Shown one piece after another: positions 1-64,000 of a DNA stretch of 64,000 bases; the first letter of the stretch is position 1; every line of letters begins with the position of its first letter. The stretch covers positions 62,001-126,000 of the forward strand of contig NZ_JACIJH010000002.1 in the NCBI RefSeq assembly GCF_014199295.1. The letters are read 5' to 3'. The position numbers and the translations under genes are program-made. Below the pieces are notes generated by a model, which did no database searches, was not told the DNA's origin, and was given only the letters and a program-made list of their open reading frames with translations. Source of the DNA: Sphingopyxis panaciterrulae (GTDB lineage Bacteria > Pseudomonadota > Alphaproteobacteria > Sphingomonadales > Sphingomonadaceae).

Positions 1-117
1 GGGATTTTCGAACGACAGATCCTTCACATATTGCGAGATCAGCCCGATCGCCGGGCTGTTGTCCTCGCCGTTGGTCAGCGTTTCGGGGGTGAATTCGGTT
101 GCGGTCTCGTCGGCCAT
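1..117 (-). CDS. secB: Protein-export chaperone SecB, N-terminal fragment
   Basis: The first 39 residues are present; the rest lies beyond the left edge. The peptide opens MADETATEFTPETLTN and then reads ISQYVKDLSFENP, the hallmark N-terminal strand of SecB. SecB is a cytosolic tetrameric chaperone that keeps preproteins unfolded and passes them to SecA. The gene is divergent from a Tim44-like gene, an arrangement I recall as common in Sphingomonadales. The ATG start is read on the minus strand at 115-117. The identity rests on this N-terminal motif alone. Confidence 0.9.
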   Translation of the reverse strand, partial: MADETATEFTPETLTNGEDNSPAIGLISQYVKDLSFENP

Positions 118-389
118 GGAATCGGACTTTCAACTGGAATCGGATCGGAGCCCCTTGCGCTGCCAAGCCCCAGTTTCCGGCGGCGCGGGCGGTTGCGGCG
201 CGCTTAGCAGCGGCGGACGGGCAGCACAATGGGGCTGCCGGATGGGACGTCCGCGGCAACTCCGCCGGGCGCCGGGCGTTGACCTTCCGGGCTGCGCCGG
301 TCATGGACATTTGAATCATGGCGGTGCATCGCCTATGTTGGATTCGACTTTCCCCGGCCCGCATGCGGGCCTGCATTGGACTTTTGCCC

Positions 390-1058
390 GTGACCGCTTT
401 CTCGATCGTCCTGCTCGCCATGATCGCCGCCTTCCTCGGCATGCGGCTCTATTCGGTGCTCGGCAAGCGGACCGGACACGAGCAGGAGCCGGTGCTGCCG
501 CGCCGCGAGGAGCGGACCGCGCCGACGCCGCTGCGTCTCGACGACGCCGATGTGGCCCCCGCGCCGCGCGATGCGGCCGCCGATGCGTCGAACCTCGTCT
601 ATGAGCCCGCCGCGGAAGCGGGCCTGCGCGCGCTGCTCGCGAGCGACCGTCATTTCGACGCCGGCCGTTTCATGGAGGGCGCCGAGGCGGCGTACCGCAT
701 GATCCTCGAGGCCTATTGGGCGGGCGACCGCGACACGCTGCGCGACCTGTGCGACGACGACAGCTATCAGGCCTTCGCCGATGCGATCGCGGCGCGCGAG
801 GCGAGCGGCGAGCGGCTCGACAACCGCCTCGTCGGCATCGATTCGACGAAGATCGTCGCGGTCGAGGTCGGCCGCAGCGAGGCGCGCATCACCGTGCGCT
901 ATCAGGCCGATATCAGCGCCGTGACGCGCGATGCCGACGGCAAGGTGATCGCCGGCTCGCTCAGCGACGCGGTGCCGACGACCGATCTCTGGACCTTCCG
1001 CCGCACCCTCGGCAGCAGCGACCCCAACTGGCTGCTCGACGAAGCCGAAACGGCCTGA
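390..1058 (+). CDS. Tim44/TimA-like inner-membrane-anchored protein
   Basis: About 222 residues from a GTG start at 390. The frame stays open to an upstream start at 318, but starting at 390 puts the membrane anchor (TAFSIVLLAMIAAFLG) right at the N-terminus, as is usual in this family. A low-complexity linker follows and then a C-terminal Tim44-like domain (about residues 80-222). Bacterial Tim44 homologues sit on the inner membrane; their role is poorly defined. It is five bases upstream of mltA and probably cotranscribed with it. The start codon is the least certain part. Confidence 0.8.
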   Translation: MTAFSIVLLAMIAAFLGMRLYSVLGKRTGHEQEPVLPRREERTAPTPLRLDDADVAPAPRDAAADASNLVYEPAAEAGLRALLASDRHFDAGRFMEGAEAAYRMILEAYWAGDRDTLRDLCDDDSYQAFADAIAAREASGERLDNRLVGIDSTKIVAVEVGRSEARITVRYQADISAVTRDADGKVIAGSLSDAVPTTDLWTFRRTLGSSDPNWLLDEAETA

Positions 1059-1063
1059 CGGCC

Positions 1064-2413
1064 ATGGCGGGGGTGCGGGGGACGCCGCCGGTGCGCGCGG
1101 TCGGATTCGCCTGCCTCGCCATCATCCTGCCCCTGCTCGCAAGCTGCGCGTCGGTGATTCCCGATGCCGGCGGGCGCGGGTCCGCGCCGCCCCCGCCCCG
1201 TTCGGAGAGCGCGACGCCGGCGCCCGTGCCGGTGCCAAGCGGCCCCGTCCGCCCCTATACGCCGCGCCCTTCGACCGCGCCCGGCGCGGCGGCGCAGCCG
1301 ATCCCGGCGACCCCCAATCCGCCGTTGCCCGCTCCTGCGCCGCCTGCCGGTGCGACCACCGCTGCCGAAGCGGGGGTGATCCTCGGCCCCGAATATACCG
1401 AACTCGGCATCGCGCCCGATCGCGCGACCGCCGCGCTCAAGGCCTTCCGCCTCAGTTGCCCGGCGCTCCAGCGCCGCGCCGACGCGAGCGGCCTCACCAG
1501 AAATGCCGAATGGGCCGAAAGCTGCGCCGCGGCCACGGGCTGGGCCGACCGCGACGCGAGCAATTTCTTCAGCCGCTATTTCGGCACCGTGCAGATCGGC
1601 GCCGGCACCGCCTTCGTCACCGGCTATTTCGAACCCGAGATCGCGGCATCGCGGACGAAGCAGCCGGGCTATGACGTCCCCATCTATCGCCGCCCCGCCG
1701 ACCTGGTCGACGTCGACCTCGGCCTCTTTTCCGACGCGCTCAAGGGCAAGAAGATCCGCGGCCGCGTCGACGGCAGCAGCTTCGTCCCCTATTACGACCG
1801 CACGGCGATCGAGCGCGGCGCGCTCGCGAATCGCGGGCTGGAAATCGCCTGGGCCGCCGACGCGGCCGAATTCTTCTTTCTGCAGGTCCAGGGTTCGGGG
1901 CGACTTCGCCTGCCCGACGGGTCGATCATGCGCATCGGCTACGACAGCCAGAACGGCCGCGACTATGTCGGCATCGGCAAGCTGCTGCTCGACCGCGGCG
2001 AACTCCAGCCCGGCCAGGCGTCGATGCAGGGCATCCTCGACTATCTGCGCGCCGACCCGGCGCGCGGCGCGGCGGTGATGAACGAGAATCCGAGCTGGGT
2101 CTTCTTCCGCGAACTCACCGGCCCAGGCCCGTTGGGCGCGCTCGGCATTCCGGTCACCGGGCGTGTCAGCGTCGCTGCCGATCCCAGATATGTGCCGCTC
2201 GGCGCGCCCGTCTTCCTCTCGCTCGACCGGGCCGAACCGAATGGTCTGTGGATTGCGCAGGATACCGGCGGCGCGATCAAGGGCGCCAACCGCTTCGACA
2301 GCTTCTGGGGAGCGGGCGACCGCGCGCGCGCGATTGCCGGCGGCATGGCGGCGCGCGGCTCGGCGCTCCTCCTGCTGCCACGCGCGAGCGTCGCGCGGTT
2401 GACCGGGCGCTGA
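1064..2413 (+). CDS. mltA: Membrane-bound lytic murein transglycosylase A
   Basis: 449 residues. A lipoprotein signal ends in the lipobox L-A-S-C28, followed by a Pro/Ala-rich linker to about residue 105, the MltA barrel domain, and the C-terminal 3D domain. The 3D domain contains AQDTGGAIKGANRFD (about 398-412); by analogy with E. coli MltA, an Asp in this stretch (probably 412) is the catalytic acid. The enzyme cleaves peptidoglycan with formation of 1,6-anhydromuramyl ends at the inner face of the outer membrane. The ATG at 1064 follows the previous stop by 5 bases; the frame is open much further upstream, but that part shadows the Tim44-like gene. Confidence 0.93.
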   Translation: MAGVRGTPPVRAVGFACLAIILPLLASCASVIPDAGGRGSAPPPPRSESATPAPVPVPSGPVRPYTPRPSTAPGAAAQPIPATPNPPLPAPAPPAGATTAAEAGVILGPEYTELGIAPDRATAALKAFRLSCPALQRRADASGLTRNAEWAESCAAATGWADRDASNFFSRYFGTVQIGAGTAFVTGYFEPEIAASRTKQPGYDVPIYRRPADLVDVDLGLFSDALKGKKIRGRVDGSSFVPYYDRTAIERGALANRGLEIAWAADAAEFFFLQVQGSGRLRLPDGSIMRIGYDSQNGRDYVGIGKLLLDRGELQPGQASMQGILDYLRADPARGAAVMNENPSWVFFRELTGPGPLGALGIPVTGRVSVAADPRYVPLGAPVFLSLDRAEPNGLWIAQDTGGAIKGANRFDSFWGAGDRARAIAGGMAARGSALLLLPRASVARLTGR

Positions 2414-2421
2414 GGCGGCGC

Positions 2422-2988
2422 ATGCCGCGGCGCCTCGACCCCGACGAAGCCGCGCTCTGGAAAAAGGTCGCGGCGACGGTGCAGCCGCTGTCGAAGCGCC
2501 CATCGGCGATTCCCGCCGCTGCGCCGCCGACGGTGCGACCGCCCGGGGCGACGCCGCGCAGCACGGCCGCGCCAGCCGCGTCCCCGCGCCCGTATCCGCT
2601 CCCGCCGCCCCGCCGCCTGCACGGCCAGGCGACGCTCGACAGCCATTGGGACCGGCGGCTGCGCAAGGGGCATATCCGCCCCGATCTCTCGATCGACCTC
2701 CACGGCCACAGCCTCGCCTCGGCGCAGGCCCTGCTCGACGAGGCGATCGGGCGCGGGCTGATGCGCGGCGCGCGGGTGCTGCTCGTCGTCGCGGGGCGGC
2801 TGCGCCCCGGCGCCGACCGCCTGCCGCAGATGCATGGAGAACCGCGCCCGCGCGGCGCGATCCGCGCTTCGCTCGCTGACTGGCTCGCCGCTTCGCCCCA
2901 TGCCGACCGCATCGCCGCGCTGCGTCCCGCGCATGTCAGCCACGGCGGCGCGGGGGCGGTCTACGTCATCCTGCGGCGGGGGGCGTGA
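2422..2988 (+). CDS. Smr/MutS2-C-terminal domain protein
   Basis: 188 residues. The N-terminal 75 residues are Pro/Ala-rich and likely disordered. The C-terminal Smr domain has the diagnostic DLHGHSLASAQALLDEAI motif (about residues 91-108) and ends HVSHGGAGAVYVILRR. Smr domains bind nucleic acid and some are nicking or RNA endonucleases; the substrate of this stand-alone version is unknown. It starts 8 bases after the mltA stop and ends 7 bases from the convergent dapE stop. The tim44-mltA-smr order is a familiar sphingomonad cluster. Confidence 0.87.
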   Translation: MPRRLDPDEAALWKKVAATVQPLSKRPSAIPAAAPPTVRPPGATPRSTAAPAASPRPYPLPPPRRLHGQATLDSHWDRRLRKGHIRPDLSIDLHGHSLASAQALLDEAIGRGLMRGARVLLVVAGRLRPGADRLPQMHGEPRPRGAIRASLADWLAASPHADRIAALRPAHVSHGGAGAVYVILRRGA

Positions 2989-2995
2989 GACAGAT

Positions 2996-4132
2996 CTAAT
3001 CCAGCAGCGCCCGCATCAGCACTCCGCGATAGATGGCGGCGAGCGTGCGCAGATCCTCCACCGCCACCGCCTCGTCCAGCTTGTGCATCGTCGCGTTGGT
3101 CAGCCCGAACTCGACCACCGGGCACAGCGCATGGAGGAAGCGCGCATCCGACGTGCCGCCCGTCGTCGACAGTTCGGGCACGATGTCGGTTTCGGCATGG
3201 ATCGCCTCGGCGACCAGCGCCGACAGGTCGCCCGGCGGCGTCAGAAAAGCCTCGCCCGAAATCTTGCCGACGACCTTCGCCCCGGGATCGACGTCGCGTG
3301 CGATGCGCTCGATCATCTCGATCAGCGCCGCCCCCTGCTGCTGGTCGTTGAAGCGGATCGACAGCCGCGCCCGCGCCGAGGCGGGGATGACGTTGTGCGC
3401 GCCGTTGCCGACCTCGATATCGGTGAATTCGATGTTCGACGGCTGGAACCATTCGGTGCCCTCGTCGAGTGTCACCGTGTCGATCGCGGCGAGAATCTTG
3501 ACCAGCTTGGGGATCGGATTGTCGGCGAGGTGGGGGTAGGCGACATGGCCCTGTGTCCCCGGCACGTCGATCCAGATATTGACCGACCCGCGCCGCCCGA
3601 TCTTCATCATGTCGCCGAGCCGCTGCACCGACGTGGGTTCGCCGACCAGGATCATGTCGGGGCGCAGGCCGCGCGCATCCATATGCTCCATCAGCGCGCG
3701 GGTGCCGAAGATCGCCGGACCTTCCTCGTCGCCGGTGACGATCAGGCTGATCGTGCCGGCCTCGGCCGGGGTCGCGGCGGCGGCGGCGGCGAAGGCGGCG
3801 ATCGCCCCCTTCATGTCGACCGCGCCGCGCCCGTAGAGCAACTCGCCGCGCACCTGTGGATCGAAGGCATCGCCCGTCCAGCCCACCCCCGGCGGCACGA
3901 CGTCGAGATGCCCGGCGAAGCCGAAATGGACCGGCCCCGCGCCCTTGCGCACGGCGAGCAGATTCTCGACCGGCCCGTCGGGTTCGATCCCGTCGATGAA
4001 GCGCTCGACCGTGAAGCCGAGCGGGGTCAGCGCCGCCTCCAGCACATCGAACACCGCGCCGGTCGCGGGGGTGACGCTGGGCGCGGCGATCAGCGCCTTC
4101 GCAAGGTCGAGCGGGTCGATGCCGTGGGTCAT
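2996..4132 (-). CDS. dapE: Succinyl-diaminopimelate desuccinylase
   Basis: 378 residues, close to the usual 375-380 for DapE, an M20-family di-zinc hydrolase. It converts N-succinyl-LL-diaminopimelate to LL-diaminopimelate and succinate in the lysine and peptidoglycan pathway. Visible metal and catalytic motifs are FGFAGHLDVVPPG, RGAVDMKGAIAAF and TGDEEGPAI, with a late His in LCPVVEFGLTN. The ATG start at 4132 gives the standard N-terminus (MTHGIDPLDLAKALI); upstream in-frame sequence belongs to the intergenic region. It is divergent from the cupin gene. Confidence 0.95.
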   Translation of the reverse strand: MTHGIDPLDLAKALIAAPSVTPATGAVFDVLEAALTPLGFTVERFIDGIEPDGPVENLLAVRKGAGPVHFGFAGHLDVVPPGVGWTGDAFDPQVRGELLYGRGAVDMKGAIAAFAAAAAATPAEAGTISLIVTGDEEGPAIFGTRALMEHMDARGLRPDMILVGEPTSVQRLGDMMKIGRRGSVNIWIDVPGTQGHVAYPHLADNPIPKLVKILAAIDTVTLDEGTEWFQPSNIEFTDIEVGNGAHNVIPASARARLSIRFNDQQQGAALIEMIERIARDVDPGAKVVGKISGEAFLTPPGDLSALVAEAIHAETDIVPELSTTGGTSDARFLHALCPVVEFGLTNATMHKLDEAVAVEDLRTLAAIYRGVLMRALLD

Positions 4133-4227
4133 GCCGCTTCCTTTACCCCTTCGCGCCGCGTCAAGTCGAGGCTTTGCATCGCGCCGTCCTTGTGCGAAAC
4201 AAAGGAGGAACAAAGAAAGCGACTGCC

Positions 4228-4695
4228 ATGCCCAAGCTCGATCTCGATGCGATTCCGCAGACCAATGCGACCGGCTATCCGGCGCCGTTCGACCGAGCGG
4301 TCGCGGGCCGCTGGTATCGCCGCCTCGCGCCGCCGACCGGCCTTTCGGACTTCGCCGCCAGCCATGTCGTTCTCAAGCCCGGCGCCTGGTCGTCGCAGCG
4401 CCACTGGCACGACGGCGAGGACGAGATGCTGGTGATGATCGCGGGCGAGGCGGTGCTGGTCGAGGACGACGGCCGCACTCCGATGCGCCCCGGCGATATC
4501 GCGGTGTGGCCGAAGGGCAGCACCAACGGCCATCATCTGATCAACGAATCGGACGCTGACTGCGTGTTCGTCGCGCTCGGCGGCGGCAAGAAATACGACA
4601 CCGGCGGCGGCTATTCGGACATCGACATGCTGTTCACGCCCGACGGCTATACGCGAAAGGACGGCACGCCCTATCCGGTGAAGCGGGTGCCGTGA
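4228..4695 (+). CDS. Cupin-domain protein
   Basis: 155 residues with one cupin barrel. Motif 1 is visible as QRHWHDGEDEMLVMIAGEAVL (about residues 52-72) and motif 2 as PGDIAVWPKGSTNGHHLIN, including the His and Glu residues expected to bind a metal. The substrate cannot be told from sequence; small cupins of this kind are often annotated as transcriptional-regulator-like or sugar-binding. A strong purine-rich stretch (4201-4208) lies 19 bases upstream of the ATG, rather far for a ribosome binding site. It is a single gene, divergent from dapE. Confidence 0.8.
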   Translation: MPKLDLDAIPQTNATGYPAPFDRAVAGRWYRRLAPPTGLSDFAASHVVLKPGAWSSQRHWHDGEDEMLVMIAGEAVLVEDDGRTPMRPGDIAVWPKGSTNGHHLINESDADCVFVALGGGKKYDTGGGYSDIDMLFTPDGYTRKDGTPYPVKRVP

Positions 4696-4718
4696 TCCAC
4701 TAATCGCCCTCTATTTCT

Positions 4719-4819
4719 TCGTCATGCTGAACTTGTTTCAGCATCCATGGTCTGACGTCTCAATGCTGCGCCATTCGAGAAACCAGGTCATAGACCCTGA
4801 AACAAGTTCAGGGTGACGA
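4719..4819. repeat. Palindromic intergenic repeat, family A, copy 1
   Basis: A 101-bp element with inverted arms at 4719-4746 and 4793-4819. The left arm contains GCTGAACTTGTTTCAGC and the right arm CCTGAAACAAGTTCAGG, so the arms pair through a shared TGAACTTGTTTCA core but differ at their outer bases. A second copy, reverse-oriented and homologous through the spacer, is at 15354-15458. It lies between the cupin gene and a GST, outside coding sequence. Confidence 0.9.
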
Positions 4820-4850
4820 TGTTTCCGAGGTCCGTCATAACGCACGGGGA

Positions 4851-5522
4851 CTAGCTCTTCACCGGTGCCTCGAATTCCTCGATCACCCAATCCTCGGCCT
4901 GCGCGCCGCCGATCCATTCCTGCATGTGCGGGTGCGCGATGACCGCCTCGCAATAGGGAAGGGCAAAGCGCGGCAGCGGGATCGAATAAGTGATGAAGCG
5001 GGTGACGACCGGCGCGAACATCATGTCGGCCGCCGACCAGTTGCCGAACAGAAAATCGCCTTCGCCGCCGAAGCGCGCCCGCGCCTCGGCCCAGATCTGC
5101 ATGATCCGCACGACATCGGCCTGCACGTCGGCGGGAAGATCGGTGGCGGGATAGATGCGGCGGATGTTCATGCTGTGGTTGCGGCGCAGCGCCGCGAAGC
5201 TCGAATGCATCTCGGCCGCCATCGACCGCGCCATGGCGCGCGCCGCCATATCCTCGGGCCAGTATCCACGGGTGCCGCCGGTCTTTTCGTTGAGATAGTC
5301 GACGATCGCCAGGCTGTCCCAGACGACGATGTCGTCGCCGTCCCACAATATCGGCACCTTGCCGCCCGAGGGCGCAAACTCGTCGCCCTCGCGCCGGTTC
5401 GACCAGTCCTCGTCATAAAGCGGGACGGTGACCTCTTCGAAGGGGAGGCCGCTGTGTTTGGCCGCGAGCCAGCCGCGCAGGCTCCAGCTCGAATAGGCCT
5501 TGTTGCCGAGGAAGAGTTTCAT
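4851..5522 (-). CDS. Glutathione S-transferase family protein
   Basis: 223 residues. The N-terminal thioredoxin-like domain opens MKLFLGNKAYSSWSLRGW, with the SSWSLR stretch at the position of the catalytic Ser, then GGKVPIL and the conserved WDSLAIVDYL. The C-terminal helical domain follows from about residue 85. The start resembles the YfcF/SSPA-like bacterial GSTs. Such enzymes conjugate glutathione or reduce peroxides; the substrate is unknown. gshA, the first enzyme of glutathione synthesis, lies at 25.3 kb. The gene stands alone between two repeat elements. Confidence 0.88.
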   Translation of the reverse strand: MKLFLGNKAYSSWSLRGWLAAKHSGLPFEEVTVPLYDEDWSNRREGDEFAPSGGKVPILWDGDDIVVWDSLAIVDYLNEKTGGTRGYWPEDMAARAMARSMAAEMHSSFAALRRNHSMNIRRIYPATDLPADVQADVVRIMQIWAEARARFGGEGDFLFGNWSAADMMFAPVVTRFITYSIPLPRFALPYCEAVIAHPHMQEWIGGAQAEDWVIEEFEAPVKS

Positions 5523-5532
5523 GGGTCTCCTT

Positions 5533-5697
5533 AACCCCCTCTCCCCTTGGGGGGAGAGGGTTGTGCAGGCTTGGCAGCTTGCTGCCTAGCCGAAGCTGGG
5601 TGAGGGGTGTCAACCTTCGCCCCATACCCTCACCAGGTTCCGGTAGCGGACAAGTCCGCAACCTTCACGATCCTCTCCCCCAAGGAGAGAGGGTTTT
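5533..5697. repeat. Palindromic intergenic repeat, family B, copy 1
   Basis: Two outward hairpins, one at 5537-5560 (CCCTCTCCCC stem) and a second C/G-rich one at about 5672-5693. They flank an internal stretch containing GGCTTGGCAGCTTGCTGCC. The same layout with GGCTTGGCGGCTTTGCCGCC is at 12735-12857. The element fills the space between the GST and engB genes. Confidence 0.8.
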
Positions 5698-5699
5698 GC

Positions 5700-6347
5700 T
5701 CAACTCTCCACCGCCTCCAGCACCGCGGTCCTCAGCTCGGCGATGCCCATGCCCTTTTCGCTGCTTGTTGCGATGACCTGCGGGTGGGCGGCGGGGTGCT
5801 TGCGCGCTTCGGTCTCGGTCGCGGTGTGCACCGCGGCAAGGTCGCTCGCCTTGATCTTGTCCGCCTTGGTCAGGACGAGGCGATAGCTGACCGCGGCGGT
5901 GTCGAGCATCGCCATCACCTCGCGGTCGACGTCCTTGATGCCGTGGCGGCTGTCGATCAGCACCAGGGTGCGCTTGAGCACCGGGCGCCCGCGCAGATAG
6001 TCGTTGACCAGAAAGCGCCATTTCTTGACGATATCCTTGGGCGCCTTGGCGAAACCATAGCCCGGCATGTCGACGAGCCGGAAGACGAGCGGCGCGCCGA
6101 CGTCGAAATAGTTGAGTTCCTGCGTCCGCCCCGGCGTGACCGAGGTGCGCGCGAGCCCGTTGCGATGGGTCAGCGCGTTGAGCAGCGACGACTTGCCGAC
6201 GTTCGAACGGCCCGCGAACGCGATCTCGGGCACCGTCGGCGCCGGCAGATGCTGGAGCGCCGGCGCCGATTTCAGAAAGGCGATCGGTCCCGCGAACAGC
6301 TTGCGGGCGCGTTCGGCGTGGTCGTCGTCGGGCGCGGCATCCGTCAC
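5700..6347 (-). CDS. engB: Ribosome biogenesis GTP-binding protein EngB/YihA
   Basis: 215 residues from a GTG start at 6347. The GTPase motifs are all present: G1 AGRSNVGKSSLLN (about 50-62), G3 DMPGYGFAKA, G4 LTKADK and G5 SSEKG. EngB is an essential GTPase in large-subunit ribosome assembly. The GTG start overlaps the yidC stop by four bases (GTGA), so translation is probably coupled. The open frame extends further upstream only as a shadow of yidC. It is the last gene of the rpmH-rnpA-yidD-yidC-engB run. Confidence 0.95.
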   Translation of the reverse strand: MTDAAPDDDHAERARKLFAGPIAFLKSAPALQHLPAPTVPEIAFAGRSNVGKSSLLNALTHRNGLARTSVTPGRTQELNYFDVGAPLVFRLVDMPGYGFAKAPKDIVKKWRFLVNDYLRGRPVLKRTLVLIDSRHGIKDVDREVMAMLDTAAVSYRLVLTKADKIKASDLAAVHTATETEARKHPAAHPQVIATSSEKGMGIAELRTAVLEAVES

Positions 6348-8092
6348 TTCGCCGGGGCCGCCCTGAGCTGCGGGAACTTGCGGTACATCCACTGCTGCTG
6401 CGCGATCGACAGGCAGTTGTTGGTGATCCAGTAGACCAGCAGGCCGGCGGCGAAGGGCGCCATGATGAACATCATCATCCACGGCATGATCTTGAACACC
6501 TGCTGCTGCACCGGGTCGGTCGCCTGCGGGTTGAGGCGGAACTGCAGCCACATGGTCACGCCGAGCAGCAGCGCCAGCACGCCGATGCCGAGGAAGGCGG
6601 GCGGGTTGAAGTCGAGCAGGCCGAACAGGTTCAATATGTGCAGCGGGTCGGGCGCCGACAGGTCCTTGATCCACAGCACGAAGGGCTGGTGCCGCATCTC
6701 GATTGTCAGCATCAGCACCTTGTAGAGCGCATAGAAGATCGGAATCTGGATGACGATCGGCAGGCAGCCCGCGAGCGGATTGATCTTTTCGTCCTTGTAG
6801 AGCTTCATCAGCTCCTGCTGCATCTTCGGCTTGTCGTCCTTGTGCCGTTCCTGCAGCGCCTTCATCTTGGGCTGGACGATGCGCATCTGCGCCATCGAAT
6901 GGAATTGCCGCTGTGCGATCGGGAACATCGCGGCGCGGATGATCAGCGTCAGAATCATGATCGCGACGCCGAAATTGCCGACCTGGGTGAACAGCCAGTC
7001 GAGCAGCTTGAAGATCGGCACCTCGAAGAATTCGAACCAGCCCCAGTCGATCGCGTTCGACAGGCGGGTGATGCCGAGGTCGTCCTGATAGGTCGACAGC
7101 CTGTTCACTTCCTTCGCGCCGGCGAAGATGCGGCTCGTCGTCGTCACCTGGCGGCCGGGCGCGACACTCGCGAACTTGCGGGCGAACAGGGCCTGGTAAT
7201 TGTCGGCGCTCGGCGCGCCCAGCGAGGCGTCGACGCGCTCGCCCTTCGCGGGAACGACCGCGGCGAGCCAATATTTGTCGGTGAAGCCGAGCCAGGCGGC
7301 GCTGTCATATTTGACGGCTCCACTCTCGTCGAGGTCCTTATAGTCGACGTCGAGGATCGACTTGCCGCCGAGGAAGCCGGTCGGGCCGATATGGTTGGTC
7401 CAACTGCTCTGTTCGTGCGGGTCGGTCGGCTTGCCGTGGCGGTCGATCAGCGCATAGCTGCTCGCGCTGACCGGCGCGCTGCCGGTGTTGGCGATCGTCT
7501 GTTTCGCGGTGATCAGATAATGGGCGTCGATGCTGTATTCGATGCGGAAGGTCTGGCCGCTGCCGTTCGACCAGCTCAGCGTCACCGGGGTCGCCGGGGT
7601 CAGCTTCGTGCCGGTGGCCGTCCACAGCGTGGTTGGACCCGGCACCTCGATGCCCTGCGCCGACCAGCCGAGGCTGGCGAAATAGGCGGCCTTGGTGCCG
7701 GCGGGCGCGAACAGGCGGACGGGGGGCGAATCCTTGGCGATGGTCTGGCGATATTTGGTCAGCGTGATGTCGTCGATGCGCGCGCCGGCCAGGTTGATCG
7801 ACCCCGACAGCGCCGGGGTTTCGATGGGCACGCGCTGCCCCTCGGCAAGCACGGCCGCGATCGGGCGGACCGCTTGCGGCGCGGGCGCGGCGGGCGCGGC
7901 CGGGGCGGCGCTGCCCGCGGCAGGGACGCCCGCCGGCTGGGCCGCGGTGCCTGCGCCCGCATCGCCGGCGACGGTTGTGGTGACGTCGGGCTTGGCGGGC
8001 GTCGGGAAATATTTGTCGGCGATGAAATTCCATCCGATCAGGATGGCCGCCGACAACAGGATCGCCGCGATCAGGTTACGCTTGTCGTCCAC
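6344..8092 (-). CDS. yidC: Membrane protein insertase YidC
   Basis: 582 residues, normal for Gram-negative YidC. A first transmembrane helix (about 8-24) is followed by an Ala/Pro-rich linker, the large periplasmic domain (about 70-350), and the Oxa1-type core with five helices from about 370. The core contains the conserved IIRAAMFPIAQRQFHSM, NPLAGCLPIVIQIPIFYALY and YWITNNCLSIAQQ. YidC inserts inner-membrane proteins alone or with SecYEG. It is between yidD and engB and overlaps the latter by four bases. Confidence 0.97.
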   Translation of the reverse strand: MDDKRNLIAAILLSAAILIGWNFIADKYFPTPAKPDVTTTVAGDAGAGTAAQPAGVPAAGSAAPAAPAAPAPQAVRPIAAVLAEGQRVPIETPALSGSINLAGARIDDITLTKYRQTIAKDSPPVRLFAPAGTKAAYFASLGWSAQGIEVPGPTTLWTATGTKLTPATPVTLSWSNGSGQTFRIEYSIDAHYLITAKQTIANTGSAPVSASSYALIDRHGKPTDPHEQSSWTNHIGPTGFLGGKSILDVDYKDLDESGAVKYDSAAWLGFTDKYWLAAVVPAKGERVDASLGAPSADNYQALFARKFASVAPGRQVTTTSRIFAGAKEVNRLSTYQDDLGITRLSNAIDWGWFEFFEVPIFKLLDWLFTQVGNFGVAIMILTLIIRAAMFPIAQRQFHSMAQMRIVQPKMKALQERHKDDKPKMQQELMKLYKDEKINPLAGCLPIVIQIPIFYALYKVLMLTIEMRHQPFVLWIKDLSAPDPLHILNLFGLLDFNPPAFLGIGVLALLLGVTMWLQFRLNPQATDPVQQQVFKIMPWMMMFIMAPFAAGLLVYWITNNCLSIAQQQWMYRKFPQLRAAPAK

Positions 8093-8131
8093 GCTCTATC
8101 GTCTCTCTTCAATCTGTCCGGAAATGCCGTA

Positions 8132-8344
8132 TCAAGGAACGGGGTCATAACCATGGCCGCCCCACGGGTGGCAGCGCAATAGCCGCTTTGTCGCCATCCA
8201 GCCACCCTTGATCGCACCATGACGCCCGATGGCTATGATGGCATATTCGCTGCACGAAGGCGCATAGCGACAGGTCGGCGGCAGGATGCGCGAGGGGCCG
8301 AGTTGCCAGCCGCGGGCGATCAGGATGAGCAGGCGGGCGATCAT
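8132..8344 (-). CDS. yidD: Membrane protein insertion efficiency factor YidD
   Basis: 70 residues, the usual size. It shows the family signature CRYAPSCSEYAIIAI followed by HGAIKGGWMATKRLLRCHPWGGHGYDPVP. YidD is a small amphipathic inner-membrane-associated protein that assists YidC-dependent insertion. The yidC start is 39 bases downstream. The stretch upstream towards rnpA (about 300 bases) has been expanded by a repeat element. Confidence 0.95.
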   Translation of the reverse strand: MIARLLILIARGWQLGPSRILPPTCRYAPSCSEYAIIAIGRHGAIKGGWMATKRLLRCHPWGGHGYDPVP

Positions 8345-8355
8345 GGAAGAAGCCC

Positions 8356-8528
8356 GGAAAACTGCGCAACTTCACACGGAATTTCCCTGTCTTTGTCACC
8401 CCGGACTTGATCCGGGGTCCCGCTCGGCGACGTCGAAAAGCGGGACCCCGGATCAAGTCCGGGGTGACGCGGGAAGGGAGGCGGGGCGGGAAGGAAAAGG
8501 GCGGAAAACTGCACAACTTCACTCTGAA
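8356..8528. repeat. Palindromic repeat, family C, with flanking direct repeats
   Basis: Between rnpA and yidD is a perfect inverted repeat with 29-base arms (8395-8423 and 8440-8468, core CCCCGGACTTGATCCGGGG). It is bracketed by near-identical direct repeats at 8356-8375 and 8503-8522 (GGAAAACTGCRCAACTTCAC, one mismatch). This block accounts for most of the roughly 300-base gap 8345-8648, in which I see no gene. The core sequence is a repeat I recognise from many alphaproteobacterial genomes. Confidence 0.88.
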
Positions 8529-8648
8529 ATCGCTTTTCCGTCCCAAGGCAGCGGCGGTGGCGCGTTGCCGAGGAACTGCGCATGGAAAGGGCGAGAGGGC
8601 GGTGCATGGGCGGCACGCTAACCCGCCGCGATAGTGTAGGACAGCCGT

Positions 8649-8987
8649 TCATTGCGCCAATTTCCGCGCCGCGCGCTTCAGCGCCGAATCGAGATGCGCG
8701 CCGAGTTCGGCGAAGACGATATCGTTGCCGCCGACGCGGCCGATCAGCACATGGTCGGCGCCCGCGATCCCCGATTCGGGCAGCGCGGCGCGGGCGAGCG
8801 CGCGCAGCCGGCGTTTCATCCGGTTGCGGGTGACGGCGTTGCCGACTTTCTTGCTGACGGTGAAGCCGATGCCGATGCCTGCATCCTCGTCGCCGCGCGG
8901 GCGGACGAGCAGGACGAAGCCGGGCATGGGAAAGCGAAGGCCGCGATTCGCGGCCAGAAATTCGCTGCGTTTGCTAAGGGTTCGCAC
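8649..8987 (-). CDS. rnpA: Ribonuclease P protein component
   Basis: 112 residues from a GTG at 8987 that gives the familiar opening MRTLSKRSEFLAANRG. The signature GNAVTRNRMKRRLRALAR, the RNA-binding RNR-type helix, is at about residues 58-75. It is the protein subunit that helps the RNase P ribozyme process tRNA 5' ends. It lies 29 bases downstream of rpmH, the near-universal pairing. The frame is open further upstream, but that part shadows rpmH. Confidence 0.93.
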   Translation of the reverse strand: MRTLSKRSEFLAANRGLRFPMPGFVLLVRPRGDEDAGIGIGFTVSKKVGNAVTRNRMKRRLRALARAALPESGIAGADHVLIGRVGGNDIVFAELGAHLDSALKRAARKLAQ

Positions 8988-9016
8988 CAGCTTTGCTGGC
9001 GCCGAAGCGTCGGCGC

Positions 9017-9151
9017 TTAGGCCGACAGCTTCTTGCGGCCGCGGGCGCGACGGGCGGCCAGGACCTTGCGGCCGCCGACGGTGGCCTTGCGGGCGCGGAA
9101 GCCATGGCGGCGCTTGCGCACGAGGCGGCTCGGTTGATAGGTGCGCTTCAT
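9017..9151 (-). CDS. rpmH: 50S ribosomal protein L34
   Basis: 44 residues: [17 protein letters not shown] at the start and [11 protein letters not shown] at the end, a textbook bacterial L34. It is a small basic protein of the large ribosomal subunit. It heads the rpmH-rnpA-yidD-yidC-engB cluster on the minus strand, just after a terminator that closes the preceding gene. Confidence 0.97.
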
Positions 9152-9187
9152 CGCGAAATCCCCAAAATCTCTTCAATCGTTGCAACG

Positions 9188-9214
9188 AAAAAGGGCCGCC
9201 AAACGCGGGCGGCC
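9188..9214 (-). terminator. Intrinsic terminator after the PGPGW-motif gene
   Basis: Read on the minus strand, a 7-bp G/C stem (GGCCGCC with GGCGGCC, 7-base loop) is followed directly by a run of five T. It lies 39 bases past the stop of the membrane-protein gene at 9253 and before rpmH. It therefore separates that gene from the rpmH operon. Confidence 0.75.
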
Positions 9215-9252
9215 GCCAGTGGGGGCGCGGATAGGCGAGAGTCGGGGCAAAG

Positions 9253-9561
9253 TCAATCGCCATCGCGGCCCTCGATCGCATCGCGCGCGCGCCGCCGCGC
9301 CGCGCTCGCCCGCCGCATGATCCGGTCGGTCCAGGCGGCATAGCGCGGGTGACGCCGCTTGAAGCGCACATAGACCCGCTTCGCCCAGGGACTGTTCTGA
9401 AGGCTCAGCATCAATCCGGCGGGAAACAGGATGATGAAGCCGGGACCAGGCAGCGGCCCCAGGATCGGCGCCGCGATCATCAGCAGCAGGCCGAGCCCGA
9501 ACAGCGCCAGCCGTACCTGCGCGTTCGACCGCAATCGCTGATAAAGGCTCCGCTTCGCCAT
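9253..9561 (-). CDS. Small membrane protein with PGPGW-like motif
   Basis: 102 residues from the ATG at 9561; a GTG at 9582 is an alternative. A basic N-terminus is followed by a hydrophobic segment (about 17-34), the motif LPGPGFIILFPAGLMLSL and a strongly basic C-terminal tail. The central motif matches the putative transmembrane family named after its PGPGW sequence. No function is known. It is a single gene, closed by the terminator at 9188-9214. Confidence 0.72.
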   Translation of the reverse strand: MAKRSLYQRLRSNAQVRLALFGLGLLLMIAAPILGPLPGPGFIILFPAGLMLSLQNSPWAKRVYVRFKRRHPRYAAWTDRIMRRASAARRRARDAIEGRDGD

Positions 9562-9671
9562 CGCGGCGATGTGGGAGCGCACGGGGCGTGTTGCAAGATT
9601 AAGGCAGCTTGGCGCGAGGCGATGGTGATCGCGAGCGGCCGTTTTGGGGTGGTGAGCGGACTTGCACGGCT

Positions 9672-9761
9672 CGTCGCCCCCGCGAAGGCGGGGGCCGCTG
9701 GAGGCCTATTCCTGCGCCGCTGCGTAAGACGACGGCGGCCCCCGCCTTCGCGGGGGCGACG
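9672..9761. repeat. Palindromic intergenic repeat, family D
   Basis: A perfect inverted repeat with 27-base arms (9672-9698 and 9735-9761, core CCCCCGCGAAGGCGGGGG) separated by 36 bases. It lies between the PGPGW gene and the gene at 9818. The core is one of the commonest intergenic palindromes in sphingomonad genomes as I recall them. Confidence 0.88.
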
Positions 9762-9817
9762 GCTGTTATCGGCCGAAACCCGCCATCCGCCCACACGAAC
9801 GTGCGGCGACGGGTCCC

Positions 9818-10621
9818 TCAATCCAGCGTCACGAACCGCGCCATGTCGCCGCGCGTCAGATAGCGCACATCGTCGAACGGCGTGCTGTTGGTCAGCGCGT
9901 AAAAGGCGCGTGCCTTCGCGTCGTCCATCCCCATCTCGCGGTAAAGGCCGAGATATTCGGCATGAACCGGGTCGTCGGCGGGGTAATCGCCCGCTTGCCG
10001 CCCATATTCGTCCATCCAGCTATGGACCCCGAATTCGGCGTTGGGCGCCGCGCTGCGCCGGGTGCCCGCCAGCCACAGTTCGACCGCGCCCGACCGCACC
10101 GAGCCGCCGCTCGGCACGACCGTTTCGAGCCCCGCGCGCCGAATCGCGCGGGCGAGCGCCAGATTGGCCTCTTCGTCGAGGCTGCCGGGACAGTCGATCA
10201 TCTCGATCCGCGTCAGGCCGGGAAAGGCGGCGAGCATCGCGGCGAACTGGCGCGGCGTTGCTGCGGTGACGTCGCCCGCCATCCGCACCGTCCGCGAATC
10301 GATCACCGCGAACGGACCGAAGCGCGCCCTGGCGTGGCCGAGCGTCGCGAGCGTCGCCGCGGGGGCATAGCGCCGCGTCGCGCCGGGATCGGCGGCGAGC
10401 GCCCCGTCGCCGAGCCCCCCGTCGCCGAGCCCCTCGTCGCCCAGCAGCGCATCGGTTTCGTCGAGAAGGATGCCATCGTCCTCGACGTTCTCCTCATAGG
10501 TCCAGCTTACCGTCGTCGTGACGATGGTGACCAACTGCTGCGCATGCGCCGGCGCGAAGGCCAGCAGCGCCGCGAGCGCGGCAACGATCAGCGTGCGGCA
10601 AAGGGCGGTCGCGGATATCAT
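9818..10621 (-). CDS. Predicted periplasmic protein, COG3904-like
   Basis: 267 residues with a clear signal peptide (about 1-27, ending APAHAQ). An acidic stretch follows with a short internal repeat (LGDEGLGDGGLGDGAL, about 60-75), then a conserved-looking domain from about 95. That domain resembles predicted periplasmic COG3904 proteins, which have a crotonase/ClpP-like fold: FAVIDSRTVRMAGDVT, IEMIDCPGSLDEEANLA and EFGVHSWMDEYG. I cannot assign a catalytic role. It runs in the same direction as the block upstream but is 80 bases away, so it may or may not share the transcript. Confidence 0.6.
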   Translation of the reverse strand: MISATALCRTLIVAALAALLAFAPAHAQQLVTIVTTTVSWTYEENVEDDGILLDETDALLGDEGLGDGGLGDGALAADPGATRRYAPAATLATLGHARARFGPFAVIDSRTVRMAGDVTAATPRQFAAMLAAFPGLTRIEMIDCPGSLDEEANLALARAIRRAGLETVVPSGGSVRSGAVELWLAGTRRSAAPNAEFGVHSWMDEYGRQAGDYPADDPVHAEYLGLYREMGMDDAKARAFYALTNSTPFDDVRYLTRGDMARFVTLD

Positions 10622-10701
10622 GCGACCGTCCTCGCGCGCGCGCGGCTATCAAAGCGCCAACGGGCGCGGTCAGCGCCGCGTTAACCGCCTTATGGGACAG
10701 G

Positions 10702-11355
10702 TCAGTCGCGGTCGGGCGCGCCGAGGGGGAAATAGGGGCGATAGGGTCGCGCGTCGTCGACACAGCGCTTCACCGACGGGTGCGCGAGCAGCCGGCTGCG
10801 ATAGGCGCTGAGGTTGGCGTAGCGCGGCGCGATCCGATGCACCCAGTCGGCGTAGAAGAGCGAGGGCGCCGCGGCGCAATCGGCGAGGGTGAAGCCGTGC
10901 GGCGTCGCCCAGCCGCCCTCGGCAAGCTGTTCGTCGAGCCAGCCATAGACGGTCTCCAGCCCCGCCTTCGCCTTGTCCACGACGATCTCCAGGTGATTCT
11001 CCGGCCCGCGCAGCGCGTCGGCCACGACCTCCTGCACCGGCGTCATCACATGATTGTCGAACACGCGGTCGAACTGCCGCACCGTCAGCGCCGCGTCGGG
11101 GTCGGCGGGGATCAGCGGCGGTTCGGGCGCCAGCCGGTCGAGATATTCGATGATGATCGTCGCCTCGAACAGCGCCCGCTCGCCGTCGACGAGGAGCGGG
11201 AACTTGCCGATCGGCCAGTGCGCGCGCAGCTCCTCCATATGCTGCGGCCGGTCGGGCTCGATGACGCGATAGTCGAATTCGAGTCCCTTCTCGTAGAGCG
11301 CGATCAGCGCCTTCCAGGTGTAGGAGGAAAAGGGGTGGCCATAGAAGATCAGCAT
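10702..11355 (-). CDS. Glutathione S-transferase family protein
   Basis: 217 residues. The N-terminal thioredoxin-like domain opens MLIFYGHPFSSYTWKALI, with a Ser pair at the catalytic position, then GKFPLLVDG and LFEATIIIEYLD. The C-terminal helical domain includes GFTLADCAAAPSLFYADW, a classic GST motif. The start codon overlaps the stop of the upstream membrane-protein gene by one base (TGATG), so the two are probably coupled. This is likely the last gene of the TetR-headed block. The substrate is unknown. Confidence 0.87.
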   Translation of the reverse strand: MLIFYGHPFSSYTWKALIALYEKGLEFDYRVIEPDRPQHMEELRAHWPIGKFPLLVDGERALFEATIIIEYLDRLAPEPPLIPADPDAALTVRQFDRVFDNHVMTPVQEVVADALRGPENHLEIVVDKAKAGLETVYGWLDEQLAEGGWATPHGFTLADCAAAPSLFYADWVHRIAPRYANLSAYRSRLLAHPSVKRCVDDARPYRPYFPLGAPDRD

Positions 11356-11816
11356 CAGCGGGTTTCCTTGTTGTGCGCGAACCAGGCAATCGGCCAGCCG
11401 ACGAGCAGGATGTGCGGGACGAGCGCGATCAGCCCCTGCACCGGATCGGCGGGCGGGAAGGAGGCGCCGAAGCGGAGCGGCAGGACAACGGCGTTCATGA
11501 CCAGATAGAGAAAGAAGCCATAGAGCGCGCCGGTCCATCCCCACGGCGCCGCGCCGAGCGCCGGCCATCGGCGGGCCGCGGCAAACCAGGCCGCGACCAT
11601 CGCCGCCATGATCGCGAAATGGACGCCGAGCCCGGCGAGCGCGCCGCCCACGCCCCAGCCGCCGGCGCCGTCGCCGAACGGCCCCCTGGCGATACCGCGC
11701 AGCATGCCGCCGACGGTGCCGCCCGCGAGCGTCGTCCACGCCATCGCATAGGCGATGTCGAGCGTGCCCGCGATCAGCCAGGCGCGGAGCGCCGCGCTCC
11801 GCCGCGCTGGCGTCAT
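11355..11816 (-). CDS. Four-helix integral membrane protein of unknown function
   Basis: 153 residues with about four hydrophobic helices: LIAGTLDIAYAMAWTTLAGG, a central helix rich in Ala and Met, WGWTGALYGFFLYLVMNAVV, and LIALVPHILLVGWPIAWF. I do not recognise the family with confidence. It overlaps the upstream VOC gene by four bases (ATGA) and the downstream GST by one base, so it is firmly within the operon. Confidence 0.75.
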   Translation of the reverse strand: MTPARRSAALRAWLIAGTLDIAYAMAWTTLAGGTVGGMLRGIARGPFGDGAGGWGVGGALAGLGVHFAIMAAMVAAWFAAARRWPALGAAPWGWTGALYGFFLYLVMNAVVLPLRFGASFPPADPVQGLIALVPHILLVGWPIAWFAHNKETR

Positions 11817-12298
11817 GCGGCCTTCACTGCCGCCTCGATCGCGGCGATGTCGATCTTCTTCATCGTCATCATCGCCTCGAAGGCGCGCTTGGCCGCGGCC
11901 TTGTCGGGCCCGGTCGTCGCCTCGAGCAGCGCGCGCGGGGTGATCTGCCAGTTCACGCCCCATTTGTCCTTGCACCAGCCGCATTGGCTTTCCTGCCCGC
12001 CGTTTCCGACGATCGCGTTCCAATAGCGGTCGGTTTCCTCCTGACTGTCGGTGTGGACCTGAAAGGAAAAGGCCTCGCTATGCTGGAAAACGGGTCCGCC
12101 GTTGAGCCCGACGCACGGCACGCCGAGCACGGTGAACTCGACCGTCAGCACCGCGCCTTCCTTGCTGCTCGGATTGTCGAGCGGCGCGCGGTGGACCGCG
12201 CCGACCGCGCTGTCCGGAAAGGTCGCGGCATAGAAGGCGGCCGCGTCCTCGGCATCCTTGTCGTACCACAGGCACAGCGTCACGGGATCCCGGCTCAT
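11813..12298 (-). CDS. VOC-family protein, PhnB-like
   Basis: 161 residues. It opens MSRDPVTLCLWYDKDAEDAAAFY and contains TVLGVPCVGLNGGPVFQHS and QCGWCKDKWGVNWQITP. These are features of the PhnB / 3-demethylubiquinone-methyltransferase-like branch of the vicinal oxygen chelate superfamily. Members are usually annotated glyoxalase or bleomycin-resistance-like but few have known substrates. It overlaps both neighbours by four bases. Confidence 0.85.
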   Translation of the reverse strand: MSRDPVTLCLWYDKDAEDAAAFYAATFPDSAVGAVHRAPLDNPSSKEGAVLTVEFTVLGVPCVGLNGGPVFQHSEAFSFQVHTDSQEETDRYWNAIVGNGGQESQCGWCKDKWGVNWQITPRALLEATTGPDKAAAKRAFEAMMTMKKIDIAAIEAAVKAA

Positions 12299-12720
12299 CG
12301 CCCGTCTCCCTTCAACGGGTTGCCGATCGACCAGAGGTGGCCGAACGGGTCTCTGACCTGCGCGTAGCGGTCGCCCCAGAACATGTCCTCGGGCGCCATC
12401 ACCGACGTCGCGCCGGCCTCGATCGCGCGGCCGTACCAGCGGTCGGTGTCGTCGACCTGCAGATGGAGCACCGTGCCGGCGGGCTCGGGCGCGGGACTGC
12501 CCGTATATTCGGGAAAATCGTCGTGCATCATCAGCGACGCGCCGTTGATATGGACATGCGCGTGCATCAGCCGCTCGCCGTCGTCGGCGGGCTGGCGCAC
12601 CACCTCGGTCGCGCCGAACGCCTTGCCGTAAAAGTCGATCGCATCCTTGGCGCGCTTGTCGCGAATCGTGAGATGCGGGGTCAGGCCGCCGGTCGGCGCC
12701 TGGTTCGCGGGGGTCGTCAT
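12295..12720 (-). CDS. VOC-family glyoxalase/bleomycin-resistance-like protein
   Basis: 141 residues, one VOC module pair of beta-alpha-beta-beta-beta units. It shows LTIRDKRAKDAIDFYGKAFG at the start, HVHINGASLMMHDDFPEYTG in the middle and DPFGHLWSIGNP at the end. The substrate is unknown. It overlaps the next VOC gene by four bases (ATGA). A family B repeat separates it from the upstream double-VOC gene. Confidence 0.87.
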   Translation of the reverse strand: MTTPANQAPTGGLTPHLTIRDKRAKDAIDFYGKAFGATEVVRQPADDGERLMHAHVHINGASLMMHDDFPEYTGSPAPEPAGTVLHLQVDDTDRWYGRAIEAGATSVMAPEDMFWGDRYAQVRDPFGHLWSIGNPLKGDGR

Positions 12721-12734
12721 CGTCTCTCTCCTCT

Positions 12735-12857
12735 AATCTCTCTCCCCTTCAGGGGAGAGATGCGAAGGCTTGGCGGCTTTGCCGCCTAGCCGGAGTTGAG
12801 AGGGGCGCGGCATAGGCGGCCCCCTCTCCCAACCCTCTCCCCTGAAGGGGAGAGGGC
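12735..12857. repeat. Palindromic intergenic repeat, family B, copy 2
   Basis: Hairpins at about 12739-12760 and 12833-12856 (CCCTCTCCCC TGAA GGGGAGAGGG) flank an interior containing GGCTTGGCGGCTTTGCCGCC. This matches the internal core of the element at 5533-5697. On the plus strand the second hairpin is followed by five T, but the flanking genes are on the minus strand, so this is not a terminator for them. Confidence 0.82.
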
Positions 12858-12860
12858 TTT

Positions 12861-13658
12861 TTATCGCCGCGGTCCGACCAGCCCGAACGCCGCGCCCTGC
12901 GGGTCGACGCCGTTCATCGCGAACTCGCCGCCGGGGATTTCCATCGGTTCGTTGGTGATCGTGCCGCCGTTCGCGGTGATCGCCGCGGCGGCGCGGTCGA
13001 TGTCGTCGACCCCGATATAATAGGACCACATCGCCGCCGGCACGCCGGGCATCAGCCCCATGACGGCGCCGATCCCGACCTCGCCCAGTTGCAGGAAGCG
13101 ATAGGCGCCCATGTCGCTCATGTCGAACGCGCCCTCCTGCCCCCAGCCGAAGTGCTTGCGGTAAAAGGCGATCGCGGCGTCGGGGTCGCTGGTCATCAGC
13201 TCGTTCCAGCGCACATGCTGCGCCTCGGTCACCGAAAACACGTCGCTGTCCCTATCCTCCATCCCGGCGGGCGGGATCGGGTTCATGACATAGAAGACCG
13301 CGCCTTGCGGGTCCGACAGCATCGCGATGCGCCCGACGGGCAGGTCGGTCGCGGGCATGTGCACCGCGCCGCCGTCGGCCTCGATCGCCGCGATCGTCGC
13401 ATCGACGTCGGGAGTGTAGAGATAGCCCATCCACGCCGGCCGCGCCCCGCCCGCCAGCATGTCGGCATTGAGCGCCAGCACGCCGCCGGCATTGCCGCCG
13501 TCCGAGCGCCCGATCATGCGATAGTCGACACCGCTCGCCGCGGGGTCCGAATGCGCCGCGATCGTCCAGCCGACGACCGCGCCGTAAAAGCGCGCCGCGC
13601 CGTCGGGGTCGCTGGTCATCAGCTCGTACCAGATGAAACTGCCCTTGGGATTGGTCAT
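12861..13658 (-). CDS. Two-domain VOC-family protein
   Basis: 265 residues with two tandem VOC domains. Each begins with the same pattern (IWYELMTSDPDGAARFYGAV near residue 9, and RWNELMTSDPDAAIAFYRKH near 150) and each ends with DPQGA (near 117 and 256). The pattern is shared with extradiol-dioxygenase-like and CFP-32-type proteins. It overlaps the upstream DUF899 gene by four bases. Function is not predictable beyond probable binding of a small molecule. Confidence 0.88.
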   Translation of the reverse strand: MTNPKGSFIWYELMTSDPDGAARFYGAVVGWTIAAHSDPAASGVDYRMIGRSDGGNAGGVLALNADMLAGGARPAWMGYLYTPDVDATIAAIEADGGAVHMPATDLPVGRIAMLSDPQGAVFYVMNPIPPAGMEDRDSDVFSVTEAQHVRWNELMTSDPDAAIAFYRKHFGWGQEGAFDMSDMGAYRFLQLGEVGIGAVMGLMPGVPAAMWSYYIGVDDIDRAAAAITANGGTITNEPMEIPGGEFAMNGVDPQGAAFGLVGPRR

Positions 13659-14386
13659 CGTCTTTCTCCTTCATAGCTCAGGCTCGGGAAGAAATTGCCC
13701 CGCCCCTCGGGCGTCATGTCGAGCAGGCCCCACAGCGGATCGACGAGGTCGCCGGCGCGGTGGTGCTGGCCGGGATCTTCGGGCGCATAGGCCATTTCGC
13801 TCGCCCAATGATGCCGGATGGCATCGCCGTCCTTGCAGAAGACGTTGAAGATCGTCTCGTCCCAATCCTCGCCTTCGCCCATGCCACGCTCGGCACGTTT
13901 CGCCGCCGACAACCGGCGCGTGTCGCCGAAATAATCGGCCGAATAGCGGCCCTCGACGTCGGACAGGAAGCGCAGGTGCGGCCAGCGCCGCTCCTTCGCC
14001 CAGGCTTCGAGCCGCGCGATCGGCGATTTGGCGACGACATAGAGCGGGGCGCGCTGCCCGACGTGGCGGGCGCTGCCGTCGATCGCGTCGAGCATGTGCG
14101 TACAGCCGGGACAGGGCATGTCGCGTTCGGGCCCGAACATGAAGCTTTGCAGGATGATGCTCGACTTGTCCCCGAACAGCTCGGACAGCCGGACCGTTTC
14201 GGGGCGTTGATACGCGCCGATGCGCTCGAAGGCATAATCCTCGGGCACCGCGCCGCCGGGCGGCAGCGCCCGCCGCTGCGCCGCGACCGCCTCGATCTGC
14301 CGCCTCAGCGCGATCTCGGCGTCGAGCAGCGCGGCGCGCGCCTCGCGATAATCGGCGTTTTCGTTCGGGAAGGTCAGATGGTGCAT
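13655..14386 (-). CDS. DUF899-family thioredoxin-like protein
   Basis: 243 residues. DUF899 features are present: an N-terminal helix (NENADYREARAALLDAEIAL), then LSELFGDKSSIILQSFMFGP, a single pair of Cys in DMPCPGCTHMLDAID (about 88-102) and DWDETIFNVFCKDGD near the end. The fold is thioredoxin-like; these proteins are linked by context to stress responses but have no firm biochemical role. The ATG at 14386 begins MHHLTFPN. It is four bases into the next gene (ATGA) and part of the TetR-headed block. Confidence 0.86.
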   Translation of the reverse strand: MHHLTFPNENADYREARAALLDAEIALRRQIEAVAAQRRALPPGGAVPEDYAFERIGAYQRPETVRLSELFGDKSSIILQSFMFGPERDMPCPGCTHMLDAIDGSARHVGQRAPLYVVAKSPIARLEAWAKERRWPHLRFLSDVEGRYSADYFGDTRRLSAAKRAERGMGEGEDWDETIFNVFCKDGDAIRHHWASEMAYAPEDPGQHHRAGDLVDPLWGLLDMTPEGRGNFFPSLSYEGERR

Positions 14387-14405
14387 CGTCTCTGCCTTTC
14401 TAAAG

Positions 14406-14531
14406 CCCCTCCGCTTCGGGGGAGGGGTTGGGTGGGGGCCATCGGCCTTGCGCAAGGCCGATAAGTCCCACCGCGCCGCGACTGGCGGGCAAGCCCGCAA
14501 GTCTTGCTGCCCCTCCCCTTCAGGGGAGGGG
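14406..14531. repeat. Palindromic intergenic repeat, family B-like
   Basis: Hairpins at about 14406-14427 and 14510-14531 (stem CCCCTCC with GGAGGGG) enclose a spacer that has its own palindromes (CGGCCTTGCGCAAGGCCG and GGCGGGCAAGCCCGC). The outer layout resembles the elements at 5533 and 12735, but the interior differs. It lies between the DUF899 and DUF1428 genes. Confidence 0.75.
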
Positions 14532-14541
14532 TGAAAGGGCG

Positions 14542-15261
14542 TCACGCATCCAGTATCGGCGTGAACCCGCCATAGATCATCCGCTTGCCGTCAAAGGTCT
14601 GGTCGTTCGGATCGTGCTTCATCCGCTCGTCGGTCATGACCTTTTCCCAGCCCGCGACGCGCGCTTCCTTGCTCGGCCATTCGATCCAGCTGAACATCGG
14701 GGTCTCGCCCGCCTCGGCGTGGACCGCGCGTTTGAAATCGGTGACCTTGCCGTCATAGACGTCGTCGCCCCAGCATTCGAGCACCCGCGTCGCGCCATGG
14801 TCGAGGAAGACGGCCGCCGCCTTGTCGGCCATCGCGCGATAGGCGTCCTTGTTGCCGTCGGGCACCGCGAGCAGGAAGCCGTCGGTATAGCCCATCGTTC
14901 CGCCGAGCCCTTCCTCGACGAGCGATTCGAAGCCGGAAACGATCATCCGCTGCCCGTCGAAGGGCATGGTCTCGCCCATCTCGGCCATCCGGGGGTCGCT
15001 CATCATCTTCTCGTTCGCGGCATCGCGGGTGGCGCGGTCGGGATATTCGAACCAGCTGAAGACGATCTCCTCGCCTTCCTTTGCCTGTACCGCGGTACGG
15101 AAATCGTTGAGCTTGCCCGCGGGGACCTCGTCGCCCCACGCCTCGACGTGGCGGCGCACCCCGAACTCCTTGACCAGCGCCGCGGCGTCGGCCGCGTGCT
15201 TGCGATATTCCTCTTTCTGCGCGGTCGGCACCGCGAGGACAAATCCTTCCACATAGGTCAT
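14542..15261 (-). CDS. Tandem DUF1428-domain protein
   Basis: 239 residues composed of two DUF1428 domains (about 1-117 and 123-239), each the length of a usual stand-alone protein of this family. The halves align throughout: MTYVEGFVLAVPTAQKEEYR with MGYTDGFLLAVPDGNKDAYR, VFSWFEYPDRATRDA with MFSWIEWPSKEARVA, and FDGQRMIVSGFE with FDGKRMIYGGFT. The domain is a ferredoxin-like dimeric alpha/beta barrel of unknown function. Internal duplication seems the likely origin. Confidence 0.88.
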   Translation of the reverse strand: MTYVEGFVLAVPTAQKEEYRKHAADAAALVKEFGVRRHVEAWGDEVPAGKLNDFRTAVQAKEGEEIVFSWFEYPDRATRDAANEKMMSDPRMAEMGETMPFDGQRMIVSGFESLVEEGLGGTMGYTDGFLLAVPDGNKDAYRAMADKAAAVFLDHGATRVLECWGDDVYDGKVTDFKRAVHAEAGETPMFSWIEWPSKEARVAGWEKVMTDERMKHDPNDQTFDGKRMIYGGFTPILDA

Positions 15262-15353
15262 CGTCTCTCTCCTTTGTTCTTGTCCCCTTCCTGTCGGAAA
15301 GGCGGGATCGGTTGCAAACGGGTCTGTTTCGTTACGCTCCGCCCTCTCCATAT

Positions 15354-15458
15354 TCGTCACCCTGAACTTGTTTCAGGGTCCATGTCCTGCCCTCGAATTT
15401 GGCGCGGTGCTCAAGGAGAGACCTGGCCATGGATGCTGAAACAAGTTCAGCATGACGA
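15354..15458. repeat. Palindromic intergenic repeat, family A, copy 2
   Basis: A 105-bp inverted repeat with arms at 15354-15381 (CCTGAACTTGTTTCAGG) and 15431-15458 (GCTGAAACAAGTTCAGC). Its reverse complement lines up with the copy at 4719-4819 from end to end, including part of the spacer. It is therefore the same element in the opposite orientation. It lies between two genes of the TetR-headed block. Confidence 0.9.
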
Positions 15459-15475
15459 CGGCGGAGAGGGGGGGC

Positions 15476-16150
15476 TTATCCCCCCACCGGGCCGGCCTCC
15501 TCGCGGAACGCGGCGAGCTGCGCCTTCAGCGCGCGGTCGAACGCCGGTCGGGCCAGGCAACGCGCCAGATAGGCCTCGAGCTTCGGATGCTCGGCGACCG
15601 CGCTGCTCTCGATTCCCTCGCGCAGCACCGTCGCCATCGCGATATCGGCGACGCTGAAATCGCCGGCCAGCCAGGGCCGGTCGCCCAGCGCTTCGGCAAG
15701 CTTGCCGAAACGCTGGTGGATGAACTCCATCAGCCCCGGCCGGCGCAGCTTCGCCCATTCCTCGCCGGCGGCGAACAGGTCGACGTTGGACAGTTCGAAC
15801 ATCAGCGGCTCGACGCTGTTATAGGCGGCGAACAGCCAGCTCGTGACGGTGGCGCGGCCCTGCGGATCGGGCGGCAGCAACGCCTCGTCCTTTTCGGCGA
15901 GGTGGAGCAGGATCGCGCCGCTTTCGAACAGGCGGACATCGCCGTCGCGCAGCACGGGCACCTGGCCCCACGGCTGGTCGCGATAATGCTCCGCCGGGCG
16001 ATTGACCGCGCTGATCAGATGCTCGGCATAGTCGATCCCCATTTCCTCGCACGCCCAGCGCGGGCGCAGGTCGCGGACGAAACCGCGCGCGAAGTCGGGA
16101 ACCCAGTCGAAGGCGGTGATTTCGATCGTGGCATTCGGATTGACGGGCAT
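15476..16150 (-). CDS. Glutathione S-transferase family protein
   Basis: 224 residues. The N-terminal domain (WVPDFARGFVRDLRPRWACE, QPWGQVPVLRDGDVRLFESG, ILLHLAEK) is GST-like, with the cis-Pro in QVPVL. The C-terminal helical domain contains WLAGDFSVADIAMATVLR. This is the third GST gene within 12 kb. It runs with the TetR-headed block; the ATG at 16150 is 140 bases from the DoxX-like gene. The substrate is unknown. Confidence 0.87.
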   Translation of the reverse strand: MPVNPNATIEITAFDWVPDFARGFVRDLRPRWACEEMGIDYAEHLISAVNRPAEHYRDQPWGQVPVLRDGDVRLFESGAILLHLAEKDEALLPPDPQGRATVTSWLFAAYNSVEPLMFELSNVDLFAAGEEWAKLRRPGLMEFIHQRFGKLAEALGDRPWLAGDFSVADIAMATVLREGIESSAVAEHPKLEAYLARCLARPAFDRALKAQLAAFREEAGPVGG

Positions 16151-16290
16151 GGATCCTCTCCTTGGATCATCGGGTTTTGCCGCCGGGTTTTCAGAAGAAC
16201 TCCGCAGGCAGCGGCGGCGTTGCGTCGGCGGGAACGGTCGGCTTCCTTCCTTGCAATGACGGAACCGGTGACGGTGCCCCTTGGCCGGGG

Positions 16291-16722
16291 TCAGTCCTGC
16301 ACGGTCCGTAGCGGGATCAGCCGGCGCAGCGCCGGCGAGCGAAGCCACAGCCCGCCCCAGATCATCACGCCCAGATAGACGCCGAACAGGGTGTGGGTGG
16401 GCAGCGGGCTGTCGATCCGCAAATGGGTGGCGATCGCGCCGCCCAGATAGCCGGTGACCAGGATCGCGCCCAGCACGGCGGTGCGCGGCCAGACATACAG
16501 CAGGGTCGGGATCAGCAGCAGCACGCCCAGCGTCCGCATCGTCGCGACGTCGAGCCGCCAGCCGAGGCCGGGCGGGCTGTACTGGATGGCGAATTGCGGC
16601 GCGATCAGCTTGGTTCCGCAGTCGAGCAGCAGAAAGGCGATGACGAGGCCGCTCAGGATGCGGCCGGCGATCAGCGCCGCGCGATTCGGTGGGGCGGCCG
16701 TCATGGTCGTCGTCGCGGTCAT
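16291..16722 (-). CDS. DoxX-family membrane protein
   Basis: 143 residues with four predicted helices (about 17-35, 60-76, 82-100 and 112-130). Typical DoxX features are GRILSGLVIAFLLLDCGTKL, MRTLGVLLLIPTLLYVWPRT and LGAILVTGYLGGAIATHLR. DoxX-like proteins are inner-membrane proteins linked in some bacteria to redox stress. It lies 26 bases downstream of the VOC gene and is probably cotranscribed. Confidence 0.85.
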   Translation of the reverse strand: MTATTTMTAAPPNRAALIAGRILSGLVIAFLLLDCGTKLIAPQFAIQYSPPGLGWRLDVATMRTLGVLLLIPTLLYVWPRTAVLGAILVTGYLGGAIATHLRIDSPLPTHTLFGVYLGVMIWGGLWLRSPALRRLIPLRTVQD

Positions 16723-16748
16723 CGTCCCTCTCCTCCCTGATTCGGTGG

Positions 16749-17207
16749 TCAGCCCGCGACTTCGGGCAGTTCGGCCTCGCCGCTCGCTACCGCGGGGTCC
16801 ATCCAGAAGGGCCCCCAGACATGGCCGTCGGGGTCCAGCAGGTCGCGGCCGTACATGAAGCCGTGATCCTGCACCGGATTGACGTCGGCGGTGCCGCCGT
16901 TCGCGGCCGCGGCCGCGATCATCGCGTCGACAGCCTCGCGGCTGCCCAGCGCGAGCGCCAGCGACACCTCGCTCGACGTCGCGGGCGGGATCGGGCGGTC
17001 GGTGAAGCTCTTCCATTTGTCGTGGGTCAGGATCATCACGAAGATGGTGTCGGACCAGACCATGGCGGCCGCGGTGTCGTCGGTGAAGCGCGGTTCGTTG
17101 GTGAAGCCGAGCGCGCTATAGAAGGCCTTCGACTTTTCGAGGTCGGCGACCGGCAGGTTCACGAAAATCATCCTGGGGGTATCGGGCGTATTGGGCGTAT
17201 TGGGCAT
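16749..17207 (-). CDS. VOC-family lactoylglutathione-lyase-like protein
   Basis: 152 residues, single VOC protein. It opens with a Pro/Asn/Thr repeat (MPNTPNTPDTPR) before MIFVNLPVADLEKSKAFYSALGF, and ends LLDPDGHVWGPFWMDP. This branch is often found beside TetR or AraC regulators. It is the first gene downstream of the TetR gene (30 bases). Substrate unknown. Confidence 0.88.
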   Translation of the reverse strand: MPNTPNTPDTPRMIFVNLPVADLEKSKAFYSALGFTNEPRFTDDTAAAMVWSDTIFVMILTHDKWKSFTDRPIPPATSSEVSLALALGSREAVDAMIAAAAANGGTADVNPVQDHGFMYGRDLLDPDGHVWGPFWMDPAVASGEAELPEVAG

Positions 17208-17237
17208 GGGGAAAATCCTCTCTCTTCTCTCTTCTTC

Positions 17238-17867
17238 TCACCCTCTGCCGAACAGCATGAGGATGTAACGCTTCAGGTGGGTGACGCTGTCGCGGGCGAT
17301 CGCCGGATCGTTCGCGGTCTTCGCCATGATGAAGGCGCCCTGCAGCACCGCCTGGACATGGCGGGCCAGGCTCATCGCGCCGACGCCGTGGGCGATGCCG
17401 TGGCGCGCGATCGCGGCCTCGATATCGGGGGCCAGCGCATCGCAATAGGCGGTGATGCTCGCCTCGCACGCGGCGCGGATCGCGTCGCTGGTCGCATAGG
17501 CTTCCTGCACCATCGTGCCGACGAAACAGGTGAAATCCTCGACCGGGCCTTCCAGCATCGCCAGGCGGAAGTCGATATGGCCGAGCAGGCGGTCGAGCGG
17601 ATCGTCGAGCTTCGTGTGCGGCGGCAGTTCGAACATCGGCGCCGCGCGCGCGGTCCAGCCCTCCGCCGCGGCGACCGCCAGCGCCTCCTTCGACGCGAAA
17701 TGGTGAAAGAAGGCCCCTTTCGTGACCCCCGCGGCGGCGCAGATCTCGTCGACGCTGGTCGCGGCATAGCCCTTGCGGCGCACCGTCTGATGCGCCGCGG
17801 CGATCAGCTTGGCGCGCGCATTTCCGCGCTGCGGCCGGTCCTGGGAAGGGGTGTGAGTCGTCGTCAT
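17238..17867 (-). CDS. TetR/AcrR-family transcriptional regulator
   Basis: 209 residues. The N-terminal helix-turn-helix spans about 17-63, with AHQTVRRKGYAATSVDEICAAAGVTKGAFFHHFASKEAL in two halves of the usual TetR pattern. The C-terminal ligand domain resembles the TetR_C_16/YcdC-like group. The ATG at 17867 lies 8 bases from a near-perfect 22-bp palindrome (17876-17897), so it very likely represses itself and the genes downstream. Electrophile- or drug-responsive TetRs often control VOC and GST genes; the inducer here is unknown. Confidence 0.92.
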   Translation of the reverse strand: MTTTHTPSQDRPQRGNARAKLIAAAHQTVRRKGYAATSVDEICAAAGVTKGAFFHHFASKEALAVAAAEGWTARAAPMFELPPHTKLDDPLDRLLGHIDFRLAMLEGPVEDFTCFVGTMVQEAYATSDAIRAACEASITAYCDALAPDIEAAIARHGIAHGVGAMSLARHVQAVLQGAFIMAKTANDPAIARDSVTHLKRYILMLFGRG

Positions 17868-17875
17868 GCGACTCG

Positions 17876-17897
17876 ACATACCGACTAGTTGGTATGT
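17876..17897. promoter_or_regulatory. TetR-type operator palindrome
   Basis: A 22-bp palindrome of two 11-base halves, ACATACCGACT and AGTTGGTATGT, with one mismatched pair. Sequences built on ACATACC/GGTATGT with this spacing are typical TetR-family operators. It sits directly upstream of the TetR start, where it would overlap the promoter. No second copy was found by eye elsewhere in the block. Confidence 0.85.
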
Positions 17898-18012
17898 TGT
17901 CAAATCGCCCGTCTCGATGCACGTTGCGCGGCACTTTCGCCAACTTCCGCGAAAAGACTCGACCTCCCCGCCCTCTCCCTTACAAGGGTACGGGGGAACA
18001 AAGCGGGAATCC

Positions 18013-19521
18013 ATGGTAGCGATCGTATCCACCACCGCCTATCTCGGGCTCGAGGCGCGCGCGGTCGAGGTCCAGTGCCAGATCGCGCCGGGCATGCCCG
18101 GCTTCGCGGTCGTCGGCCTGCCCGACAAGGCGGTCGCCGAAAGCCGCGAGCGGGTGCGCGCGGCGCTCTCCGCCATCGGCCTCGCGCTGCCGCCCAAGCG
18201 GATCACGGTCAATCTGTCGCCCGCCGACCTGCCCAAGGAGGGCTCGCATTACGACCTGCCGATCGCGCTCGCGCTGCTCGGTGCGATGGGGGTGGTCGAT
18301 CCGGAGACGCTGGGCGGCTATGTCGTCGTCGGCGAACTCGGCCTCGACGGCCGCGTCGCGCCCTCGCCGGGGGTGCTGCTCGCGGCGCTCCACGCGGGCA
18401 GCGTCGAGCGCGGGCTCGTCTGTCCGGTCGCGCAGGGACCGGAGGCGGCATGGGCCGGGAATGTCGAGGTGCTCGCGGCGCCCGACCTCTTGTCGCTCCT
18501 CAATCATTTCAAGGGCAGCGCCCTCCTGCCGGCGCCGCGGCCGGGCGAGGTCGAGGCGCCGGTGCGTGTCGTCGACCTCGCGCAGGTCAAGGGGCAGGAA
18601 ACGGCGAAGCGCGCGCTCGAAATCGCGGCTGCGGGCGGCCACAACCTGCTGATGGCGGGGCCGCCGGGGGCGGGCAAGTCGCTGATGGCCGCCTGCCTGC
18701 CCGGCATATTGCCCGACCTGACCCCGGCGGAGGCGCTCGAGGTGTCGATGATCGCCTCCGTCGCGGGGACGCTCGAGGGGGGGCGGCTCGTCCGCGCGCG
18801 GCCGTTCCGCGCGCCGCACCATTCGGCGTCGATGCCCGCACTCGTCGGCGGCGGCCTGCGCGTCCGTCCGGGCGAGGTCAGCCTCGCTCATCTCGGCGTG
18901 CTGTTCCTCGACGAACTGCCCGAATTCCAGCGCGGGGTGCTCGACAGCCTGCGCCAGCCGCTCGAAACTGGCGAGGTCAGCGTCGCGCGCGCCAACGCTC
19001 ATGTCACCTTTCCGGCACGGGTGCAGCTCATCGCGGCGATGAACCCGTGCCGCTGCGGCCACCTTGGCGACCCCGCGCTCGCATGCAGCCGCGCGCCGCG
19101 CTGCGCCGCCGACTATCAGGCGAAGCTGTCGGGACCGCTGCTCGACCGCATCGACCTGCACGTCGAGGTGCAGGCGGTCAGCGCCGCCGACCTCGTCCTG
19201 CCCCCGCCCGCCGAGGGCAGCGCCGAGGTGGCGGCGCGGGTCGCGGCGGCCCGCGCGATCCAGACCCGCCGCTATGCCGGGCACAAGGCGCGTACCAATG
19301 CCGAGATCGATGGCGACCTGCTCGAAGCGGTTGCGACCCCCGACGAGGCCGGACGCAAATTATTGGCGCAGGCGGCCGAGGCGATGCGCCTCTCCGCGCG
19401 TGGCTATACCCGCATCCTGCGCGTCGCCCGCACCATCGCCGATCTGACGGGGGCCGAGGCGGTGGGGCGCATCCATGTCGCCGAAGCGCTCGGCTATCGG
19501 CGACAGCCGCCGCGGAATTGA
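18013..19521 (+). CDS. comM: YifB/ComM-family Mg-chelatase-like AAA+ ATPase
   Basis: 502 residues. The N-terminal Lon-like fold (ChlI domain, about 1-150) is followed by the AAA+ domain with Walker A GPPGAGKSLMA (about 217-227), FRAPHHSASMPAL, and Walker B LGVLFLDELPEF. It ends with a C-terminal MCM/ChlI-type lid. Cys-rich NPCRCGHLGD is conserved in the family. ComM is a hexameric helicase that promotes branch migration during natural transformation. The ATG at 18013 gives the standard MVAIVSTTAYLGLEA start. Confidence 0.92.
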   Translation: MVAIVSTTAYLGLEARAVEVQCQIAPGMPGFAVVGLPDKAVAESRERVRAALSAIGLALPPKRITVNLSPADLPKEGSHYDLPIALALLGAMGVVDPETLGGYVVVGELGLDGRVAPSPGVLLAALHAGSVERGLVCPVAQGPEAAWAGNVEVLAAPDLLSLLNHFKGSALLPAPRPGEVEAPVRVVDLAQVKGQETAKRALEIAAAGGHNLLMAGPPGAGKSLMAACLPGILPDLTPAEALEVSMIASVAGTLEGGRLVRARPFRAPHHSASMPALVGGGLRVRPGEVSLAHLGVLFLDELPEFQRGVLDSLRQPLETGEVSVARANAHVTFPARVQLIAAMNPCRCGHLGDPALACSRAPRCAADYQAKLSGPLLDRIDLHVEVQAVSAADLVLPPPAEGSAEVAARVAAARAIQTRRYAGHKARTNAEIDGDLLEAVATPDEAGRKLLAQAAEAMRLSARGYTRILRVARTIADLTGAEAVGRIHVAEALGYRRQPPRN

Positions 19522-19544
19522 ACGACGGCCGAGGAGAATTGGCA

Positions 19545-19976
19545 TTGCCAGAAGCGATCAGGGGTTCGTGCCTTTGCGGGGCGGTGTGGTTCGAGATCGA
19601 CGGGAAGATCGGCCCGGTCGGCCAATGCCATTGCTCGAAATGCCGCAAGCTGTCCGGCACCGATGGCAATGCCGTCTTCTATACTGCAGTTCGCAGTTTT
19701 CGCTGGCTGAGCGGGGAAGGCAATATCGCCAGCTTCACGGTTCCGGGCGGCAAGGATTGGACGTCGAACTTCTGCCGGACGTGCGGAAGCCCCACGCCGC
19801 ATACCGATCCCGACGACAAAATCTATTTCGTACCGGCGGGCCTGCTCGACGACGACCCCGGATTCCGGGGCTATGCGGCGCATATCTTCGTCGGGTCGAA
19901 GGCGCCGTGGGTCTGCATCGCCGACGACGCCCCGCAATATGTCGAAGGCTTCGGATCACCGCTGATGCCGGGCTGA
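19545..19976 (+). CDS. GFA-family (glutathione-dependent formaldehyde-activating-like) zinc protein
   Basis: 143 residues from a TTG start at 19545, chosen because GAGGAG lies 8 bases upstream; another TTG at 19539 is too close to it. The zinc ligands of the family are visible: GSCLCGAV (Cys 9, 11), QCHCSKCRKLSG (Cys 28, 30, 33) and FCRTCGSP (Cys 77, 80). Family members bind zinc and glutathione, but the formaldehyde activity proposed for the founding member is not general. It follows comM by 23 bases. Confidence 0.85.
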   Translation: MPEAIRGSCLCGAVWFEIDGKIGPVGQCHCSKCRKLSGTDGNAVFYTAVRSFRWLSGEGNIASFTVPGGKDWTSNFCRTCGSPTPHTDPDDKIYFVPAGLLDDDPGFRGYAAHIFVGSKAPWVCIADDAPQYVEGFGSPLMPG

Positions 19977-20038
19977 AGCGAGCGGCCGATGGAACGACCG
20001 GCCTGCCCGGCGCGTATCGGCCGGGCCGGAGAAAGGCC

Positions 20039-20392
20039 ATGCTCGACATGATCGACAGCGCGGACGATGTGATCGCGCTCAAGATATCGGACAAGATCAG
20101 CGGCCGCGAACTCGATGCGATCATGGACCGCCTCGACGCGGCGATGGCGCGGCACGACAAGGTGCATGTCTTCGTAGAGACGCGGTCGATCGATGGGATC
20201 GAGATTGCGGGGCTTGCGTCCTATGTGGCGCGCGCGCTGCCGCTGTTCGGCAAGCTCGGCCGTTTCGGCCGCGTCGCGGTGGTTGCCGATCAGGGCTGGA
20301 TTCGCGCGGCGACCAAGGTCGAAAGCGCCATGCTGCCGCATGTCAGCTATCGCGTCTTCGAACCCGGGGAGCGCGACGAAGCCTTCGCCTAG
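20039..20392 (+). CDS. SpoIIAA-like (STAS/SEC14) domain protein
   Basis: 117 residues covering a single SpoIIAA-like domain: IALKISDKISGRELDAIMDRL at the start, VHVFVETRSIDGIEIAGL in the middle and RVAVVADQGWIRAATKVESA towards the end. Such proteins have a STAS-like fold and are common in Proteobacteria with no defined role. The ATG at 20039 is 62 bases after the GFA stop. Confidence 0.8.
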   Translation: MLDMIDSADDVIALKISDKISGRELDAIMDRLDAAMARHDKVHVFVETRSIDGIEIAGLASYVARALPLFGKLGRFGRVAVVADQGWIRAATKVESAMLPHVSYRVFEPGERDEAFA

Positions 20393-20440
20393 GTGACCGG
20401 CGCGGCGCCATAGGCTCCGCTTATAGGCGCGAACGTCGGG

Positions 20441-20929
20441 TCAGGCGCCGAGCGCGGTCGGCTTGGTCTCGACCACCTCGAGCGGCGGCGGGGCCTTGAC
20501 CGCGGCCGCGGGCGCGCCGTGGCGGCGGTGCGACAGCTTGCCGTCGACCTTGCCGCCATTCTCGATCGTGATGGTTTCGTAAAAGACGTCGCCGGTGATC
20601 CGCGCGCTGGCGTGGACGATCAGCGTCTTCGCCTCGATCGATCCGTCGAGCAGGCCAGCGAGCTTCGCGGTCTCGGCGGCTACCGCGCCCTTGATCTCGC
20701 TCGCCTCGCCCTGGACGAGGTTCGCGCATTTCAGGTCGCCCTCGATCTTGCCGTCGACATGCAGGTCAACGCTCGCGGCGACGTTGCCGGTGATGACGAC
20801 GTCCGACCCGATGATCGAGAAGGTGGCATGACGGGCGCCGGTCGCCATCTTAGCGGGCACGGCTGGCGCCGTCGGCGCGTGCGAGGGCACCGACTCGCTG
20901 TCGGGCATCGGCTTTGACTTCGAGAACAT
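20441..20929 (-). CDS. Bactofilin-family polymer-forming protein
   Basis: 162 residues. A central right-handed beta-helix repeat region spans about 35-130 (ATFSIIGSDVVITGNVAASV, HVDGKIEGDL, ANLVQGEASEIKGAVAAE, IHASARITGDVFYE in register), with disordered ends. Bactofilins form filaments tied to peptidoglycan enzymes and cell shape. The start at 20929 gives MFSKSKP, a typical bactofilin opening, and has GGAGG 9 bases upstream (20939-20943). This makes it overlap the M23 gene by 80 bases; an ATG at 20848 would avoid overlap but has no such support. Confidence 0.88.
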   Translation of the reverse strand: MFSKSKPMPDSESVPSHAPTAPAVPAKMATGARHATFSIIGSDVVITGNVAASVDLHVDGKIEGDLKCANLVQGEASEIKGAVAAETAKLAGLLDGSIEAKTLIVHASARITGDVFYETITIENGGKVDGKLSHRRHGAPAAAVKAPPPLEVVETKPTALGA

Positions 20930-22139
20930 CGGCTTTGGCCTCCAGGAAGCGGCGCGGGTTGACCGCGACGCCGTTCAAACGAACTTCGAAATGCAGGTGG
21001 CTGCCGGTCGAGCGGCCGGTCGAGCCCATCTTGGCGATCTGCTGCCCCGCGGCGACGCGTGCGCCGACCGAGGTGTTGAAGCCGGACAGGTGGGCGTAGC
21101 GCGTCATGATGCCCTGGCCGTGGTCGACCTCGACGACATTGCCGTAACCCGAGCGGCGGCCGACGAACGTCACGCGGCCCGGCGCCGCGGCGAGGATCGG
21201 GGTGCCGAGCGGCCCGGGGAAATCGAGCCCGGCGTGCATCGCGCTCGCGCCGGTGAAGGGATCGTGGCGATAGCCGTAGCTCGACGAGAGCATCAGCACA
21301 TGCGCGGGCTGGCCCGACGGAATGGCGACCAGGGTGCGTTCGAGCACCTCCATGCGGAACAACGCGCCTTCGAGTGCGGCGAAGCTCTCGCCGAGCGCGC
21401 TCGCGCGGCCGATGCGGCCGCGCCAGGGAATGAAGGGACCGCCCTGGCCGACGCTGGCCTTGCGGACGAGGGTCTTGGGGTCGAGCCCGAGCTTGGCGAT
21501 GGCGTCGCGGGCCTTCAGCGCGCGGGCGTCGACGGCGGCGAGCAGATGCGCCGAAAAGGCTTCCTGCCGTGCCTCGATCCGCGCGAGCGCCTGCGCCTCT
21601 GGCGGCAGGCGCGGGTCGAGCGCGCTGGTTTCGACCGGCTTCGCCTCGGCGGCGTCCTTGGCCCCGGCCTTGGGCGCGGCATCGGCGGGCAGCGCTTCGC
21701 TGCCGAAATAGGTGTCCTTCCACTCTTCGAGCTGCGCCTGGCGCTCGTCGAGGTCGGCGGCGATTTCGGCGACGCGGTCGCGATATTGGGCGATGCGCGC
21801 TTCGCCGGCCGCGGCGGCGGCTTCCTTGCGCGCCACCTCGGCGCGCTCGCCGGCGGTCAGCAACTGGTTGACGAAGACTGTGAGCGTGACGCCCGCCCAG
21901 ACGAGCAGCACCGCGCCCGCGATCAGCGCGACGCGCTTCTGCCAGACGGCGCTCACGCGCAGGAACCGGACGTGGCCGTGCGTGCGGACGAAGATTTCAT
22001 GGTCCTGAAACAGCGCATCGAAGCGCTGGCGCCATCGGCGCAGACCCGTCGTTAGCGAAGACAAGTTACGACCCCGTCTTGGTGTTCTGACTGGAGCCCC
22101 CCGGCTCCGCTTGGGAAGCGCCCTTACCAGCGGTGTCAT
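20850..22139 (-). CDS. M23-family peptidoglycan endopeptidase
   Basis: 429 residues. A basic cytoplasmic N-terminus is followed by one transmembrane helix (about 72-92, VALIAGAVLLVWAGVTLTVF) and a periplasmic coiled coil (about 95-150). The LytM/M23 domain (about 290-400) has its zinc motifs HAGLDFPG and SHLHFEVRLNG with HLSGFN. It would cleave peptide cross-links in the periplasm. It is encoded directly upstream of, and overlapping, the bactofilin, which fits the known pairing of bactofilins with M23 hydrolases in cell-shape control. The start chosen is the ATG at 22139. Confidence 0.9.
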   Translation of the reverse strand: MTPLVRALPKRSRGAPVRTPRRGRNLSSLTTGLRRWRQRFDALFQDHEIFVRTHGHVRFLRVSAVWQKRVALIAGAVLLVWAGVTLTVFVNQLLTAGERAEVARKEAAAAAGEARIAQYRDRVAEIAADLDERQAQLEEWKDTYFGSEALPADAAPKAGAKDAAEAKPVETSALDPRLPPEAQALARIEARQEAFSAHLLAAVDARALKARDAIAKLGLDPKTLVRKASVGQGGPFIPWRGRIGRASALGESFAALEGALFRMEVLERTLVAIPSGQPAHVLMLSSSYGYRHDPFTGASAMHAGLDFPGPLGTPILAAAPGRVTFVGRRSGYGNVVEVDHGQGIMTRYAHLSGFNTSVGARVAAGQQIAKMGSTGRSTGSHLHFEVRLNGVAVNPRRFLEAKADVLEVKADARQRVGALARADGASRAR

Positions 22140-22332
22140 CCCCGCGCGAATCTTTGCACGGCGAGTCGGGGTGAATCGAAACGCCCGCGCGGTGAACGGT
22201 GAAACGCTGCCAATATGGTGACTTTTCCGCGGAAAAGCGCGGCGCGACTCGCGCGGCAAAATCGCATGACGCAGGATGGCGATGTCGGTCATCGTTGACG
22301 GCTTGCTTACCATTTGAGGGTAGGCGGAAGCG

Positions 22333-23739
22333 GTGACTCACATGCCCACACTCTCCGCGGCGACGGCGACCGATGCCTCCGCGACCGAGGCCGCGGCCCG
22401 CGCGCCGCGCCCGCGCTCGGCGGTCAGCGCCGGAGTGGGGGTCGTTGGGCTGGTCGGTCTCCTATCCTATCTGCTCCTCGCGCGCTACGCGCCCGAAATC
22501 GCGGCCTTTCTCGGCATCGACTGGGGGAATCGCGGGCGGATGGACGGGCCGGTTTCGGCCATCGCGAGCGTGCTCGCCTGCGGCGTGCCGATGGTGCTGT
22601 GGTCGGTGCTGGTCGACAAGGTGCATCGCAATCCGTCGACCGGCATCGACTGGTCGCTGCGCCGTCCGTGGCGCGAAACGATCGACATCAGCCTGACCAA
22701 GCTCGCCGGCTTGTGGGCGACCTGGGCGCTGATCGCCTTCGCCTATGCGATGATGCGCTATTATTGGGAAGGCAATTACGCCTTTGCGATGGACCTGCTC
22801 GTGCTCGCGGCGCCGTGGTTGCTGCTCGTATCGGTGCCCTATATGCTGTGGCTCGACCGCCGCCTGATCGAGCCGCGCGACGGCTGCTATGCCTTCGGCC
22901 GCTGGCTGATCGCTCCTGGGCAGTCCGTCGATGGCCGGGCGATCGCGCACCATGCACGCGCCTGGACGGTCAAGGGCTTCTTCACCGCTTTCATGCTGTC
23001 GATCGTGCCGGGCAATTTCTCTTCGCTCGTCTCGGTCGAGATGCGCGACGTGCTCGCGAATCCCTATATGACCGGGTTGTGGACGATCAACCTGCTCTAT
23101 CTGGTCGATGTCCATGTCGCGACCGTCGGCTATATATTGACGCTGAAGCCGCTCGACGCGCACATCCGCACCGCCAATCCCTATGGCATGGCGTGGGTCG
23201 CGGCGCTGATCTGCTATCCGCCCTTCATCCTGATGAACGGCGGCCCGCTCGACTATCAGATCGGCGGGTCGGATTGGGGCCATTGGTTCGCGGGGCACGA
23301 TATGCTGATGGCACTGTGGGGCGCGGTGCTGGTGGCGCTGATCACCGTCTATGCCTGGGCGACGATGGCGTTCGGCATCCGCTTTTCGAACCTGACGCAC
23401 CGCGGCGTCATCACCCACGGCCCCTATGCCTTCACCCGCCACCCCGCCTATGTCTCGAAGAATCTGAGCTGGTGGGTCGGCTCGCTGCCCTTCCTCGTCA
23501 CGGCCGGCGGCTGGTTCGAGGGTCTGCGCAACACCGTGCTGCTGGCGCTGGTCAGCGGGGTCTATTACTGGCGCGCGAAGACCGAGGAGAAGCATCTGCT
23601 CGGCGATCCGGCCTATCAGGCCTATTGGAACTGGGCGCAGGCGAATGCGCTGGTGCCGCGGCTGTTCGCGAAGCTGACGGGGCGGCCGCGGCCGCTGATC
23701 CGGCTCGAACCCGATCCGCGCGTCGGGCCGGTGGCGTAG
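22333..23739 (+). CDS. Polytopic membrane protein with isoprenylcysteine-methyltransferase-like C-terminus
   Basis: 468 residues from a GTG at 22333; an ATG at 22342 is equally possible. About eight or nine hydrophobic helices are seen. The last 110 residues carry the ICMT/PEMT-like signature GVITHGPYAFTRHPAYVSKN followed by EEKHLLGDPAYQAYWN, which in this superfamily binds S-adenosylmethionine. Bacterial homologues methylate unknown lipid or protein targets. The roughly 300-residue N-terminal membrane part is far longer than the usual 150-200-residue enzymes, and I do not recognise it. Confidence 0.75.
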   Translation: MTHMPTLSAATATDASATEAAARAPRPRSAVSAGVGVVGLVGLLSYLLLARYAPEIAAFLGIDWGNRGRMDGPVSAIASVLACGVPMVLWSVLVDKVHRNPSTGIDWSLRRPWRETIDISLTKLAGLWATWALIAFAYAMMRYYWEGNYAFAMDLLVLAAPWLLLVSVPYMLWLDRRLIEPRDGCYAFGRWLIAPGQSVDGRAIAHHARAWTVKGFFTAFMLSIVPGNFSSLVSVEMRDVLANPYMTGLWTINLLYLVDVHVATVGYILTLKPLDAHIRTANPYGMAWVAALICYPPFILMNGGPLDYQIGGSDWGHWFAGHDMLMALWGAVLVALITVYAWATMAFGIRFSNLTHRGVITHGPYAFTRHPAYVSKNLSWWVGSLPFLVTAGGWFEGLRNTVLLALVSGVYYWRAKTEEKHLLGDPAYQAYWNWAQANALVPRLFAKLTGRPRPLIRLEPDPRVGPVA

Positions 23740-23751
23740 GATTCGCAGCAA

Positions 23752-23770
23752 CCTCTCCCGTTGGGGGAGG
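23752..23770. terminator. Possible hairpin between convergent genes
   Basis: CCTCTCCC and GGGGGAGG form an 8-bp hairpin (one G-C shift) between the stops of the ICMT-like gene and corA. There is no T run on either side. It may be a degraded family B repeat half rather than a true terminator. Confidence 0.3.
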
Positions 23771-23776
23771 ATGGAG

Positions 23777-24745
23777 CTACAGCCAGCCGATGCGCTTGAA
23801 GCGCCAGTAGAGCAGGCCGCAGACGCTGGCCATCAGGCCAAGCGCGAAGGGGTAGCCGAGCCCCCAGTGCAGTTCGGGCATGTGCAGGAAATTCATGCCG
23901 TAGATGCCGGCGATCGCGGTCGGCACGGCGAGGATCGCGGCCCAGGCGGCAAGCTGGCGGGTGATGACGCCCTGGCGCTGCTGTTCGAGCAGGCCGTTGG
24001 TCTCGACCACCCCGGCGGCGATGTCGCGCAGACCGGCAAGACGGAACTCGGCGCGCTGGACATGATCCCACACGTCGCGGAAGAAGGGGCGTACCGGCTC
24101 GTCGATACCGGGGAGCTGGGTCGTGGCGAGCTTCCAGGTCAAATCCTTCATCAGCCCCGCGATGCGCTGAAAACGGATGATCTCGTGCCGCTGGGCATAG
24201 AGGTGGCGGATTTCCTGCGCGTCGAGCGGCGTGTCCATGACGCTGTCCTCGACCAGCAGCAGCCGGTCCTCGATCGCGTCGATCACCGGGAAATAACCGT
24301 CGACGATGAAGTCGAGGATTGCGTGCAGCACATAGTCGGGACCGTGGCCGAGCAGCGCCGGCGAGGATTCGAGCCGCGCGCGCACCTCGGCATGGCCGCG
24401 CGCCGAACCGTGGCGCACCGAGACGAGGAAATGGCGGCCAAGGAAGATCGCGGTCTCGCCCGGCTGGATCGTATCGCCGTCGAGATTGGCGGCGCGTGCG
24501 ATGACGAAAAGCTGGTCGCCATAGACGTCGGCTTTGGGGAGCTGGTTCGCCTTCAGCGCGTCCTCGACCGCGAGCGGGTGGAGGCCGAAACGCTGCGCGA
24601 CGCGCTCGAGCTCGCCCGGCGTCGGTTCGTAGAGGCCGAGCCAGAAGAATTCGCCCTCGGCGCATTCGTCGGGAATCGCCTCGTCGGGGCCGAGGTCGCG
24701 GACGAGCTTTCCCTTGTCGTAGAGGCGGGCGGCCATGATCGGCAT
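23777..24745 (-). CDS. corA: CorA-family magnesium/cobalt transporter
   Basis: 322 residues. The large cytoplasmic N-terminal domain (about 1-255) is followed by two C-terminal transmembrane helices. The signature YGMNFLHMPEL is present, with the GMN selectivity motif at about 283-285 in the loop between the helices. CorA forms a pentamer in the inner membrane. The ATG at 24745 (MPIMAARLYD) was preferred; an ATG at 24736 is possible. Confidence 0.92.
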   Translation of the reverse strand: MPIMAARLYDKGKLVRDLGPDEAIPDECAEGEFFWLGLYEPTPGELERVAQRFGLHPLAVEDALKANQLPKADVYGDQLFVIARAANLDGDTIQPGETAIFLGRHFLVSVRHGSARGHAEVRARLESSPALLGHGPDYVLHAILDFIVDGYFPVIDAIEDRLLLVEDSVMDTPLDAQEIRHLYAQRHEIIRFQRIAGLMKDLTWKLATTQLPGIDEPVRPFFRDVWDHVQRAEFRLAGLRDIAAGVVETNGLLEQQRQGVITRQLAAWAAILAVPTAIAGIYGMNFLHMPELHWGLGYPFALGLMASVCGLLYWRFKRIGWL

Positions 24746-24806
24746 CGGCGGGCATCCTGCTGGTTCCGCCGCAGCATAAGGCCGGGCGGCGGGGCCGCGA
24801 GGCCGG

Positions 24807-25268
24807 TCAGAGCGCGATGCGATAGACGAGGAAGCCCGAGCGTTCGGCGATGGCGTCGTAGAGGCGGCGCGCGGTGTTGTTGGTCTCGTGCGTCTGCCAA
24901 TAGACGCGCACCGCGCCCGCCGCGCGCGCTTCCTCGGCCACACGTAGGATCAGTGCGGAGGCGATGCCGCGTCCGCGTGCCGCTTCGGCGGTGAACAGGT
25001 CCTGCAGGTAACAGATGTCGGCGATCGATGTCGTGCTGCGGTGATAGAGATAATGGACGAGGCCGAGCAGTTCGCCCTCGGCCTCGGCGACGAGCGCATG
25101 GACCGGCTGGTCGGGGTCGAAGAAACGCACCCAGGTCGCGGAGGTGACGTCGGAGGGAAGCGCGGTGGTGCCGCTGCGGCCGTAGAATTCATTATAGCCC
25201 TGCCACAGCGGCAACCAGCGGTCGAAATCGCCCTGCACCGGCGCGCGGATCAGAAGATCGGTGGGCAT
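24807..25268 (-). CDS. GNAT-family N-acetyltransferase
   Basis: 153 residues covering one GNAT domain. The acetyl-CoA-binding A motif reads YLQDLFTAEAARGRGIASAL (about 88-107), with the QxxGxG-like RGRGIA loop, and motif B includes VYWQTHETNNTARRLYD. The substrate is unknown. It lies 20 bases downstream of gshA and may be cotranscribed with it. Confidence 0.88.
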   Translation of the reverse strand: MPTDLLIRAPVQGDFDRWLPLWQGYNEFYGRSGTTALPSDVTSATWVRFFDPDQPVHALVAEAEGELLGLVHYLYHRSTTSIADICYLQDLFTAEAARGRGIASALILRVAEEARAAGAVRVYWQTHETNNTARRLYDAIAERSGFLVYRIAL

Positions 25269-25288
25269 CGCTATCGCGCCGCCATGCG

Positions 25289-26662
25289 CTAGAAGCTCAA
25301 CTCGTCGTAGATCTTCGACAGATCGCGGCCCCACGCGCCTTCGTAGCGGTCGAGAAGGTCGTGCGCGGGCGACTTGCCGCTCTTGGCGATACGGCGGAGC
25401 GGTTCGAGGAAGCCGACCTCATTGTCGCCCATCGAATTGACCTCGCCGCGCGCCGCGAGGCCCGCTGCGGCGATGTCGAGCACGCGGGTGACGAGGTCGC
25501 CCACGGTGCCGCCGCCGGGCGCGGGAGCGCAGAGGCCCTCCTTCGGCACCGCATCGCGCAGGGCCTGCTGGTCCTCGATGCTCCAGCCCTTGACCAGATC
25601 CCAGGCTGCGTCGAGTGCGGCCTGATCGTAGAGCAGCCCGACCCACAAGGCCGGGAGCGCGCAGATGCGGTTCCACGGGCCGCCGTCGGCGCCGCGCATT
25701 TCGAGGAAGCTCTTGAGCCGGACCTCGGGAAAGGCGGTCGACAGATGGTCGGTCCAGTCGGACAGGCGCGGCAGCTCGCCCGGAAGCGCCGGCAGTTCGC
25801 CCTTCAGGAAGTCGCGGAAGCTCTGCCCGGCGGCGTCGATATACTGGCCGTCGCGGAACACGAAATACATCGGCACGTCGAGCATATAGTCGACATAGCG
25901 GTCATAGCCGAAGCCGTCCTCGAACACGAAGGGCAGCATGCCGGTGCGCGCCGGGTCGGTGTCGGTCCAGATGTGGCTGCGATAGGACAGATAGCCGTTC
26001 GGCTTCCCCTCGGTGAAGGGCGAGGAGGCGAAGAGCGCGGTCGCGAGCGGCTGGAGCGCCAGCGAAACGCGGAATTTTTGCACCATGTCGGCCTCGGACG
26101 CATAATCGAGGTTGGTCTGGATGGTGCAGGTGCGCAGCATCATGTCGAGGCCCATGCTGCCAACGCGCGGCATATGCGCGAGCATGATCCGGTAGCGTCC
26201 CTTGGGCATGATCGGCAGTTCGGCGCGCGTCTTGTCGGGCCACATGCCCAGCCCGAGGAAACCGAGGCCGAGTTCGGCGCCGACCTCCTTGACCTGCTTG
26301 AGGTGGCGGCCGGTCTCGGCGCAGGTCTGGTGAAGATTTTCGAGCGGAGCGCCCGACAGTTCGAGCTGCCCCGCGGGTTCGAGGCTGATCGCGCCGTCGC
26401 TGCCCGACAGCGCGATGACGTGCCCGCCCTCGATCACCGGCTCCCAGCCGAAGCGGGTGAGCGCCATCAGCAGGTCGCGGATGCCGCCGGGTTCGTCATA
26501 GGAGGGCGCGCGCTGATCGGCGGTGCGATAGACGAATTTCTCGTGCTCGGTGCCGATCCGCCATTGCTCCCTGGGCTTCTCGCCCCTGGCCATGGGGGCC
26601 GCGAGCTGGTCGCGGCTTTCGATGATGGGATCGTTCCGATCGGAAACCTGCCGCGTGCTCAT
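25289..26662 (-). CDS. gshA: Glutamate-cysteine ligase, plant/alphaproteobacterial type
   Basis: 457 residues, the standard length for the GCS2-type enzyme of alphaproteobacteria. Motifs include WRIGTEHEKFVY, EPAGQLELSGAPLENLHQT, CTIQTNLDYASEADMVQKFR and SRLKSF-type LKSFLEMRGADGGPWN. It makes gamma-glutamylcysteine from glutamate and cysteine with ATP, the first step of glutathione synthesis, and so supplies the GSTs at 4.9, 10.7 and 15.5 kb. It lies 49 bases after rsmE. Confidence 0.95.
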   Translation of the reverse strand: MSTRQVSDRNDPIIESRDQLAAPMARGEKPREQWRIGTEHEKFVYRTADQRAPSYDEPGGIRDLLMALTRFGWEPVIEGGHVIALSGSDGAISLEPAGQLELSGAPLENLHQTCAETGRHLKQVKEVGAELGLGFLGLGMWPDKTRAELPIMPKGRYRIMLAHMPRVGSMGLDMMLRTCTIQTNLDYASEADMVQKFRVSLALQPLATALFASSPFTEGKPNGYLSYRSHIWTDTDPARTGMLPFVFEDGFGYDRYVDYMLDVPMYFVFRDGQYIDAAGQSFRDFLKGELPALPGELPRLSDWTDHLSTAFPEVRLKSFLEMRGADGGPWNRICALPALWVGLLYDQAALDAAWDLVKGWSIEDQQALRDAVPKEGLCAPAPGGGTVGDLVTRVLDIAAAGLAARGEVNSMGDNEVGFLEPLRRIAKSGKSPAHDLLDRYEGAWGRDLSKIYDELSF

Positions 26663-26711
26663 GGCCGAGCATTTAGGGTGCGCGCGCCCGTCTTACCAGA
26701 GGGTGATTGCA

Positions 26712-27470
26712 TCAGCCCGCGGAACGGTCGGCGCCCCAGTCCCCGTGTGCCGCCATCCACAGCGCGGTGGCGGCGATGGCGGCGGTTTCGGCGCGCAGGA
26801 TGCGTGGGCCGAGCGCGACGTGGCGCACCGCCGGGACGGCGAGCAGCGCGGCGCGCTCGCGGTCGGTGAAGCCGCCCTCGGGGCCGGTCAGAATCGCGGC
26901 GGGCGCGGGCGCGTCGATCCCGGCCATCGGCGCGCCGCCCGCCTCGTCGGCGAACAGCAGCGCGCGGGCGGCGGGCCAGCCCTTCAGAAGCTGCGGCAGC
27001 TTGACCGGCTCGGCGAGTTCGGGGAGCGCGGTGCGCCCGCATTGTTCGCACGCTTCGACGATCTGCGCCTCGATCCGCTCGCGCTTGACGCGCTCGACGA
27101 TCGTGCGCTCGGTGAACACGGGTTGCAGGCGGGCGACGCCGAGTTCGGTCGCCTTTTCAACGATCCAGTCGAGCCGCGCCTTCTTGACAGGCGCGAAGCA
27201 GAGCCAGAGGTCGGGAACCGCCTCGCGCGCCCGCGTCTGCCGCTCGATCCGCAGCGTCAGCGCGCGCTTGCCGGCGTCGGTGACGGTGGCAAGCCATTCG
27301 CCGCTGCGATTGTCGAAGAGGAGGAGCGGATCGCCCGGCTTCGCGCGCATGACGTGGAGCAGATAATGGGCGGCTGCACCCTCGACAGTCGGTGCCGTAT
27401 CGGCGCCGAGCGGCTGGTCCACAAACAGGCGGGGCGTGCTGGCGGGCGGCCAGGCGGGGGTGGCAGGCAT
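26712..27470 (-). CDS. rsmE: 16S rRNA (uracil(1498)-N3)-methyltransferase
   Basis: 252 residues. An N-terminal PUA-like domain (about 1-80) precedes the SPOUT methyltransferase domain, whose knot motifs LTGPEGGFTDRE (about 194-205) and LGPRILRAETAAIAA (about 221-235) bind S-adenosylmethionine. It methylates U1498 of 16S rRNA. It is upstream of gshA; in sphingomonads I recall ubiA, rsmE and gshA as frequent neighbours, but ubiA is at 41.5 kb here. Confidence 0.95.
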   Translation of the reverse strand: MPATPAWPPASTPRLFVDQPLGADTAPTVEGAAAHYLLHVMRAKPGDPLLLFDNRSGEWLATVTDAGKRALTLRIERQTRAREAVPDLWLCFAPVKKARLDWIVEKATELGVARLQPVFTERTIVERVKRERIEAQIVEACEQCGRTALPELAEPVKLPQLLKGWPAARALLFADEAGGAPMAGIDAPAPAAILTGPEGGFTDRERAALLAVPAVRHVALGPRILRAETAAIAATALWMAAHGDWGADRSAG

Positions 27471-27527
27471 GGCAAGGGCGATAGCAGACGCGCCACAGGG
27501 TGCCCAAGGCTTTGTGTCTTCATGCCA

Positions 27528-27590
27528 TCGGGCCCTGAGCCTGTCGAAGGGCGCCTGACGACGACAAGCGCGCCCTTCGACGGCCTTCCA
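27528..27590. repeat. Palindromic intergenic repeat, family E
   Basis: GTCGAAGGGCGC at 27543-27554 is repeated inverted at 27570-27581. The outer sequence CCCTGAGCCTGTCGAAGGGC is a widespread sphingomonad/Erythrobacter intergenic motif. It lies between rsmE and the TonB-receptor gene. Confidence 0.75.
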
Positions 27591-27618
27591 AGGCAGGTGT
27601 CCGTACTAGCTGAAGAAT

Positions 27619-30342
27619 TCAGAGCTTCAGCTTGGCACCGAAGCTCAGATAGCGGCCGACCACGTCATAGTGAGCGCTGTAGGTCGTCGTGATCAGCGGC
27701 GGGTTCCTGTCGAAGACGTTTTTGACATTCGTGAAGAAGGTGAACTTTTCGCCCACGTGGAACTGCGCCCCCAGGTCGAGATACACCCGCGCGCCGATGT
27801 CGCCGTTCACGATATCCAACTGGTCGTTGAACTGTCCGCCCCCGGCATAGCGCAGGCGCGCATCGACCCCGAGCGTTTCGCTCTGATAGCTGACGCTGAA
27901 AATACCCCGCCATTTGGGCAGGCCGCTGAGCACCGAATCGCCGACATTGCCGGAGACATCGCGCCGGGTTGACCCGGTGTCGGTGATGAGCTTGTCGACA
28001 TAGGTCGCAAGAGCCCGGAAATTCAGCGAACCGCCGCTGGACAGCGGAAGCCGGTACGACATTTCAAGGTCGAATCCGCTCGTCTCGAACTTGGCGATGT
28101 TCTGGGCCAGGGCATAGACGGTCGTGATCGTGCCGGTGCCGTCGCGGATTATGCGGTCGCAGGCGGCCGTATCGCCGGCGGCACATGCCGCCGTGATGTC
28201 CGCCGCGTCGGGTGTCGCGATCGCATTGCCGATGTCGATGCTGTAATAATCGACCGAGAGCGCCAGTCCCGGAACGAAGGACGGCGAATAGGAGCCGCCG
28301 ACCGTCCAGCTCTTCGCGACCTCGGGCACCAGATCCGCGTTGCCGCCGCTGAAGATCGTGGCCGTCGGATTGCTGTCATAGTCCGGATCGGCGTCGCGGC
28401 CCGCGCTGTCGTTATCGACGACGGGGCGGATGTTGATCGAATTGACCGCGAACAAATTGCCGATGCTCGGTGCCCGGATATCGCGCGACCGCGTCGCGCG
28501 GAGGAGAAGGTCGCCAAAGAGGCGCGCGGTGCCGCCGATCTTCCACGACCAGATGCCGCCGCTGAGGCTATAGTCGGAATAGCGCGCCGCACCGTTCGCT
28601 TCGACGTCGATACCGTCGGTTTTCACCAGCGGTACCAGCGCTTCGACGAAGGCTTCCTTGACGTTGAAGCCGCCTTCGAGGGGATCGTTGAAGATCGGCG
28701 TGCCGAAGACGCCCGCGGTGTCCAGTTCGCCGATCGATTCGGACTGCTCTTCCCAGCGCGCTTCGGCGCCCAGCGCGACCGATACCGGGCCCGCCCAGAG
28801 CGAGAAGGGATCGCCCTGCAACCGGACTCCGACCGAATCGAGCTTGCTGACGCTCTTGGACATCTGGGTTCCGGTGACATAGTTCACTGCGTCGGCCGAC
28901 GGCGCGACCTCCCCGAAGGGATTGAACGGCACGCAGGCCGGATCGTCGTTGGCGGGATCGGCGTCCGCATTGACCGCGCAGACGATATTGCCCCCCGATT
29001 CCACCGCATCGATCGCGCGAAGGAAATTGGCCGGGATCGACGAGTTGTAGAATCGGGAATTGCTGTCGAGTTCGCCGTGACTGTAGTGCGCGTCATAGGT
29101 CCAGCCGCCGCCGATACTGCCCTCGACCCCGAAGGCGATCTCCTTCGTCTCGCGCTGCGCGTCGAAGCGGAGGAGGAAGGCGTCGCGGGACATGCGGCCA
29201 AGAGTGAAGGAGGTCTCGCCGGCATCCGCGAGCTGCTGCTGGATAGCGGGCGACAGAAAGGCGTTGGTCGCCGAGACATTGAACAGAAGGACCGACGACG
29301 CCGGGTCGGGGAAGAAGGGCTGATTCACTTTCGTGCGGCCATAGGCGGCATCGACCCAGAATTTCGTATCGCCCACGTCGTAGGACAGCCGGGCATAGCT
29401 TCCCAGCCGATCGAGCGGGCTGCCGACGATCAGCGTGTCATAGAGGCTGAAGAAGTCGCCCGGCCCGGCCGGCCGCAGGCTTCCGTCGGGGTTGAACGTC
29501 TGACCGGCCAGTGGGCCGCTCAGGACGGTTCCGCCGAAGGTGATCGGTGCCAGATCGTCGACGTTTGGCTGCAACTCGCGCTGCCCGCCGCCGATATTGA
29601 CGAGGCCGGCGCCGAACCATGGGCGGTCGTCGCGACCGCTGACGCCGATCCCCTCGTCCTTCAGATATTCGGCGCCGATCATGAAATGACCCGCTCCGCC
29701 CGCGAAGCTCGTCCCGAACGCGCCGTCGAGACGATAGCGGAAGCCGTCGCCGCGCGACGAAATGCCCGTCTCGGCGCCCAGTTGCAGCCCGTCGAGCTTG
29801 TCGTTGAGGATGATGTTCACGACGCCGGCAACGGCGCCGGACCCCCATGCGGCGGACGCGCCGCCCGTCACCAGTTCGACCCGCTCGACAAGGTTCGTCG
29901 GCACGAAATTGAGGTTGTTGTCGCCGATGAAGCGCCGGCCGTTGACGAGCGTCAGGGTCCGGGAGGTGCCGAGGCCGCGAAGCTCGACCGGCGCCGTGCC
30001 GCTCGTGGTGTTGCCGATCGACTGGTTGGCCGAGACCGAGTTGCGGATCTGGGGCAGTTCGTTGAGCGCCTGCTGAAGATTGACCGCAGCGGCCTGGCGA
30101 AATTCGGTGGCGCCCAGAACCGTGGTCGGCGTGGGCTGGTCGAAACCATCGCGCTGAATGCGCGATCCGGTGACGACGATATCGTTGCCATTGTCCGGCT
30201 CCTCGACCGCCTGGTCAGCGGACGCCGTCTGCGCCGCCGCGGGCAGTGCCGTCAGCAGACCCGCGAGCAGCGCAGCGGCGCTGGCCTCGCGAACGAAGAT
30301 ATGACCGAGCTTCCCGGAATTCCTGTGCATCATCCACCCCAT
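27619..30342 (-). CDS. TonB-dependent outer-membrane receptor
   Basis: 907 residues. A signal peptide (about 1-38, ending LPAAAQ) is followed by a TonB-box-like DIVVTGSRIQRDGFDQ and the plug domain (about 65-180, with ELRGLGTSRTLTLVNGRRF and AAWGSGAVAGVVNIIL). The 22-strand barrel ends in the terminal aromatic pattern YDVVGRYLSFGAKLKL. Receptors of this style in sphingomonads import peptides, glycans or siderophores. It is divergent from an operon of peptidases and D-amino-acid enzymes, which points to a peptide-like ligand; that part is inference. Confidence 0.92.
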   Translation of the reverse strand: MGWMMHRNSGKLGHIFVREASAAALLAGLLTALPAAAQTASADQAVEEPDNGNDIVVTGSRIQRDGFDQPTPTTVLGATEFRQAAAVNLQQALNELPQIRNSVSANQSIGNTTSGTAPVELRGLGTSRTLTLVNGRRFIGDNNLNFVPTNLVERVELVTGGASAAWGSGAVAGVVNIILNDKLDGLQLGAETGISSRGDGFRYRLDGAFGTSFAGGAGHFMIGAEYLKDEGIGVSGRDDRPWFGAGLVNIGGGQRELQPNVDDLAPITFGGTVLSGPLAGQTFNPDGSLRPAGPGDFFSLYDTLIVGSPLDRLGSYARLSYDVGDTKFWVDAAYGRTKVNQPFFPDPASSVLLFNVSATNAFLSPAIQQQLADAGETSFTLGRMSRDAFLLRFDAQRETKEIAFGVEGSIGGGWTYDAHYSHGELDSNSRFYNSSIPANFLRAIDAVESGGNIVCAVNADADPANDDPACVPFNPFGEVAPSADAVNYVTGTQMSKSVSKLDSVGVRLQGDPFSLWAGPVSVALGAEARWEEQSESIGELDTAGVFGTPIFNDPLEGGFNVKEAFVEALVPLVKTDGIDVEANGAARYSDYSLSGGIWSWKIGGTARLFGDLLLRATRSRDIRAPSIGNLFAVNSINIRPVVDNDSAGRDADPDYDSNPTATIFSGGNADLVPEVAKSWTVGGSYSPSFVPGLALSVDYYSIDIGNAIATPDAADITAACAAGDTAACDRIIRDGTGTITTVYALAQNIAKFETSGFDLEMSYRLPLSSGGSLNFRALATYVDKLITDTGSTRRDVSGNVGDSVLSGLPKWRGIFSVSYQSETLGVDARLRYAGGGQFNDQLDIVNGDIGARVYLDLGAQFHVGEKFTFFTNVKNVFDRNPPLITTTYSAHYDVVGRYLSFGAKLKL

Positions 30343-30415
30343 TTTTCAACTCGACCGCTGCTGGGCCGATCTTCCCTTGGCGAATGTGGCATAATGTCTC
30401 TCATGGGACAATAAG

Positions 30416-30429
30416 TTTCTTATAAGAAA
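30416..30429. promoter_or_regulatory. 14-bp perfect palindrome upstream of the TonB receptor
   Basis: TTTCTTATAAGAAA is a perfect palindrome 74 bases upstream of the receptor start, in an AT-rich stretch unusual for this genome. The size and position suit a dimeric repressor or activator. No regulator gene is adjacent. Confidence 0.5.
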
Positions 30430-30513
30430 AATTAAGCCTATCTTTGACGGCGGATGCATATGGAGGTCTGCTGAGGCTGGATATCGAATCATGTCGGGGG
30501 TGGGGATTGGCTG

Positions 30514-30771
30514 ATGCCACGCCTGCGCCTGCTGCTTGCTCCGCTTCTCGCGACCGCCTTGGCGGCGCAGGATCTTTCGGCCGATGTGCTTGAGGGCGAG
30601 CGGGCGACGCTCGCCGAATCCCCGATCGCCTCGTCCAATTTCCCCACATTCGTGCACAACCTGAACACGGGCGGCAACGATGAGCGCGAGAGCAAGGGAG
30701 CGATTGCCACGAACAGCGTTCGTCACGCGCCGGGCCACCAATCCTGTGTGGAGTTGCCGGCGGTGCGGTGA
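30514..30771 (+). CDS. Possible small secreted protein (uncertain)
   Basis: 85 residues in the 525-base divergent region 30343-30867, which otherwise holds only promoter elements. The N-terminus MPRLRLLLAPLLATALAAQ looks like a signal peptide; the rest is polar with a single Cys and no recognised domain. By a rough count about four fifths of third codon positions are G or C, as in real genes here, and a G-rich stretch precedes the ATG. Frames on the other strand are also open, so this may be chance. Confidence 0.35.
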   Translation: MPRLRLLLAPLLATALAAQDLSADVLEGERATLAESPIASSNFPTFVHNLNTGGNDERESKGAIATNSVRHAPGHQSCVELPAVR

Positions 30772-30811
30772 GCGATGCCGCCTTCCCCGGGTGAAAGGGG
30801 ATTGACCGATC

Positions 30812-30825
30812 CCAATTGGGATAAT
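30812..30825. promoter_or_regulatory. 14-bp perfect palindrome upstream of the peptidase operon
   Basis: ATCCCAATTGGGAT is a perfect palindrome 42 bases before the M19 gene. A -35-like TTGACC (30805-30810) sits immediately before it, so a bound protein would cover the promoter. A further TTGGGA/TCCCAA pair (30819-30824 and 30833-30838) overlaps it. The sequence differs from the palindrome on the receptor side. Confidence 0.5.
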
Positions 30826-30867
30826 ATCGTCCCAAGTAGAAAATATGAATAGATCAAAGGGGGTGAG

Positions 30868-32010
30868 ATGCTTCTTTCTCGACGGCAGGCGATATGCGGT
30901 GCGGGCGCGGCCATCGCCGCCCCCTTGGCGGCCCCCTATGTCGCGCGCGCGCATTTCCAGATCAATCCGGCGACGAACCGCGTCTATTCGAAGCGGGCGA
31001 TAGAGCTGGTGCAGCGCGCGGTCGTGATTGATATGCTCGCGCCGATCAAGATCGACTTCAGCCCTGAATATTACGCCAAGGCGCTGAGCGAAAAGGAGGC
31101 CGCGGACTTCCGGGCGAGCGGCATCACCGCCATCCATCACGCGGTCGGCCTCGGCGGCCCCACCGCGAAGGAGCAGGCGCTCAGCTTCTTTGCGATCTGG
31201 GGCAATTTCGTCGCGCGCAACAGCCATGTCTTCACGGGCGTCGACAAGTTCGCCGATATCCTGCGCGCCAAGCGCGACGGCAAGGTCGCGGTGATCATGG
31301 GCCTGCAGAATGCGGATCATTTCCTGCGCCCCGCTGACGTCAAGACCTTCTACCAGATCGGCCAGCGCTGCGCCCAGCTCACCTACAATTCGCAGAATCG
31401 CATCGGATCGGGGTCGACCGACCGCGTTGACGGCGGCGTGAGCGACTTCGGCGCGCGGATCATCGAGGCGATGAACGCGGTCGGGATGCTGGTCGACGTC
31501 TCGCACAGCGGCGACCGCACGACCCTCGACGCCATCGACATCTCGGCCAAGCCGATCGCGATCACGCACAGCAACTGCCGCGCGCTGATCGACCACCCCC
31601 GCGTCAAGACCGACGAGGCGATCAAGGCGCTCGCCGCCAAGGGCGGCGTGATGGGCATCACGGGCGTGCGCAACTTTGTCAGCAAGACCGACCCGACCAC
31701 CATCGTGAACTATGTCGACCATATCGATCATGTCGTGAAGCTGGTCGGCATCGACCATGTCGGCATCGGCACCGATTCCGACCTCTACGGCTATGACGAC
31801 ACGTCGCCGGAGATGAACAAGATGCTGCGCGGCGCCTACAAGGACAGCTATGCCTTCCGCGAGAAGATCGACATCGACGGTTTCGATCACCCGCTCAAGA
31901 TGTTCGACCTGACCGAGGAACTGCTGCGCCGCGACTATTCCGACGCGAACATCCTCGCGGTGCTCGGCGGCAATTTCCAGCGCCTGCTGACCGCGACCTG
32001 GGGCGGCTGA
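30868..32010 (+). CDS. M19 (renal-dipeptidase-like) family protein with altered metal site
   Basis: 380 residues. A Tat-like signal (SRRQAICGAGAAIAAPLAAPYVARA) predicts export. The fold motifs of M19 dipeptidases are recognisable: GKVAVIMGLQNADHF, VDVSHSGDRTTLDAI, AITHSNCRAL, DHVGIGTDSDLYG. Compared with human renal dipeptidase, the two later His ligands (213, 234) and the Asp (303) are kept. The N-terminal DGHND is DMLAP (55-59), the bridging Glu is Gln147, and the substrate-side His is Tyr173. M19 enzymes cleave dipeptides, often with a D residue at the second position; activity here is uncertain. GGGGGTGAG lies just before the ATG. Confidence 0.85.
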   Translation: MLLSRRQAICGAGAAIAAPLAAPYVARAHFQINPATNRVYSKRAIELVQRAVVIDMLAPIKIDFSPEYYAKALSEKEAADFRASGITAIHHAVGLGGPTAKEQALSFFAIWGNFVARNSHVFTGVDKFADILRAKRDGKVAVIMGLQNADHFLRPADVKTFYQIGQRCAQLTYNSQNRIGSGSTDRVDGGVSDFGARIIEAMNAVGMLVDVSHSGDRTTLDAIDISAKPIAITHSNCRALIDHPRVKTDEAIKALAAKGGVMGITGVRNFVSKTDPTTIVNYVDHIDHVVKLVGIDHVGIGTDSDLYGYDDTSPEMNKMLRGAYKDSYAFREKIDIDGFDHPLKMFDLTEELLRRDYSDANILAVLGGNFQRLLTATWGG

Positions 32011-32053
32011 CCGTGGCGATCGCACCCGTTCCCCTCCTGCCGCGAGCTGCACG

Positions 32054-33100
32054 ATGAATGCCCCCACCGACCGCATGGCGAGCGCGCTCCTGCTCCCGCA
32101 GCCCTATGTCCTGTTCCTCGGCGACACGACGGTCCGTGGCTATGCCAAGACCGCGTTCGGGCTCCGCGACTGGGCGCCCGAAAAATGCGTCGGCGAACTC
32201 CGCCTTCCCGGCGCCACGGTCACCGCCGGTCTCGACGCGGTGACGGCGGCGGAGGCGCGGGCGCGGGGCGCGCGGGCGCTGGTGATCGGTGTCGCCAATC
32301 AGGGGGGGGTGATCCCCGCCAGTTGGCGCGTTTCGCTGATCGAGGCGCTAGAGGCCGGGCTCGATCTGATCGCCGGCATGCACATGCGCCTCTCCGATAT
32401 TCCCGAACTGGTCGAAGCGGCACGGCGCCTCGGCCGGCAACTGATCGACGTCCGTGTCCCGCCCCGGCAGATTCCGGTGGGCACCGGGCGCAAGCGCAGC
32501 GGCAAGCGGCTGCTCACCGTCGGCACCGATTGCGCGCTCGGCAAGAAATATACGGCGCTCGCCCTGTTTCGCGCCTTTGAGCGGCGCGGCATTGCGGCGG
32601 ATTTCCGCGCCAGCGGGCAGACCGGCATCATGATCGCGGGTGGCGGCATCCCGATGGACGCCGTGGTTTCGGACTTCGAGGCCGGCGCCGCCGAACTGCT
32701 GTCGCCCGATGCCGATGCGGATCATTGGGACATCATCGAAGGGCAGGGGGCGCTGACCCATCCCGCCTATGCGGCGGTGTCGCTGGGGTTGCTTCACGGC
32801 AGCCAGCCCGACGTCTTCGTCGTCTGTCACGAACCGGGCCGTACCGAGATGCTCGGCATGCCGGGCTTTCCGGTGACCAGTGTCGAGGAGATCACCGAGC
32901 TTACCACGCGCCTCGGCCGCCGGACGAATCCGGCGATCCGCTGCGGCGGCTATGCATTCAACACCGCGGCGATGACCGACGATGCGGCAGCCGAACTCAT
33001 GGCGAAAGAGAGCCGGCGGCTCGGCTTGCCGGTTGCCGACCCGATGCGCGGCGGACCGGCGTTCGAGGCGCTGGTCGCGTCCTGCCTGAGCGCGGATTGA
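32054..33100 (+). CDS. DUF1611 / DgcN-like protein (putative D-amino-acid N-acetyltransferase)
   Basis: 348 residues. An N-terminal DUF1611_N domain (about 15-140, YVLFLGDTTVRGYAKTAFGL) and a P-loop-containing DUF1611 domain (about 150-345) are present, with Walker A-like GTDCALGKKYT at 157-167. DgcN, a family member, has been described as making N-acetyl-D-glutamate, which DgcA then racemises. No dgcA-type epimerase gene is next to it here. It has no signal peptide and is 43 bases after the M19 gene, so it would act on products once they reach the cytoplasm. Confidence 0.85.
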   Translation: MNAPTDRMASALLLPQPYVLFLGDTTVRGYAKTAFGLRDWAPEKCVGELRLPGATVTAGLDAVTAAEARARGARALVIGVANQGGVIPASWRVSLIEALEAGLDLIAGMHMRLSDIPELVEAARRLGRQLIDVRVPPRQIPVGTGRKRSGKRLLTVGTDCALGKKYTALALFRAFERRGIAADFRASGQTGIMIAGGGIPMDAVVSDFEAGAAELLSPDADADHWDIIEGQGALTHPAYAAVSLGLLHGSQPDVFVVCHEPGRTEMLGMPGFPVTSVEEITELTTRLGRRTNPAIRCGGYAFNTAAMTDDAAAELMAKESRRLGLPVADPMRGGPAFEALVASCLSAD

Positions 33101-33170
33101 CGTTTCCCTTCGGCCCGGCGCGAAGGCGTCGGGTCCGACTCTTGTTCGACCCAGGCAGAGAGGTTCCTTC

Positions 33171-34652
33171 ATGTCCCGACGCTCGATTTGGTATCACGCC
33201 TTTGCTGCCGCGCTGCTCGGTGGCGCAGCGCTTCCGTCCGCGGTCATCGCCCAGGCGCAGCCGGACGCCGCCTATACCGTCGCGCCCGAACGGCTCGCGG
33301 GCCTCGCCGATTTCGTCGATGGCGTGATGGCGCAGCAGATCGCGACGCGCGAGGTCGCGGGCGCGGTCGTCACCGTCGTCCATCAGGGCCGCGTGCTGTT
33401 CGCGCGCGGCTATGGTTTCGCCGATGTCGACAAGGGGGTCGCGGTCGATGCGCAGACGACCCTGTTCCGGCCCGGATCGGTGTCCAAGATGTTCACCTGG
33501 ACCGCACTGCTGCAGCAGGTCGAGGCCGGCCGCGTCAGTCTCGATGCCGATGTGAACGATTATATCGACTATCCTATCCCCGATTTCGAAGGCCAGCCGA
33601 TCCGGGTGCGCGACCTGCTGTCGCATACGCCGGGCATGAGCGACATCGGCGGCATCACCGCGCCCGCGGTCGACAAGCTCGTCCCCTATGGCGAGTGGAT
33701 GAAGACGCATATCCCGCGGCGGCTGTGGCCCGCGGGGACGGAGGTGTCCTATTCCAACTACGGCGCCGCGCTGGCCGGCTATATCGTCGAGCGCGTTTCG
33801 GGCGAACCCTTCGCCGACTATGTCGAGCGCCATATCTTCGCGCCGCTCGGCATGGGGTCGACGACCTTTCGCGAACCGCTGCCCGCCGCGCTCGCCCCGC
33901 GCATGGCGAACGGCTATCGGGTCGAAAACGGGCGGTTCGTCGCCGAGCCCTTCGAACTGTTCAGCAACATCATGCCTGCCGGTTCGGGAACGTCGAGCGC
34001 GCCCGACATGACGCGGTTCATGATGGCGATGCTGAATGGCGGTGCGATCGGCGGGGCGCGCATCCTGAAACCCGAATCGGTCGCGCTGCTGATGCGCGAT
34101 TCGCACGCCAACGCCCCCGACCTGCCCGGCATGGCGCACGGCTTCTTCGTCGTGCGCGAGGCCGGACCGCGCCTCGTCGGCCATGGCGGCAATACCGGCG
34201 ACTTCCATTCGAACATGATCCTTGCGCCCGAGGCGGGCCTCGGCTTCTTCGTTTCCGAAACCGGCGGACAGGGCAGCTATGGCGGGCGCACCGAACTGAC
34301 CGAGGCGCTGATCGGCCGGCTCTTTCCGCAGACCCCGGCGCCGCGTGTCGCCGCGCCGGCGGGCGAGGCGGTGCCGCTGGGCGCCTATCGCGGCAACCGG
34401 CGCGATTATAACCGCCCGCCCAATCCCGAGCATGACCTGAAGATCAGCGCCGCAGGGGCCGATGCGATCATCGTCAGTGGCGGCGGCAAGACAAGCTATT
34501 GGGAACGGGTCGGTCCGCTGCGGTTCGAACAGGTGACCGGCGCGCGCGCCGGCGGCCCTTACGAACAACTCCGCTTCCATGGCGGGGACGGGCACTGGCG
34601 CCTGTCCTTCACCTCGCAGCCGCATGTCGCATACCACCAGGTTCAGCCCTGA
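33171..34652 (+). CDS. Exported S12-family serine hydrolase (beta-lactamase-like)
   Basis: 493 residues. Signal peptide (about 1-29), then a beta-lactamase/D-aminopeptidase fold (about 45-390) with the nucleophile motif S103-V-S-K106, the Y194-S-N196 motif, and GHGGNTG as the third element (about 342). A C-terminal extension of about 100 residues follows. S12 enzymes include D-Ala-D-Ala peptidases, D-aminopeptidases and esterases, many of which prefer D residues. It is the third gene of the operon, 70 bases after the DgcN-like gene. Confidence 0.9.
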   Translation: MSRRSIWYHAFAAALLGGAALPSAVIAQAQPDAAYTVAPERLAGLADFVDGVMAQQIATREVAGAVVTVVHQGRVLFARGYGFADVDKGVAVDAQTTLFRPGSVSKMFTWTALLQQVEAGRVSLDADVNDYIDYPIPDFEGQPIRVRDLLSHTPGMSDIGGITAPAVDKLVPYGEWMKTHIPRRLWPAGTEVSYSNYGAALAGYIVERVSGEPFADYVERHIFAPLGMGSTTFREPLPAALAPRMANGYRVENGRFVAEPFELFSNIMPAGSGTSSAPDMTRFMMAMLNGGAIGGARILKPESVALLMRDSHANAPDLPGMAHGFFVVREAGPRLVGHGGNTGDFHSNMILAPEAGLGFFVSETGGQGSYGGRTELTEALIGRLFPQTPAPRVAAPAGEAVPLGAYRGNRRDYNRPPNPEHDLKISAAGADAIIVSGGGKTSYWERVGPLRFEQVTGARAGGPYEQLRFHGGDGHWRLSFTSQPHVAYHQVQP

Positions 34653-34671
34653 CCGATCGAGGAGACGCGCG

Positions 34672-36630
34672 ATGAAATTGCTGATGGCCCTCGCCCTCGC
34701 GAGCCTTCCCCTTCCCGCGCTGGCCCAGGCGCCCGCCGCCGCCGACACCGACGGCAAGACGGCGGCGGGGGTGCAATATGTCCAGCCGAAGGACTGGACC
34801 GCGACGACGCGCGGCCCCGCCGTCCTGTTCGTCTCACCCGAAAAGGATCTGCGCGCCGTGGTGGTCGACGTCGGCGCGGCGGCCGATGGCGCGGCGGCGG
34901 CGGCGAAGGCGTGGTCGCTGTATCGCCCGGACGCCGCTCCGACGGTGCGCCTCGCCACGCCGGGCCGGCCGGGCGAGGACTGGGACGAACGGCTGAACCT
35001 TTCTTATGAAACGCTGCCGACCGAGCGTGCGACGCGCTCGGCGCTGGCGCTGCGCAAGGGCGCGGCGTGGACCGTGCTGATCGTCGATGGTTCCGCGGGA
35101 ACCGCCGCCAAGCGATCGGCGGCGATGTCGGTCGTTCGGGAGGGGCTGCACCCGGTCGGTTATCAGACCGAAAGTTTCGCGGGCAGGACCGCGCATCGGT
35201 TGACCCCCGACCGCGTTCGGGCGCTGCGCGACTTCGTCGCCGAAAGCGCGCGCGAACTGGGCGTGCCCGGCGTCGGCCTTGCACTGATCGATCAGGGCAA
35301 GGTCGTGTGGCAGGGCGGCATCGGCGTGCGCGCGCTCGGGTCGCCCGAGCCGGTCGACGAGCATACCAAATTCATGATCGCGTCGAACACCAAGGGCCTG
35401 TCGACGCTGCTTCTTTCGGTGCTCGCCGATGAAGGCAAGTTGCGCTGGGACCAGAAAGTCACCGACCTCTATCCGGCCTTCCGCCTCGGCAATGACGAGG
35501 TCACGCGGTCCGTGCTCGTCCGCCATCTCGTCTGCGCCTGCACCGGGCTGCCGCGAAAGGATTATTCCTTCATCCTCGCCGACCCCGGCGCACCGGCTGC
35601 CGCCACCTTCAACCAGCTTGCCGATACCATGCCGACCAGCCAGTTCGGCGACCTGTTCCAATATAATAATCAGATGGCTTCGGCCGCGGGCTATGTCGGC
35701 GGTCACCTTCTCTATCCGGAGATGGAGATCGGTGCCGCCTATGATCGCGCGATGGAGGAAAAGATCTTCAAGCCGCTCGGCATGACGGACAGCACCTTCG
35801 ATTATGCAAAGGGCATGGCGGGCAACTGGGCGGCCCCGCACGGCCTTGATGTCGATGGCCGTGTGACGCTGATGAGCAACGACTTCAATTTCGCACCCTA
35901 TCCCTATCGTCCTGCGGGCGCCGCCTTTTCCACCACCGCGGACATGGTTCGCTATGTTCAGCTCGAACTGTCGAAGGGCATCACGCCCGAGGGCGAGCGG
36001 GTGGTCAGCGAGGCGAACCTGGTCGAGCGGCGGAAGAAGGGCGTGCAGGTGGGGCCAGGAAGCTGGTACGGCATGGGCCTGTTCCAGCGCGATGCGTGGG
36101 GCATTCCCGTCGTGACCCACGGCGGCACCCTCCTCGGCTATCACAGCAACTGGTATGCGCTGCCGGAGGCGGGCGTCGGCGCGGTGATCCTGACCAATGC
36201 CGATCCGGGCGCGGCGATGCTCGGGCCGTTCCTGCGCCGCCTTCTGGAAGTCCTCTATGACGGTCAGCCCGAGGCGGCCCGCGACGTCGCGACGGCGGCG
36301 GCGCGGATCAAGGCGCAGGCCGCGGCACGCCGAGAGCGATTGACCTTTCCCGGCGATCCCGCCGTCCTCGCGAAGCTGGCCCGCCATTATCGCGATTCCG
36401 AGGTCGGCCAGATCAGCGTCGGCGAGCAGGGCGGACAGAAATGGATCAAGGCCGGATTCGTCGAGGGGCCGATCGCGACCCGCGCCAATCCCGACGGCAG
36501 CGTCTCGATCGTCTCGGTCGGGCCGGGCAATATCGGGGTCGAGGCGCTGGTCGGGACGGCGGACGGCAAGCGCACGCTGACGATCAACGACGGCCAGCAG
36601 CACCAATATGTCTATGTCGAGGACCAATAG
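34672..36630 (+). CDS. Exported S12-family serine hydrolase with N-terminal extension
   Basis: 652 residues. Signal peptide (about 1-20), then an extra domain (about 30-165) that I do not recognise, then the S12 domain (about 175-515) with S238-N-T-K241, Y331-N-N333 and VVTHGGTLLGYHS. A C-terminal domain of about 110 residues closes the protein. It starts 19 bases after the previous hydrolase, with GAGGAG upstream. The two enzymes differ in architecture, so they are not a recent duplication and may split substrates. Confidence 0.9.
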   Translation: MKLLMALALASLPLPALAQAPAAADTDGKTAAGVQYVQPKDWTATTRGPAVLFVSPEKDLRAVVVDVGAAADGAAAAAKAWSLYRPDAAPTVRLATPGRPGEDWDERLNLSYETLPTERATRSALALRKGAAWTVLIVDGSAGTAAKRSAAMSVVREGLHPVGYQTESFAGRTAHRLTPDRVRALRDFVAESARELGVPGVGLALIDQGKVVWQGGIGVRALGSPEPVDEHTKFMIASNTKGLSTLLLSVLADEGKLRWDQKVTDLYPAFRLGNDEVTRSVLVRHLVCACTGLPRKDYSFILADPGAPAAATFNQLADTMPTSQFGDLFQYNNQMASAAGYVGGHLLYPEMEIGAAYDRAMEEKIFKPLGMTDSTFDYAKGMAGNWAAPHGLDVDGRVTLMSNDFNFAPYPYRPAGAAFSTTADMVRYVQLELSKGITPEGERVVSEANLVERRKKGVQVGPGSWYGMGLFQRDAWGIPVVTHGGTLLGYHSNWYALPEAGVGAVILTNADPGAAMLGPFLRRLLEVLYDGQPEAARDVATAAARIKAQAAARRERLTFPGDPAVLAKLARHYRDSEVGQISVGEQGGQKWIKAGFVEGPIATRANPDGSVSIVSVGPGNIGVEALVGTADGKRTLTINDGQQHQYVYVEDQ

Positions 36631-36644
36631 AGGGAGACAAGCGC

Positions 36645-38270
36645 ATGATCCGGTCGATCGCACTCATCTTCGTGCCGCTGTTGACGGGGGCCGCGGCGCC
36701 CGCGCCCGACCCGGCCTATGACATCGTCATCCGGGGCGGCCGCGTGCTCGACGGCGCGGGCAATCCCTGGGTCGCCGCCGATGTTGCGATCGCGGACGGA
36801 CGAATCGTGCGCGTCGGCGTGGTCGACGGCGCGGGAAAGCAAGAGATCGATGCGCGCGGACGCTATGTCTCGCCGGGCTTCATCGACATGCTCGACCAGT
36901 CCGGGCGCGTGCTGCTTCGCGACGGATCGGCGGCCAGCAAGCTGCGCATGGGCGTGACGACGCTGATCGCCGGCGAAGGCGGCACCGCGGTCCCCGCCGG
37001 CGAAATCGCGGGCTATTTCAGCAAGCTCGAGCAGCAGGGGATCGCGGTCAATTTCGGCACCTATTACGGCGCGATCCAGGCGCGCGTGAAGGTGATGGGC
37101 GATGCGGCCGGTGCGCCTAACGAGGATCAGCTCCGCGCGATGGAGGGCGAGGTGCGGACCGCGATGAAGGCCGGTGTCTTCGGCATCTCATCCGCGCTCA
37201 TCTATTCCCCCGCCAGCTTCCAGTCGACCGCCGACCTCGCCCGGTTGGCGGCGATACCGGGCAAGTGCGGCGGCTTCTATGCAACGCACATGCGCGACGA
37301 AAGCGACAAGCTGCTCGCCGCCATCGACGAGGCGGTGACGATCGGCGAACGCAGTGGCGCGAAGGTCGAGATTTTTCACATCAAGGCCGCCTATGCGCCG
37401 CTGTGGGGCAAGCTGATGCCGCAGGCGATCGCGCGGGTCGAGGCGGCACGGGCGCGCGGCCTCGACATCGGCGCGAACATCTATCCTTATCGTGCCGGCG
37501 GCACCGGGCTCGACGTGACCGTTCCGACGCATGTCTTCGCCAAGGGTCGCGAGGCCGCGTATGCGGCCGTGCGCGATCCGGCCGTGCGCAAGCAGCTCAA
37601 GAAGGAACTCGCCGCGGGGCCGCAGGCCGACTGGTCGAACCTCGTCCACGCCTCCGGCGGCTGGCAGAACGTCGTGTTGGCAAACGCCCATAACGACCGC
37701 TATCGGCAGTTCCACGGCAAGAATTTTGCCGAGATCGGCAAGGCACTCGGCAAGGATCCCGCCGACGCGGCCTGGGACATCTGGCTTGCCGCGCTGCCGG
37801 CGCGGGCGGGCGCGCTCTATTTCCTGATGGACGACGCCGACATCGACCTCGCGATGAAGCAGCCCTGGGTCAGCATCGGCACCGATGCGGCCGTATCGGA
37901 CAGCACCGCCGACCCGGCGAGGGCGGGGCGGCCGCATCCCCGCGCCAACGGCACCTTTCCGCGCATCATCGCGGACTATGTGCGCGAGCGCGGCGTGCTG
38001 ACGCTGCCGGACGCGATCCGCAAGATGACCGGCTGGCCCGCGCAGCGGCTTGGGCTGGCCGATCGGGGGCTGCTGCGTCAGGGCATGCGGGCCGACGTCG
38101 TGATATTCGACCTTGCGACCATCCGGGACCGCGCGACCTATGAGGAGCCCACCGCCGTGCCCGAGGGGATAGGCGATGTGATCGTCAACGGCGTCGTCGC
38201 CGTCGCGGGAGGGCAGGTGACCGGATCGCGGAGCGGCAACGTCCTGCGCCATCCGTGCCCCAATGCCTGA
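36645..38270 (+). CDS. Exported N-acyl-D-amino-acid deacylase-like amidohydrolase with altered metal site
   Basis: 541 residues. Signal peptide (about 1-20), then an amidohydrolase of the D-aminoacylase family: IVIRGGRVLDGAGNPW, DARGRYVSPGFID, FYATHMRDES, VEIFHIKAAY, SIGTDAAVSDS, HPRANGTFPRII. The late ligands are kept (His215, His245, Asp414). The usual HxH after GFID is replaced by L83-D-Q85, and the usual Cys of GNCG is Gly112 (GEGG). Canonical enzymes release free D-amino acids from N-acyl forms. This is the last gene of the operon, 14 bases after the S12 gene. Confidence 0.85.
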   Translation: MIRSIALIFVPLLTGAAAPAPDPAYDIVIRGGRVLDGAGNPWVAADVAIADGRIVRVGVVDGAGKQEIDARGRYVSPGFIDMLDQSGRVLLRDGSAASKLRMGVTTLIAGEGGTAVPAGEIAGYFSKLEQQGIAVNFGTYYGAIQARVKVMGDAAGAPNEDQLRAMEGEVRTAMKAGVFGISSALIYSPASFQSTADLARLAAIPGKCGGFYATHMRDESDKLLAAIDEAVTIGERSGAKVEIFHIKAAYAPLWGKLMPQAIARVEAARARGLDIGANIYPYRAGGTGLDVTVPTHVFAKGREAAYAAVRDPAVRKQLKKELAAGPQADWSNLVHASGGWQNVVLANAHNDRYRQFHGKNFAEIGKALGKDPADAAWDIWLAALPARAGALYFLMDDADIDLAMKQPWVSIGTDAAVSDSTADPARAGRPHPRANGTFPRIIADYVRERGVLTLPDAIRKMTGWPAQRLGLADRGLLRQGMRADVVIFDLATIRDRATYEEPTAVPEGIGDVIVNGVVAVAGGQVTGSRSGNVLRHPCPNA

Positions 38271-38551
38271 TCGACAGCGGTGCGATGAAATAGCCCGGGG
38301 ACAGTCCACAGCCTGCTCCAGCCCGATCATGGCATCAGCATCTCTGCTCTCCCGGGAATGACGAGAATTTAACCGCCTCCGACTCCAGGCGGACGCCGCC
38401 TTGCGCCTGTCCCGATATGGAGCGGAAACGGCGCTATGCCGTGCCTCCCGATGATCCCGATTATCCATTTGGTAAGCAGTTTGGCCCTAGTGGGACGATA
38501 CCCGCCGCGCATCCGTGGGCCGCGTTGCGGGTTCGAAGAGGGGGTTCGACC

Positions 38552-40201
38552 ATGCGAGGGACCGTCATCCGCCGCATCCGGCAGGGGGCAAGAAAGCTGC
38601 TTCGCGACCAGCGGGGCAATGCCTTCATGCTGACCGCCGCGGCGGTCGTGCCGCTGATCGGTATCGTCGGATCGGCGGTCGACATCGGCCGCGCCTATAT
38701 GACCCAGCTTCGCCTGCAGCAGGCCTGCGACGCGGGCGTGCTCGCGGGACGGCGCTCGATGGCCGGCGGCACCTATACCGACGCCGCCGAGGCTGAAGCG
38801 AACAAGATGTTCAACTTCAACTTTCCCGCCGGCATCTATGGCAGCAGCGGTATTAACTTCGATTCGCAGCAGCCATCGACAGGCGCCTCCGATGTTACCG
38901 GCACCGCGCATGCGACGCTGCCGACGGCGCTGATGTATATTTTCGGCAAGGACCAGTTTGCCCTGACTGCGAACTGCACCGCGAAACTGGAGATTTCAAA
39001 CGTCGATGTGATGCTGGTGCTCGACGTGACCGGGTCGATGCGAGGCACGCGGATCGCAGGATTGCAGACGGCGGCAAAGGATTTCTTCGAAACTCTGAGC
39101 GGTGCGGATATCGGCGATGGGCAACTGCGTTTTGGCGTCGTTCCCTATAGCAGTACCGTCAATGTAGGCCAGATTCTCTATAATGCAGATCCCTCCTGGC
39201 TGTCCGAATCCGTTACACTGCCTTCACGGAGCGGTGACGGATGGAAGGAAGTGGAGGAATGTGGCTGGCAGGGCTCCAAATGGAACCGGGAATGGGTTTG
39301 CGAGAAAAAGAACCGATATTTCTATCGGTATGAAAATCGTACCCTGCCCGTTGGGTCGATCGCGCCCGGCAGCGAACTGACTTTCAATACGGGATCTAAC
39401 GGGAGTGATGAAACCGCAGTCTGGGACGGCTGCATCATGGAACGCCAGACGACGGTATTCGGCCCGAGCGAGACGGCGCCTTCGACGGCTTTTGACATGG
39501 ATATCGAGTCGTCCCCCACATCGGATGATGCCACCAAATGGAAGCTGTTTCTTCCCGCCTTCACTTATGACCGCGGACGGACGGATCCGGAGACGTCGAG
39601 CACGGACAGGGCAAGCCTTGCCGAATATGGAGGCGACACAGCCGCCTGTCCGGTCGCCGCGATGAAATTGAAGAAGGTGGTAGAGGACGGCACGGTCGTT
39701 TCCGACGACGAGATCGACGAGACCGCCTTCGACGATTATATCGACGACCTGGAAGCCAAAGGCTTCACCTATCATGACGTCGGCATGGCGTGGGGCGCGC
39801 GGCTGATTTCGCCGACCGGCCTGTTCGCAAGCGATAATGCGAAGGCGGAGAAAAACGACCGGCCCATCAGTCGTCACATCTTGTTCATGACCGACGGTGA
39901 GATGAATACGCCGCGGGACAATCTGTCGCATCAGGGGCTGGAGCGTTCGCTACCGCGCATCGGCGCCACCGACAACAAGGATGCCATCGCGCGCCACAAC
40001 AACCGCTTCCGGCAGTTGTGTGAGCGGGCGAAGAGGCAAGGCATCACCATCTGGGTCGTGTCTTTCGGGGTCAGCAGCAACAGCAACCTGAACAGTTGCG
40101 CGTCGTCCGGACAGGCTTACGAATCGAACGATTCGGATGAACTGAACGAAAATTTCCAGGCTATCGCGCGGCAGATCTCGAAGCTGAGGCTATCGCAATG
40201 A
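38552..40201 (+). CDS. TadG-like pilus-assembly protein with von Willebrand factor A domain
   Basis: 549 residues. A short basic N-terminus leads to a TadE/G-type hydrophobic helix (about 27-47: AFMLTAAAVVPLIGIVGSAV), then DIGRAYMTQLRLQQACDAGVLAG, typical of the family. A VWA domain begins near 150 with the metal motif VLDVTGSM; it carries a long insertion before FMTDGEMNTP. TadG-like proteins are secreted or membrane-tethered parts of Flp-pilus systems. The ATG at 38552 was chosen over upstream starts because it places the helix normally. The 281 bases before it show no gene. Confidence 0.87.
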   Translation: MRGTVIRRIRQGARKLLRDQRGNAFMLTAAAVVPLIGIVGSAVDIGRAYMTQLRLQQACDAGVLAGRRSMAGGTYTDAAEAEANKMFNFNFPAGIYGSSGINFDSQQPSTGASDVTGTAHATLPTALMYIFGKDQFALTANCTAKLEISNVDVMLVLDVTGSMRGTRIAGLQTAAKDFFETLSGADIGDGQLRFGVVPYSSTVNVGQILYNADPSWLSESVTLPSRSGDGWKEVEECGWQGSKWNREWVCEKKNRYFYRYENRTLPVGSIAPGSELTFNTGSNGSDETAVWDGCIMERQTTVFGPSETAPSTAFDMDIESSPTSDDATKWKLFLPAFTYDRGRTDPETSSTDRASLAEYGGDTAACPVAAMKLKKVVEDGTVVSDDEIDETAFDDYIDDLEAKGFTYHDVGMAWGARLISPTGLFASDNAKAEKNDRPISRHILFMTDGEMNTPRDNLSHQGLERSLPRIGATDNKDAIARHNNRFRQLCERAKRQGITIWVVSFGVSSNSNLNSCASSGQAYESNDSDELNENFQAIARQISKLRLSQ

Positions 40202-40794
40202 CGCGCAGCATCTCCTGGCTTCGTCGCCTGGGGCGCAGCGAACGCGGGGCCGCGATGATCGAGTTCGCGCTGACCGCGCCGCTCTTTCTTCTCGTCCTGA
40301 TGGGCGCATTCGACTATTGCTGGCAGATGTATGCGCAGCAGGTGCTGCAGGGCGCGGTGAGTAAGGCCGGGCGCGATTCGACGCTCGAGGCTTATGCAAG
40401 CAACCAGTCCGCGCTCGACACGATTGTTCGCGAGCAGGTGCAGCAGGTATTCGCCCATGCCGAGGTGAAGTTCACCCGCAAGGCCTATGACCGTTTCGAT
40501 CAGGTCGGCGTCGAGGAACGCTATACCGACGCGAACAAGAACGGCAGCTACGATACCGGCGAATGCTATGACGACAGCAATGGCAACGGTCAGTGGGACG
40601 CTGACCGCGGCCGCGACGGTAATGGCGGCGCCGACGATGTCATCCTCTATAGCGCGTCGATGACATTCGACCGCGTCCTGCCGGTATGGCGGATGCTCGG
40701 TCAACCGCAATCGACGACGCTGACCTCGACGACCGTGCTGCGCAACCAGCCCTTCGCCACCGGGTCCGATGCGCCCGCGGACACATGCGCATGA
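40198..40794 (+). CDS. TadE-like protein with Asp/Asn-rich segment
   Basis: 198 residues. RSERGAAMIEFALTAPLFLLVL (two halves, about 13-34) is the TadE signature with its conserved Glu, followed by the helix and a pseudopilin-like stalk. About residues 109-142 form an acidic stretch with two DxNxNG-type loops (DANKNGSYD and DDSNGNGQWD), like calcium-binding EF-hand or dockerin loops. It overlaps the TadG-like gene by four bases (ATGA). Confidence 0.87.
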   Translation: MTRSISWLRRLGRSERGAAMIEFALTAPLFLLVLMGAFDYCWQMYAQQVLQGAVSKAGRDSTLEAYASNQSALDTIVREQVQQVFAHAEVKFTRKAYDRFDQVGVEERYTDANKNGSYDTGECYDDSNGNGQWDADRGRDGNGGADDVILYSASMTFDRVLPVWRMLGQPQSTTLTSTTVLRNQPFATGSDAPADTCA

Positions 40795-41456
40795 TCCGCT
40801 TCGTCCCTCTCCGCCGCCGCGTCCGCGATTCAATCGCCCGGTTCACGCGCGACGCGCGCGCCACCGTGCTCATCGAAATGGCCTTCGCCATCCCCTTCCT
40901 CGTCCTCGTCGGCTTCGGCGGGCTGGAGATCGCCAATCTGACGCTCACCCAGACGCGCATCAGCCAGATAGGGCTCAACGCCGCCGACAACGCCTCGCGC
41001 ATCGCTGCCGGCAGCAATCTGGCGCAGCCACAGGTGCGCGAGACCGACATCAACGAGGTGTTCGCCGGCGTCGAAACGCAAGCCGGCAATCTGGATTTCA
41101 AGACCCACGGCCGCATCATCCTGTCGAGCCTCGAACGCAACGACGACGGCGGGCAGTGGATACACTGGCAGCGCTGCTATGGCGATCTCGATGTCGAATC
41201 GAGCTATGGTGAGGCCGGCGACGGTGAGGAGGGGACTGATTTCCCCGGTATGGGATTCGAGGGTGCCGAGGTGACCGCCGCTGCGGGAACGGCGGTGATG
41301 TTCGTCGAAATCTATTATGATTATCAGCCGTTGCTCTATGGCAAGGTGGTCGGCCAGCGCCGGATGCACTCGACCGCCGCCTTCAATATCCGCGAGGCGC
41401 GCGACCTGACGCAGGTCTATAATCCGTCGTCCGTCGCGGTTTCGAACTGCGACTGA
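40791..41456 (+). CDS. TadE-like protein
   Basis: 221 residues from the ATG at 40791, which overlaps the previous stop by four bases (ATGA), the same junction type as the preceding pair; an ATG at 40785 is also in frame. RATVLIEMAFAIPFLVLVGF (about 23-42) is the TadE signature with its Glu, followed by ISQIGLNAADNASRIA. No tadA, tadB or tadC genes are in the window, so the rest of the machinery must lie elsewhere or be absent. Confidence 0.85.
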   Translation: MIRFVPLRRRVRDSIARFTRDARATVLIEMAFAIPFLVLVGFGGLEIANLTLTQTRISQIGLNAADNASRIAAGSNLAQPQVRETDINEVFAGVETQAGNLDFKTHGRIILSSLERNDDGGQWIHWQRCYGDLDVESSYGEAGDGEEGTDFPGMGFEGAEVTAAAGTAVMFVEIYYDYQPLLYGKVVGQRRMHSTAAFNIREARDLTQVYNPSSVAVSNCD

Positions 41457-41502
41457 TAATCGGCCATTTATCGCCGGCGCCTCGCCTGCTATCGCGCGGG
41501 CG

Positions 41503-42408
41503 ATGACGGCGACCCACCCTCCCGACAGTCAGCATCAGGGCTTTCTCGCGCTGCTGCCCGCGGGCCTGCGTCCCTATGCGCTGCTCGCGCGCTTCGACCG
41601 GCCGATCGGCTGGTGGCTGCTTTATTGGCCCTGCGCCTGGGGGCTGGCGCTTGGCGGCGGGGCGCGGAGCCATTGGCCGCTCTTCTTCTGGATGCTGCTC
41701 GGCGCGATCGTCATGCGCGGCGCGGGGTGCGTCTATAACGACATTGTCGACCGCGATCTCGACGCCAGGGTCGCGCGCACCGCGTTGCGGCCGGTGGCGA
41801 GCGGCGCGGTGCCGGTGCGCAATGCGCTGCTGTGGGTGCTGCTGCTGTCGCTCCTCGGACTGGTCGTGCTCCTGCAACTTCCCCTGCCCGCGCAAGTCAT
41901 CGCGCTCGCCAGCCTCGCGCTCGTCGCCGCCTATCCGTTCATGAAGCGCATCACCTGGTGGCCGCAGGCGTGGCTCGGCCTGGTGTTCAGTTGGGGCGCG
42001 CTCGTCGGCTGGATCGCGGTCGACGGCGGGCAGGGTCTGGCGCTGCCCCTGCTCTATGCCGGGTCGATCGCCTGGGTGATCGGCTATGACACCATCTATG
42101 CGCTGCAGGATATCGAGGATGACGCGCTCGTCGGCGTCAAGTCGAGCGCGCGGGCCATGGGGCGCCATGTCCGCGGCGGCGTGGCGCTCTGCTACGGCGT
42201 CGCGCTGGCGCTGTGGGCCGGGGCGCTGTGGAGCGTGCGGCCCGACCCACTGGTGCTCATCGCGCTGCTGCCCGCGGCGCTGCACCTGACCGGGCAGGTC
42301 GCGACGCTCGACTCCGCGAACGACGCCGATGCGCTTGCCAAGTTCCGCAGCAACCGCTTCGCGGGATTGCTGGTCTTCGCCGCGATGCTGGTGGTGGGCA
42401 GCGCCTGA
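41503..42408 (+). CDS. ubiA: 4-hydroxybenzoate polyprenyltransferase
   Basis: 301 residues with about eight or nine helices. Both Asp-rich motifs are present: first YNDIVDRDLDARVARTALRP (about 78-97), second YALQDIEDDALVGVKSSA. UbiA attaches the polyprenyl chain to 4-hydroxybenzoate in ubiquinone synthesis at the inner membrane. Its stop abuts the convergent smc stop with no space between them. It lies 46 bases after the TadE gene. Confidence 0.95.
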   Translation: MTATHPPDSQHQGFLALLPAGLRPYALLARFDRPIGWWLLYWPCAWGLALGGGARSHWPLFFWMLLGAIVMRGAGCVYNDIVDRDLDARVARTALRPVASGAVPVRNALLWVLLLSLLGLVVLLQLPLPAQVIALASLALVAAYPFMKRITWWPQAWLGLVFSWGALVGWIAVDGGQGLALPLLYAGSIAWVIGYDTIYALQDIEDDALVGVKSSARAMGRHVRGGVALCYGVALALWAGALWSVRPDPLVLIALLPAALHLTGQVATLDSANDADALAKFRSNRFAGLLVFAAMLVVGSA

Positions 42409-45400
42409 TTATTCCGCCGCGAGCAGTTCTTCCGCGCCGCCGAGGTCGACCGAGACCAGGCGGCTGATGCCCTTTTCGATCATCGTCACCCCGAACAGGC
42501 GGTGCATGCGCGCCATCGTCACCGCATTGTGGGTGACGATCAGATAGCGGGTGTTCGTCTCGCGGCTCATCCGGTCGAGGAGGTCGCAGAAGCGTTCGAT
42601 ATTGGCATCGTCGAGCGGCGCGTCGACCTCGTCGAGGACGCAGATCGGCGCTGGGTTGGTCAGGAACAGGCCGAAGATCAGCGCCACCGCGGTCAGCGCC
42701 TGCTCGCCGCCCGACAGCAGAGTCAGCGTGCCGAGCCGCTTGCCCGGCGGCTGCGCCATGATCTCCAGCCCCGCCTCGAGCGGATCGTCCGAATCGACGA
42801 GTTCCAGATGCGCCTGCCCGCCGTTGAACAGGGTCGTGAACAGGCGCTGGAAATGGGTGTTGACCGTCTCGAAGGCGGCGAGCAACCGGACGCGGCCTTC
42901 GCGATTGAGATTGCCGATCGACCCGCGCAGCCGGTTTACCGCCTGCTGCAGTTCGTCGATCTCGGCCGCGTTCCGTTCGCGCTCGCCGTCGAGTTCGGCG
43001 AGTTCATCGGCGGCGACCAGATTGACCGGGCCGAGCCGCTCACGCTCGGCGATCAGTCGGTCGTGCGAAGCCGATTCCGCAGCGGCGTCGCTGACGCTGT
43101 CGCTCTCGAAGCCCGCCTTTTGCGGCAGCAGCGGCGGCGGGCATTCGAAGCGCTCGCCCGACAGGCGGCCCATTTCGACCCGGCGCAGTTCGGCATTTTC
43201 AGAGCGCGCGACCGCACCGGCGCGGGTTTCCCGCGCGGCGGCAACGCGCTCGCGGATCGCGGTGAGCGCCGCCTCGGCCTCGCGCAACGCCGCCTCGGCC
43301 TCGCGCTCGCGGGTCTCGGCTGCGGCGACCTGCTCGCGCAGCGCCGCCTGCTGCGCCTCGGCGGCGGCGCGCTCGGCAGCAAGCTTGTCGGGCAGGCCGG
43401 CGAGCTTCGCGGCCTCGGCGGCAAGCGCTTCGGCGCGCTTGTCCATGTCGGTGACGCGCCGCGCCGCCTCGCCGGCGCGGGCTTTCCAGCTCCTGATCTC
43501 GGCGCCGACGACCGCCTGCCGCTCGCTGAGCGCGGCGAGGCTGCGTTCGTGCGCGGCGAGCGCACCCTGCGCGTCGGTCGCGCCCGTGCGGGCACGGTCG
43601 GCCGCCTGCTCGCCGGCGTCGAGCGCGGCGCGGGCGATCGCCTCGTCGGGCAGCGCGTCGAGCGCGGCCTCGTGCGCGGCGAGCTGTTCGGCGGCGTCGC
43701 CGGCGGCGGCGGCGATCTCTTCGCGGCGGCGGTCGAACAGCGCCGCCGCGTCGCGGTGCCGGTCGAGCGCGGCCTGCGCCTGGTCGGCGGCGCGCAGCGC
43801 GGTGCGGCGCGCCTCGTCGGCTTCGGCGAGCCGCTTGCGCGCCGCCGCCGCCGCCTCGGTGCGTGCGGCGAGGGTCGCGGCCATCGCCGCGCGCCGGTCG
43901 CGGAGTTCCTGCACCCCCAGTTCGACCTGCGGGCGCTGCGCGGCGAGCGCGTCGAGGCGGTTCTGGCGGGTCAGCCGCTCGCTCGCCGTCGCGCCGTCGC
44001 CGCGGGTGACGAAGCCGTCCCAGCGCCGCATCACGCCGCTCAAGGTGACGAGCCGCTGGCCGACCGCGAGCGGCTGGCCGGTGTCGCAGTCGGCGACTGC
44101 CACCTGCGTGAGGCGGCGGGCGAGCGCGGCTGGCGCCTCGGCGACCTCGGCGAGGGCTCGGGTGCTGGGCGGAAGCGGCGGATCGTCGGCGCGCGCCTCG
44201 GCGCCGAGCCAGCTTCGCGCCGCATCGGCCTCGGTGCCGGCGTCGAGATCGTCGCCGAGCGCGGCGGCGAGCGCGGCTTCGTAGCCGGGGCGAACGCGGA
44301 TGCGGTCGAGGATGCGCGCGGCGTCGTTGCGCGAGGCGGCGAGCGCTCGGTCGAGCGTCGCCGCCTCGCCTTCGAGCGCCGCGAGCGCGGCGCGCGCCTC
44401 GGCGAGCGCGGCGTCGAGGGTGGCGAGTTCGGCGGTGGCGGCCTCGCGGTCGGCTTCGGCGTCAGACAGCGCGGTTTCGGCGGTTCCGATCGCGGCTTCG
44501 GCGCGCTGCGCGGCGTCCGCGTTTTCGGCGACCGTTGTGGCGAGCGCGACGCTGTCACCGAGTGCGGCGACCTCGGCCTCGACGCGCTGGCGCTCGCCCT
44601 CGATCCGGCGCACCGCCGCCTCGGCGCCGTCGCGCGCGCCCACCGCAACGCGGCGGTCGGCGGCCTCGCTCGCCGCCGTCGCGCGCGTCTGCGCGAGCGC
44701 GACCTCGGCATCGCGAAGATGCGCCTGCGCCGCCTGATGCGCCTCGACGAGCGCAGCCTTGCCGGCGTCATGCGCCGTGACCTGCCGCGCCAGTTCCTTG
44801 CTCTCGGCGTCGAGCGCGGTCAGCGCGCCATGCGCCTCGCGCGCCAGCTCGCCCTCGCGCGCGCGGTCGTCAGTCAGCCGCGCCTGCTGCGCCGCGAGGT
44901 CGCCCTGACGCTGGCGCGCCGCTCGTTCCTCGCCCTGCAGGCGGACGAGGGTGGCGGTCGCCTCGGCCAGCGCGTCGCGGCGCCCCTGCGCCTCGGCGCG
45001 CGCGCTGCCGACGCGCGTCGCGACCTCGACCTGCGCCGCCGAGACGGTTTCGAGCTCGGCCTGCGCGGTCTTCACTGCGGCCTCGGCGGCGTCCGCGTCG
45101 CGGCGCGCCTGATCGGCGGCGGCGGCGGCATCGCGCCATCGCGCATAGATCAGCCGCCCCTCGGCGACGCGGATCTCATCGCTCAGCCTTTTATATTTCT
45201 CGGCGGCGCGGGCCTGGCGGCGCAGCGCATTGGCGCGCACCTCCATGTCGGCGACGATCTCGCCCAGGCGGATGAGGTTGGTCTCGGTCGCGCGCAGCTT
45301 CTGTTCGGCATCCTTGCGGCGCACGTGCAGCCCGGCGATCCCCGCCGCTTCCTCCAGCATCGCACGACGCTCGGTCGGCTTGGCGGCGATGACATTGGCG

Positions 45401-45852
45401 ATCTTGCCCTGGCTGACCAGCGCGGGGCTGTGCGCCCCGGTCGCGGCATCGGCAAAGATCAGCGCGACATCCTTCGCGCGCACGTCGCGGCCATTGGCGC
45501 GATAGGCCGATCCTGCGCCGCGCTCGATCCGGCGAATGACTTCCAGTTCGTGCCCCTCGGTCGCGTCGGACAGGCCGGCGACGACCGCGCCCTCGGTATC
45601 GCAATGGATCGCAACCTCGGCAAAGTCGCGCGGCGGGCGCGACGAGGTGCCGGCGAAGATCACATCCTCCATGCCGCCGCCGCGCATCGACTTGGGGCTC
45701 GATTCGCCCATGACCCAGCGGATCGCCTCGAGCAGGTTCGACTTGCCGCAGCCATTGGGGCCGACGACGCCGGTCAGCCCCGGCTCGATGCGCAGTTCGG
45801 TGGGTTCGACGAAGCTCTTGAAACCGGTCAGGCGCAGCCGCTTTATCTGCAC
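42409..45852 (-). CDS. smc: Chromosome segregation protein SMC
   Basis: 1147 residues. The N-terminal ATPase half has Walker A GPNGCGKSN (31-39). Two long coiled coils rich in Ala, Glu and Arg flank a hinge (about 480-640), and the C-terminal half has the signature LLSGGEQALTAVAL and Walker B ICVLDEVDAPLDD. SMC compacts and segregates the chromosome with ScpA and ScpB. It is the last gene of DUF721-DsbA-DsbA-smc, a familiar sphingomonad cluster. The antisense strand is open along nearly the whole length because of codon bias only. Confidence 0.97.
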   Translation of the reverse strand: MQIKRLRLTGFKSFVEPTELRIEPGLTGVVGPNGCGKSNLLEAIRWVMGESSPKSMRGGGMEDVIFAGTSSRPPRDFAEVAIHCDTEGAVVAGLSDATEGHELEVIRRIERGAGSAYRANGRDVRAKDVALIFADAATGAHSPALVSQGKIANVIAAKPTERRAMLEEAAGIAGLHVRRKDAEQKLRATETNLIRLGEIVADMEVRANALRRQARAAEKYKRLSDEIRVAEGRLIYARWRDAAAAADQARRDADAAEAAVKTAQAELETVSAAQVEVATRVGSARAEAQGRRDALAEATATLVRLQGEERAARQRQGDLAAQQARLTDDRAREGELAREAHGALTALDAESKELARQVTAHDAGKAALVEAHQAAQAHLRDAEVALAQTRATAASEAADRRVAVGARDGAEAAVRRIEGERQRVEAEVAALGDSVALATTVAENADAAQRAEAAIGTAETALSDAEADREAATAELATLDAALAEARAALAALEGEAATLDRALAASRNDAARILDRIRVRPGYEAALAAALGDDLDAGTEADAARSWLGAEARADDPPLPPSTRALAEVAEAPAALARRLTQVAVADCDTGQPLAVGQRLVTLSGVMRRWDGFVTRGDGATASERLTRQNRLDALAAQRPQVELGVQELRDRRAAMAATLAARTEAAAAARKRLAEADEARRTALRAADQAQAALDRHRDAAALFDRRREEIAAAAGDAAEQLAAHEAALDALPDEAIARAALDAGEQAADRARTGATDAQGALAAHERSLAALSERQAVVGAEIRSWKARAGEAARRVTDMDKRAEALAAEAAKLAGLPDKLAAERAAAEAQQAALREQVAAAETREREAEAALREAEAALTAIRERVAAARETRAGAVARSENAELRRVEMGRLSGERFECPPPLLPQKAGFESDSVSDAAAESASHDRLIAERERLGPVNLVAADELAELDGERERNAAEIDELQQAVNRLRGSIGNLNREGRVRLLAAFETVNTHFQRLFTTLFNGGQAHLELVDSDDPLEAGLEIMAQPPGKRLGTLTLLSGGEQALTAVALIFGLFLTNPAPICVLDEVDAPLDDANIERFCDLLDRMSRETNTRYLIVTHNAVTMARMHRLFGVTMIEKGISRLVSVDLGGAEELLAAE

Positions 45853-45969
45853 GAGGTCACCTCGCGCAGATCATAGGATTGCAGGCTGCGTAACGTCGGC
45901 GTCACATATCCCCCTAGAACGCCGTCATGCCGCGCGAGCCGGGGAGTCGCAAGGGGGTTGAGATGGAAG

Positions 45970-45991
45970 CCCCTCCTCCGAAGAGGAGGGG
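45970..45991. other. Perfect 9-bp hairpin between DsbA-like gene and smc
   Basis: CCCCTCCTC and GAGGAGGGG pair around a CGAA loop, five bases past the DsbA-like stop (minus strand). There is no T run, so it is more likely a half repeat element or an attenuating/processing hairpin than a full terminator. The remaining 117 bases before smc show no other feature. Confidence 0.55.
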
Positions 45992-45995
45992 AGGA

Positions 45996-46745
45996 TCAGC
46001 GCGCGCCCATGGTGCGGAGGCGGTCGCGCATCAGCGGCCAGGTGGCGATGCCTTCGGCGACCTGGCCGTTGATCAGGAAGGTCGGCGTGCCCTGGACGTT
46101 GTATTGCTGGGTCGCGGCGCTGGTTGTGTCCTCCAGCTTCTGGATCGCGTCGACATTGGCGAGGCAGCTATTGACCTGATCGGCGGTCATGCCGCGCGAC
46201 TGGAAGAACTGGTCGAGCTTCATCGCCTTGGCGAGTTGCTGGAAGCGGACGGCGGGCGGCGATTTCATCGCGGCCTCATAGCCCTGCGGATCGGCCTGCG
46301 CCGCTTCGAAGATCTGCGCCTGTCCGGCGAAGGTGCTCTGGGTCAGGGGGAAATAGCGTTCCGGCGGCGCGCAATGGGTGATCGCCGCGGCGGTGATGTC
46401 GAGGCCGTCGCGCACGAAATTGCGCAGTTCCAGGCTGACACGGCCGGTATCGATGAAATCGCGCTTCAACTCGTCATGGCTTTCGATGGAGAAGTCGGCG
46501 CAGTGCGAGCAGGTCAGCGAAGCGAACTCGACGATCTTGATCGGCGCTTCGGGGTTGCCCATGACGTGGCCGCCCTCAGGGGTGACGGCGACGACATCCG
46601 ACCAGATCTTGCCCGCGGGCGGCGCGACCTTGGCGATCACCGCCTGCTGCTCGGCAGGGTCGGTCTTGCTGTCGCCGCAGGCGGCCAGCGCGAGGGCGCC
46701 GAGCGAGGACAGGAGGGCGAAACGCAGGGCGGGCAGGGTCTTCAC
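45996..46745 (-). CDS. DsbA-family thioredoxin-fold lipoprotein
   Basis: 249 residues from a GTG at 46745, with GGAG 6 bases upstream. A lipoprotein signal ends A-L-A-A-C23. The DsbA/Bdbd-like fold has an active-site C79-S-H-C82 in EFASLTCSHCADF, and the cis-Pro loop reads VQGTPTFLINGQ. It would act as an envelope thiol-disulfide oxidoreductase. It is 41 bases after a paralogue. Confidence 0.9.
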   Translation of the reverse strand: MKTLPALRFALLSSLGALALAACGDSKTDPAEQQAVIAKVAPPAGKIWSDVVAVTPEGGHVMGNPEAPIKIVEFASLTCSHCADFSIESHDELKRDFIDTGRVSLELRNFVRDGLDITAAAITHCAPPERYFPLTQSTFAGQAQIFEAAQADPQGYEAAMKSPPAVRFQQLAKAMKLDQFFQSRGMTADQVNSCLANVDAIQKLEDTTSAATQQYNVQGTPTFLINGQVAEGIATWPLMRDRLRTMGAR

Positions 46746-46786
46746 TTCATTCTCCGTTTCATCGTGACGAGGATCGCTCTTTAGAT

Positions 46787-47524
46787 TTACTTGAGCGCGG
46801 CGTCGAGGATCGGTTTCAGTTCGGCCCAATGGCCGGCCGCGGCGCGCTTGCCGTTGACGAAGAAGGTCGGCGTGCCCGCGACGCGGTCGGCGTTGATACC
46901 GATGCTGGTCATCCCCATCAGCTCCGCCTCGGCGACACTGCTCGCAAGGCAGGCGTCGATCTGCGCCGCCGAATAGCCGCGCCCGCGCATCAGCGTATCG
47001 AGCCCGACGTCGGCGGCGATACGCTGCGTCCGGTCGGCTAGCGAGCCCTGATACCAGGGCGCCTGCTGCTCCTTGCTCATCTTCGCGGCCTTGCCGAGCC
47101 AGGTCGGCTGCGCGGCGAAGATGGCCTGATGGTTGGCGGCGAAGGCCTTGGCGCCGCCGCAGCGCGCGAGCATCGCGGCGGTCATGTCGACGGGATCGCG
47201 GACCAGGTTGCGATATTCGACAAGCACCAGCCCCTTGTCGACATATTGGGCCTTGAGCGGCACGGCCGATTCCTTTGCGAATTCGGCGCAATGCGAGCAG
47301 GTATAGCTGAAATATTCGACCAGCTTCACCTTCGCCTGCGGGTTGCCGACGCTATAGGCGCCGATGCCGCTTTCGCCGACGGCAGCCGACCAGTGCACCG
47401 CCGGCTGGGCCGGGGCCGCGGCGCTGAGCAGCGAAAGCGCGAAGAGCGGCAGCAGAACGGTGGCGATTCGGCGCCACAGGCGGCCGGCGGAGGAATGTGC
47501 CATCGGGCGATATCGTCTTTCCAT
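46787..47524 (-). CDS. DsbA-family thioredoxin-fold protein
   Basis: 245 residues from an ATG at 47524 that overlaps the DUF721 stop by one base (TGATG); a later ATG at 47503 is possible. Signal peptide or anchor at about 18-40, active site C76-S-H-C79 in YFSYTCSHCAEF, and cis-Pro loop VAGTPTFFVNGK. It resembles the neighbouring lipoprotein in sequence, so the pair arose by duplication. Envelope disulfide chemistry is the likely role. Confidence 0.9.
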   Translation of the reverse strand: MERRYRPMAHSSAGRLWRRIATVLLPLFALSLLSAAAPAQPAVHWSAAVGESGIGAYSVGNPQAKVKLVEYFSYTCSHCAEFAKESAVPLKAQYVDKGLVLVEYRNLVRDPVDMTAAMLARCGGAKAFAANHQAIFAAQPTWLGKAAKMSKEQQAPWYQGSLADRTQRIAADVGLDTLMRGRGYSAAQIDACLASSVAEAELMGMTSIGINADRVAGTPTFFVNGKRAAAGHWAELKPILDAALK

Positions 47525-48105
47525 CAACTGATGCGAGGGAGCTTCGGCGGTGTCGCGAGCCCCGCCGCCATGCGTTCGAGCACGGTACGAAGCTCGGGGT
47601 CGCCGATGTCGCGCAGACTGTCCCCCAGTTCGGCGGGTACGGGTTTCAACATGGCCGGCTGGTGAACGGGCGCGGCGCGCGCGATCTGGCCGTGGGTCAT
47701 GCGCACGCCGGCGATGGCGGCATAGCCGAAGAAGCGGTTGACCGCGGCGATGATGTCGGGCGCGACATGCTGGAGCATCGGCGCGTGGGCGCCGCTGATC
47801 GTCAGGTGCAGCGTGCCGCCCGCCTTCTGCCCCGCGGGAAAGCGGATCATCGCGGGCTGGGTGACGTCGGCCAGCCTGTCGCCGACGATCTCGCGCCAGC
47901 GGCTGACCACCGACGACTGGACGAAACCGAATTTGCGAAAGGCGGTGCGGCCGATTTCGGGCACCAGGTCGGCGATCGCGCGTGCTTCGCCGCCACGCGG
48001 GCGTTCATAGGCACGCGCGGGCGCCTTTTTCTTCGCCGCCGTCTTCGCCTTCGCCTTGCGGGCGGGCGTCTCTCCGCTCCCTGCTTTCGCCATGCGCGCC
48101 GCCAT
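47524..48105 (-). CDS. DUF721 (DciA-like) protein
   Basis: 193 residues. A basic Ala/Lys-rich N-terminus (about 1-40) is followed by the DUF721 domain: WREIVGDRLADVTQPAMIRF (about 70-89) and GTLHLTISGAHAPMLQHVAP. Some DUF721 proteins (DciA) load the replicative helicase; whether this one does is not shown by the sequence. It heads the DUF721-DsbA-DsbA-smc run and is divergent from mutY with a gap of 14 bases. Confidence 0.83.
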   Translation of the reverse strand: MAARMAKAGSGETPARKAKAKTAAKKKAPARAYERPRGGEARAIADLVPEIGRTAFRKFGFVQSSVVSRWREIVGDRLADVTQPAMIRFPAGQKAGGTLHLTISGAHAPMLQHVAPDIIAAVNRFFGYAAIAGVRMTHGQIARAAPVHQPAMLKPVPAELGDSLRDIGDPELRTVLERMAAGLATPPKLPRIS

Positions 48106-48119
48106 GCCATAGGCGGGGG

Positions 48120-49181
48120 GTGAGCGTCCAGACTTCCGACACCATCGACACGCGACAGGAGTTCGCGGCGCGCATTCTCGACTGGTACGACCGGTCCGCG
48201 CGGGTGCTGCCGTGGCGGGTGCCGCCGGGCAGCAATGCAGTGCCCGATCCCTATCGCGTCTGGATGGCCGAGGTCATGCTCCAGCAGACGACGGTCGCGG
48301 CGGTTGCGGGCTATTTCGAGCGCTTCACGGTGCGCTGGCCGACGGTCGCCGACCTCGCGGCGGCCGACGATGCCGACGTCATGGCGGCGTGGGCTGGGCT
48401 CGGCTATTATGCCCGCGCCCGCAACCTGCTCGCCTGCGCGCGCGCGGTGGTGGCCGAGCATGGCGGACGCTTCCCGGACAATGAGGCGGCGCTGCGCGCG
48501 CTGCCTGGGGTCGGCGACTATACCGCGGCGGCGGTCGCGGCGATCGCCTTCGGCCAGCCGGCTGTGGTGGTCGACGCCAATATCGAGCGGGTGATCGCGC
48601 GCCACCGGCTGATCGAAACTCCGCTCCCCGCCGCCAAGCGCGGGATCAAGGCGGCGCTGGCGCCGTTGGTGCCGGCGGCCCGCCCCGGCGATTTCGTGCA
48701 GGCGCTGATGGATCTGGGCGCGGGCATCTGCACGCCGCGGTCGCCCGCCTGCGCGATCTGCCCGGTGATGGCAGACTGCCGCGCGCGCGGACGCGCCGAT
48801 ATCGAACGGCTGCCGGTCAAGCCCGCGAAGAAGGCGAAGCCGCAGCGCCATGGCGTCGCGCACTGGATCGAACGCGACGGGTGCATCTGGCTCGTCCGGC
48901 GGCCCGAAAAGGGCATGCTCGGCGGGATGCGCGCGCTGCCCGGCGGCGAATGGAGCGGGACGCCGGTCGAATCCGAATTGAGCGAGTCGGGGATCGCACA
49001 GGTCGATCATGGCTTCACCCATTTCGACCTACGGCTGACGCTGGTGCGTGGCGAAACGCCCCCCGAAGGCCCCGATGCCGCAGGGGAAGGCGAATGGTGG
49101 CCGCTCTCGACGCTTGACGCGGCGGGGCTGCCGACGCTCTATCGCAAGCTGATCGACAGGCTGCGGGAGACGGATGGATGA
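48120..49181 (+). CDS. mutY: A/G-specific adenine DNA glycosylase
   Basis: 353 residues from a GTG at 48120. Catalytic Glu51 (EVMLQQT) and Asp152 (VDANIERV) match MutY, the helix-hairpin-helix is LPGVGDYTA (128-136), and the iron-sulfur Cys are 204, 211, 214 and 220 (Cys-x6-Cys-x2-Cys-x5-Cys). A C-terminal NUDIX-like domain recognises 8-oxoguanine. MutY removes adenine mispaired with 8-oxoguanine. Its stop overlaps the next start by four bases. Confidence 0.95.
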   Translation: MSVQTSDTIDTRQEFAARILDWYDRSARVLPWRVPPGSNAVPDPYRVWMAEVMLQQTTVAAVAGYFERFTVRWPTVADLAAADDADVMAAWAGLGYYARARNLLACARAVVAEHGGRFPDNEAALRALPGVGDYTAAAVAAIAFGQPAVVVDANIERVIARHRLIETPLPAAKRGIKAALAPLVPAARPGDFVQALMDLGAGICTPRSPACAICPVMADCRARGRADIERLPVKPAKKAKPQRHGVAHWIERDGCIWLVRRPEKGMLGGMRALPGGEWSGTPVESELSESGIAQVDHGFTHFDLRLTLVRGETPPEGPDAAGEGEWWPLSTLDAAGLPTLYRKLIDRLRETDG

Positions 49182-50464
49182 ACATGATGGTGACGCGCCG
49201 GGCGCTGCTCGGCGGCATGGCGCTCGGCGGCGCGGCGGCTTTTCTGCCGGGATCGGCGTTCGCCTTCCGCGCCGACGGCGCGACGCTCTATCCGGCGACC
49301 AACGCCTTCATCAAGGGCTTCGTCGACCGCCGCGAGCTCGCCGGCACCCTTGCCTGCATCGGCAAGGGACAGGAAGCGCCGCTCAGCTTCGGTGCCGGCA
49401 CGCAGGCGATGGATTCGGCGAAACCGGTCGGCCCCGACACGCTGTGGCGGCTCTATTCGATGACAAAGCCGATCACCGCGATGGCGGCGATGCTGCTGAT
49501 CGAGGAAGGCAAGATGGGCCTCGACCAGCCGATCGCCGATTTTCTGCCCGCCTTCGCGAAGATGACGGTGCAAAACACCCCCGACGGGTCGATTACCGCC
49601 GTGCATCCGGCGAAGACGCCGATCACCGTGCGGCAGCTTCTGACCCACACCGCCGGGCTCGGCTATAACATCATCCAGACCGGGCCGCTGCGCGATGCCT
49701 ATAACAAGGCGGGGCTGATCGGTGGACAGGTCAGCCGGCTGCCGATTCCGGGGATGCCGCCGATTACCCCGGCGCCCAGCCTAGCCGCCTTCGCCGACCG
49801 GCTCGCCGAGCTGCCGCTCGTCTACGAACCGGGCACGCGCTGGAGCTATTCGGTCGGGCTCGACCTGATGGGGCGGGTGATCGAGGTCGTGTCGGGACAG
49901 GCGTTCGACGCCTTTCTGAAGACGCGCCTCTTCGGCCCGCTCGGCATGACCAGCACCTTTTTCCAAGTGCCGGCGAGCGAGGCGGGACGGCTGTCGACCA
50001 ATTATTTCCCGATGGGCGGCGTGCTGCTGCCGATCGATCCGGGGACAAGCTCCATCTATCTCGACAAGCCGCCGATGCCCTATGGCGGCGGCGGGCTGGT
50101 GTCGAGTGCGCGCGACTACGACCGTTTCCTCGCGATGCTGCTCGGGGAAGGCGAGACCGGCGGGGTGCGGATCATGAAACCGGAAACCGCGCGGCTCGCC
50201 ATGTCGAACCTGCTGACCGAAGGCGTCGCGACCAGGGGCAGCATGATCGACGGACAGGGCTTCGGCGCCGGCGGGCGCGTGTCGCTGGCGGGCTCGCCGA
50301 CCGGCGAGGGCGTCTATGGCTGGGGCGGCGCGGCGGGCACGATCGGCTTCGTCGACCGCGCGCGCGGCTATCGCGTCGGCGGCTATACCCAATATATGCC
50401 GGCCGACGTGCTGCCCTTTCAGGCCAAGTTCGGCGAGGCCTTCTACAAGGATGTGATGCGCTGA
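49178..50464 (+). CDS. S12-family serine hydrolase (EstB/class C beta-lactamase-like)
   Basis: 428 residues. A twin-Arg-like signal (TRRALLGGMALGGAAAFLPG) predicts export. The nucleophile motif is S94-M-T-K97, the second is Y224-S-V226 in WSYSVGLDLMGRV, the variant seen in EstB-type esterases, and the third is in GWGGAAGT. It overlaps mutY by four bases and nudC by one base (TGATG), an unusual but tight arrangement with two nucleic-acid or nucleotide enzymes. Substrate unknown. Confidence 0.88.
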   Translation: MNMMVTRRALLGGMALGGAAAFLPGSAFAFRADGATLYPATNAFIKGFVDRRELAGTLACIGKGQEAPLSFGAGTQAMDSAKPVGPDTLWRLYSMTKPITAMAAMLLIEEGKMGLDQPIADFLPAFAKMTVQNTPDGSITAVHPAKTPITVRQLLTHTAGLGYNIIQTGPLRDAYNKAGLIGGQVSRLPIPGMPPITPAPSLAAFADRLAELPLVYEPGTRWSYSVGLDLMGRVIEVVSGQAFDAFLKTRLFGPLGMTSTFFQVPASEAGRLSTNYFPMGGVLLPIDPGTSSIYLDKPPMPYGGGGLVSSARDYDRFLAMLLGEGETGGVRIMKPETARLAMSNLLTEGVATRGSMIDGQGFGAGGRVSLAGSPTGEGVYGWGGAAGTIGFVDRARGYRVGGYTQYMPADVLPFQAKFGEAFYKDVMR

Positions 50465-51333
50465 TGGCTTTGCCGCTGGGATTCACGGGCGCGCGGCTCG
50501 ACCGCGCCGATCAGGTACGCGTCGATGCGGAGCGCTTCGCGGCGGTTGTCGCCGATCCGCGCGCGCTGTGCCTCGCGCTCGACGGCATCGACTTCGTTCC
50601 TGGCGAGGGCGGCGGGCTGCACTGGGAACCGTTCGACCCCGCCGACACGCGCGCGCCGATGCTGCTCGGCATCGATGAGGCCGGGGTGCCGCATTTCGTC
50701 CGCGAACCCGCGCCGGGACAGCGCATCGATGCGCGCTCGCGCACCGTGATGCGGCTGCTGCCGCTGCTGTCGGGCGAGGAAGCGGCGCTCTATGGCGGCG
50801 TGCGCAGCCTCGTCGACTGGCACGTGCGGCATCGCTTCTGTGCCGTGTGCGGCGCGCCGACCGGGCTGTTCCGCGGCGGCTGGGGGCGGCGCTGCGACGC
50901 CTGCGGGGCCGAGCATTTCCCGCGCGTCGACCCGGTCGTCATCATGCTCGCCGAATTTGAAGACCGCGTGCTCGTCGGGCGCCAGCCCGGCTTTCCCCCT
51001 GGCTTCTTCTCCGCCCTTGCCGGCTTCGTCGAGCCCGGCGAATCGCTCGAGGAAGCGGTCGCGCGCGAATTGTTCGAGGAAGCGGGGATTCGCGTCGCCG
51101 ACGTCGCCTATGTGGCAAGCCAGCCCTGGCCTTTCCCCTCGTCGCTGATGATCGGCTGCCGCGCCCGGGCGCTCGACCCCGCGCTGACGCTCGACGAGAC
51201 CGAGATCGAGGCGGCAATGTGGGTCGACCGCGCCGGCGTGCGCGCGGCGCTGGCCGGCGACATGGGGGCGCCCTTCGTCTCGCCGCCCTCGCTGGCGATC
51301 GCGCGCCATCTGCTGGAGGATTGGGCGGGATGA
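50464..51333 (+). CDS. nudC: NAD+ diphosphatase (NudC-type NUDIX hydrolase)
   Basis: 289 residues. N-terminal domain, then a zinc ribbon with Cys126, 129, 144 and 147 (CAVCG, CDACG), then the NUDIX box starting GFVEPGESLEEAV (187-208), and the NudC-specific SQPWPFP. It hydrolyses NAD(H) to NMN and AMP and can remove NAD caps from RNA. One-base overlap with the upstream hydrolase; convergent with the DUF2497 gene 135 bases away. Confidence 0.94.
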   Translation: MALPLGFTGARLDRADQVRVDAERFAAVVADPRALCLALDGIDFVPGEGGGLHWEPFDPADTRAPMLLGIDEAGVPHFVREPAPGQRIDARSRTVMRLLPLLSGEEAALYGGVRSLVDWHVRHRFCAVCGAPTGLFRGGWGRRCDACGAEHFPRVDPVVIMLAEFEDRVLVGRQPGFPPGFFSALAGFVEPGESLEEAVARELFEEAGIRVADVAYVASQPWPFPSSLMIGCRARALDPALTLDETEIEAAMWVDRAGVRAALAGDMGAPFVSPPSLAIARHLLEDWAG

Positions 51334-51468
51334 CCGACCCTTGCAGGTCGTGGTAAGATAGCACGCCGCCGGGGTCGCCGAAGAAGGGCTCAAGCGTGAA
51401 ACGCTCGCGGCTCCCACCGCAGCTTCGCGGCGATCCCTCTCCCTATCGCTGCGCGACAGGGCGAATCG

Positions 51469-51885
51469 CTACAGCCGCCGTCCCGTAATCCGGCTGATTT
51501 CCTTCGCGACCATCGCCTCGACCATGTCGGGCAAATGCGTGTCGAGCCAGTCCTTCAGCATCGGGCGCAAGGCTTCCATCACTACCTCTTCCATCGTGCG
51601 GCCGCCCGCGGCGGGCGGTGCAGAGGCGGTGGATGCGGGGGTGATGGCGGCGCTCAGCGCTTCGAGGGATTGGCGCGCGGCGTCGGCGCTGCGGGTCGAC
51701 ACCAGTTCCTCGCCTTCGGCGGGTTCGGCAGCGTCGGCTTCCGGTGCCTGTTCGGCCTGCAGGTCGAGAATATCATCGCCGTCGGGCAGCTCGCGGGCGC
51801 TGCCCGGCGCTTCGTCGCGCGCTATCACGCGCCGGATCGACGACAAGATATCTTCCATCGACGGCTCTCGCGACAAGTCGCCCAT
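51469..51885 (-). CDS. DUF2497 / PopZ-like protein
   Basis: 138 residues. The N-terminus REPSMEDILSSIRRVIARDE and the C-terminus EEVVMEALRPMLKDWLDTHLP with MVEAMVAKEISRITGRR are the two conserved ends of the DUF2497/PopZ family, separated by a Pro/Ala/Glu-rich disordered middle. PopZ organises the cell pole in Caulobacter; sphingomonad versions are shorter and untested. The usual downstream neighbour valS is not here; nudC converges instead. Confidence 0.87.
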   Translation of the reverse strand: MGDLSREPSMEDILSSIRRVIARDEAPGSARELPDGDDILDLQAEQAPEADAAEPAEGEELVSTRSADAARQSLEALSAAITPASTASAPPAAGGRTMEEVVMEALRPMLKDWLDTHLPDMVEAMVAKEISRITGRRL

Positions 51886-51976
51886 GCAGGCCCCCTTCGG
51901 TGCGCCCGGGGGTGGGCGCGGTTAACCATCTTCTACCGGCGGGAGGCGGCGCTTGCCAAGTCCTATTGTCCGCGCC

Positions 51977-53491
51977 CTATTGTGCGGGTTCCGGATCGAC
52001 CGGGCCGATCAGGGGATTGTCGCCCGTCACGCTCGCGTCGGCGGCGGCGACGTTTCGGGTCGAGGTCGTCTGCTGCTGCGGCGCCGGATCGTCGGCCCAA
52101 TCCCAGATCTGGCCCTTCACCCGCTCGTAATTGGCGGCGGGATCATAGAGCGGCCCGCCTTCGATGCCGAGATCGCGCGCCTCGGCCTTGCCCATCGCGG
52201 CGAGCACCGAGAAGGCGGCGACATAGGAGTTGCGCTTCGCCGAAACGAGCTGGACCTGCGCGTTCAGATATTCCTGCTCGGCGTTCAATATGTCGAGGAT
52301 CGAGCGGGTGCCGACGCTGTTCTCGGCGCGCACGCCTTCGAGCGACAGCGCATTGGCGCCGACCGCCTGCTGGGTCGCGGCGATGATCTGTTCGTTTGCG
52401 CGCCACGCGGCATAGGCGCCGCGCGTCTGGGCGATGACGTCGCGTTCGACCGCGACATAATTTTCGATTGCCTGGCTGGTCAGCGCCTGCGCTTGGCGCA
52501 CCTGCGCCGAGGGGCGGCCGCCCTGGAAGAGCGGCAAGGTCAGGGTGAGGCCGGCGGCGGCGCTCTTCGTCGTCTGCGACACGCCGACGCCGGGAACCTC
52601 GCTCGACAGCGAGCCGAGGAAATTGGTGTAGCTGCCGCTGACCGTACCGTCGAGCTTGGGCATACGTGCGGAGCGGGCGGTGCCGATGTCGGCGCGCGCG
52701 GCGCCGAGCCGCTGGTCGGCGGCCTCGATATCGGGATTGTCGGTCAGCGCGATCGCGACCGCATCCTCGGTGCTCGCCGGCAGATTGGGGAGTTGCGGCG
52801 GCGGCTGCAGATCGACCGGCGCCTCGCCGACGAGGCGGATATAGGATTCGCGGCTGGCGATCAGGCCGGCTTCGGCGGTGCGCAGGTCACCCTCGGCCAG
52901 CGCGAGCCGCGCCTCCGACTGGGCGACGTCGGTGCGGGTCAGGTCGCCGATCTCGAACCGGTCGCTGGTCGCCTGCAGATTGGTCCGCAGTACCGAGACA
53001 TTCTTCTGGTTCAATTGGACGATCGCCTGATCGCGGATCACGTCCATATAGGCGCCGACGACCTGCGCGAAGATGCTCGCCTCGGTCGCGCGCAGATCGG
53101 CCTGTCCCGCCTCGACGCGGAATTTCGCGGCCTTTACCGCGTTGCGCACCGCGCCGCCCTGATAGATGGGGACCGAAAATTGCCCGCCGGCGCTGATCAG
53201 CCGCGTCGGCGAGGAAAAGCTGTTGCCCGGCTTGACCAGATTTTCCGTATAGTCGCCCTGCGCGCCGAGCGACGGCAGGCCATAGCTTTTCTGGATCGGG
53301 ACATTCTCGTCGTTCGCGCGCTGTCCGGCGCGCGCCGCGGTCAGCGTCGGGTTGTTCTCATAGGCCTTGGCGAGCGCTCCCTGCAGCGTTTCGGCCAGCC
53401 CGGCGGACGGCAGTGCCAACGCGCCCAGCGCCAGCCCGGCGAGCCAGCGATGGCGGCGAAGAAGGAGCGGGGTCTTCCGGGAAGTCGTCAT
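51977..53491 (-). CDS. tolC: TolC-family outer-membrane efflux protein
   Basis: 504 residues. Signal peptide (about 1-33), then two homologous TolC halves: ALAKAYENNPTLTAARAGQR near 40 and AIALTDNPDIEAADQRLGAA near 245. They are predicted long alpha-hairpins with short beta segments. It forms the outer-membrane exit duct of type I secretion or RND pumps. It is 36 bases after pcm, the order pcm-tolC-DUF2497 being familiar in this order. Confidence 0.93.
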   Translation of the reverse strand: MTTSRKTPLLLRRHRWLAGLALGALALPSAGLAETLQGALAKAYENNPTLTAARAGQRANDENVPIQKSYGLPSLGAQGDYTENLVKPGNSFSSPTRLISAGGQFSVPIYQGGAVRNAVKAAKFRVEAGQADLRATEASIFAQVVGAYMDVIRDQAIVQLNQKNVSVLRTNLQATSDRFEIGDLTRTDVAQSEARLALAEGDLRTAEAGLIASRESYIRLVGEAPVDLQPPPQLPNLPASTEDAVAIALTDNPDIEAADQRLGAARADIGTARSARMPKLDGTVSGSYTNFLGSLSSEVPGVGVSQTTKSAAAGLTLTLPLFQGGRPSAQVRQAQALTSQAIENYVAVERDVIAQTRGAYAAWRANEQIIAATQQAVGANALSLEGVRAENSVGTRSILDILNAEQEYLNAQVQLVSAKRNSYVAAFSVLAAMGKAEARDLGIEGGPLYDPAANYERVKGQIWDWADDPAPQQQTTSTRNVAAADASVTGDNPLIGPVDPEPAQ

Positions 53492-53527
53492 GTGCGGGTC
53501 AGCCTGAAACGGAGGGGAGAGGCGCCG

Positions 53528-54190
53528 TCAGAAGCGAAAGCCCGGCGGCGCGGCGAAGCCGGGGAGCGGCGGGACGTCCATGTCGGCGAAGGGGCGTAGC
53601 GCGACGGTGCCGCCGGCCTTCACCCCCTGGACGAGGCGCGAGACCGCGCCGTCGCGGCGCGCGGCGACGAGCCGGCCGCCCTCGACGAGCTGGTCGACGA
53701 TCGCCTGTGGAAGCTGCTCGATCGCGCCCTCGATCAGGATGCGGTCGAAGGGCGCGGCCTGCGGCGCGCCTTCGGCGAACGAACCCTCGACCCAAGTGAC
53801 GGCGCCGTCGGGGCCGGCCTGCCGCGCTGCCGCGATCAGGTCGCTGCGTTCCTCGAGAGCGACCACCGCGGCGCCGAGGCGCGCGAGCAGCGCGGCGGTA
53901 TAGCCGGTGGCGGCGCCGATCAGCAGCACGCGCGCGCCGGGGCGGACCGCCGCGGCGACGAGCAGGCGGCCGGTGACGAGCGGCGGGCTGAGCCAGCGGC
54001 CGCCGCCGAGGTCGATCGCGCGGTCCATATAGGCGACGCTCGCGAGCGCCGCGGGCACATGCGCCTCGCGCGGCTCGGCGCCCATTGCGGCCACCACCGC
54101 GGGGTCGATCACGTCATTGGTGCGAAGCTGGCTGTCGATCATCGCCGCGCGCATTTCGGCCGCGCTGATTTCATTCATTCGGGTTGCCAT
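53528..54190 (-). CDS. Protein-L-isoaspartate O-methyltransferase-like
   Basis: 220 residues. Family motifs: MIDSQLRTNDVIDPAVVAAM, the Rossmann motif I VLLIGAATGYTAALLARLGA (about 90-109) and FDRILIEGAIEQLP. PCMT repairs isoaspartate in proteins; this shorter alphaproteobacterial branch, found next to tolC, may have a different target. The start is uncertain: ATGs at 54199, 54190 and 54178 are all in frame; 54190 (MATRMNEIS) was chosen. Confidence 0.87.
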   Translation of the reverse strand: MATRMNEISAAEMRAAMIDSQLRTNDVIDPAVVAAMGAEPREAHVPAALASVAYMDRAIDLGGGRWLSPPLVTGRLLVAAAVRPGARVLLIGAATGYTAALLARLGAAVVALEERSDLIAAARQAGPDGAVTWVEGSFAEGAPQAAPFDRILIEGAIEQLPQAIVDQLVEGGRLVAARRDGAVSRLVQGVKAGGTVALRPFADMDVPPLPGFAAPPGFRF

Positions 54191-54241
54191 GGATGCCATC
54201 CGGTTCCTGGAGTTTCGTGCCTCGCGGGGGCTGTCTAGCCG

Positions 54242-54279
54242 AAGCGATGCTGTATTGCAATAATAATACAGCATCGCTT
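54242..54279. promoter_or_regulatory. 15-bp perfect inverted repeat upstream of pcm
   Basis: Arms at 54242-54256 and 54265-54279 (core CGATGCTGTATT) pair perfectly around an 8-base AT-rich loop. It lies about 50 bases before the pcm start and has no T tract on either side, so it is not a simple terminator. It could be an operator or an RNA hairpin in the pcm leader. Confidence 0.6.
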
Positions 54280-54446
54280 TCCCGCCGCCGCAGCGCATAG
54301 CGGCGCGACCGCGCGCCGCCAACCCCGCATCGCGCGATAGTCGGCAGCGTTCCGGCGAATCCTTGACAAGGCCGCCAAAGCCCTTCACTAGCCGCGCCTC
54401 GCACCGACCCGCCCGCCGCCTTCGCTCGGCCGGAGCGGGGACCTGA

Positions 54447-54520
54447 GGCCCGATGGCGGAGTGGTGACGCAGCGGACTGCAAATCCGTATACGCCGGTTC
54501 GATTCCGGCTCGGGCCTCCA
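54447..54520 (+). tRNA. tRNA-Cys (anticodon GCA)
   Basis: A complete cloverleaf of 74 bases with the acceptor stem GGCCCGA/TCGGGCC, anticodon GCA at 54479-54481 in the loop CTGCAAA, T arm GCCGGTTCGATTCCGGC and an encoded CCA end. It resembles E. coli tRNA-Cys throughout the anticodon and T arms. Confidence 0.96.
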
Positions 54521-55235
54521 ACCATATTCATCGAACCCCGAATAGATGGATTCGCTTGCGAAACGCGCAATTAAGCGCGATCGCGAATTAGATGGAAAAG
54601 CGCCTATAACCGGCTTGCGGGCGTTGCGCGAAGGGCTTGATTAAAAAGCCATCTGTGCCACATTGATCATGGCGGGCAAGGCGACGGTCGCAATACCCTC
54701 TATCGACGAGCCAGCACGACGCAGAGCGCGTGCTCCGTGAGGATACCCCGCCACCATATCCCAGCCTGGGCGACGTTACCCGGACAGTTATGATCCTGGC
54801 ACTCTTTCGGCGGGGACGGGGCGCGGCGGCGAACGCTGAGCGGACGAACCGGAGCAATCCGACTCCGCGTCGAAAGCCGGTATTTGCGAACCGACCCGCG
54901 CAACGAGTGTTCGCTTTGCTTCCTCGAAGATCTAGCGGCCTAAGTAGCTGTCCGCATCGCACAATGTCTATCCAAGGACTTGAAAATAATTCCTGCGTTG
55001 CCATCTATAGTGCGTCATGTCTGATTATGCCCATTTCTGGAACGGTGGACGACTGCTGATCGGCGTCTAGCCGGACGCGCGCCTGCCAGGCTGCGTCCGG
55101 AGCAAGGCATCCTGGAATGAATCGCCGCTCACGATGGCCGCGTTCGGTCGATCCCCGATGCAAGGCAAATCCCTACCCTACCCGGACCGGTCCGTATTCG
55201 TGCGGTCCCGGTTGCTGGACAATGGAGTTTTAGCA
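54521..55235. other. Non-coding or decayed stretch after tRNA-Cys
   Basis: I see no gene here. The open frames are short, lack domains and have weak starts. Base composition is less G/C-rich than the neighbouring core genes. With the transposase and pump fragments further on, this looks like accessory DNA next to a tRNA. I could not find a second copy of the tRNA 3' end, so integration is not shown. Confidence 0.5.
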
Positions 55236-55538
55236 ATGGCAACCCAAACCTATTCCCGTATCCGCGGCGCGTCGCAACAGACACAGGAAGCGGAACGTCT
55301 GCTCGCTCGCTATCCCCGGCTTGCCCCATCGGAATTGGCGCGGCTTATCGAGATTTTCCCGACCGTTCCACTGATCGACAAGGCCATAATAATAGCCGAC
55401 GACCAATTGTCGAAACATCTGGCAGCTTTCCATCACGACCACGGTGACAAGCCCAACGTGTCGAGCGCGGCGCTGTCGCTTTTCCCGATTCTTCCGATCG
55501 TCACAGCGAGTGCCGCGCTCTTGTGGTTTTTCGGCTGA
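55236..55538 (+). CDS. Small hypothetical protein with C-terminal membrane helix
   Basis: 100 residues from the ATG at 55236, with GGAG 8 bases upstream. Helical region LLARYPRLAPSELARLIEIF (about 26-45) is followed by a polar part and a single C-terminal hydrophobic segment (about 78-99) ending in LLWFFG. I recall similar small proteins in sphingomonads but no function. It may pair with the next small gene. Confidence 0.6.
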   Translation: MATQTYSRIRGASQQTQEAERLLARYPRLAPSELARLIEIFPTVPLIDKAIIIADDQLSKHLAAFHHDHGDKPNVSSAALSLFPILPIVTASAALLWFFG

Positions 55539-55632
55539 CTTCCCCCGCATGTCCTTATTGTCATCAAAATGCGTGGCGCCGCCGCGCCCTACTTGCATGC
55601 CGATATACCTGTCGTCTTGAAAGAAAGAGAAT

Positions 55633-55863
55633 ATGTCTATCTCTGTTGCGTCCCTCGATCGTGACCTTGCCGTTGACGAAAGCCCGTTCGCCAGGGCGCC
55701 CACCGCTGATACATTCCCAACCGCGGTGGCGAGGTCGGCCACCATTCTCCTGCAGGAGGAAAGCATTGCAAGGGCCGGCGAAGACATTTCCTCGCTCCTG
55801 GTTCTCATCCCCGTCGGTCTGCTAGCGCTGATGACATTCGGAACTATGCTTACGCCGTTCTGA
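55633..55863 (+). CDS. Small hypothetical protein with C-terminal membrane helix
   Basis: 76 residues. A polar N-terminal part (about 1-50) ends in a hydrophobic helix (SLLVLIPVGLLALMTFGTML, about 54-73). The layout matches the gene 95 bases upstream, which suggests a related pair. An A/G-rich stretch precedes the ATG. No family recognised. Confidence 0.5.
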   Translation: MSISVASLDRDLAVDESPFARAPTADTFPTAVARSATILLQEESIARAGEDISSLLVLIPVGLLALMTFGTMLTPF

Positions 55864-55879
55864 TCTCGTCCTCGCGAAC

Positions 55880-56003
55880 TCAGTAGGGCTGCTTTGGCTC
55901 AGCCTTGCGGTGAGCCATTTGCGCAGGCTGTCCGCATCATAGGCTTTGTCGGCGAGCAGGCGCTTTGGCGGCGCCACCGAGCCGAGCAGCGGGATAGCGC
56001 GGG
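55880..56003 (-). pseudogene. IS5-family transposase fragment
   Basis: Read on the minus strand, the frame gives RLLADKAYDADSLRKWL, the conserved DKAYD block of IS5-type transposases with its catalytic Asp. Only about 40 residues remain, with no start, no inverted ends and no partner domain. A short tandem duplication (GGGATAGCGC twice, 55991-56010) marks the junction with the next fragment. Confidence 0.75.
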
Positions 56004-56027
56004 ATAGCGATGCGGATGTCGGCGATA

Positions 56028-56389
56028 TTACCCGGCGTGAACGGTTCGATCATCATCATCATCATCGAAAATTGTCTCACGCGATTGGCCGAACGACAGC
56101 ATCATGAAGGCCGATTGCTCCTCTTGGACGAGCGGTCGCACGAGGTATTCGGAGCCTCGCGCGAGATGATCAGGCCGACTATCCACGGACAGGCGATCGT
56201 CTTCCTCGTGTTCGTACCGCTGCTCATTTTCACCGGGTCGAGGGGAGAAGCTTCTCCGCGATGGCAATCACGGTGCTGCTGGCCTTGGTAGGCGCGTTCG
56301 TTGCCTCGCTCACGTTCGCCCCGGCGATGGTCGCGCTGCCCCTTCGCGGCAGACCGAACGAACCAGACTCGGCGACCGATCTCCTGTAG
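56028..56389 (+). pseudogene. RND heavy-metal efflux pump (CusA/CzcA-like) fragment
   Basis: The reading IIENCLTRLAERQHHEGR, then MIRPTIHGQAIVFLVFVPLL, then, after a one-base deletion near 56233, MAITVLLALVGAFVASLTFA and PAMVALPLRGRPN matches the middle of CusA/CzcA-type pumps, which are about 1040 residues long. Only about 120 residues remain and both flanks are missing. The transposase fragment abuts its 5' end, so an insertion and deletion probably destroyed the gene. Confidence 0.8.
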
Positions 56390-56418
56390 ACTGTCCTTTG
56401 TTCCGAAGGAGAGCCGAC

Positions 56419-57381
56419 ATGGCAGGTGGTCTCGCGATCGTGTTGAGCGGTGGCGGCGCAAAGGGCGCCTTCCAGGTCGGTGCCGTCCATGAACTGATCG
56501 TCAACCGCGGGGTTTCCGTCGATATCGTCGCGGGCGTCTCGACCGGCGCGATCCAGGCGCTGGGCGTGGCGCAAGACGATGTGCCCGGCCTGCTCGACGC
56601 GTGGCTCGGGATCAAGGGCAATGGCTCGATCTACAAGGAGCGGCCGCTGGGCGTCATCGGTGGCCTCCTCGGCGAGGATGCGATCTATGACGCCGCGCCG
56701 CTGAAGCGCTTGCTCAAAGGCTTCGCCGATGCGGAGAAGCTGGCGGCGAGCGGCCGCAAGCTGTTGCTTGGCGTCGTCAACCTCGGCACCGGTACCTATC
56801 GCAGCATCGACGAAAGCGTGCCCGGCATCCACAATTGGGTCTATGCAAGCTGCGCGATGCCGCTCTTCTTCGATCCCCTGAAGACCCGCGCGCGCGATGG
56901 GACTGAGGAGCAATGGGTGGACGGCGGGGTGCGCGACGTGACGCCGCTCAGCGCTGCGCTCGAGATGAACCCGCGCGGCGTGATCGCGGTGCGCGCTTCG
57001 CCGGCGCCGAGACCCGGACGGGTCCGAACCTATGGCAATCTCATCGAGATCGGGCTGCGCGCGGTCGATATCCTGCAATCCGAGGTGTCGGCAAACGATC
57101 TGGCCGGCGCAGCGCTGATCAACGACCTGATCGCAGCGCGAGAGGCGCAGCTTCGCACGCTGCAGGCCGAAGGCATCGGCGCGGCGCAGGCCGCGCGCAT
57201 CCTCCGTCCGCTCGATATCCAGATCGCACGCTATCGCTTCGCGCCGATCCGGATCATCGAGCCCGAGGAGGAATATAGCGAGACGCTCGAATTCGATCCC
57301 GCGAAGATTCGCGCGGCGATCGACGCGGGTCGCCGCGCGGTCGAGCGCGAATGGGAGGCTCTCGAACCGTTGCTGAGTTGA
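56419..57381 (+). CDS. Patatin-like phospholipase
   Basis: 320 residues. Oxyanion loop SGGGAKGAFQ (about 10-19), nucleophile G39-V-S41-T-G43 and catalytic D168-G-G in WVDGGVRDVTPL form the Ser-Asp dyad of patatins. It would cleave lipid acyl esters. No signal peptide is seen. AAGGAG lies 8 bases before the ATG. It starts just after the pump remnant and appears intact. Confidence 0.9.
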   Translation: MAGGLAIVLSGGGAKGAFQVGAVHELIVNRGVSVDIVAGVSTGAIQALGVAQDDVPGLLDAWLGIKGNGSIYKERPLGVIGGLLGEDAIYDAAPLKRLLKGFADAEKLAASGRKLLLGVVNLGTGTYRSIDESVPGIHNWVYASCAMPLFFDPLKTRARDGTEEQWVDGGVRDVTPLSAALEMNPRGVIAVRASPAPRPGRVRTYGNLIEIGLRAVDILQSEVSANDLAGAALINDLIAAREAQLRTLQAEGIGAAQAARILRPLDIQIARYRFAPIRIIEPEEEYSETLEFDPAKIRAAIDAGRRAVEREWEALEPLLS

Positions 57382-57476
57382 AGCGCTGTTCCGGCTGGGC
57401 AGGCAGGGCGATGACCCCGGCCGACACCGAAGCGGGAAGCCCCTTTCCTAGCTCGACAGCGGTTGCGGGGTGCGCG

Positions 57477-57824
57477 TCAGGTCAGGGCCGCGGTGACGAT
57501 CACCTCGACCTTGTAATCCGGGGTCGCGAGGCGGACTTCGCCGGTCGCGCGGGTCGGGGCGTTGGCGCCGCCGATCCACTCTTCCCACACCGCGTTCATC
57601 GCTCCGAAATCGGCCATGTCGGCGAGCCAGATCGTCGCGGTCAGCAGGCGCGACTTGTCGGTCCCGGCCTCGGCGAGCAGGCTGTCGACCTGTGCCAGCA
57701 CTGAGCGCGTCTGCGCGGTCGCGTCCTCGCCCGGCGCCCCGACCTGGCCGGCGAGGTGGACGATGCCGTTGTGGATCACGGCCTGGCTCATGCGCGGGCC
57801 CGAATGAAGGCGCTCGATACTCAT
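57477..57824 (-). CDS. RidA-family enamine/imine deaminase
   Basis: 115 residues, the standard RidA/YjgF length. Motifs: MSIERLHSGPRMSQAVIHNG, LAGQVGAPGEDATAQTRSVL, ATIWLADMADFGAMNAVWEE and a TRATGEVRLATPDYKVEV ending. The key Arg is in the TRATGEVRL stretch. RidA-type proteins hydrolyse reactive enamine/imine intermediates. Being 20 bases downstream of dadA, it most likely clears the imino acid that DadA releases; that link is inference. Confidence 0.92.
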   Translation of the reverse strand: MSIERLHSGPRMSQAVIHNGIVHLAGQVGAPGEDATAQTRSVLAQVDSLLAEAGTDKSRLLTATIWLADMADFGAMNAVWEEWIGGANAPTRATGEVRLATPDYKVEVIVTAALT

Positions 57825-57844
57825 GTCAGTCTCTCCTTGGTGGT

Positions 57845-59104
57845 TCAGTGCGAATAGCGGTCCGGGCCCAGACCCTCGGGGTCGATCGGCGGCGCCTCCC
57901 CGCCGATGAGGCTGGCGATCAGGCGGCCGGAGCCGCATGCCATCGTCCAGCCCAAAGTGCCATGCCCCGCGTTGAGGAACAGGTTGGAAATCGGCGTCGC
58001 CCCGACGATCGGCGTGCTGTCTGGCGTCATTGGACGCAATCCGCTCCAGAAATTCGAGGGCGCCTCATTGTCGGCGGCGCCGGGAAACAGGTCGTTCAGC
58101 GAATGGCGCAACGTGCCCTCGCGCCGTGTCGGGAGCGCGCGGTTGAATCCCGACAATTCCGCCATGCCGCCGACGCGGATGCGGTCGCCGAGCCGGGTGA
58201 TCGCGATCTTGTAGCTTTCGTCGAGCAGCGTCGAAACCGGCGCCCGGCCCGCGTCGGCGACAGGCAGCGTGATCGAATAGCCCTTCACCGGATAGATGGG
58301 GAGGCGCAGCCCCAACGGCCGCAGCAGCGCGGGCGAATAGCTGCCGAGCGCGACCAGATAGGCATCGCCGCGCAGCGCGCCCGCGTCGGTTTGGACCGCG
58401 GCGATGCGGTCGCCCTCCATCTCGAACCCGTCGACCCGCGTATCGTAGCGCAGCTTAACCCCCTTTGGGGGCAACAGCGCGGCGAGCTTGTTGGTGAAGA
58501 TATGGCAGTCGCCGGTCTCGTCGTGCGGCAGGCGCAGCCCGCCGAGGAAGCGGTCGCGCGTGGCGGCGAGGCCGGGCTCGGCGCCGACGCAGCCGTCGCG
58601 GTCGAGCAGTTCATAGGGCACGCCATAATCGCGCAGCACCGCGATGTCGCTCGCGCTCGCATCGAGCTGTTTCTGGGTACGGAAGAGCTGCAGCGTGCCC
58701 TGCGAGCGTTGGTCATAGTCGAGACCGAGCTGGCCGCGCAGCGCGATCAGCTCGTCGCGGCTATATTCGGCGAGCCGCACCATGCGGCTCTTGTTGAGCG
58801 CATAGCGCGCCGCGGTACAGTTGCGCAGCATCGCGAGCGTCCAGCGCAGCATCGCCATGTCGGGCCGCGGTTCGATGATCAGCGGCGCATGCTTCATGAA
58901 CAGCCAGCGCAGCGCCTTCGTCGGGATGCCGGGCGCCGCCCAGGGCGAGGCATAGCCCGGCGAGATCTCGCCCGCATTGGCGAAGCTGGTTTCGAGCGCC
59001 GGCCCCGGCTGGCGATCGACCAGCACGACTTCGTGCCCCGCCTCGGCGAGATACCAGGCCGAGGTGACGCCGACGACGCCGGCGCCCAGAACGATGACCT
59101 TCAT
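57845..59104 (-). CDS. dadA: D-amino acid dehydrogenase small subunit-like FAD enzyme
   Basis: 419 residues, as in DadA. The N-terminal FAD-binding motif is [20 protein letters not shown], and a C-terminal flavin contact is in [20 protein letters not shown]. It oxidises D-alanine and other D-amino acids to imino acids and passes electrons to the quinone pool at the inner membrane. It overlaps the racemase gene by four bases (ATGA) and is followed by ridA. The three probably form one transcript. Confidence 0.93.
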
Positions 59105-60246
59105 GGATTTTCCCCCGGCAGGACGGCGTCGGCGATGCCGTTCTCGACATGGATGCGCGCATGTCGCGCGCCGAGCCGCGTCAATATTTCATAGGCGATG
59201 GTGCCGGCATCGCGCGCGACGCCGGCGAGCGATTGCGACGGACCGAGCAGTTCGACGAAATCGCCCTCGGCGAGATCATTTTCGGCCAGCGCACCGATGT
59301 CGACGGTCAGGCTGTCCATCGATACGCGCCCGACGATCGGCAACCGTGCGCCGCGATGCCAGGCGGCCCCGCCGCCGCCCAGGCAGCGTGGCCAGCCGTC
59401 GGCATAGCCGAGCGCGATCGTCGCAAGCCGTTGCGGCGCAGGCGCGATATGATCGAGGCCATAACCGACCCCCGTCCCCGCCTCGATGGTGCGGATCTGG
59501 AGCACGCGGGCGTCGAGCCGGACAACGGGGCATAATCCTTGCGCATTGGGTCCCGGATCGACCCCGAACAACGCGACGCCGGGACGAGCGAGATCGGCGT
59601 GGAAATCGGCCGGCAGGAAGACGCCGCCGCTGTTGGCGATCGAGGCGGGCACGTCCGGAAAATGCGCGGCGACCGCACGAAACGCCGCAAGCTGATCGCC
59701 GTTTGCGGCGCGCCCGGGTTCGTCGGCGCAGGCGAGATGGGTCATCAGCAGCCGAAGGTCGAGCTCGCGGGGCAATACGGGGTCGGCGGCGAGCGCGACG
59801 GCATCGCCCGGCGGCAGACCGAGGCGCGACATGCCGCTGTCGACCTGCAGGGCAGCGGGAAGCGGACGACCGAGCGCGCGCGCATGGGCGCGCCAGCGCG
59901 CGACCTGCAATAGCGAATTCAGTACCGGGATGGCGCCGACAGCGGCGCACACCGCCTCGCTTTCGGGATCGAGGCCGTTGAGAATGACGATCGCGGCATC
60001 GGAACCGACGACCCGCGCCAGTGGCCCCACCTCGCAGAGCTGGGCGACGAAGAAATCGCGGCAGCCTTCGCGATAGAGTGCGGCGCCGACCCGCGCCACG
60101 CCGAGGCCATAAGCATTGGCCTTGACGACCGCGCCGCAACGCGCCGGTGCGACGCGCTCGGCGATCGCCCGGTAGTTGGCACGCAGGGCATCGAGGTCGA
60201 TGCCGAGTCGGCTCGAACAGGCTGCGACGCGAAGTGACGGCTCCAT
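59101..60246 (-). CDS. Alanine racemase, catabolic-type
   Basis: 381 residues. PLP lysine K42 in [10 protein letters not shown], then [19 protein letters not shown] with the likely catalytic Tyr, and [12 protein letters not shown]. It interconverts L- and D-alanine. Placed with dadA under a divergent Lrp-type regulator, it matches the catabolic dadX arrangement, in which L-alanine is racemised and the D form oxidised. Whether this is also the only racemase for cell-wall synthesis cannot be told from the window. Confidence 0.92.
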
Positions 60247-60269
60247 ATCTCTCTCCGAGGCGAGAGATA

Positions 60270-60294
60270 GCGAATATTATCCTCAATATTTCGC
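60270..60294. promoter_or_regulatory. Probable Lrp/AsnC-type binding site
   Basis: GCGAATATT and AATATTTCGC are an imperfect AT-rich inverted repeat spaced by six bases, in the 120-base divergent region between the racemase operon and the Lrp-type gene. AT-rich palindromes of this kind are typical Lrp-family targets. It is 24 bases from the racemase start. Confidence 0.5.
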
Positions 60295-60336
60295 CATTTT
60301 GATATATGGACCGTGCTATTATCGCGCAATTTTAGA

Positions 60337-60342
60337 TATAAT
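60337..60342 (+). promoter_or_regulatory. Candidate -10 box of the Lrp-type gene
   Basis: An exact TATAAT hexamer lies 24 bases upstream of the ATG at 60367, in otherwise AT-rich sequence. No convincing -35 hexamer was seen at the right distance. Confidence 0.4.
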
Positions 60343-60366
60343 CTGCGAAAGATTGGAATTTTGTGC

Positions 60367-60813
60367 ATGCAAGCGCTCGACGATGCCGACCGGCGAATCC
60401 TGACTCGCCTTCGCCTCCACGCGCGGATCACCAACAGCGCGCTCGCCGCCGAGGTCGGCCTGTCGCCGTCGGCCTGCCTGCGGCGCGTGCGCCTTCTCGA
60501 ACAATCGGGCGTGATTCGCGGTTATACCGCGATCGTCTCGGGCGCCGCACCCGACGAGGGGACGATCGCGATCGTCCAGATCGAACTGGAGCGGCAGACC
60601 GAGGAATATCTCGTCCGTTTCGAGGCCGCGCTGCGCCGCCATCCCGAAATCCAGGAATGGTATCTGATGACCGGCGACGGCGACTATATCCTGCGCGTCC
60701 AGATCGCCGGGATCGACGACTACGGCGCGTTCCACCGCGACATCCTCTCGCGCCTGCCCGGCGTCTCGCGCATCACCTCCAGCTTCGCGATGCGCAGTCA
60801 CCGGCGGATGTAG
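60367..60813 (+). CDS. Lrp/AsnC-family transcriptional regulator
   Basis: 148 residues. An N-terminal winged helix-turn-helix (DDADRRILTRLRLHARITNS, then LAAEVGLSPSACLRRVRLLE) is followed by the RAM ligand-binding domain (IQIELERQTEEYLVRFEAAL region to the end, with EIQEWYLMTGDGDYILRV). Its position opposite alr-dadA matches the dadR arrangement, so it likely senses alanine and activates that operon; the ligand is inferred. It converges on the mrp operon (23 bases). Confidence 0.92.
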   Translation: MQALDDADRRILTRLRLHARITNSALAAEVGLSPSACLRRVRLLEQSGVIRGYTAIVSGAAPDEGTIAIVQIELERQTEEYLVRFEAALRRHPEIQEWYLMTGDGDYILRVQIAGIDDYGAFHRDILSRLPGVSRITSSFAMRSHRRM

Positions 60814-60836
60814 GCGATCCATGAACTGACTGGATC

Positions 60837-61199
60837 CTAACCCTCCGCCTTTGCGCCCTGCGCGTCCGGAACCTGCGCCGCATTTTCGCTCCGGTCGCGA
60901 TAAATGGCGGCGCGGGCGAGCAGGATGAGCGTGACCGGCGTCGTCAGCGTAACGAACAGCGCGATCAGGATTTCATGGACCACGGGCCGGGTCTGGAGGA
61001 CCGAGAAGCACAGCATGGAGGCGAGGAGGATCGCCGCCATGCCGGCGGTCGCGCCGAGCGTCGTGGCGTGGACGCGGGCATAGAAGGTCGGCAGACGGAT
61101 CAGACCGAGCGCGCCCACCAGCGTCAGGATGCTGCCGCCCAGCACCAGAAGGGCGATGATGATCGCGGCCCAGGTCGGCAGGTCGGGGGCCTGGATCAT
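60837..61199 (-). CDS. mnhG: Mrp/Mnh cation antiporter subunit G
   Basis: 120 residues with three helices; the conserved LVGALGLIRLPTFYARVHAT (about 26-45) is the PhaG_MnhG signature. It is a small subunit of the multi-protein Na+(K+)/H+ antiporter of the inner membrane. The gene overlaps mnhF by four bases and is the last of the operon. Confidence 0.92.
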   Translation of the reverse strand: MIQAPDLPTWAAIIIALLVLGGSILTLVGALGLIRLPTFYARVHATTLGATAGMAAILLASMLCFSVLQTRPVVHEILIALFVTLTTPVTLILLARAAIYRDRSENAAQVPDAQGAKAEG

Positions 61200-61477
61200 T
61201 CGATGACCTCCCCCCGCATCAGGAATTTGCCGAGCGCGACGGTGCCGACGAAGCCCAGCAGCGCGATGACCAGCGCCGCCTCGAAATAGAGGGTGCGCCC
61301 GGTCTGGATGCCATAGGTCAGGAGCAGTAGCATGGCCGTCAGATAGAGGGTGTCGAGCCCCAGCACCCGGTCCTGCGCACGCGGGCCGCGGAGCATCCGG
61401 AAGGCGGCGCATGCCATCGCCAGGCCGAGCAATATCTGCGAGGCGGTGATCGCCAGCGCCAGCATCAGCGACGTCAT
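61196..61477 (-). CDS. mnhF: Mrp/Mnh cation antiporter subunit F
   Basis: 93 residues with three helices; MACAAFRMLRGPRAQDRVLG with DTLYLTAMLL (about 19-51) is the MnhF motif. It is a small membrane subunit of the antiporter. It overlaps both mnhE and mnhG by four bases (ATGA type). Confidence 0.92.
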   Translation of the reverse strand: MTSLMLALAITASQILLGLAMACAAFRMLRGPRAQDRVLGLDTLYLTAMLLLLTYGIQTGRTLYFEAALVIALLGFVGTVALGKFLMRGEVIE

Positions 61478-61956
61478 TCGAATATCTCCATCAGCAGCCG
61501 TTCATAGCGGTCCCGGATCAGTTCGGTCCATTCCGCTTCGTCGACGAGATCGAGGACATGGATCAGGATGACGTGGCGGTTCGCGTCATGCTGAACCCAC
61601 AGCGACCCCGGCGTCGCGGTGATGATGAGGGCGAGCACGGCGAGCGCATAGGGGCTGCGCAATTGTGTCGGCAACTCGATGAAATCCGAATGGCGGTCGG
61701 GCGGATTGACGAGGATGATCTTGGCCACCGCGATGTTCGAGCGGACGATGTCGGCCAGAACGATACCGGAAAGTCGGACCACGGCCCAGCCGATCCGGAC
61801 GCGCGGCGGCTCCACTTGCAGCGACAGCATCGACCGCGACACGATGAGGGCGACGAGCGCGCCGAGCAGGACGTGTCCGGGCGAAAAGCCGGTCAGCAAT
61901 ATCCACATCGCGAACAGCGCCAGCGCGAGCAGCGGGAAAGGAACGAAGCGCTTCAC
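61474..61956 (-). CDS. mnhE: Mrp/Mnh cation antiporter subunit E
   Basis: 160 residues from a GTG at 61956 that overlaps the mnhD stop (GTGA). Helices at about 5-45, then the MnhE core VLADIVRSNIAVAKIILV and TPGSLWVQHDANRHVILIHVL in pieces. It is a membrane subunit of the antiporter, thought to help assembly. Confidence 0.92.
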   Translation of the reverse strand: MKRFVPFPLLALALFAMWILLTGFSPGHVLLGALVALIVSRSMLSLQVEPPRVRIGWAVVRLSGIVLADIVRSNIAVAKIILVNPPDRHSDFIELPTQLRSPYALAVLALIITATPGSLWVQHDANRHVILIHVLDLVDEAEWTELIRDRYERLLMEIFE

Positions 61957-63566
61957 GGCTGCGCCCCCGCGGCCGCATTGCCCACAGCGGCGACATAACC
62001 GGCCGGATCGTGCAGCGCCGCCGATGCCGCCTCGAGATAGGCCATCACCGGCCCCGCCCCCAGCATCAGCGCTAGGCAGACCGCCAGCAGCAGCCCGATC
62101 GGCGCGACCTCGACGAGGCTGAGGCGCGCCGGCGCGTCCTCCGCCGGCGTCCACAACAGGTCGATGCCGGCGCGCGTCATCACGATCATCGTCGCGAGGC
62201 CGGAGACGATGATCAGCCCGATCAGCGTCCAGTTCATCGGCCCGACGCCGCCCGCGCGCAGCAGCGCGTCGATGATCGCGAATTTGGCGATGAAGCCCGA
62301 CAGCGGCGGCAGTCCTGCGAGCAGCAGCGCGCAGAAGATGAAGCCGCCGCCGAGGATCGCGATCGTGCCCGGAATGACGACGCCCGTTTCATCCTCCTCT
62401 TCCTCGATCGCGCCGACATATTCGTCGTCGAACACGGGTTCGGCGATACCGGCGATCATATCCTCCTCGTCGGCGTTGCGCTCGACCGGCTCGATGATCA
62501 GGTAGAGCGCGCCGATCGCGAGGGTCGAGCTGACCAGATAGAAAAGCAGCGCAGCGACGAGCGGCTGGCCGCCGATGCCGAGCCCGGCGAGCAGTGTCCC
62601 CGACGAGACCAGCACATAATGGCCTGCCACGCGTGTGAGCTGGCGCGCGGACAGGATGCCGATGATGCCGAACGCCATGGTGGCGAGGCCGGCATAGAGC
62701 AGCCCGTCGTTGGCGAAGCCCGCAGCGTCGCCCGACGCCTCGCCGAACAGCAGGAAGGAGAGGCGGAGGATGACGTAGATGCCGACTTTGGTCATGATCG
62801 CGAACAGGGCGGCGACCGGCGGGGCCGCTGCGGCATAGGTGCGCGGGAGCCAGAAGCTGAGCGGCCAGACCCCTGCCTTGACCAGAAAGGCGACCCCCAG
62901 GATCGCCGCGCCCGCCTCCAGCAGCGCGAGGTCGCCCGACGGAGTGTCCGCGATGCGGGTCGCGAGGTCGGCCATGTTGAGCGTGCCGGTGACCGAATAG
63001 ATCAGCGCCACGCCGATCAGGAACAGCAGCGAGGCGGCAATGTTGATCGTGATGTAATGCAGGCTGGCGCTGGTTCGCTCGGTCCCCGATCCGTGCAGGA
63101 TCAGGCCGTAGGATGCCGCGAGCAGCACCTCGAAAAAGACGAAGAGGTTGAAGATGTCGCCGGTCAGGAAAGCGCCGTTCACCCCCATCAGCAACAGCAG
63201 GAACAGCGCGTGAAAGCGCGGCCCCGACCGGTCCCAGCGCGCCAGCGCATAAAAGAGCCCGGTGAAACCGAGCACGTTGGTGAGCAGCAGCATCGTGGCC
63301 GACAGGCGGTCGACCACCAGTACGATCCCGAACGGCGCCGGCCAGTTGCCGAGCAGATAGACATGGGGGCCCGTCGCGCCCGCGCTGCCCGCGTCGCTGG
63401 TGAACCACAGCAGCGCCGCAGCGTTGAGGATGAGCAGCGCCGACGCCCCCAGGCTGAGCCAGCGTTTCAGCACGCGCCGCCGCTCGTCGAAGGCGAGCAT
63501 CAGCGCGCTGGCCAGCAGCGGCAGCAGGATCGGCGCGATGATCAGGTGATGGAGCCAACCGGTCAT
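61953..63566 (-). CDS. mnhD: Mrp/Mnh cation antiporter subunit D
   Basis: 537 residues with about 14 helices. The antiporter-type residues are Glu146 (NLFVFFEVLLAASYG) and Lys230 in FLVKAGVWPLSFWLPRTYAA, as in complex I NuoM/N-like subunits. An acidic loop (about 359-400, with AIEEEEDETG) lies between two late helices. Start at 63566 (MTGWLHHLI). Upstream, instead of the usual four-base overlap with mnhC, there is a 269-bp palindromic insert. Confidence 0.94.
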   Translation of the reverse strand: MTGWLHHLIIAPILLPLLASALMLAFDERRRVLKRWLSLGASALLILNAAALLWFTSDAGSAGATGPHVYLLGNWPAPFGIVLVVDRLSATMLLLTNVLGFTGLFYALARWDRSGPRFHALFLLLLMGVNGAFLTGDIFNLFVFFEVLLAASYGLILHGSGTERTSASLHYITINIAASLLFLIGVALIYSVTGTLNMADLATRIADTPSGDLALLEAGAAILGVAFLVKAGVWPLSFWLPRTYAAAAPPVAALFAIMTKVGIYVILRLSFLLFGEASGDAAGFANDGLLYAGLATMAFGIIGILSARQLTRVAGHYVLVSSGTLLAGLGIGGQPLVAALLFYLVSSTLAIGALYLIIEPVERNADEEDMIAGIAEPVFDDEYVGAIEEEEDETGVVIPGTIAILGGGFIFCALLLAGLPPLSGFIAKFAIIDALLRAGGVGPMNWTLIGLIIVSGLATMIVMTRAGIDLLWTPAEDAPARLSLVEVAPIGLLLAVCLALMLGAGPVMAYLEAASAALHDPAGYVAAVGNAAAGAQP

Positions 63567-63835
63567 GAGCGTTTTTCGACCATTTTGGGTTGCCTTGACG
63601 GAGCCGATTTTGGCCCAGTGCGAGGCGCGAGGAGGGAGCGATGCCGAGGCATCGTGACCGACGAGCAACGCGGCAATGGGCCAAAATCGGCCCGCCGCGG
63701 AGCGGTTGGGCCAGGAAGCCCGCTGGCCGCGTTGCGTTGCTTGCAGGGGCTCACTAGCCCCTGCCACGCGCCGCGTCTCGCCAGCGGGCTTCCTGGCCCA
63801 ATCAAGGCGACCCAAAATGGTCGAAAAACGCTCAT
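63564..63835. repeat. Cloverleaf-like inverted-repeat element between mnhC and mnhD
   Basis: The ends at 63564-63598 and 63801-63835 are inverted copies of about 35 bases (TGAGCGTTTTTCGACCATTT core). Inside are two more hairpins: one closing at 63604-63617 with 63677-63690 (CGATTTTGGCCCA), and one at 63706-63727 with 63779-63800 (GGGCCAGGAAGCCCGCTGG). The tetramer TCAT (ATGA on the gene strand) occurs at both ends, spaced 269 bases. It looks like a mobile palindromic element; no coding sequence inside. Confidence 0.88.
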
Positions 63836-64000
63836 GCTTCGCCGTCCTCGCCGTCGACATGGTCGGTGCCGGTCAGTCCGCGCGAGGCGAGCAGCACGAC
63901 CAGCAGCAGCGCGGTGGTCGCGAAGGAGATGACGATCGCCGTCAGCACCAGCGCCTGCGGCAGCGGGTCGGCATAGAGCGCCGGGTCGGCGGACGCCGTA
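63832..64000 (-). CDS. mnhC: Mrp/Mnh cation antiporter subunit C, C-terminal fragment
   Basis: The last 55 residues are present: [39 protein letters not shown], matching MnhC/NuoK-like subunits, where this is the final helix. The N-terminal part lies beyond the right edge. Its stop reads GCATGAGC on the gene strand, so an ATG is overlapped by the stop, as if a start had once begun here. Confidence 0.9.

Follow-up and report, generated by a model that had tools for sequence, protein, structure and literature searches.

The window analysed here, a stretch of 64,000 nucleotides from Sphingopyxis panaciterrulae, contains a gene for a TonB-dependent receptor (27619..30342, minus strand) that diverges from five genes on the plus strand, as the first-pass annotation had described. 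The receptor has the TonB_dep_Rec_b-barrel and Plug domains expected of such proteins, and the products of all six genes (6/6) exceed the Pfam cut-offs in a profile search of the locus. On the plus strand, a homologue of M19 peptidases (30868..32010; Peptidase_M19, 257 bits) is followed by a putatively cytoplasmic, DgcN-like enzyme carrying the C and N domains of DUF1611 (32054..33100), by two exported serine hydrolases with a Beta-lactamase domain, S12a (33171..34652) and S12b (34672..36630, with an N-terminal extension), and by a D-aminoacylase-like amidohydrolase (36645..38270; Amidohydro_3). The intergenic gaps from the M19 gene to the amidohydrolase gene are 43, 70, 19 and 14 bp, and 525 bp separate the receptor gene from the M19 gene; one list of spacings was built on stop-to-stop frames, and negative or large distances in it are not real gaps. 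As judged by eye, S12a, S12b and the amidohydrolase each have a signal peptide, and the M19 protein has a Tat-type leader, the RR pair of which is invariant in 13/13 aligned sequences including that of the window. No leader was seen on the DUF1611 protein. Furthermore, no inner-membrane transporter gene was recognised at the window locus, which leaves import into the cytoplasm unexplained. A scan gave 3 promoter-like sites for 1.7 expected and 8 terminator-like sites for 6.3 expected; it is not used for any conclusion.

The grouping of these genes is conserved; a lack of such conservation would have refuted the first-pass annotation. The order receptor (minus strand), then M19, DUF1611, S12a and S12b, is found in 12 of 80 related loci (hereafter window-type loci), the 80 being the best of 574 by DUF1611 likeness, so that all counts within them are conditional on that choice. 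In 12/12 window-type loci, a counterpart of the window receptor with 49-54% identity occupies the same place. What varies is the D-aminoacylase-like gene, found in 4 of the 12. Eight proteins flanking the block in the window have no match in any of the 80 loci (open frames of at least 100 codons, E 1e-15), the same search recovering all eight proteins themselves; thus, the block stays together in different surroundings. The six-gene arrangement exceeds chance. A second view of the linkage comes from 149 genomes drawn evenly from the family, with the proviso that such counts are threshold-dependent and that related genomes are not independent. There, where the M19 relative has at least 62% identity, its gene has a DUF1611 gene (counted at E 1e-110 or better) no more than 10 kb away in 11 of 11 cases; where the relative is remote (33-39% identity), this holds in 0 of 18. 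When weaker DUF1611 genes were included in ten genomes, none was within 10 kb of their 9 remote M19 relatives. Finally, a dipeptide-epimerase/DgcA-like gene occurs in 64 of the 80 loci, and in 63 of the 68 that are not of the window type.

The two S12 proteins both carry the SxxK, YxN and HxG motifs of S12 serine hydrolases. In the S12a group, the Ser and Lys of SxxK, the Tyr and Asn of YxN and the motif His are present in 19/19 sequences, and the first Gly after the His of HxG in 16/19; in the S12b group, the Ser and Lys are present in 16/16 evaluable sequences of 17, YxN and HGG in 17/17. As for the receptor, it has no match at E 1e-5 with that of the sister locus described below and shares 32% identity with the receptor of a third locus, on C14. 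The receptors being dissimilar, the substrates crossing the outer membrane may differ between loci.

In M19 membrane dipeptidases, an HxD motif and a bridging Glu make up the binuclear metal site. All 46 members of the subfamily containing the window protein lack HxD and have Gln at the place of the bridging Glu; HxD and the bridging Glu are both present in 43/43 members of the other M19 group. In the window protein, DMLAP is found where HxD is expected, and two His and an Asp are retained. The predicted structure (pLDDT 83), which serves for comparison of folds and not of metal geometry, superimposes on 2i5g (Z 41.1, rmsd 2.0, 316 aligned) and on renal dipeptidase 1itq (Z 39.4). Hence, the window protein matches the family model and has in common with the M19 dipeptidases 1itq, Sco3058 and 2i5g the fold, the two His and the Asp, but differs from them by the loss of HxD and by Gln instead of the bridging Glu. 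At this last position, to which the comparison is confined, 2i5g also has Gln.

The amidohydrolase gives a similar picture. It belongs to the Amidohydro_3 family and has relatives among solved D-aminoacylases. With D-aminoacylase, N-acyl-D-glutamate deacylase and PpOngB (1rjp, 3gip, 9kb1), it shares the sequence family, both barrel His, the catalytic Asp and a Tyr/Lys/Arg carboxylate site, but HxH and the zinc Cys are gone and a Glu precedes the Cys place. Within its subfamily, HxH is absent and Gly is at the zinc-Cys position in 32/32 evaluable sequences of 33; the Glu one position ahead is conserved, and the two His and the Asp are retained. The Tyr, Lys and Arg of the carboxylate site and the catalytic Asp are invariant in 33/33, the equivalence to the residues given in excerpts of PMC12017989 being drawn from D-aminoacylase alignments and spacing, not from a structure. 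According to the same excerpts, mutation of PpOngB indicated that the residues equivalent to HxH and the zinc Cys are needed (PMC12017989). A structure model of the amidohydrolase was too poor (mean pLDDT 62.6) and was discarded. Judging from the alignments, the M19 protein and the amidohydrolase thus belong to subfamilies that have lost the strand-1 metal ligands (HxD and HxH, respectively) and in which the strand-4 ligand is altered. As both are devoid of residues that the canonical enzymes of their families require, each of the two may be inactive or catalyse a different reaction, and the dipeptidase and D-aminoacylase activities which the first-pass annotation had taken from the family names find no support in that form.

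DgcN acetylates D-glutamate, and a catabolic pathway for D-glutamate using DgcN and DgcA was reportedly described by Yu et al. in 2023 in the ISME J. Besides its two domains, the window DUF1611 protein shows homology to the solved member 7xrj (344.8 bits), and the motif GTDCALGKKYT is invariant in 31/31 DUF1611 sequences. Its score against the DgcN equivalog model NF041892 is 442.5 bits for a cut-off of 480. In the same genome, the DUF1611 protein of a second, sister locus also remains below (453.7 bits), and the paralogue on C14, taken as a control, passes the cut-off (520.1 bits). This third locus holds the true DgcN-DgcA pair (DgcA 433.4 bits, cut-off 400), and the window protein is 50.3% identical to that DgcN. 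A DgcN activity of the window protein, read from its family in the first-pass annotation, is not supported in that form. There is no adjacent dgcA gene at the window locus, where none of the five MR_MLE matches of the genome falls; the other two DUF1611 loci do hold MR_MLE genes, and the epimerase of the sister locus reaches 364 bits with the DgcA model (cut-off 400). In comparison with the DgcN-DgcA pathway as presented in excerpts of PMC12363236 and PMC10845958, a DUF1611 enzyme and, at sister loci, a paired enolase-superfamily epimerase are shared. The differences are that the window and sister DUF1611 proteins and the sister epimerase are below the cut-offs, that the true pair is at a separate locus, and that the window system adds receptor, S12, M19 and amidohydrolase genes as well as an XRE-cupin regulator. 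A literature search found no publication on DUF1611 together with D-aminoacylase, which is not proof that none exists; going by their titles, the papers found on DUF1611 deal with Dickeya.

The gene of the XRE-cupin regulator, at C2:426223-426855 of the same genome, is located 332 kb from the window locus, beside the sister DUF1611 locus, and two exact operator sites lie at C2:426870 and C2:430007. A candidate operator in the divergent promoter region of the window recurs at sister DUF1611 loci adjoining the regulator gene, with the consensus TTTTCYRATYAGGAYNAT and a trailing TCC. It was scored with a matrix trained on 55 sites from loci that are not of the window type, so that scores at those loci are circular, unlike the scores obtained for the window and for the 12 window-type loci. 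The three top hits of the 64 kb window (20.7, 17.4 and 15.7) are all in the gap between the receptor and M19 genes, whereas the best hit in each of ten Markov shuffles of the window is at most 14.1. The first hit marks a predicted operator that adjoins the M19 gene on its upstream side (30819..30848, minus strand). The two others overlap and delineate a predicted operator on the receptor side (30406..30439, no strand assigned), which was also aligned with relatives. The core of the operator has 82 matches in the 80 loci versus 6 in a Markov control. The window operator at 30819..30848 is degenerate: it fits the 21-base pattern with 3 mismatches, and the 15-base core finds no match in it at up to 2 mismatches. 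Elsewhere in the genome, six further sites with 3 mismatches have no evident link to the system; one of them, on C9, reaches 19.1, more than the receptor-side hits in the window, and its adjoining open frames suggest no link. A site near C2:245454, seemingly tied to an enolase-superfamily gene, was rejected (unrelated neighbours, score 6.8). No operator is found at the canonical DgcN-DgcA locus on C14, where the matrix gives at most 9.0, and the regulon as drawn consequently excludes this locus. Another pattern, TGTCC-N5-GGACA, was dropped, with 27 window matches at up to 2 mismatches for 19.3 expected; exact TGTCC/GGACA matches in the loci number 0 with a 4- or 5-base spacer and 11 with a 6-base spacer. 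Its one-mismatch matches pointed to the better operator pattern.

In the 149 genomes, 18 operator sites with at most 1 mismatch were found, versus 0 for the reversed pattern. Thirteen of them are in regulator-positive genomes, all (13/13) no further than 3.3 kb from the gene for the regulator, and 5 are in genomes without regulator; 10 of the 19 regulator-positive genomes have no site at this threshold. The regulator and this branch of DUF1611 occur together in 18 genomes, singly in 1 and 3, and are both absent from 127 (Fisher p = 3.5e-19, uncorrected for relatedness). Moreover, for 21 of 22 regulator genes a DUF1611 gene of this branch is found no more than 10 kb away, and the regulator is encoded, with 66-100% identity, in 13/13 genomes tested (the own genome, those of 11 of the 12 window-type loci and that of L045). 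On these patterns in the genomes, the XRE-cupin regulator would bind the candidate operator. A literature search for XRE, cupin and D-amino acids led to a paper on Clostridioides difficile.

We consider it somewhat more probable than even (about 0.55) that the six genes form a locus for scavenging D-amino-acid-rich peptides or N-acyl compounds from the outer membrane to the cytoplasm, within a two-locus regulon under the XRE-cupin regulator. The scavenged residues would most likely be D-Glu, D-Gln, D-Asp or D-Asn. A theme of D-acidic amino acids or D-residue peptides is the most economical reading because DgcN-like genes are linked to the unit and because sister loci contain dipeptide-epimerase/DgcA-like genes. 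We infer the substrate, the order of steps and every catalytic activity as follows. The receptor would carry the compound into the periplasm, where the two S12 serine hydrolases would cleave it. Trimming of carboxyl-terminal or acyl-capped pieces might then fall to the amidohydrolase and to the M19 homologue exported by the Tat route, each with a single-metal or metal-free site. The resulting product would reach the cytoplasm through a transporter encoded elsewhere and be handled by the DUF1611 enzyme, possibly by acylation of a D-acidic amino acid, by analogy with DgcN. The DgcA-like epimerase from the sister locus would finally invert the DUF1611 product. From the single pathway imagined in the first-pass annotation, what stands is a conserved, apparently co-regulated unit with a D-residue theme, whose linkage with DgcN-like (DUF1611) genes extends across genomes; the enzyme activities in that pathway had been taken from family names, and no gene for an inner-membrane transporter is recognised at the window locus.

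The nature of the substrate may be envisaged differently. The solved structures matched by S12a and S12b include D-Ala-D-Ala carboxypeptidases and alkaline D-peptidase, as would suit peptidoglycan salvage, in which L-Ala-gamma-D-Glu-type cell-wall peptides would be processed and the freed D-Glu passed to the DUF1611 enzyme. However, these matches are not confined to such enzymes and extend to esterases, ClbP and beta-lactamases. Likewise, the sister-locus epimerase matches L-Ala-D/L-Glu epimerase 1jpd and the family protein 4gfi, but its score with the L-Ala-D/L-Glu epimerase model (229 bits) is lower than that with DgcA, both being under cut-off. The window cluster also lacks a recognisable amidase, LD-peptidase or muropeptide permease, and muropeptide salvage seems unlikely.

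ClbP, an S12 enzyme, cleaves N-acyl-D-Asn prodrug caps, and its presence among the S12 matches brings to mind degradation of a capped or cyclic D-amino-acid natural product, by ClbP-type cap cleavage or in an mlr-like manner. The microcystin cluster mlrB-mlrE-mlrF, as far as excerpts of PMC6256522, PMC6563193 and PMC7082461 describe it, unites in sphingomonads the same three classes as the window locus, S12 (MlrB), M19 dipeptidase (MlrE) and D-aminoacylase (MlrF), and the three genes are side by side in the mlr stretch L148. Against this, the window proteins are not orthologues of MlrB, MlrE and MlrF: they belong to other subfamilies, with 28.5%, 24.6% and 30.5% identity. The canonical metal ligands are retained in the M19 and D-aminoacylase proteins of mlr, no operator shows up in L148, where the highest score is 4.3, and no DUF1611 match occurs in the mlr stretch read. 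Such a natural product is thus a quite improbable substrate. The literature found on D-aminoacylase, dipeptidase, TonB and Sphingopyxis deals with microcystin degraders and Novosphingobium comparative genomics.

An unrelated substrate (siderophore, acyl ester), with a non-hydrolytic or binding role for the M19 protein and the amidohydrolase and a DUF1611 protein that is not DgcN, would agree with the lost metal ligands, the DUF1611 score and the receptor's matches to haem, siderophore and B12 receptor models of NCBIfam, all so far under their cut-offs that no substrate is read from them, but is very improbable given the tight linkage to DgcN-like and DgcA-like genes and the carboxylate-site residues kept by the amidohydrolase.

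Returning to the scavenging of D-residue compounds, it may tentatively be imagined, at less than even odds, that sphingomonads possess a second, unrecognised D-amino-acid route. It would combine the XRE-cupin regulator and its operator, a distinct DgcN/DgcA-like pair and two amidohydrolase-superfamily enzymes of remote branches which, while serving the same substrate family, would have shed their strand-1 ligands in parallel and remodelled the strand-4 ligand, keeping one metal or none. A sphingomonad-specific literature search on the system found nothing, an absence that does not prove it unpublished. New here are the M19 and amidohydrolase subfamilies with metal-ligand loss, the candidate operator with the co-occurring XRE-cupin regulator, and two DUF1611 proteins under the DgcN cut-off beside a true DgcN-DgcA pair in the genome.

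D-amino-acid material is regarded, in excerpts of PMC12363236 and PMC10845958, as a pool of organic matter that is slow to be degraded. If the proposed reading is true, a widespread environmental group would have a compact, regulator-defined gene set for the use of this material, and the operator would offer a ready reporter for substrate discovery. Two enzyme subfamilies filed as dipeptidase and D-aminoacylase would have active sites at odds with their names, and mlr-like enzyme sets would occur at loci unrelated to the mlr cluster.

As described in the first-pass annotation, the gene of a TonB-dependent receptor (27619-30342, minus strand) is divergent from five tightly spaced plus-strand genes. 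These encode an M19 protein (30868-32010), a DUF1611 protein (32054-33100), two exported serine hydrolases, S12a (33171-34652) and S12b (34672-36630), and an Amidohydro_3 protein (36645-38270). All six pass the Pfam cut-offs, and the gaps within the run are 43, 70, 19 and 14 bp. For S12b and the amidohydrolase, the start was chosen by eye as the Met preceding the signal peptide within a longer open frame. Directly 3' of the cluster (38417-41456) are three seemingly unrelated genes that look Tad-like by eye: a large one, and two small ones whose products have TadE-like N termini.

Using the window DUF1611 protein as query, 574 relatives were retrieved and the best 80 retained, each with up to 10 kb per side. 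The gene neighbourhood, proposed as a check on a common pathway, proved to be conserved: the order receptor (minus)/M19-DUF1611-S12a-S12b is found in 12 of these best 80 loci (L018-L026, L029, L033 and L039; hereafter window-type loci), with identities of 72-93% for the enzymes and 49-54% for the receptors. The amidohydrolase gene is also present in four of the 12 (L018, L025, L026 and L029), with an intervening epimerase gene in L029. A search for eight window flank proteins (GshA-, RsmE-, TadG- and UbiA-like ones included, named by eye) recovers the proteins themselves but no match in the 80 loci; the block is thus conserved and its surroundings are not. Among the 68 loci that are not window-type, 63 have an epimerase gene, 63 a permease-like gene and 64 an S12 gene closest to that of the sister locus (see below); an M19 gene closest to the canonical M19 occurs in 41, one of the window subfamily in 32, and both kinds in 27. 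Linkage was also assessed independently of DUF1611, with the window M19 protein as query against 149 genomes of the family (E 1e-40 or better). Of the 29 matches, in 19 genomes, 11 (counting the window's own) are 62-100% identical and 18 are 33-39% identical. When DUF1611 genes at E 1e-110 or better are counted, each of the 11 close matches has such a gene on its contig no more than 10 kb away (no more than 250 bp for five), and none of the 18 remote matches does.

The genome search yielded three DUF1611 genes. On contig C14 lies a true DgcN, at 520.1 bits (cut-off 480), and its neighbour is a true DgcA, at 433.4 bits (cut-off 400). This locus (L010, G000:C14:30000-49900, about 2400-14300) also carries two D-aminoacylase-like genes, both retaining HxH, and receptor, MFS, symporter-like and LysR-like genes, these four named by eye. 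It represents a second type of D-amino-acid locus, one that lacks the predicted operator discussed below. The sister DUF1611 (C2:432364) scores 453.7 bits, in a run comprising an XRE-cupin regulator gene on the opposite strand, S12, a DgcA-like epimerase (364 bits), receptor, DUF1611, a permease-like gene (named by eye; no Pfam match), another S12 and a canonical M19. The window DUF1611 (442.5 bits) is 72.7% identical to the sister and 50.3% to the C14 DgcN.

Catalytic motifs are retained in S12a and S12b. In the window M19 subfamily, the HxD pair is gone and the bridging Glu is replaced by Gln in 46/46 aligned sequences, the window's included; both His and the Asp are retained in all 46. In the other M19 group of these loci, HxD and Glu are intact in 43/43. 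The window subfamily retains, in 44/46, the Arg that in renal dipeptidase binds the substrate carboxylate. The predicted structure of the window M19, at pLDDT 83, aligns with M19 dipeptidases across 316 residues (2i5g: Z 41.1, rmsd 2.0). The amidohydrolase group comprises 33 sequences, one of them truncated. None of the 32 evaluable sequences has HxH (in L029 the second position is still His); Gly takes the place of the zinc Cys in 32/32, with Glu just before it in 32/32. All 33 have the barrel His pair, the catalytic Asp and the Tyr, Lys and Arg that correspond to the carboxylate site. These replacements are directly visible in alignments to 1rjp and 3gip. In the related enzyme PpOngB, mutating either His of HxH is described as abolishing activity, and mutating a zinc ligand, including the Cys, as leaving extremely low or no activity (PMC12017989). 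The window M19 and amidohydrolase are thus non-canonical; being conserved, the changes speak for altered function rather than decay. A second amidohydrolase group (PGFINMLSWA), likewise without HxH, adjoins sister-type loci (L048, L049, L058, L062, L067, L072, L079, L084 and L087, near 1-2900; L065:14997-16811).

The operons are preceded by a conserved element, TTTTCYRATYAGGAYNAT with a TCC after it. With up to 2 mismatches allowed, the 80 loci contain 82 copies of the 15-base core, versus 6 in a first-order Markov control of equal size (1.6 Mb). The two exact copies of the genome are both at the sister locus, one (C2:426870) 15 bp from the regulator gene, the other (C2:430007) before the receptor. 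The window has a copy with 3 mismatches before the M19 gene (30823-30843); the genome holds six more such copies, the reversed pattern giving one match. With a matrix trained solely on loci that are not window-type, the window's three best scores (20.7, 17.4 and 15.7, the last two overlapping) all fall in the 525-bp receptor-M19 gap, versus a best score of at most 14.1 in each of ten shuffles, and the best site lies between receptor and M19 gene in 12/12 window-type relatives. An operator-like site (19.1) is also observed at G000:C9:31408 (L157), with no evident D-amino-acid gene adjoining.

Judging from position only, the XRE-cupin regulator would bind the predicted operator and control its own gene. 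Of the best 80 loci, 62 carry an XRE-cupin gene, which in 14 of them reaches only 42-47% identity; among the 12 window-type loci, L029 alone has one. All 13 genomes tested encode the regulator at 66-100% identity: the window's own, the genomes of all but one of the 12 window-type loci, and the L045 genome. The separate branch at 42-47% (L030, L032, L038, L040 and ten further loci) has S12 and DUF1611 genes nearby and, in most loci, permease-like, amidohydrolase and epimerase genes. Across 149 genomes drawn evenly from the family, the regulator (E 1e-60 or better) occurs in 19 genomes, the DUF1611 branch (E 1e-110 or better) in 21 and both in 18 (Fisher p 3.5e-19, uncorrected for relatedness). 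A DUF1611-branch gene lies within 10 kb of 21/22 regulator genes, and a regulator within 10 kb of 22/30 DUF1611-branch genes. The element at up to 1 mismatch gives 18 sites in 13 of these genomes (reversed pattern, 0). Nine regulator-positive genomes account for 13 of the sites, each no more than 3.3 kb from the regulator gene, and 4 regulator-negative genomes for the other 5; with this mismatch limit, 10/19 regulator-positive genomes have no site.

Among known enzyme sets, the microcystin mlr cluster comes nearest. In Sphingosinicella microcystinivorans DSM 19791 (G001, the genome of L070), an S12 gene encodes a protein beginning MTATKL, in agreement with the published mlrB primer; after it come canonical M19 and D-aminoacylase genes, as in the mlrB-E-F order described in strain B-9 of this species. 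As these proteins are 24.6-30.5% identical to those of the window, the two sets have classes in common, not orthology. The same genome gives 15 M19 matches, versus 5-7 in three others searched alongside, and 18 matches to the amidohydrolase (two rows for some genes), versus 3-5 in four others; it is likely a peptide-degradation specialist.

The nearest known pathway is DgcN-DgcA. The earlier picture of uptake and breakdown of D-amino-acid compounds is right in outline, but it relies on family activities that two of the six proteins, M19 and the amidohydrolase, probably lack in canonical form. Because DgcN-like and DgcA-like genes are conserved company, the target is most likely D-acidic amino acids, whether free, N-acylated or peptide-bound, and the presence of a receptor and exported hydrolases suggests a larger precursor.
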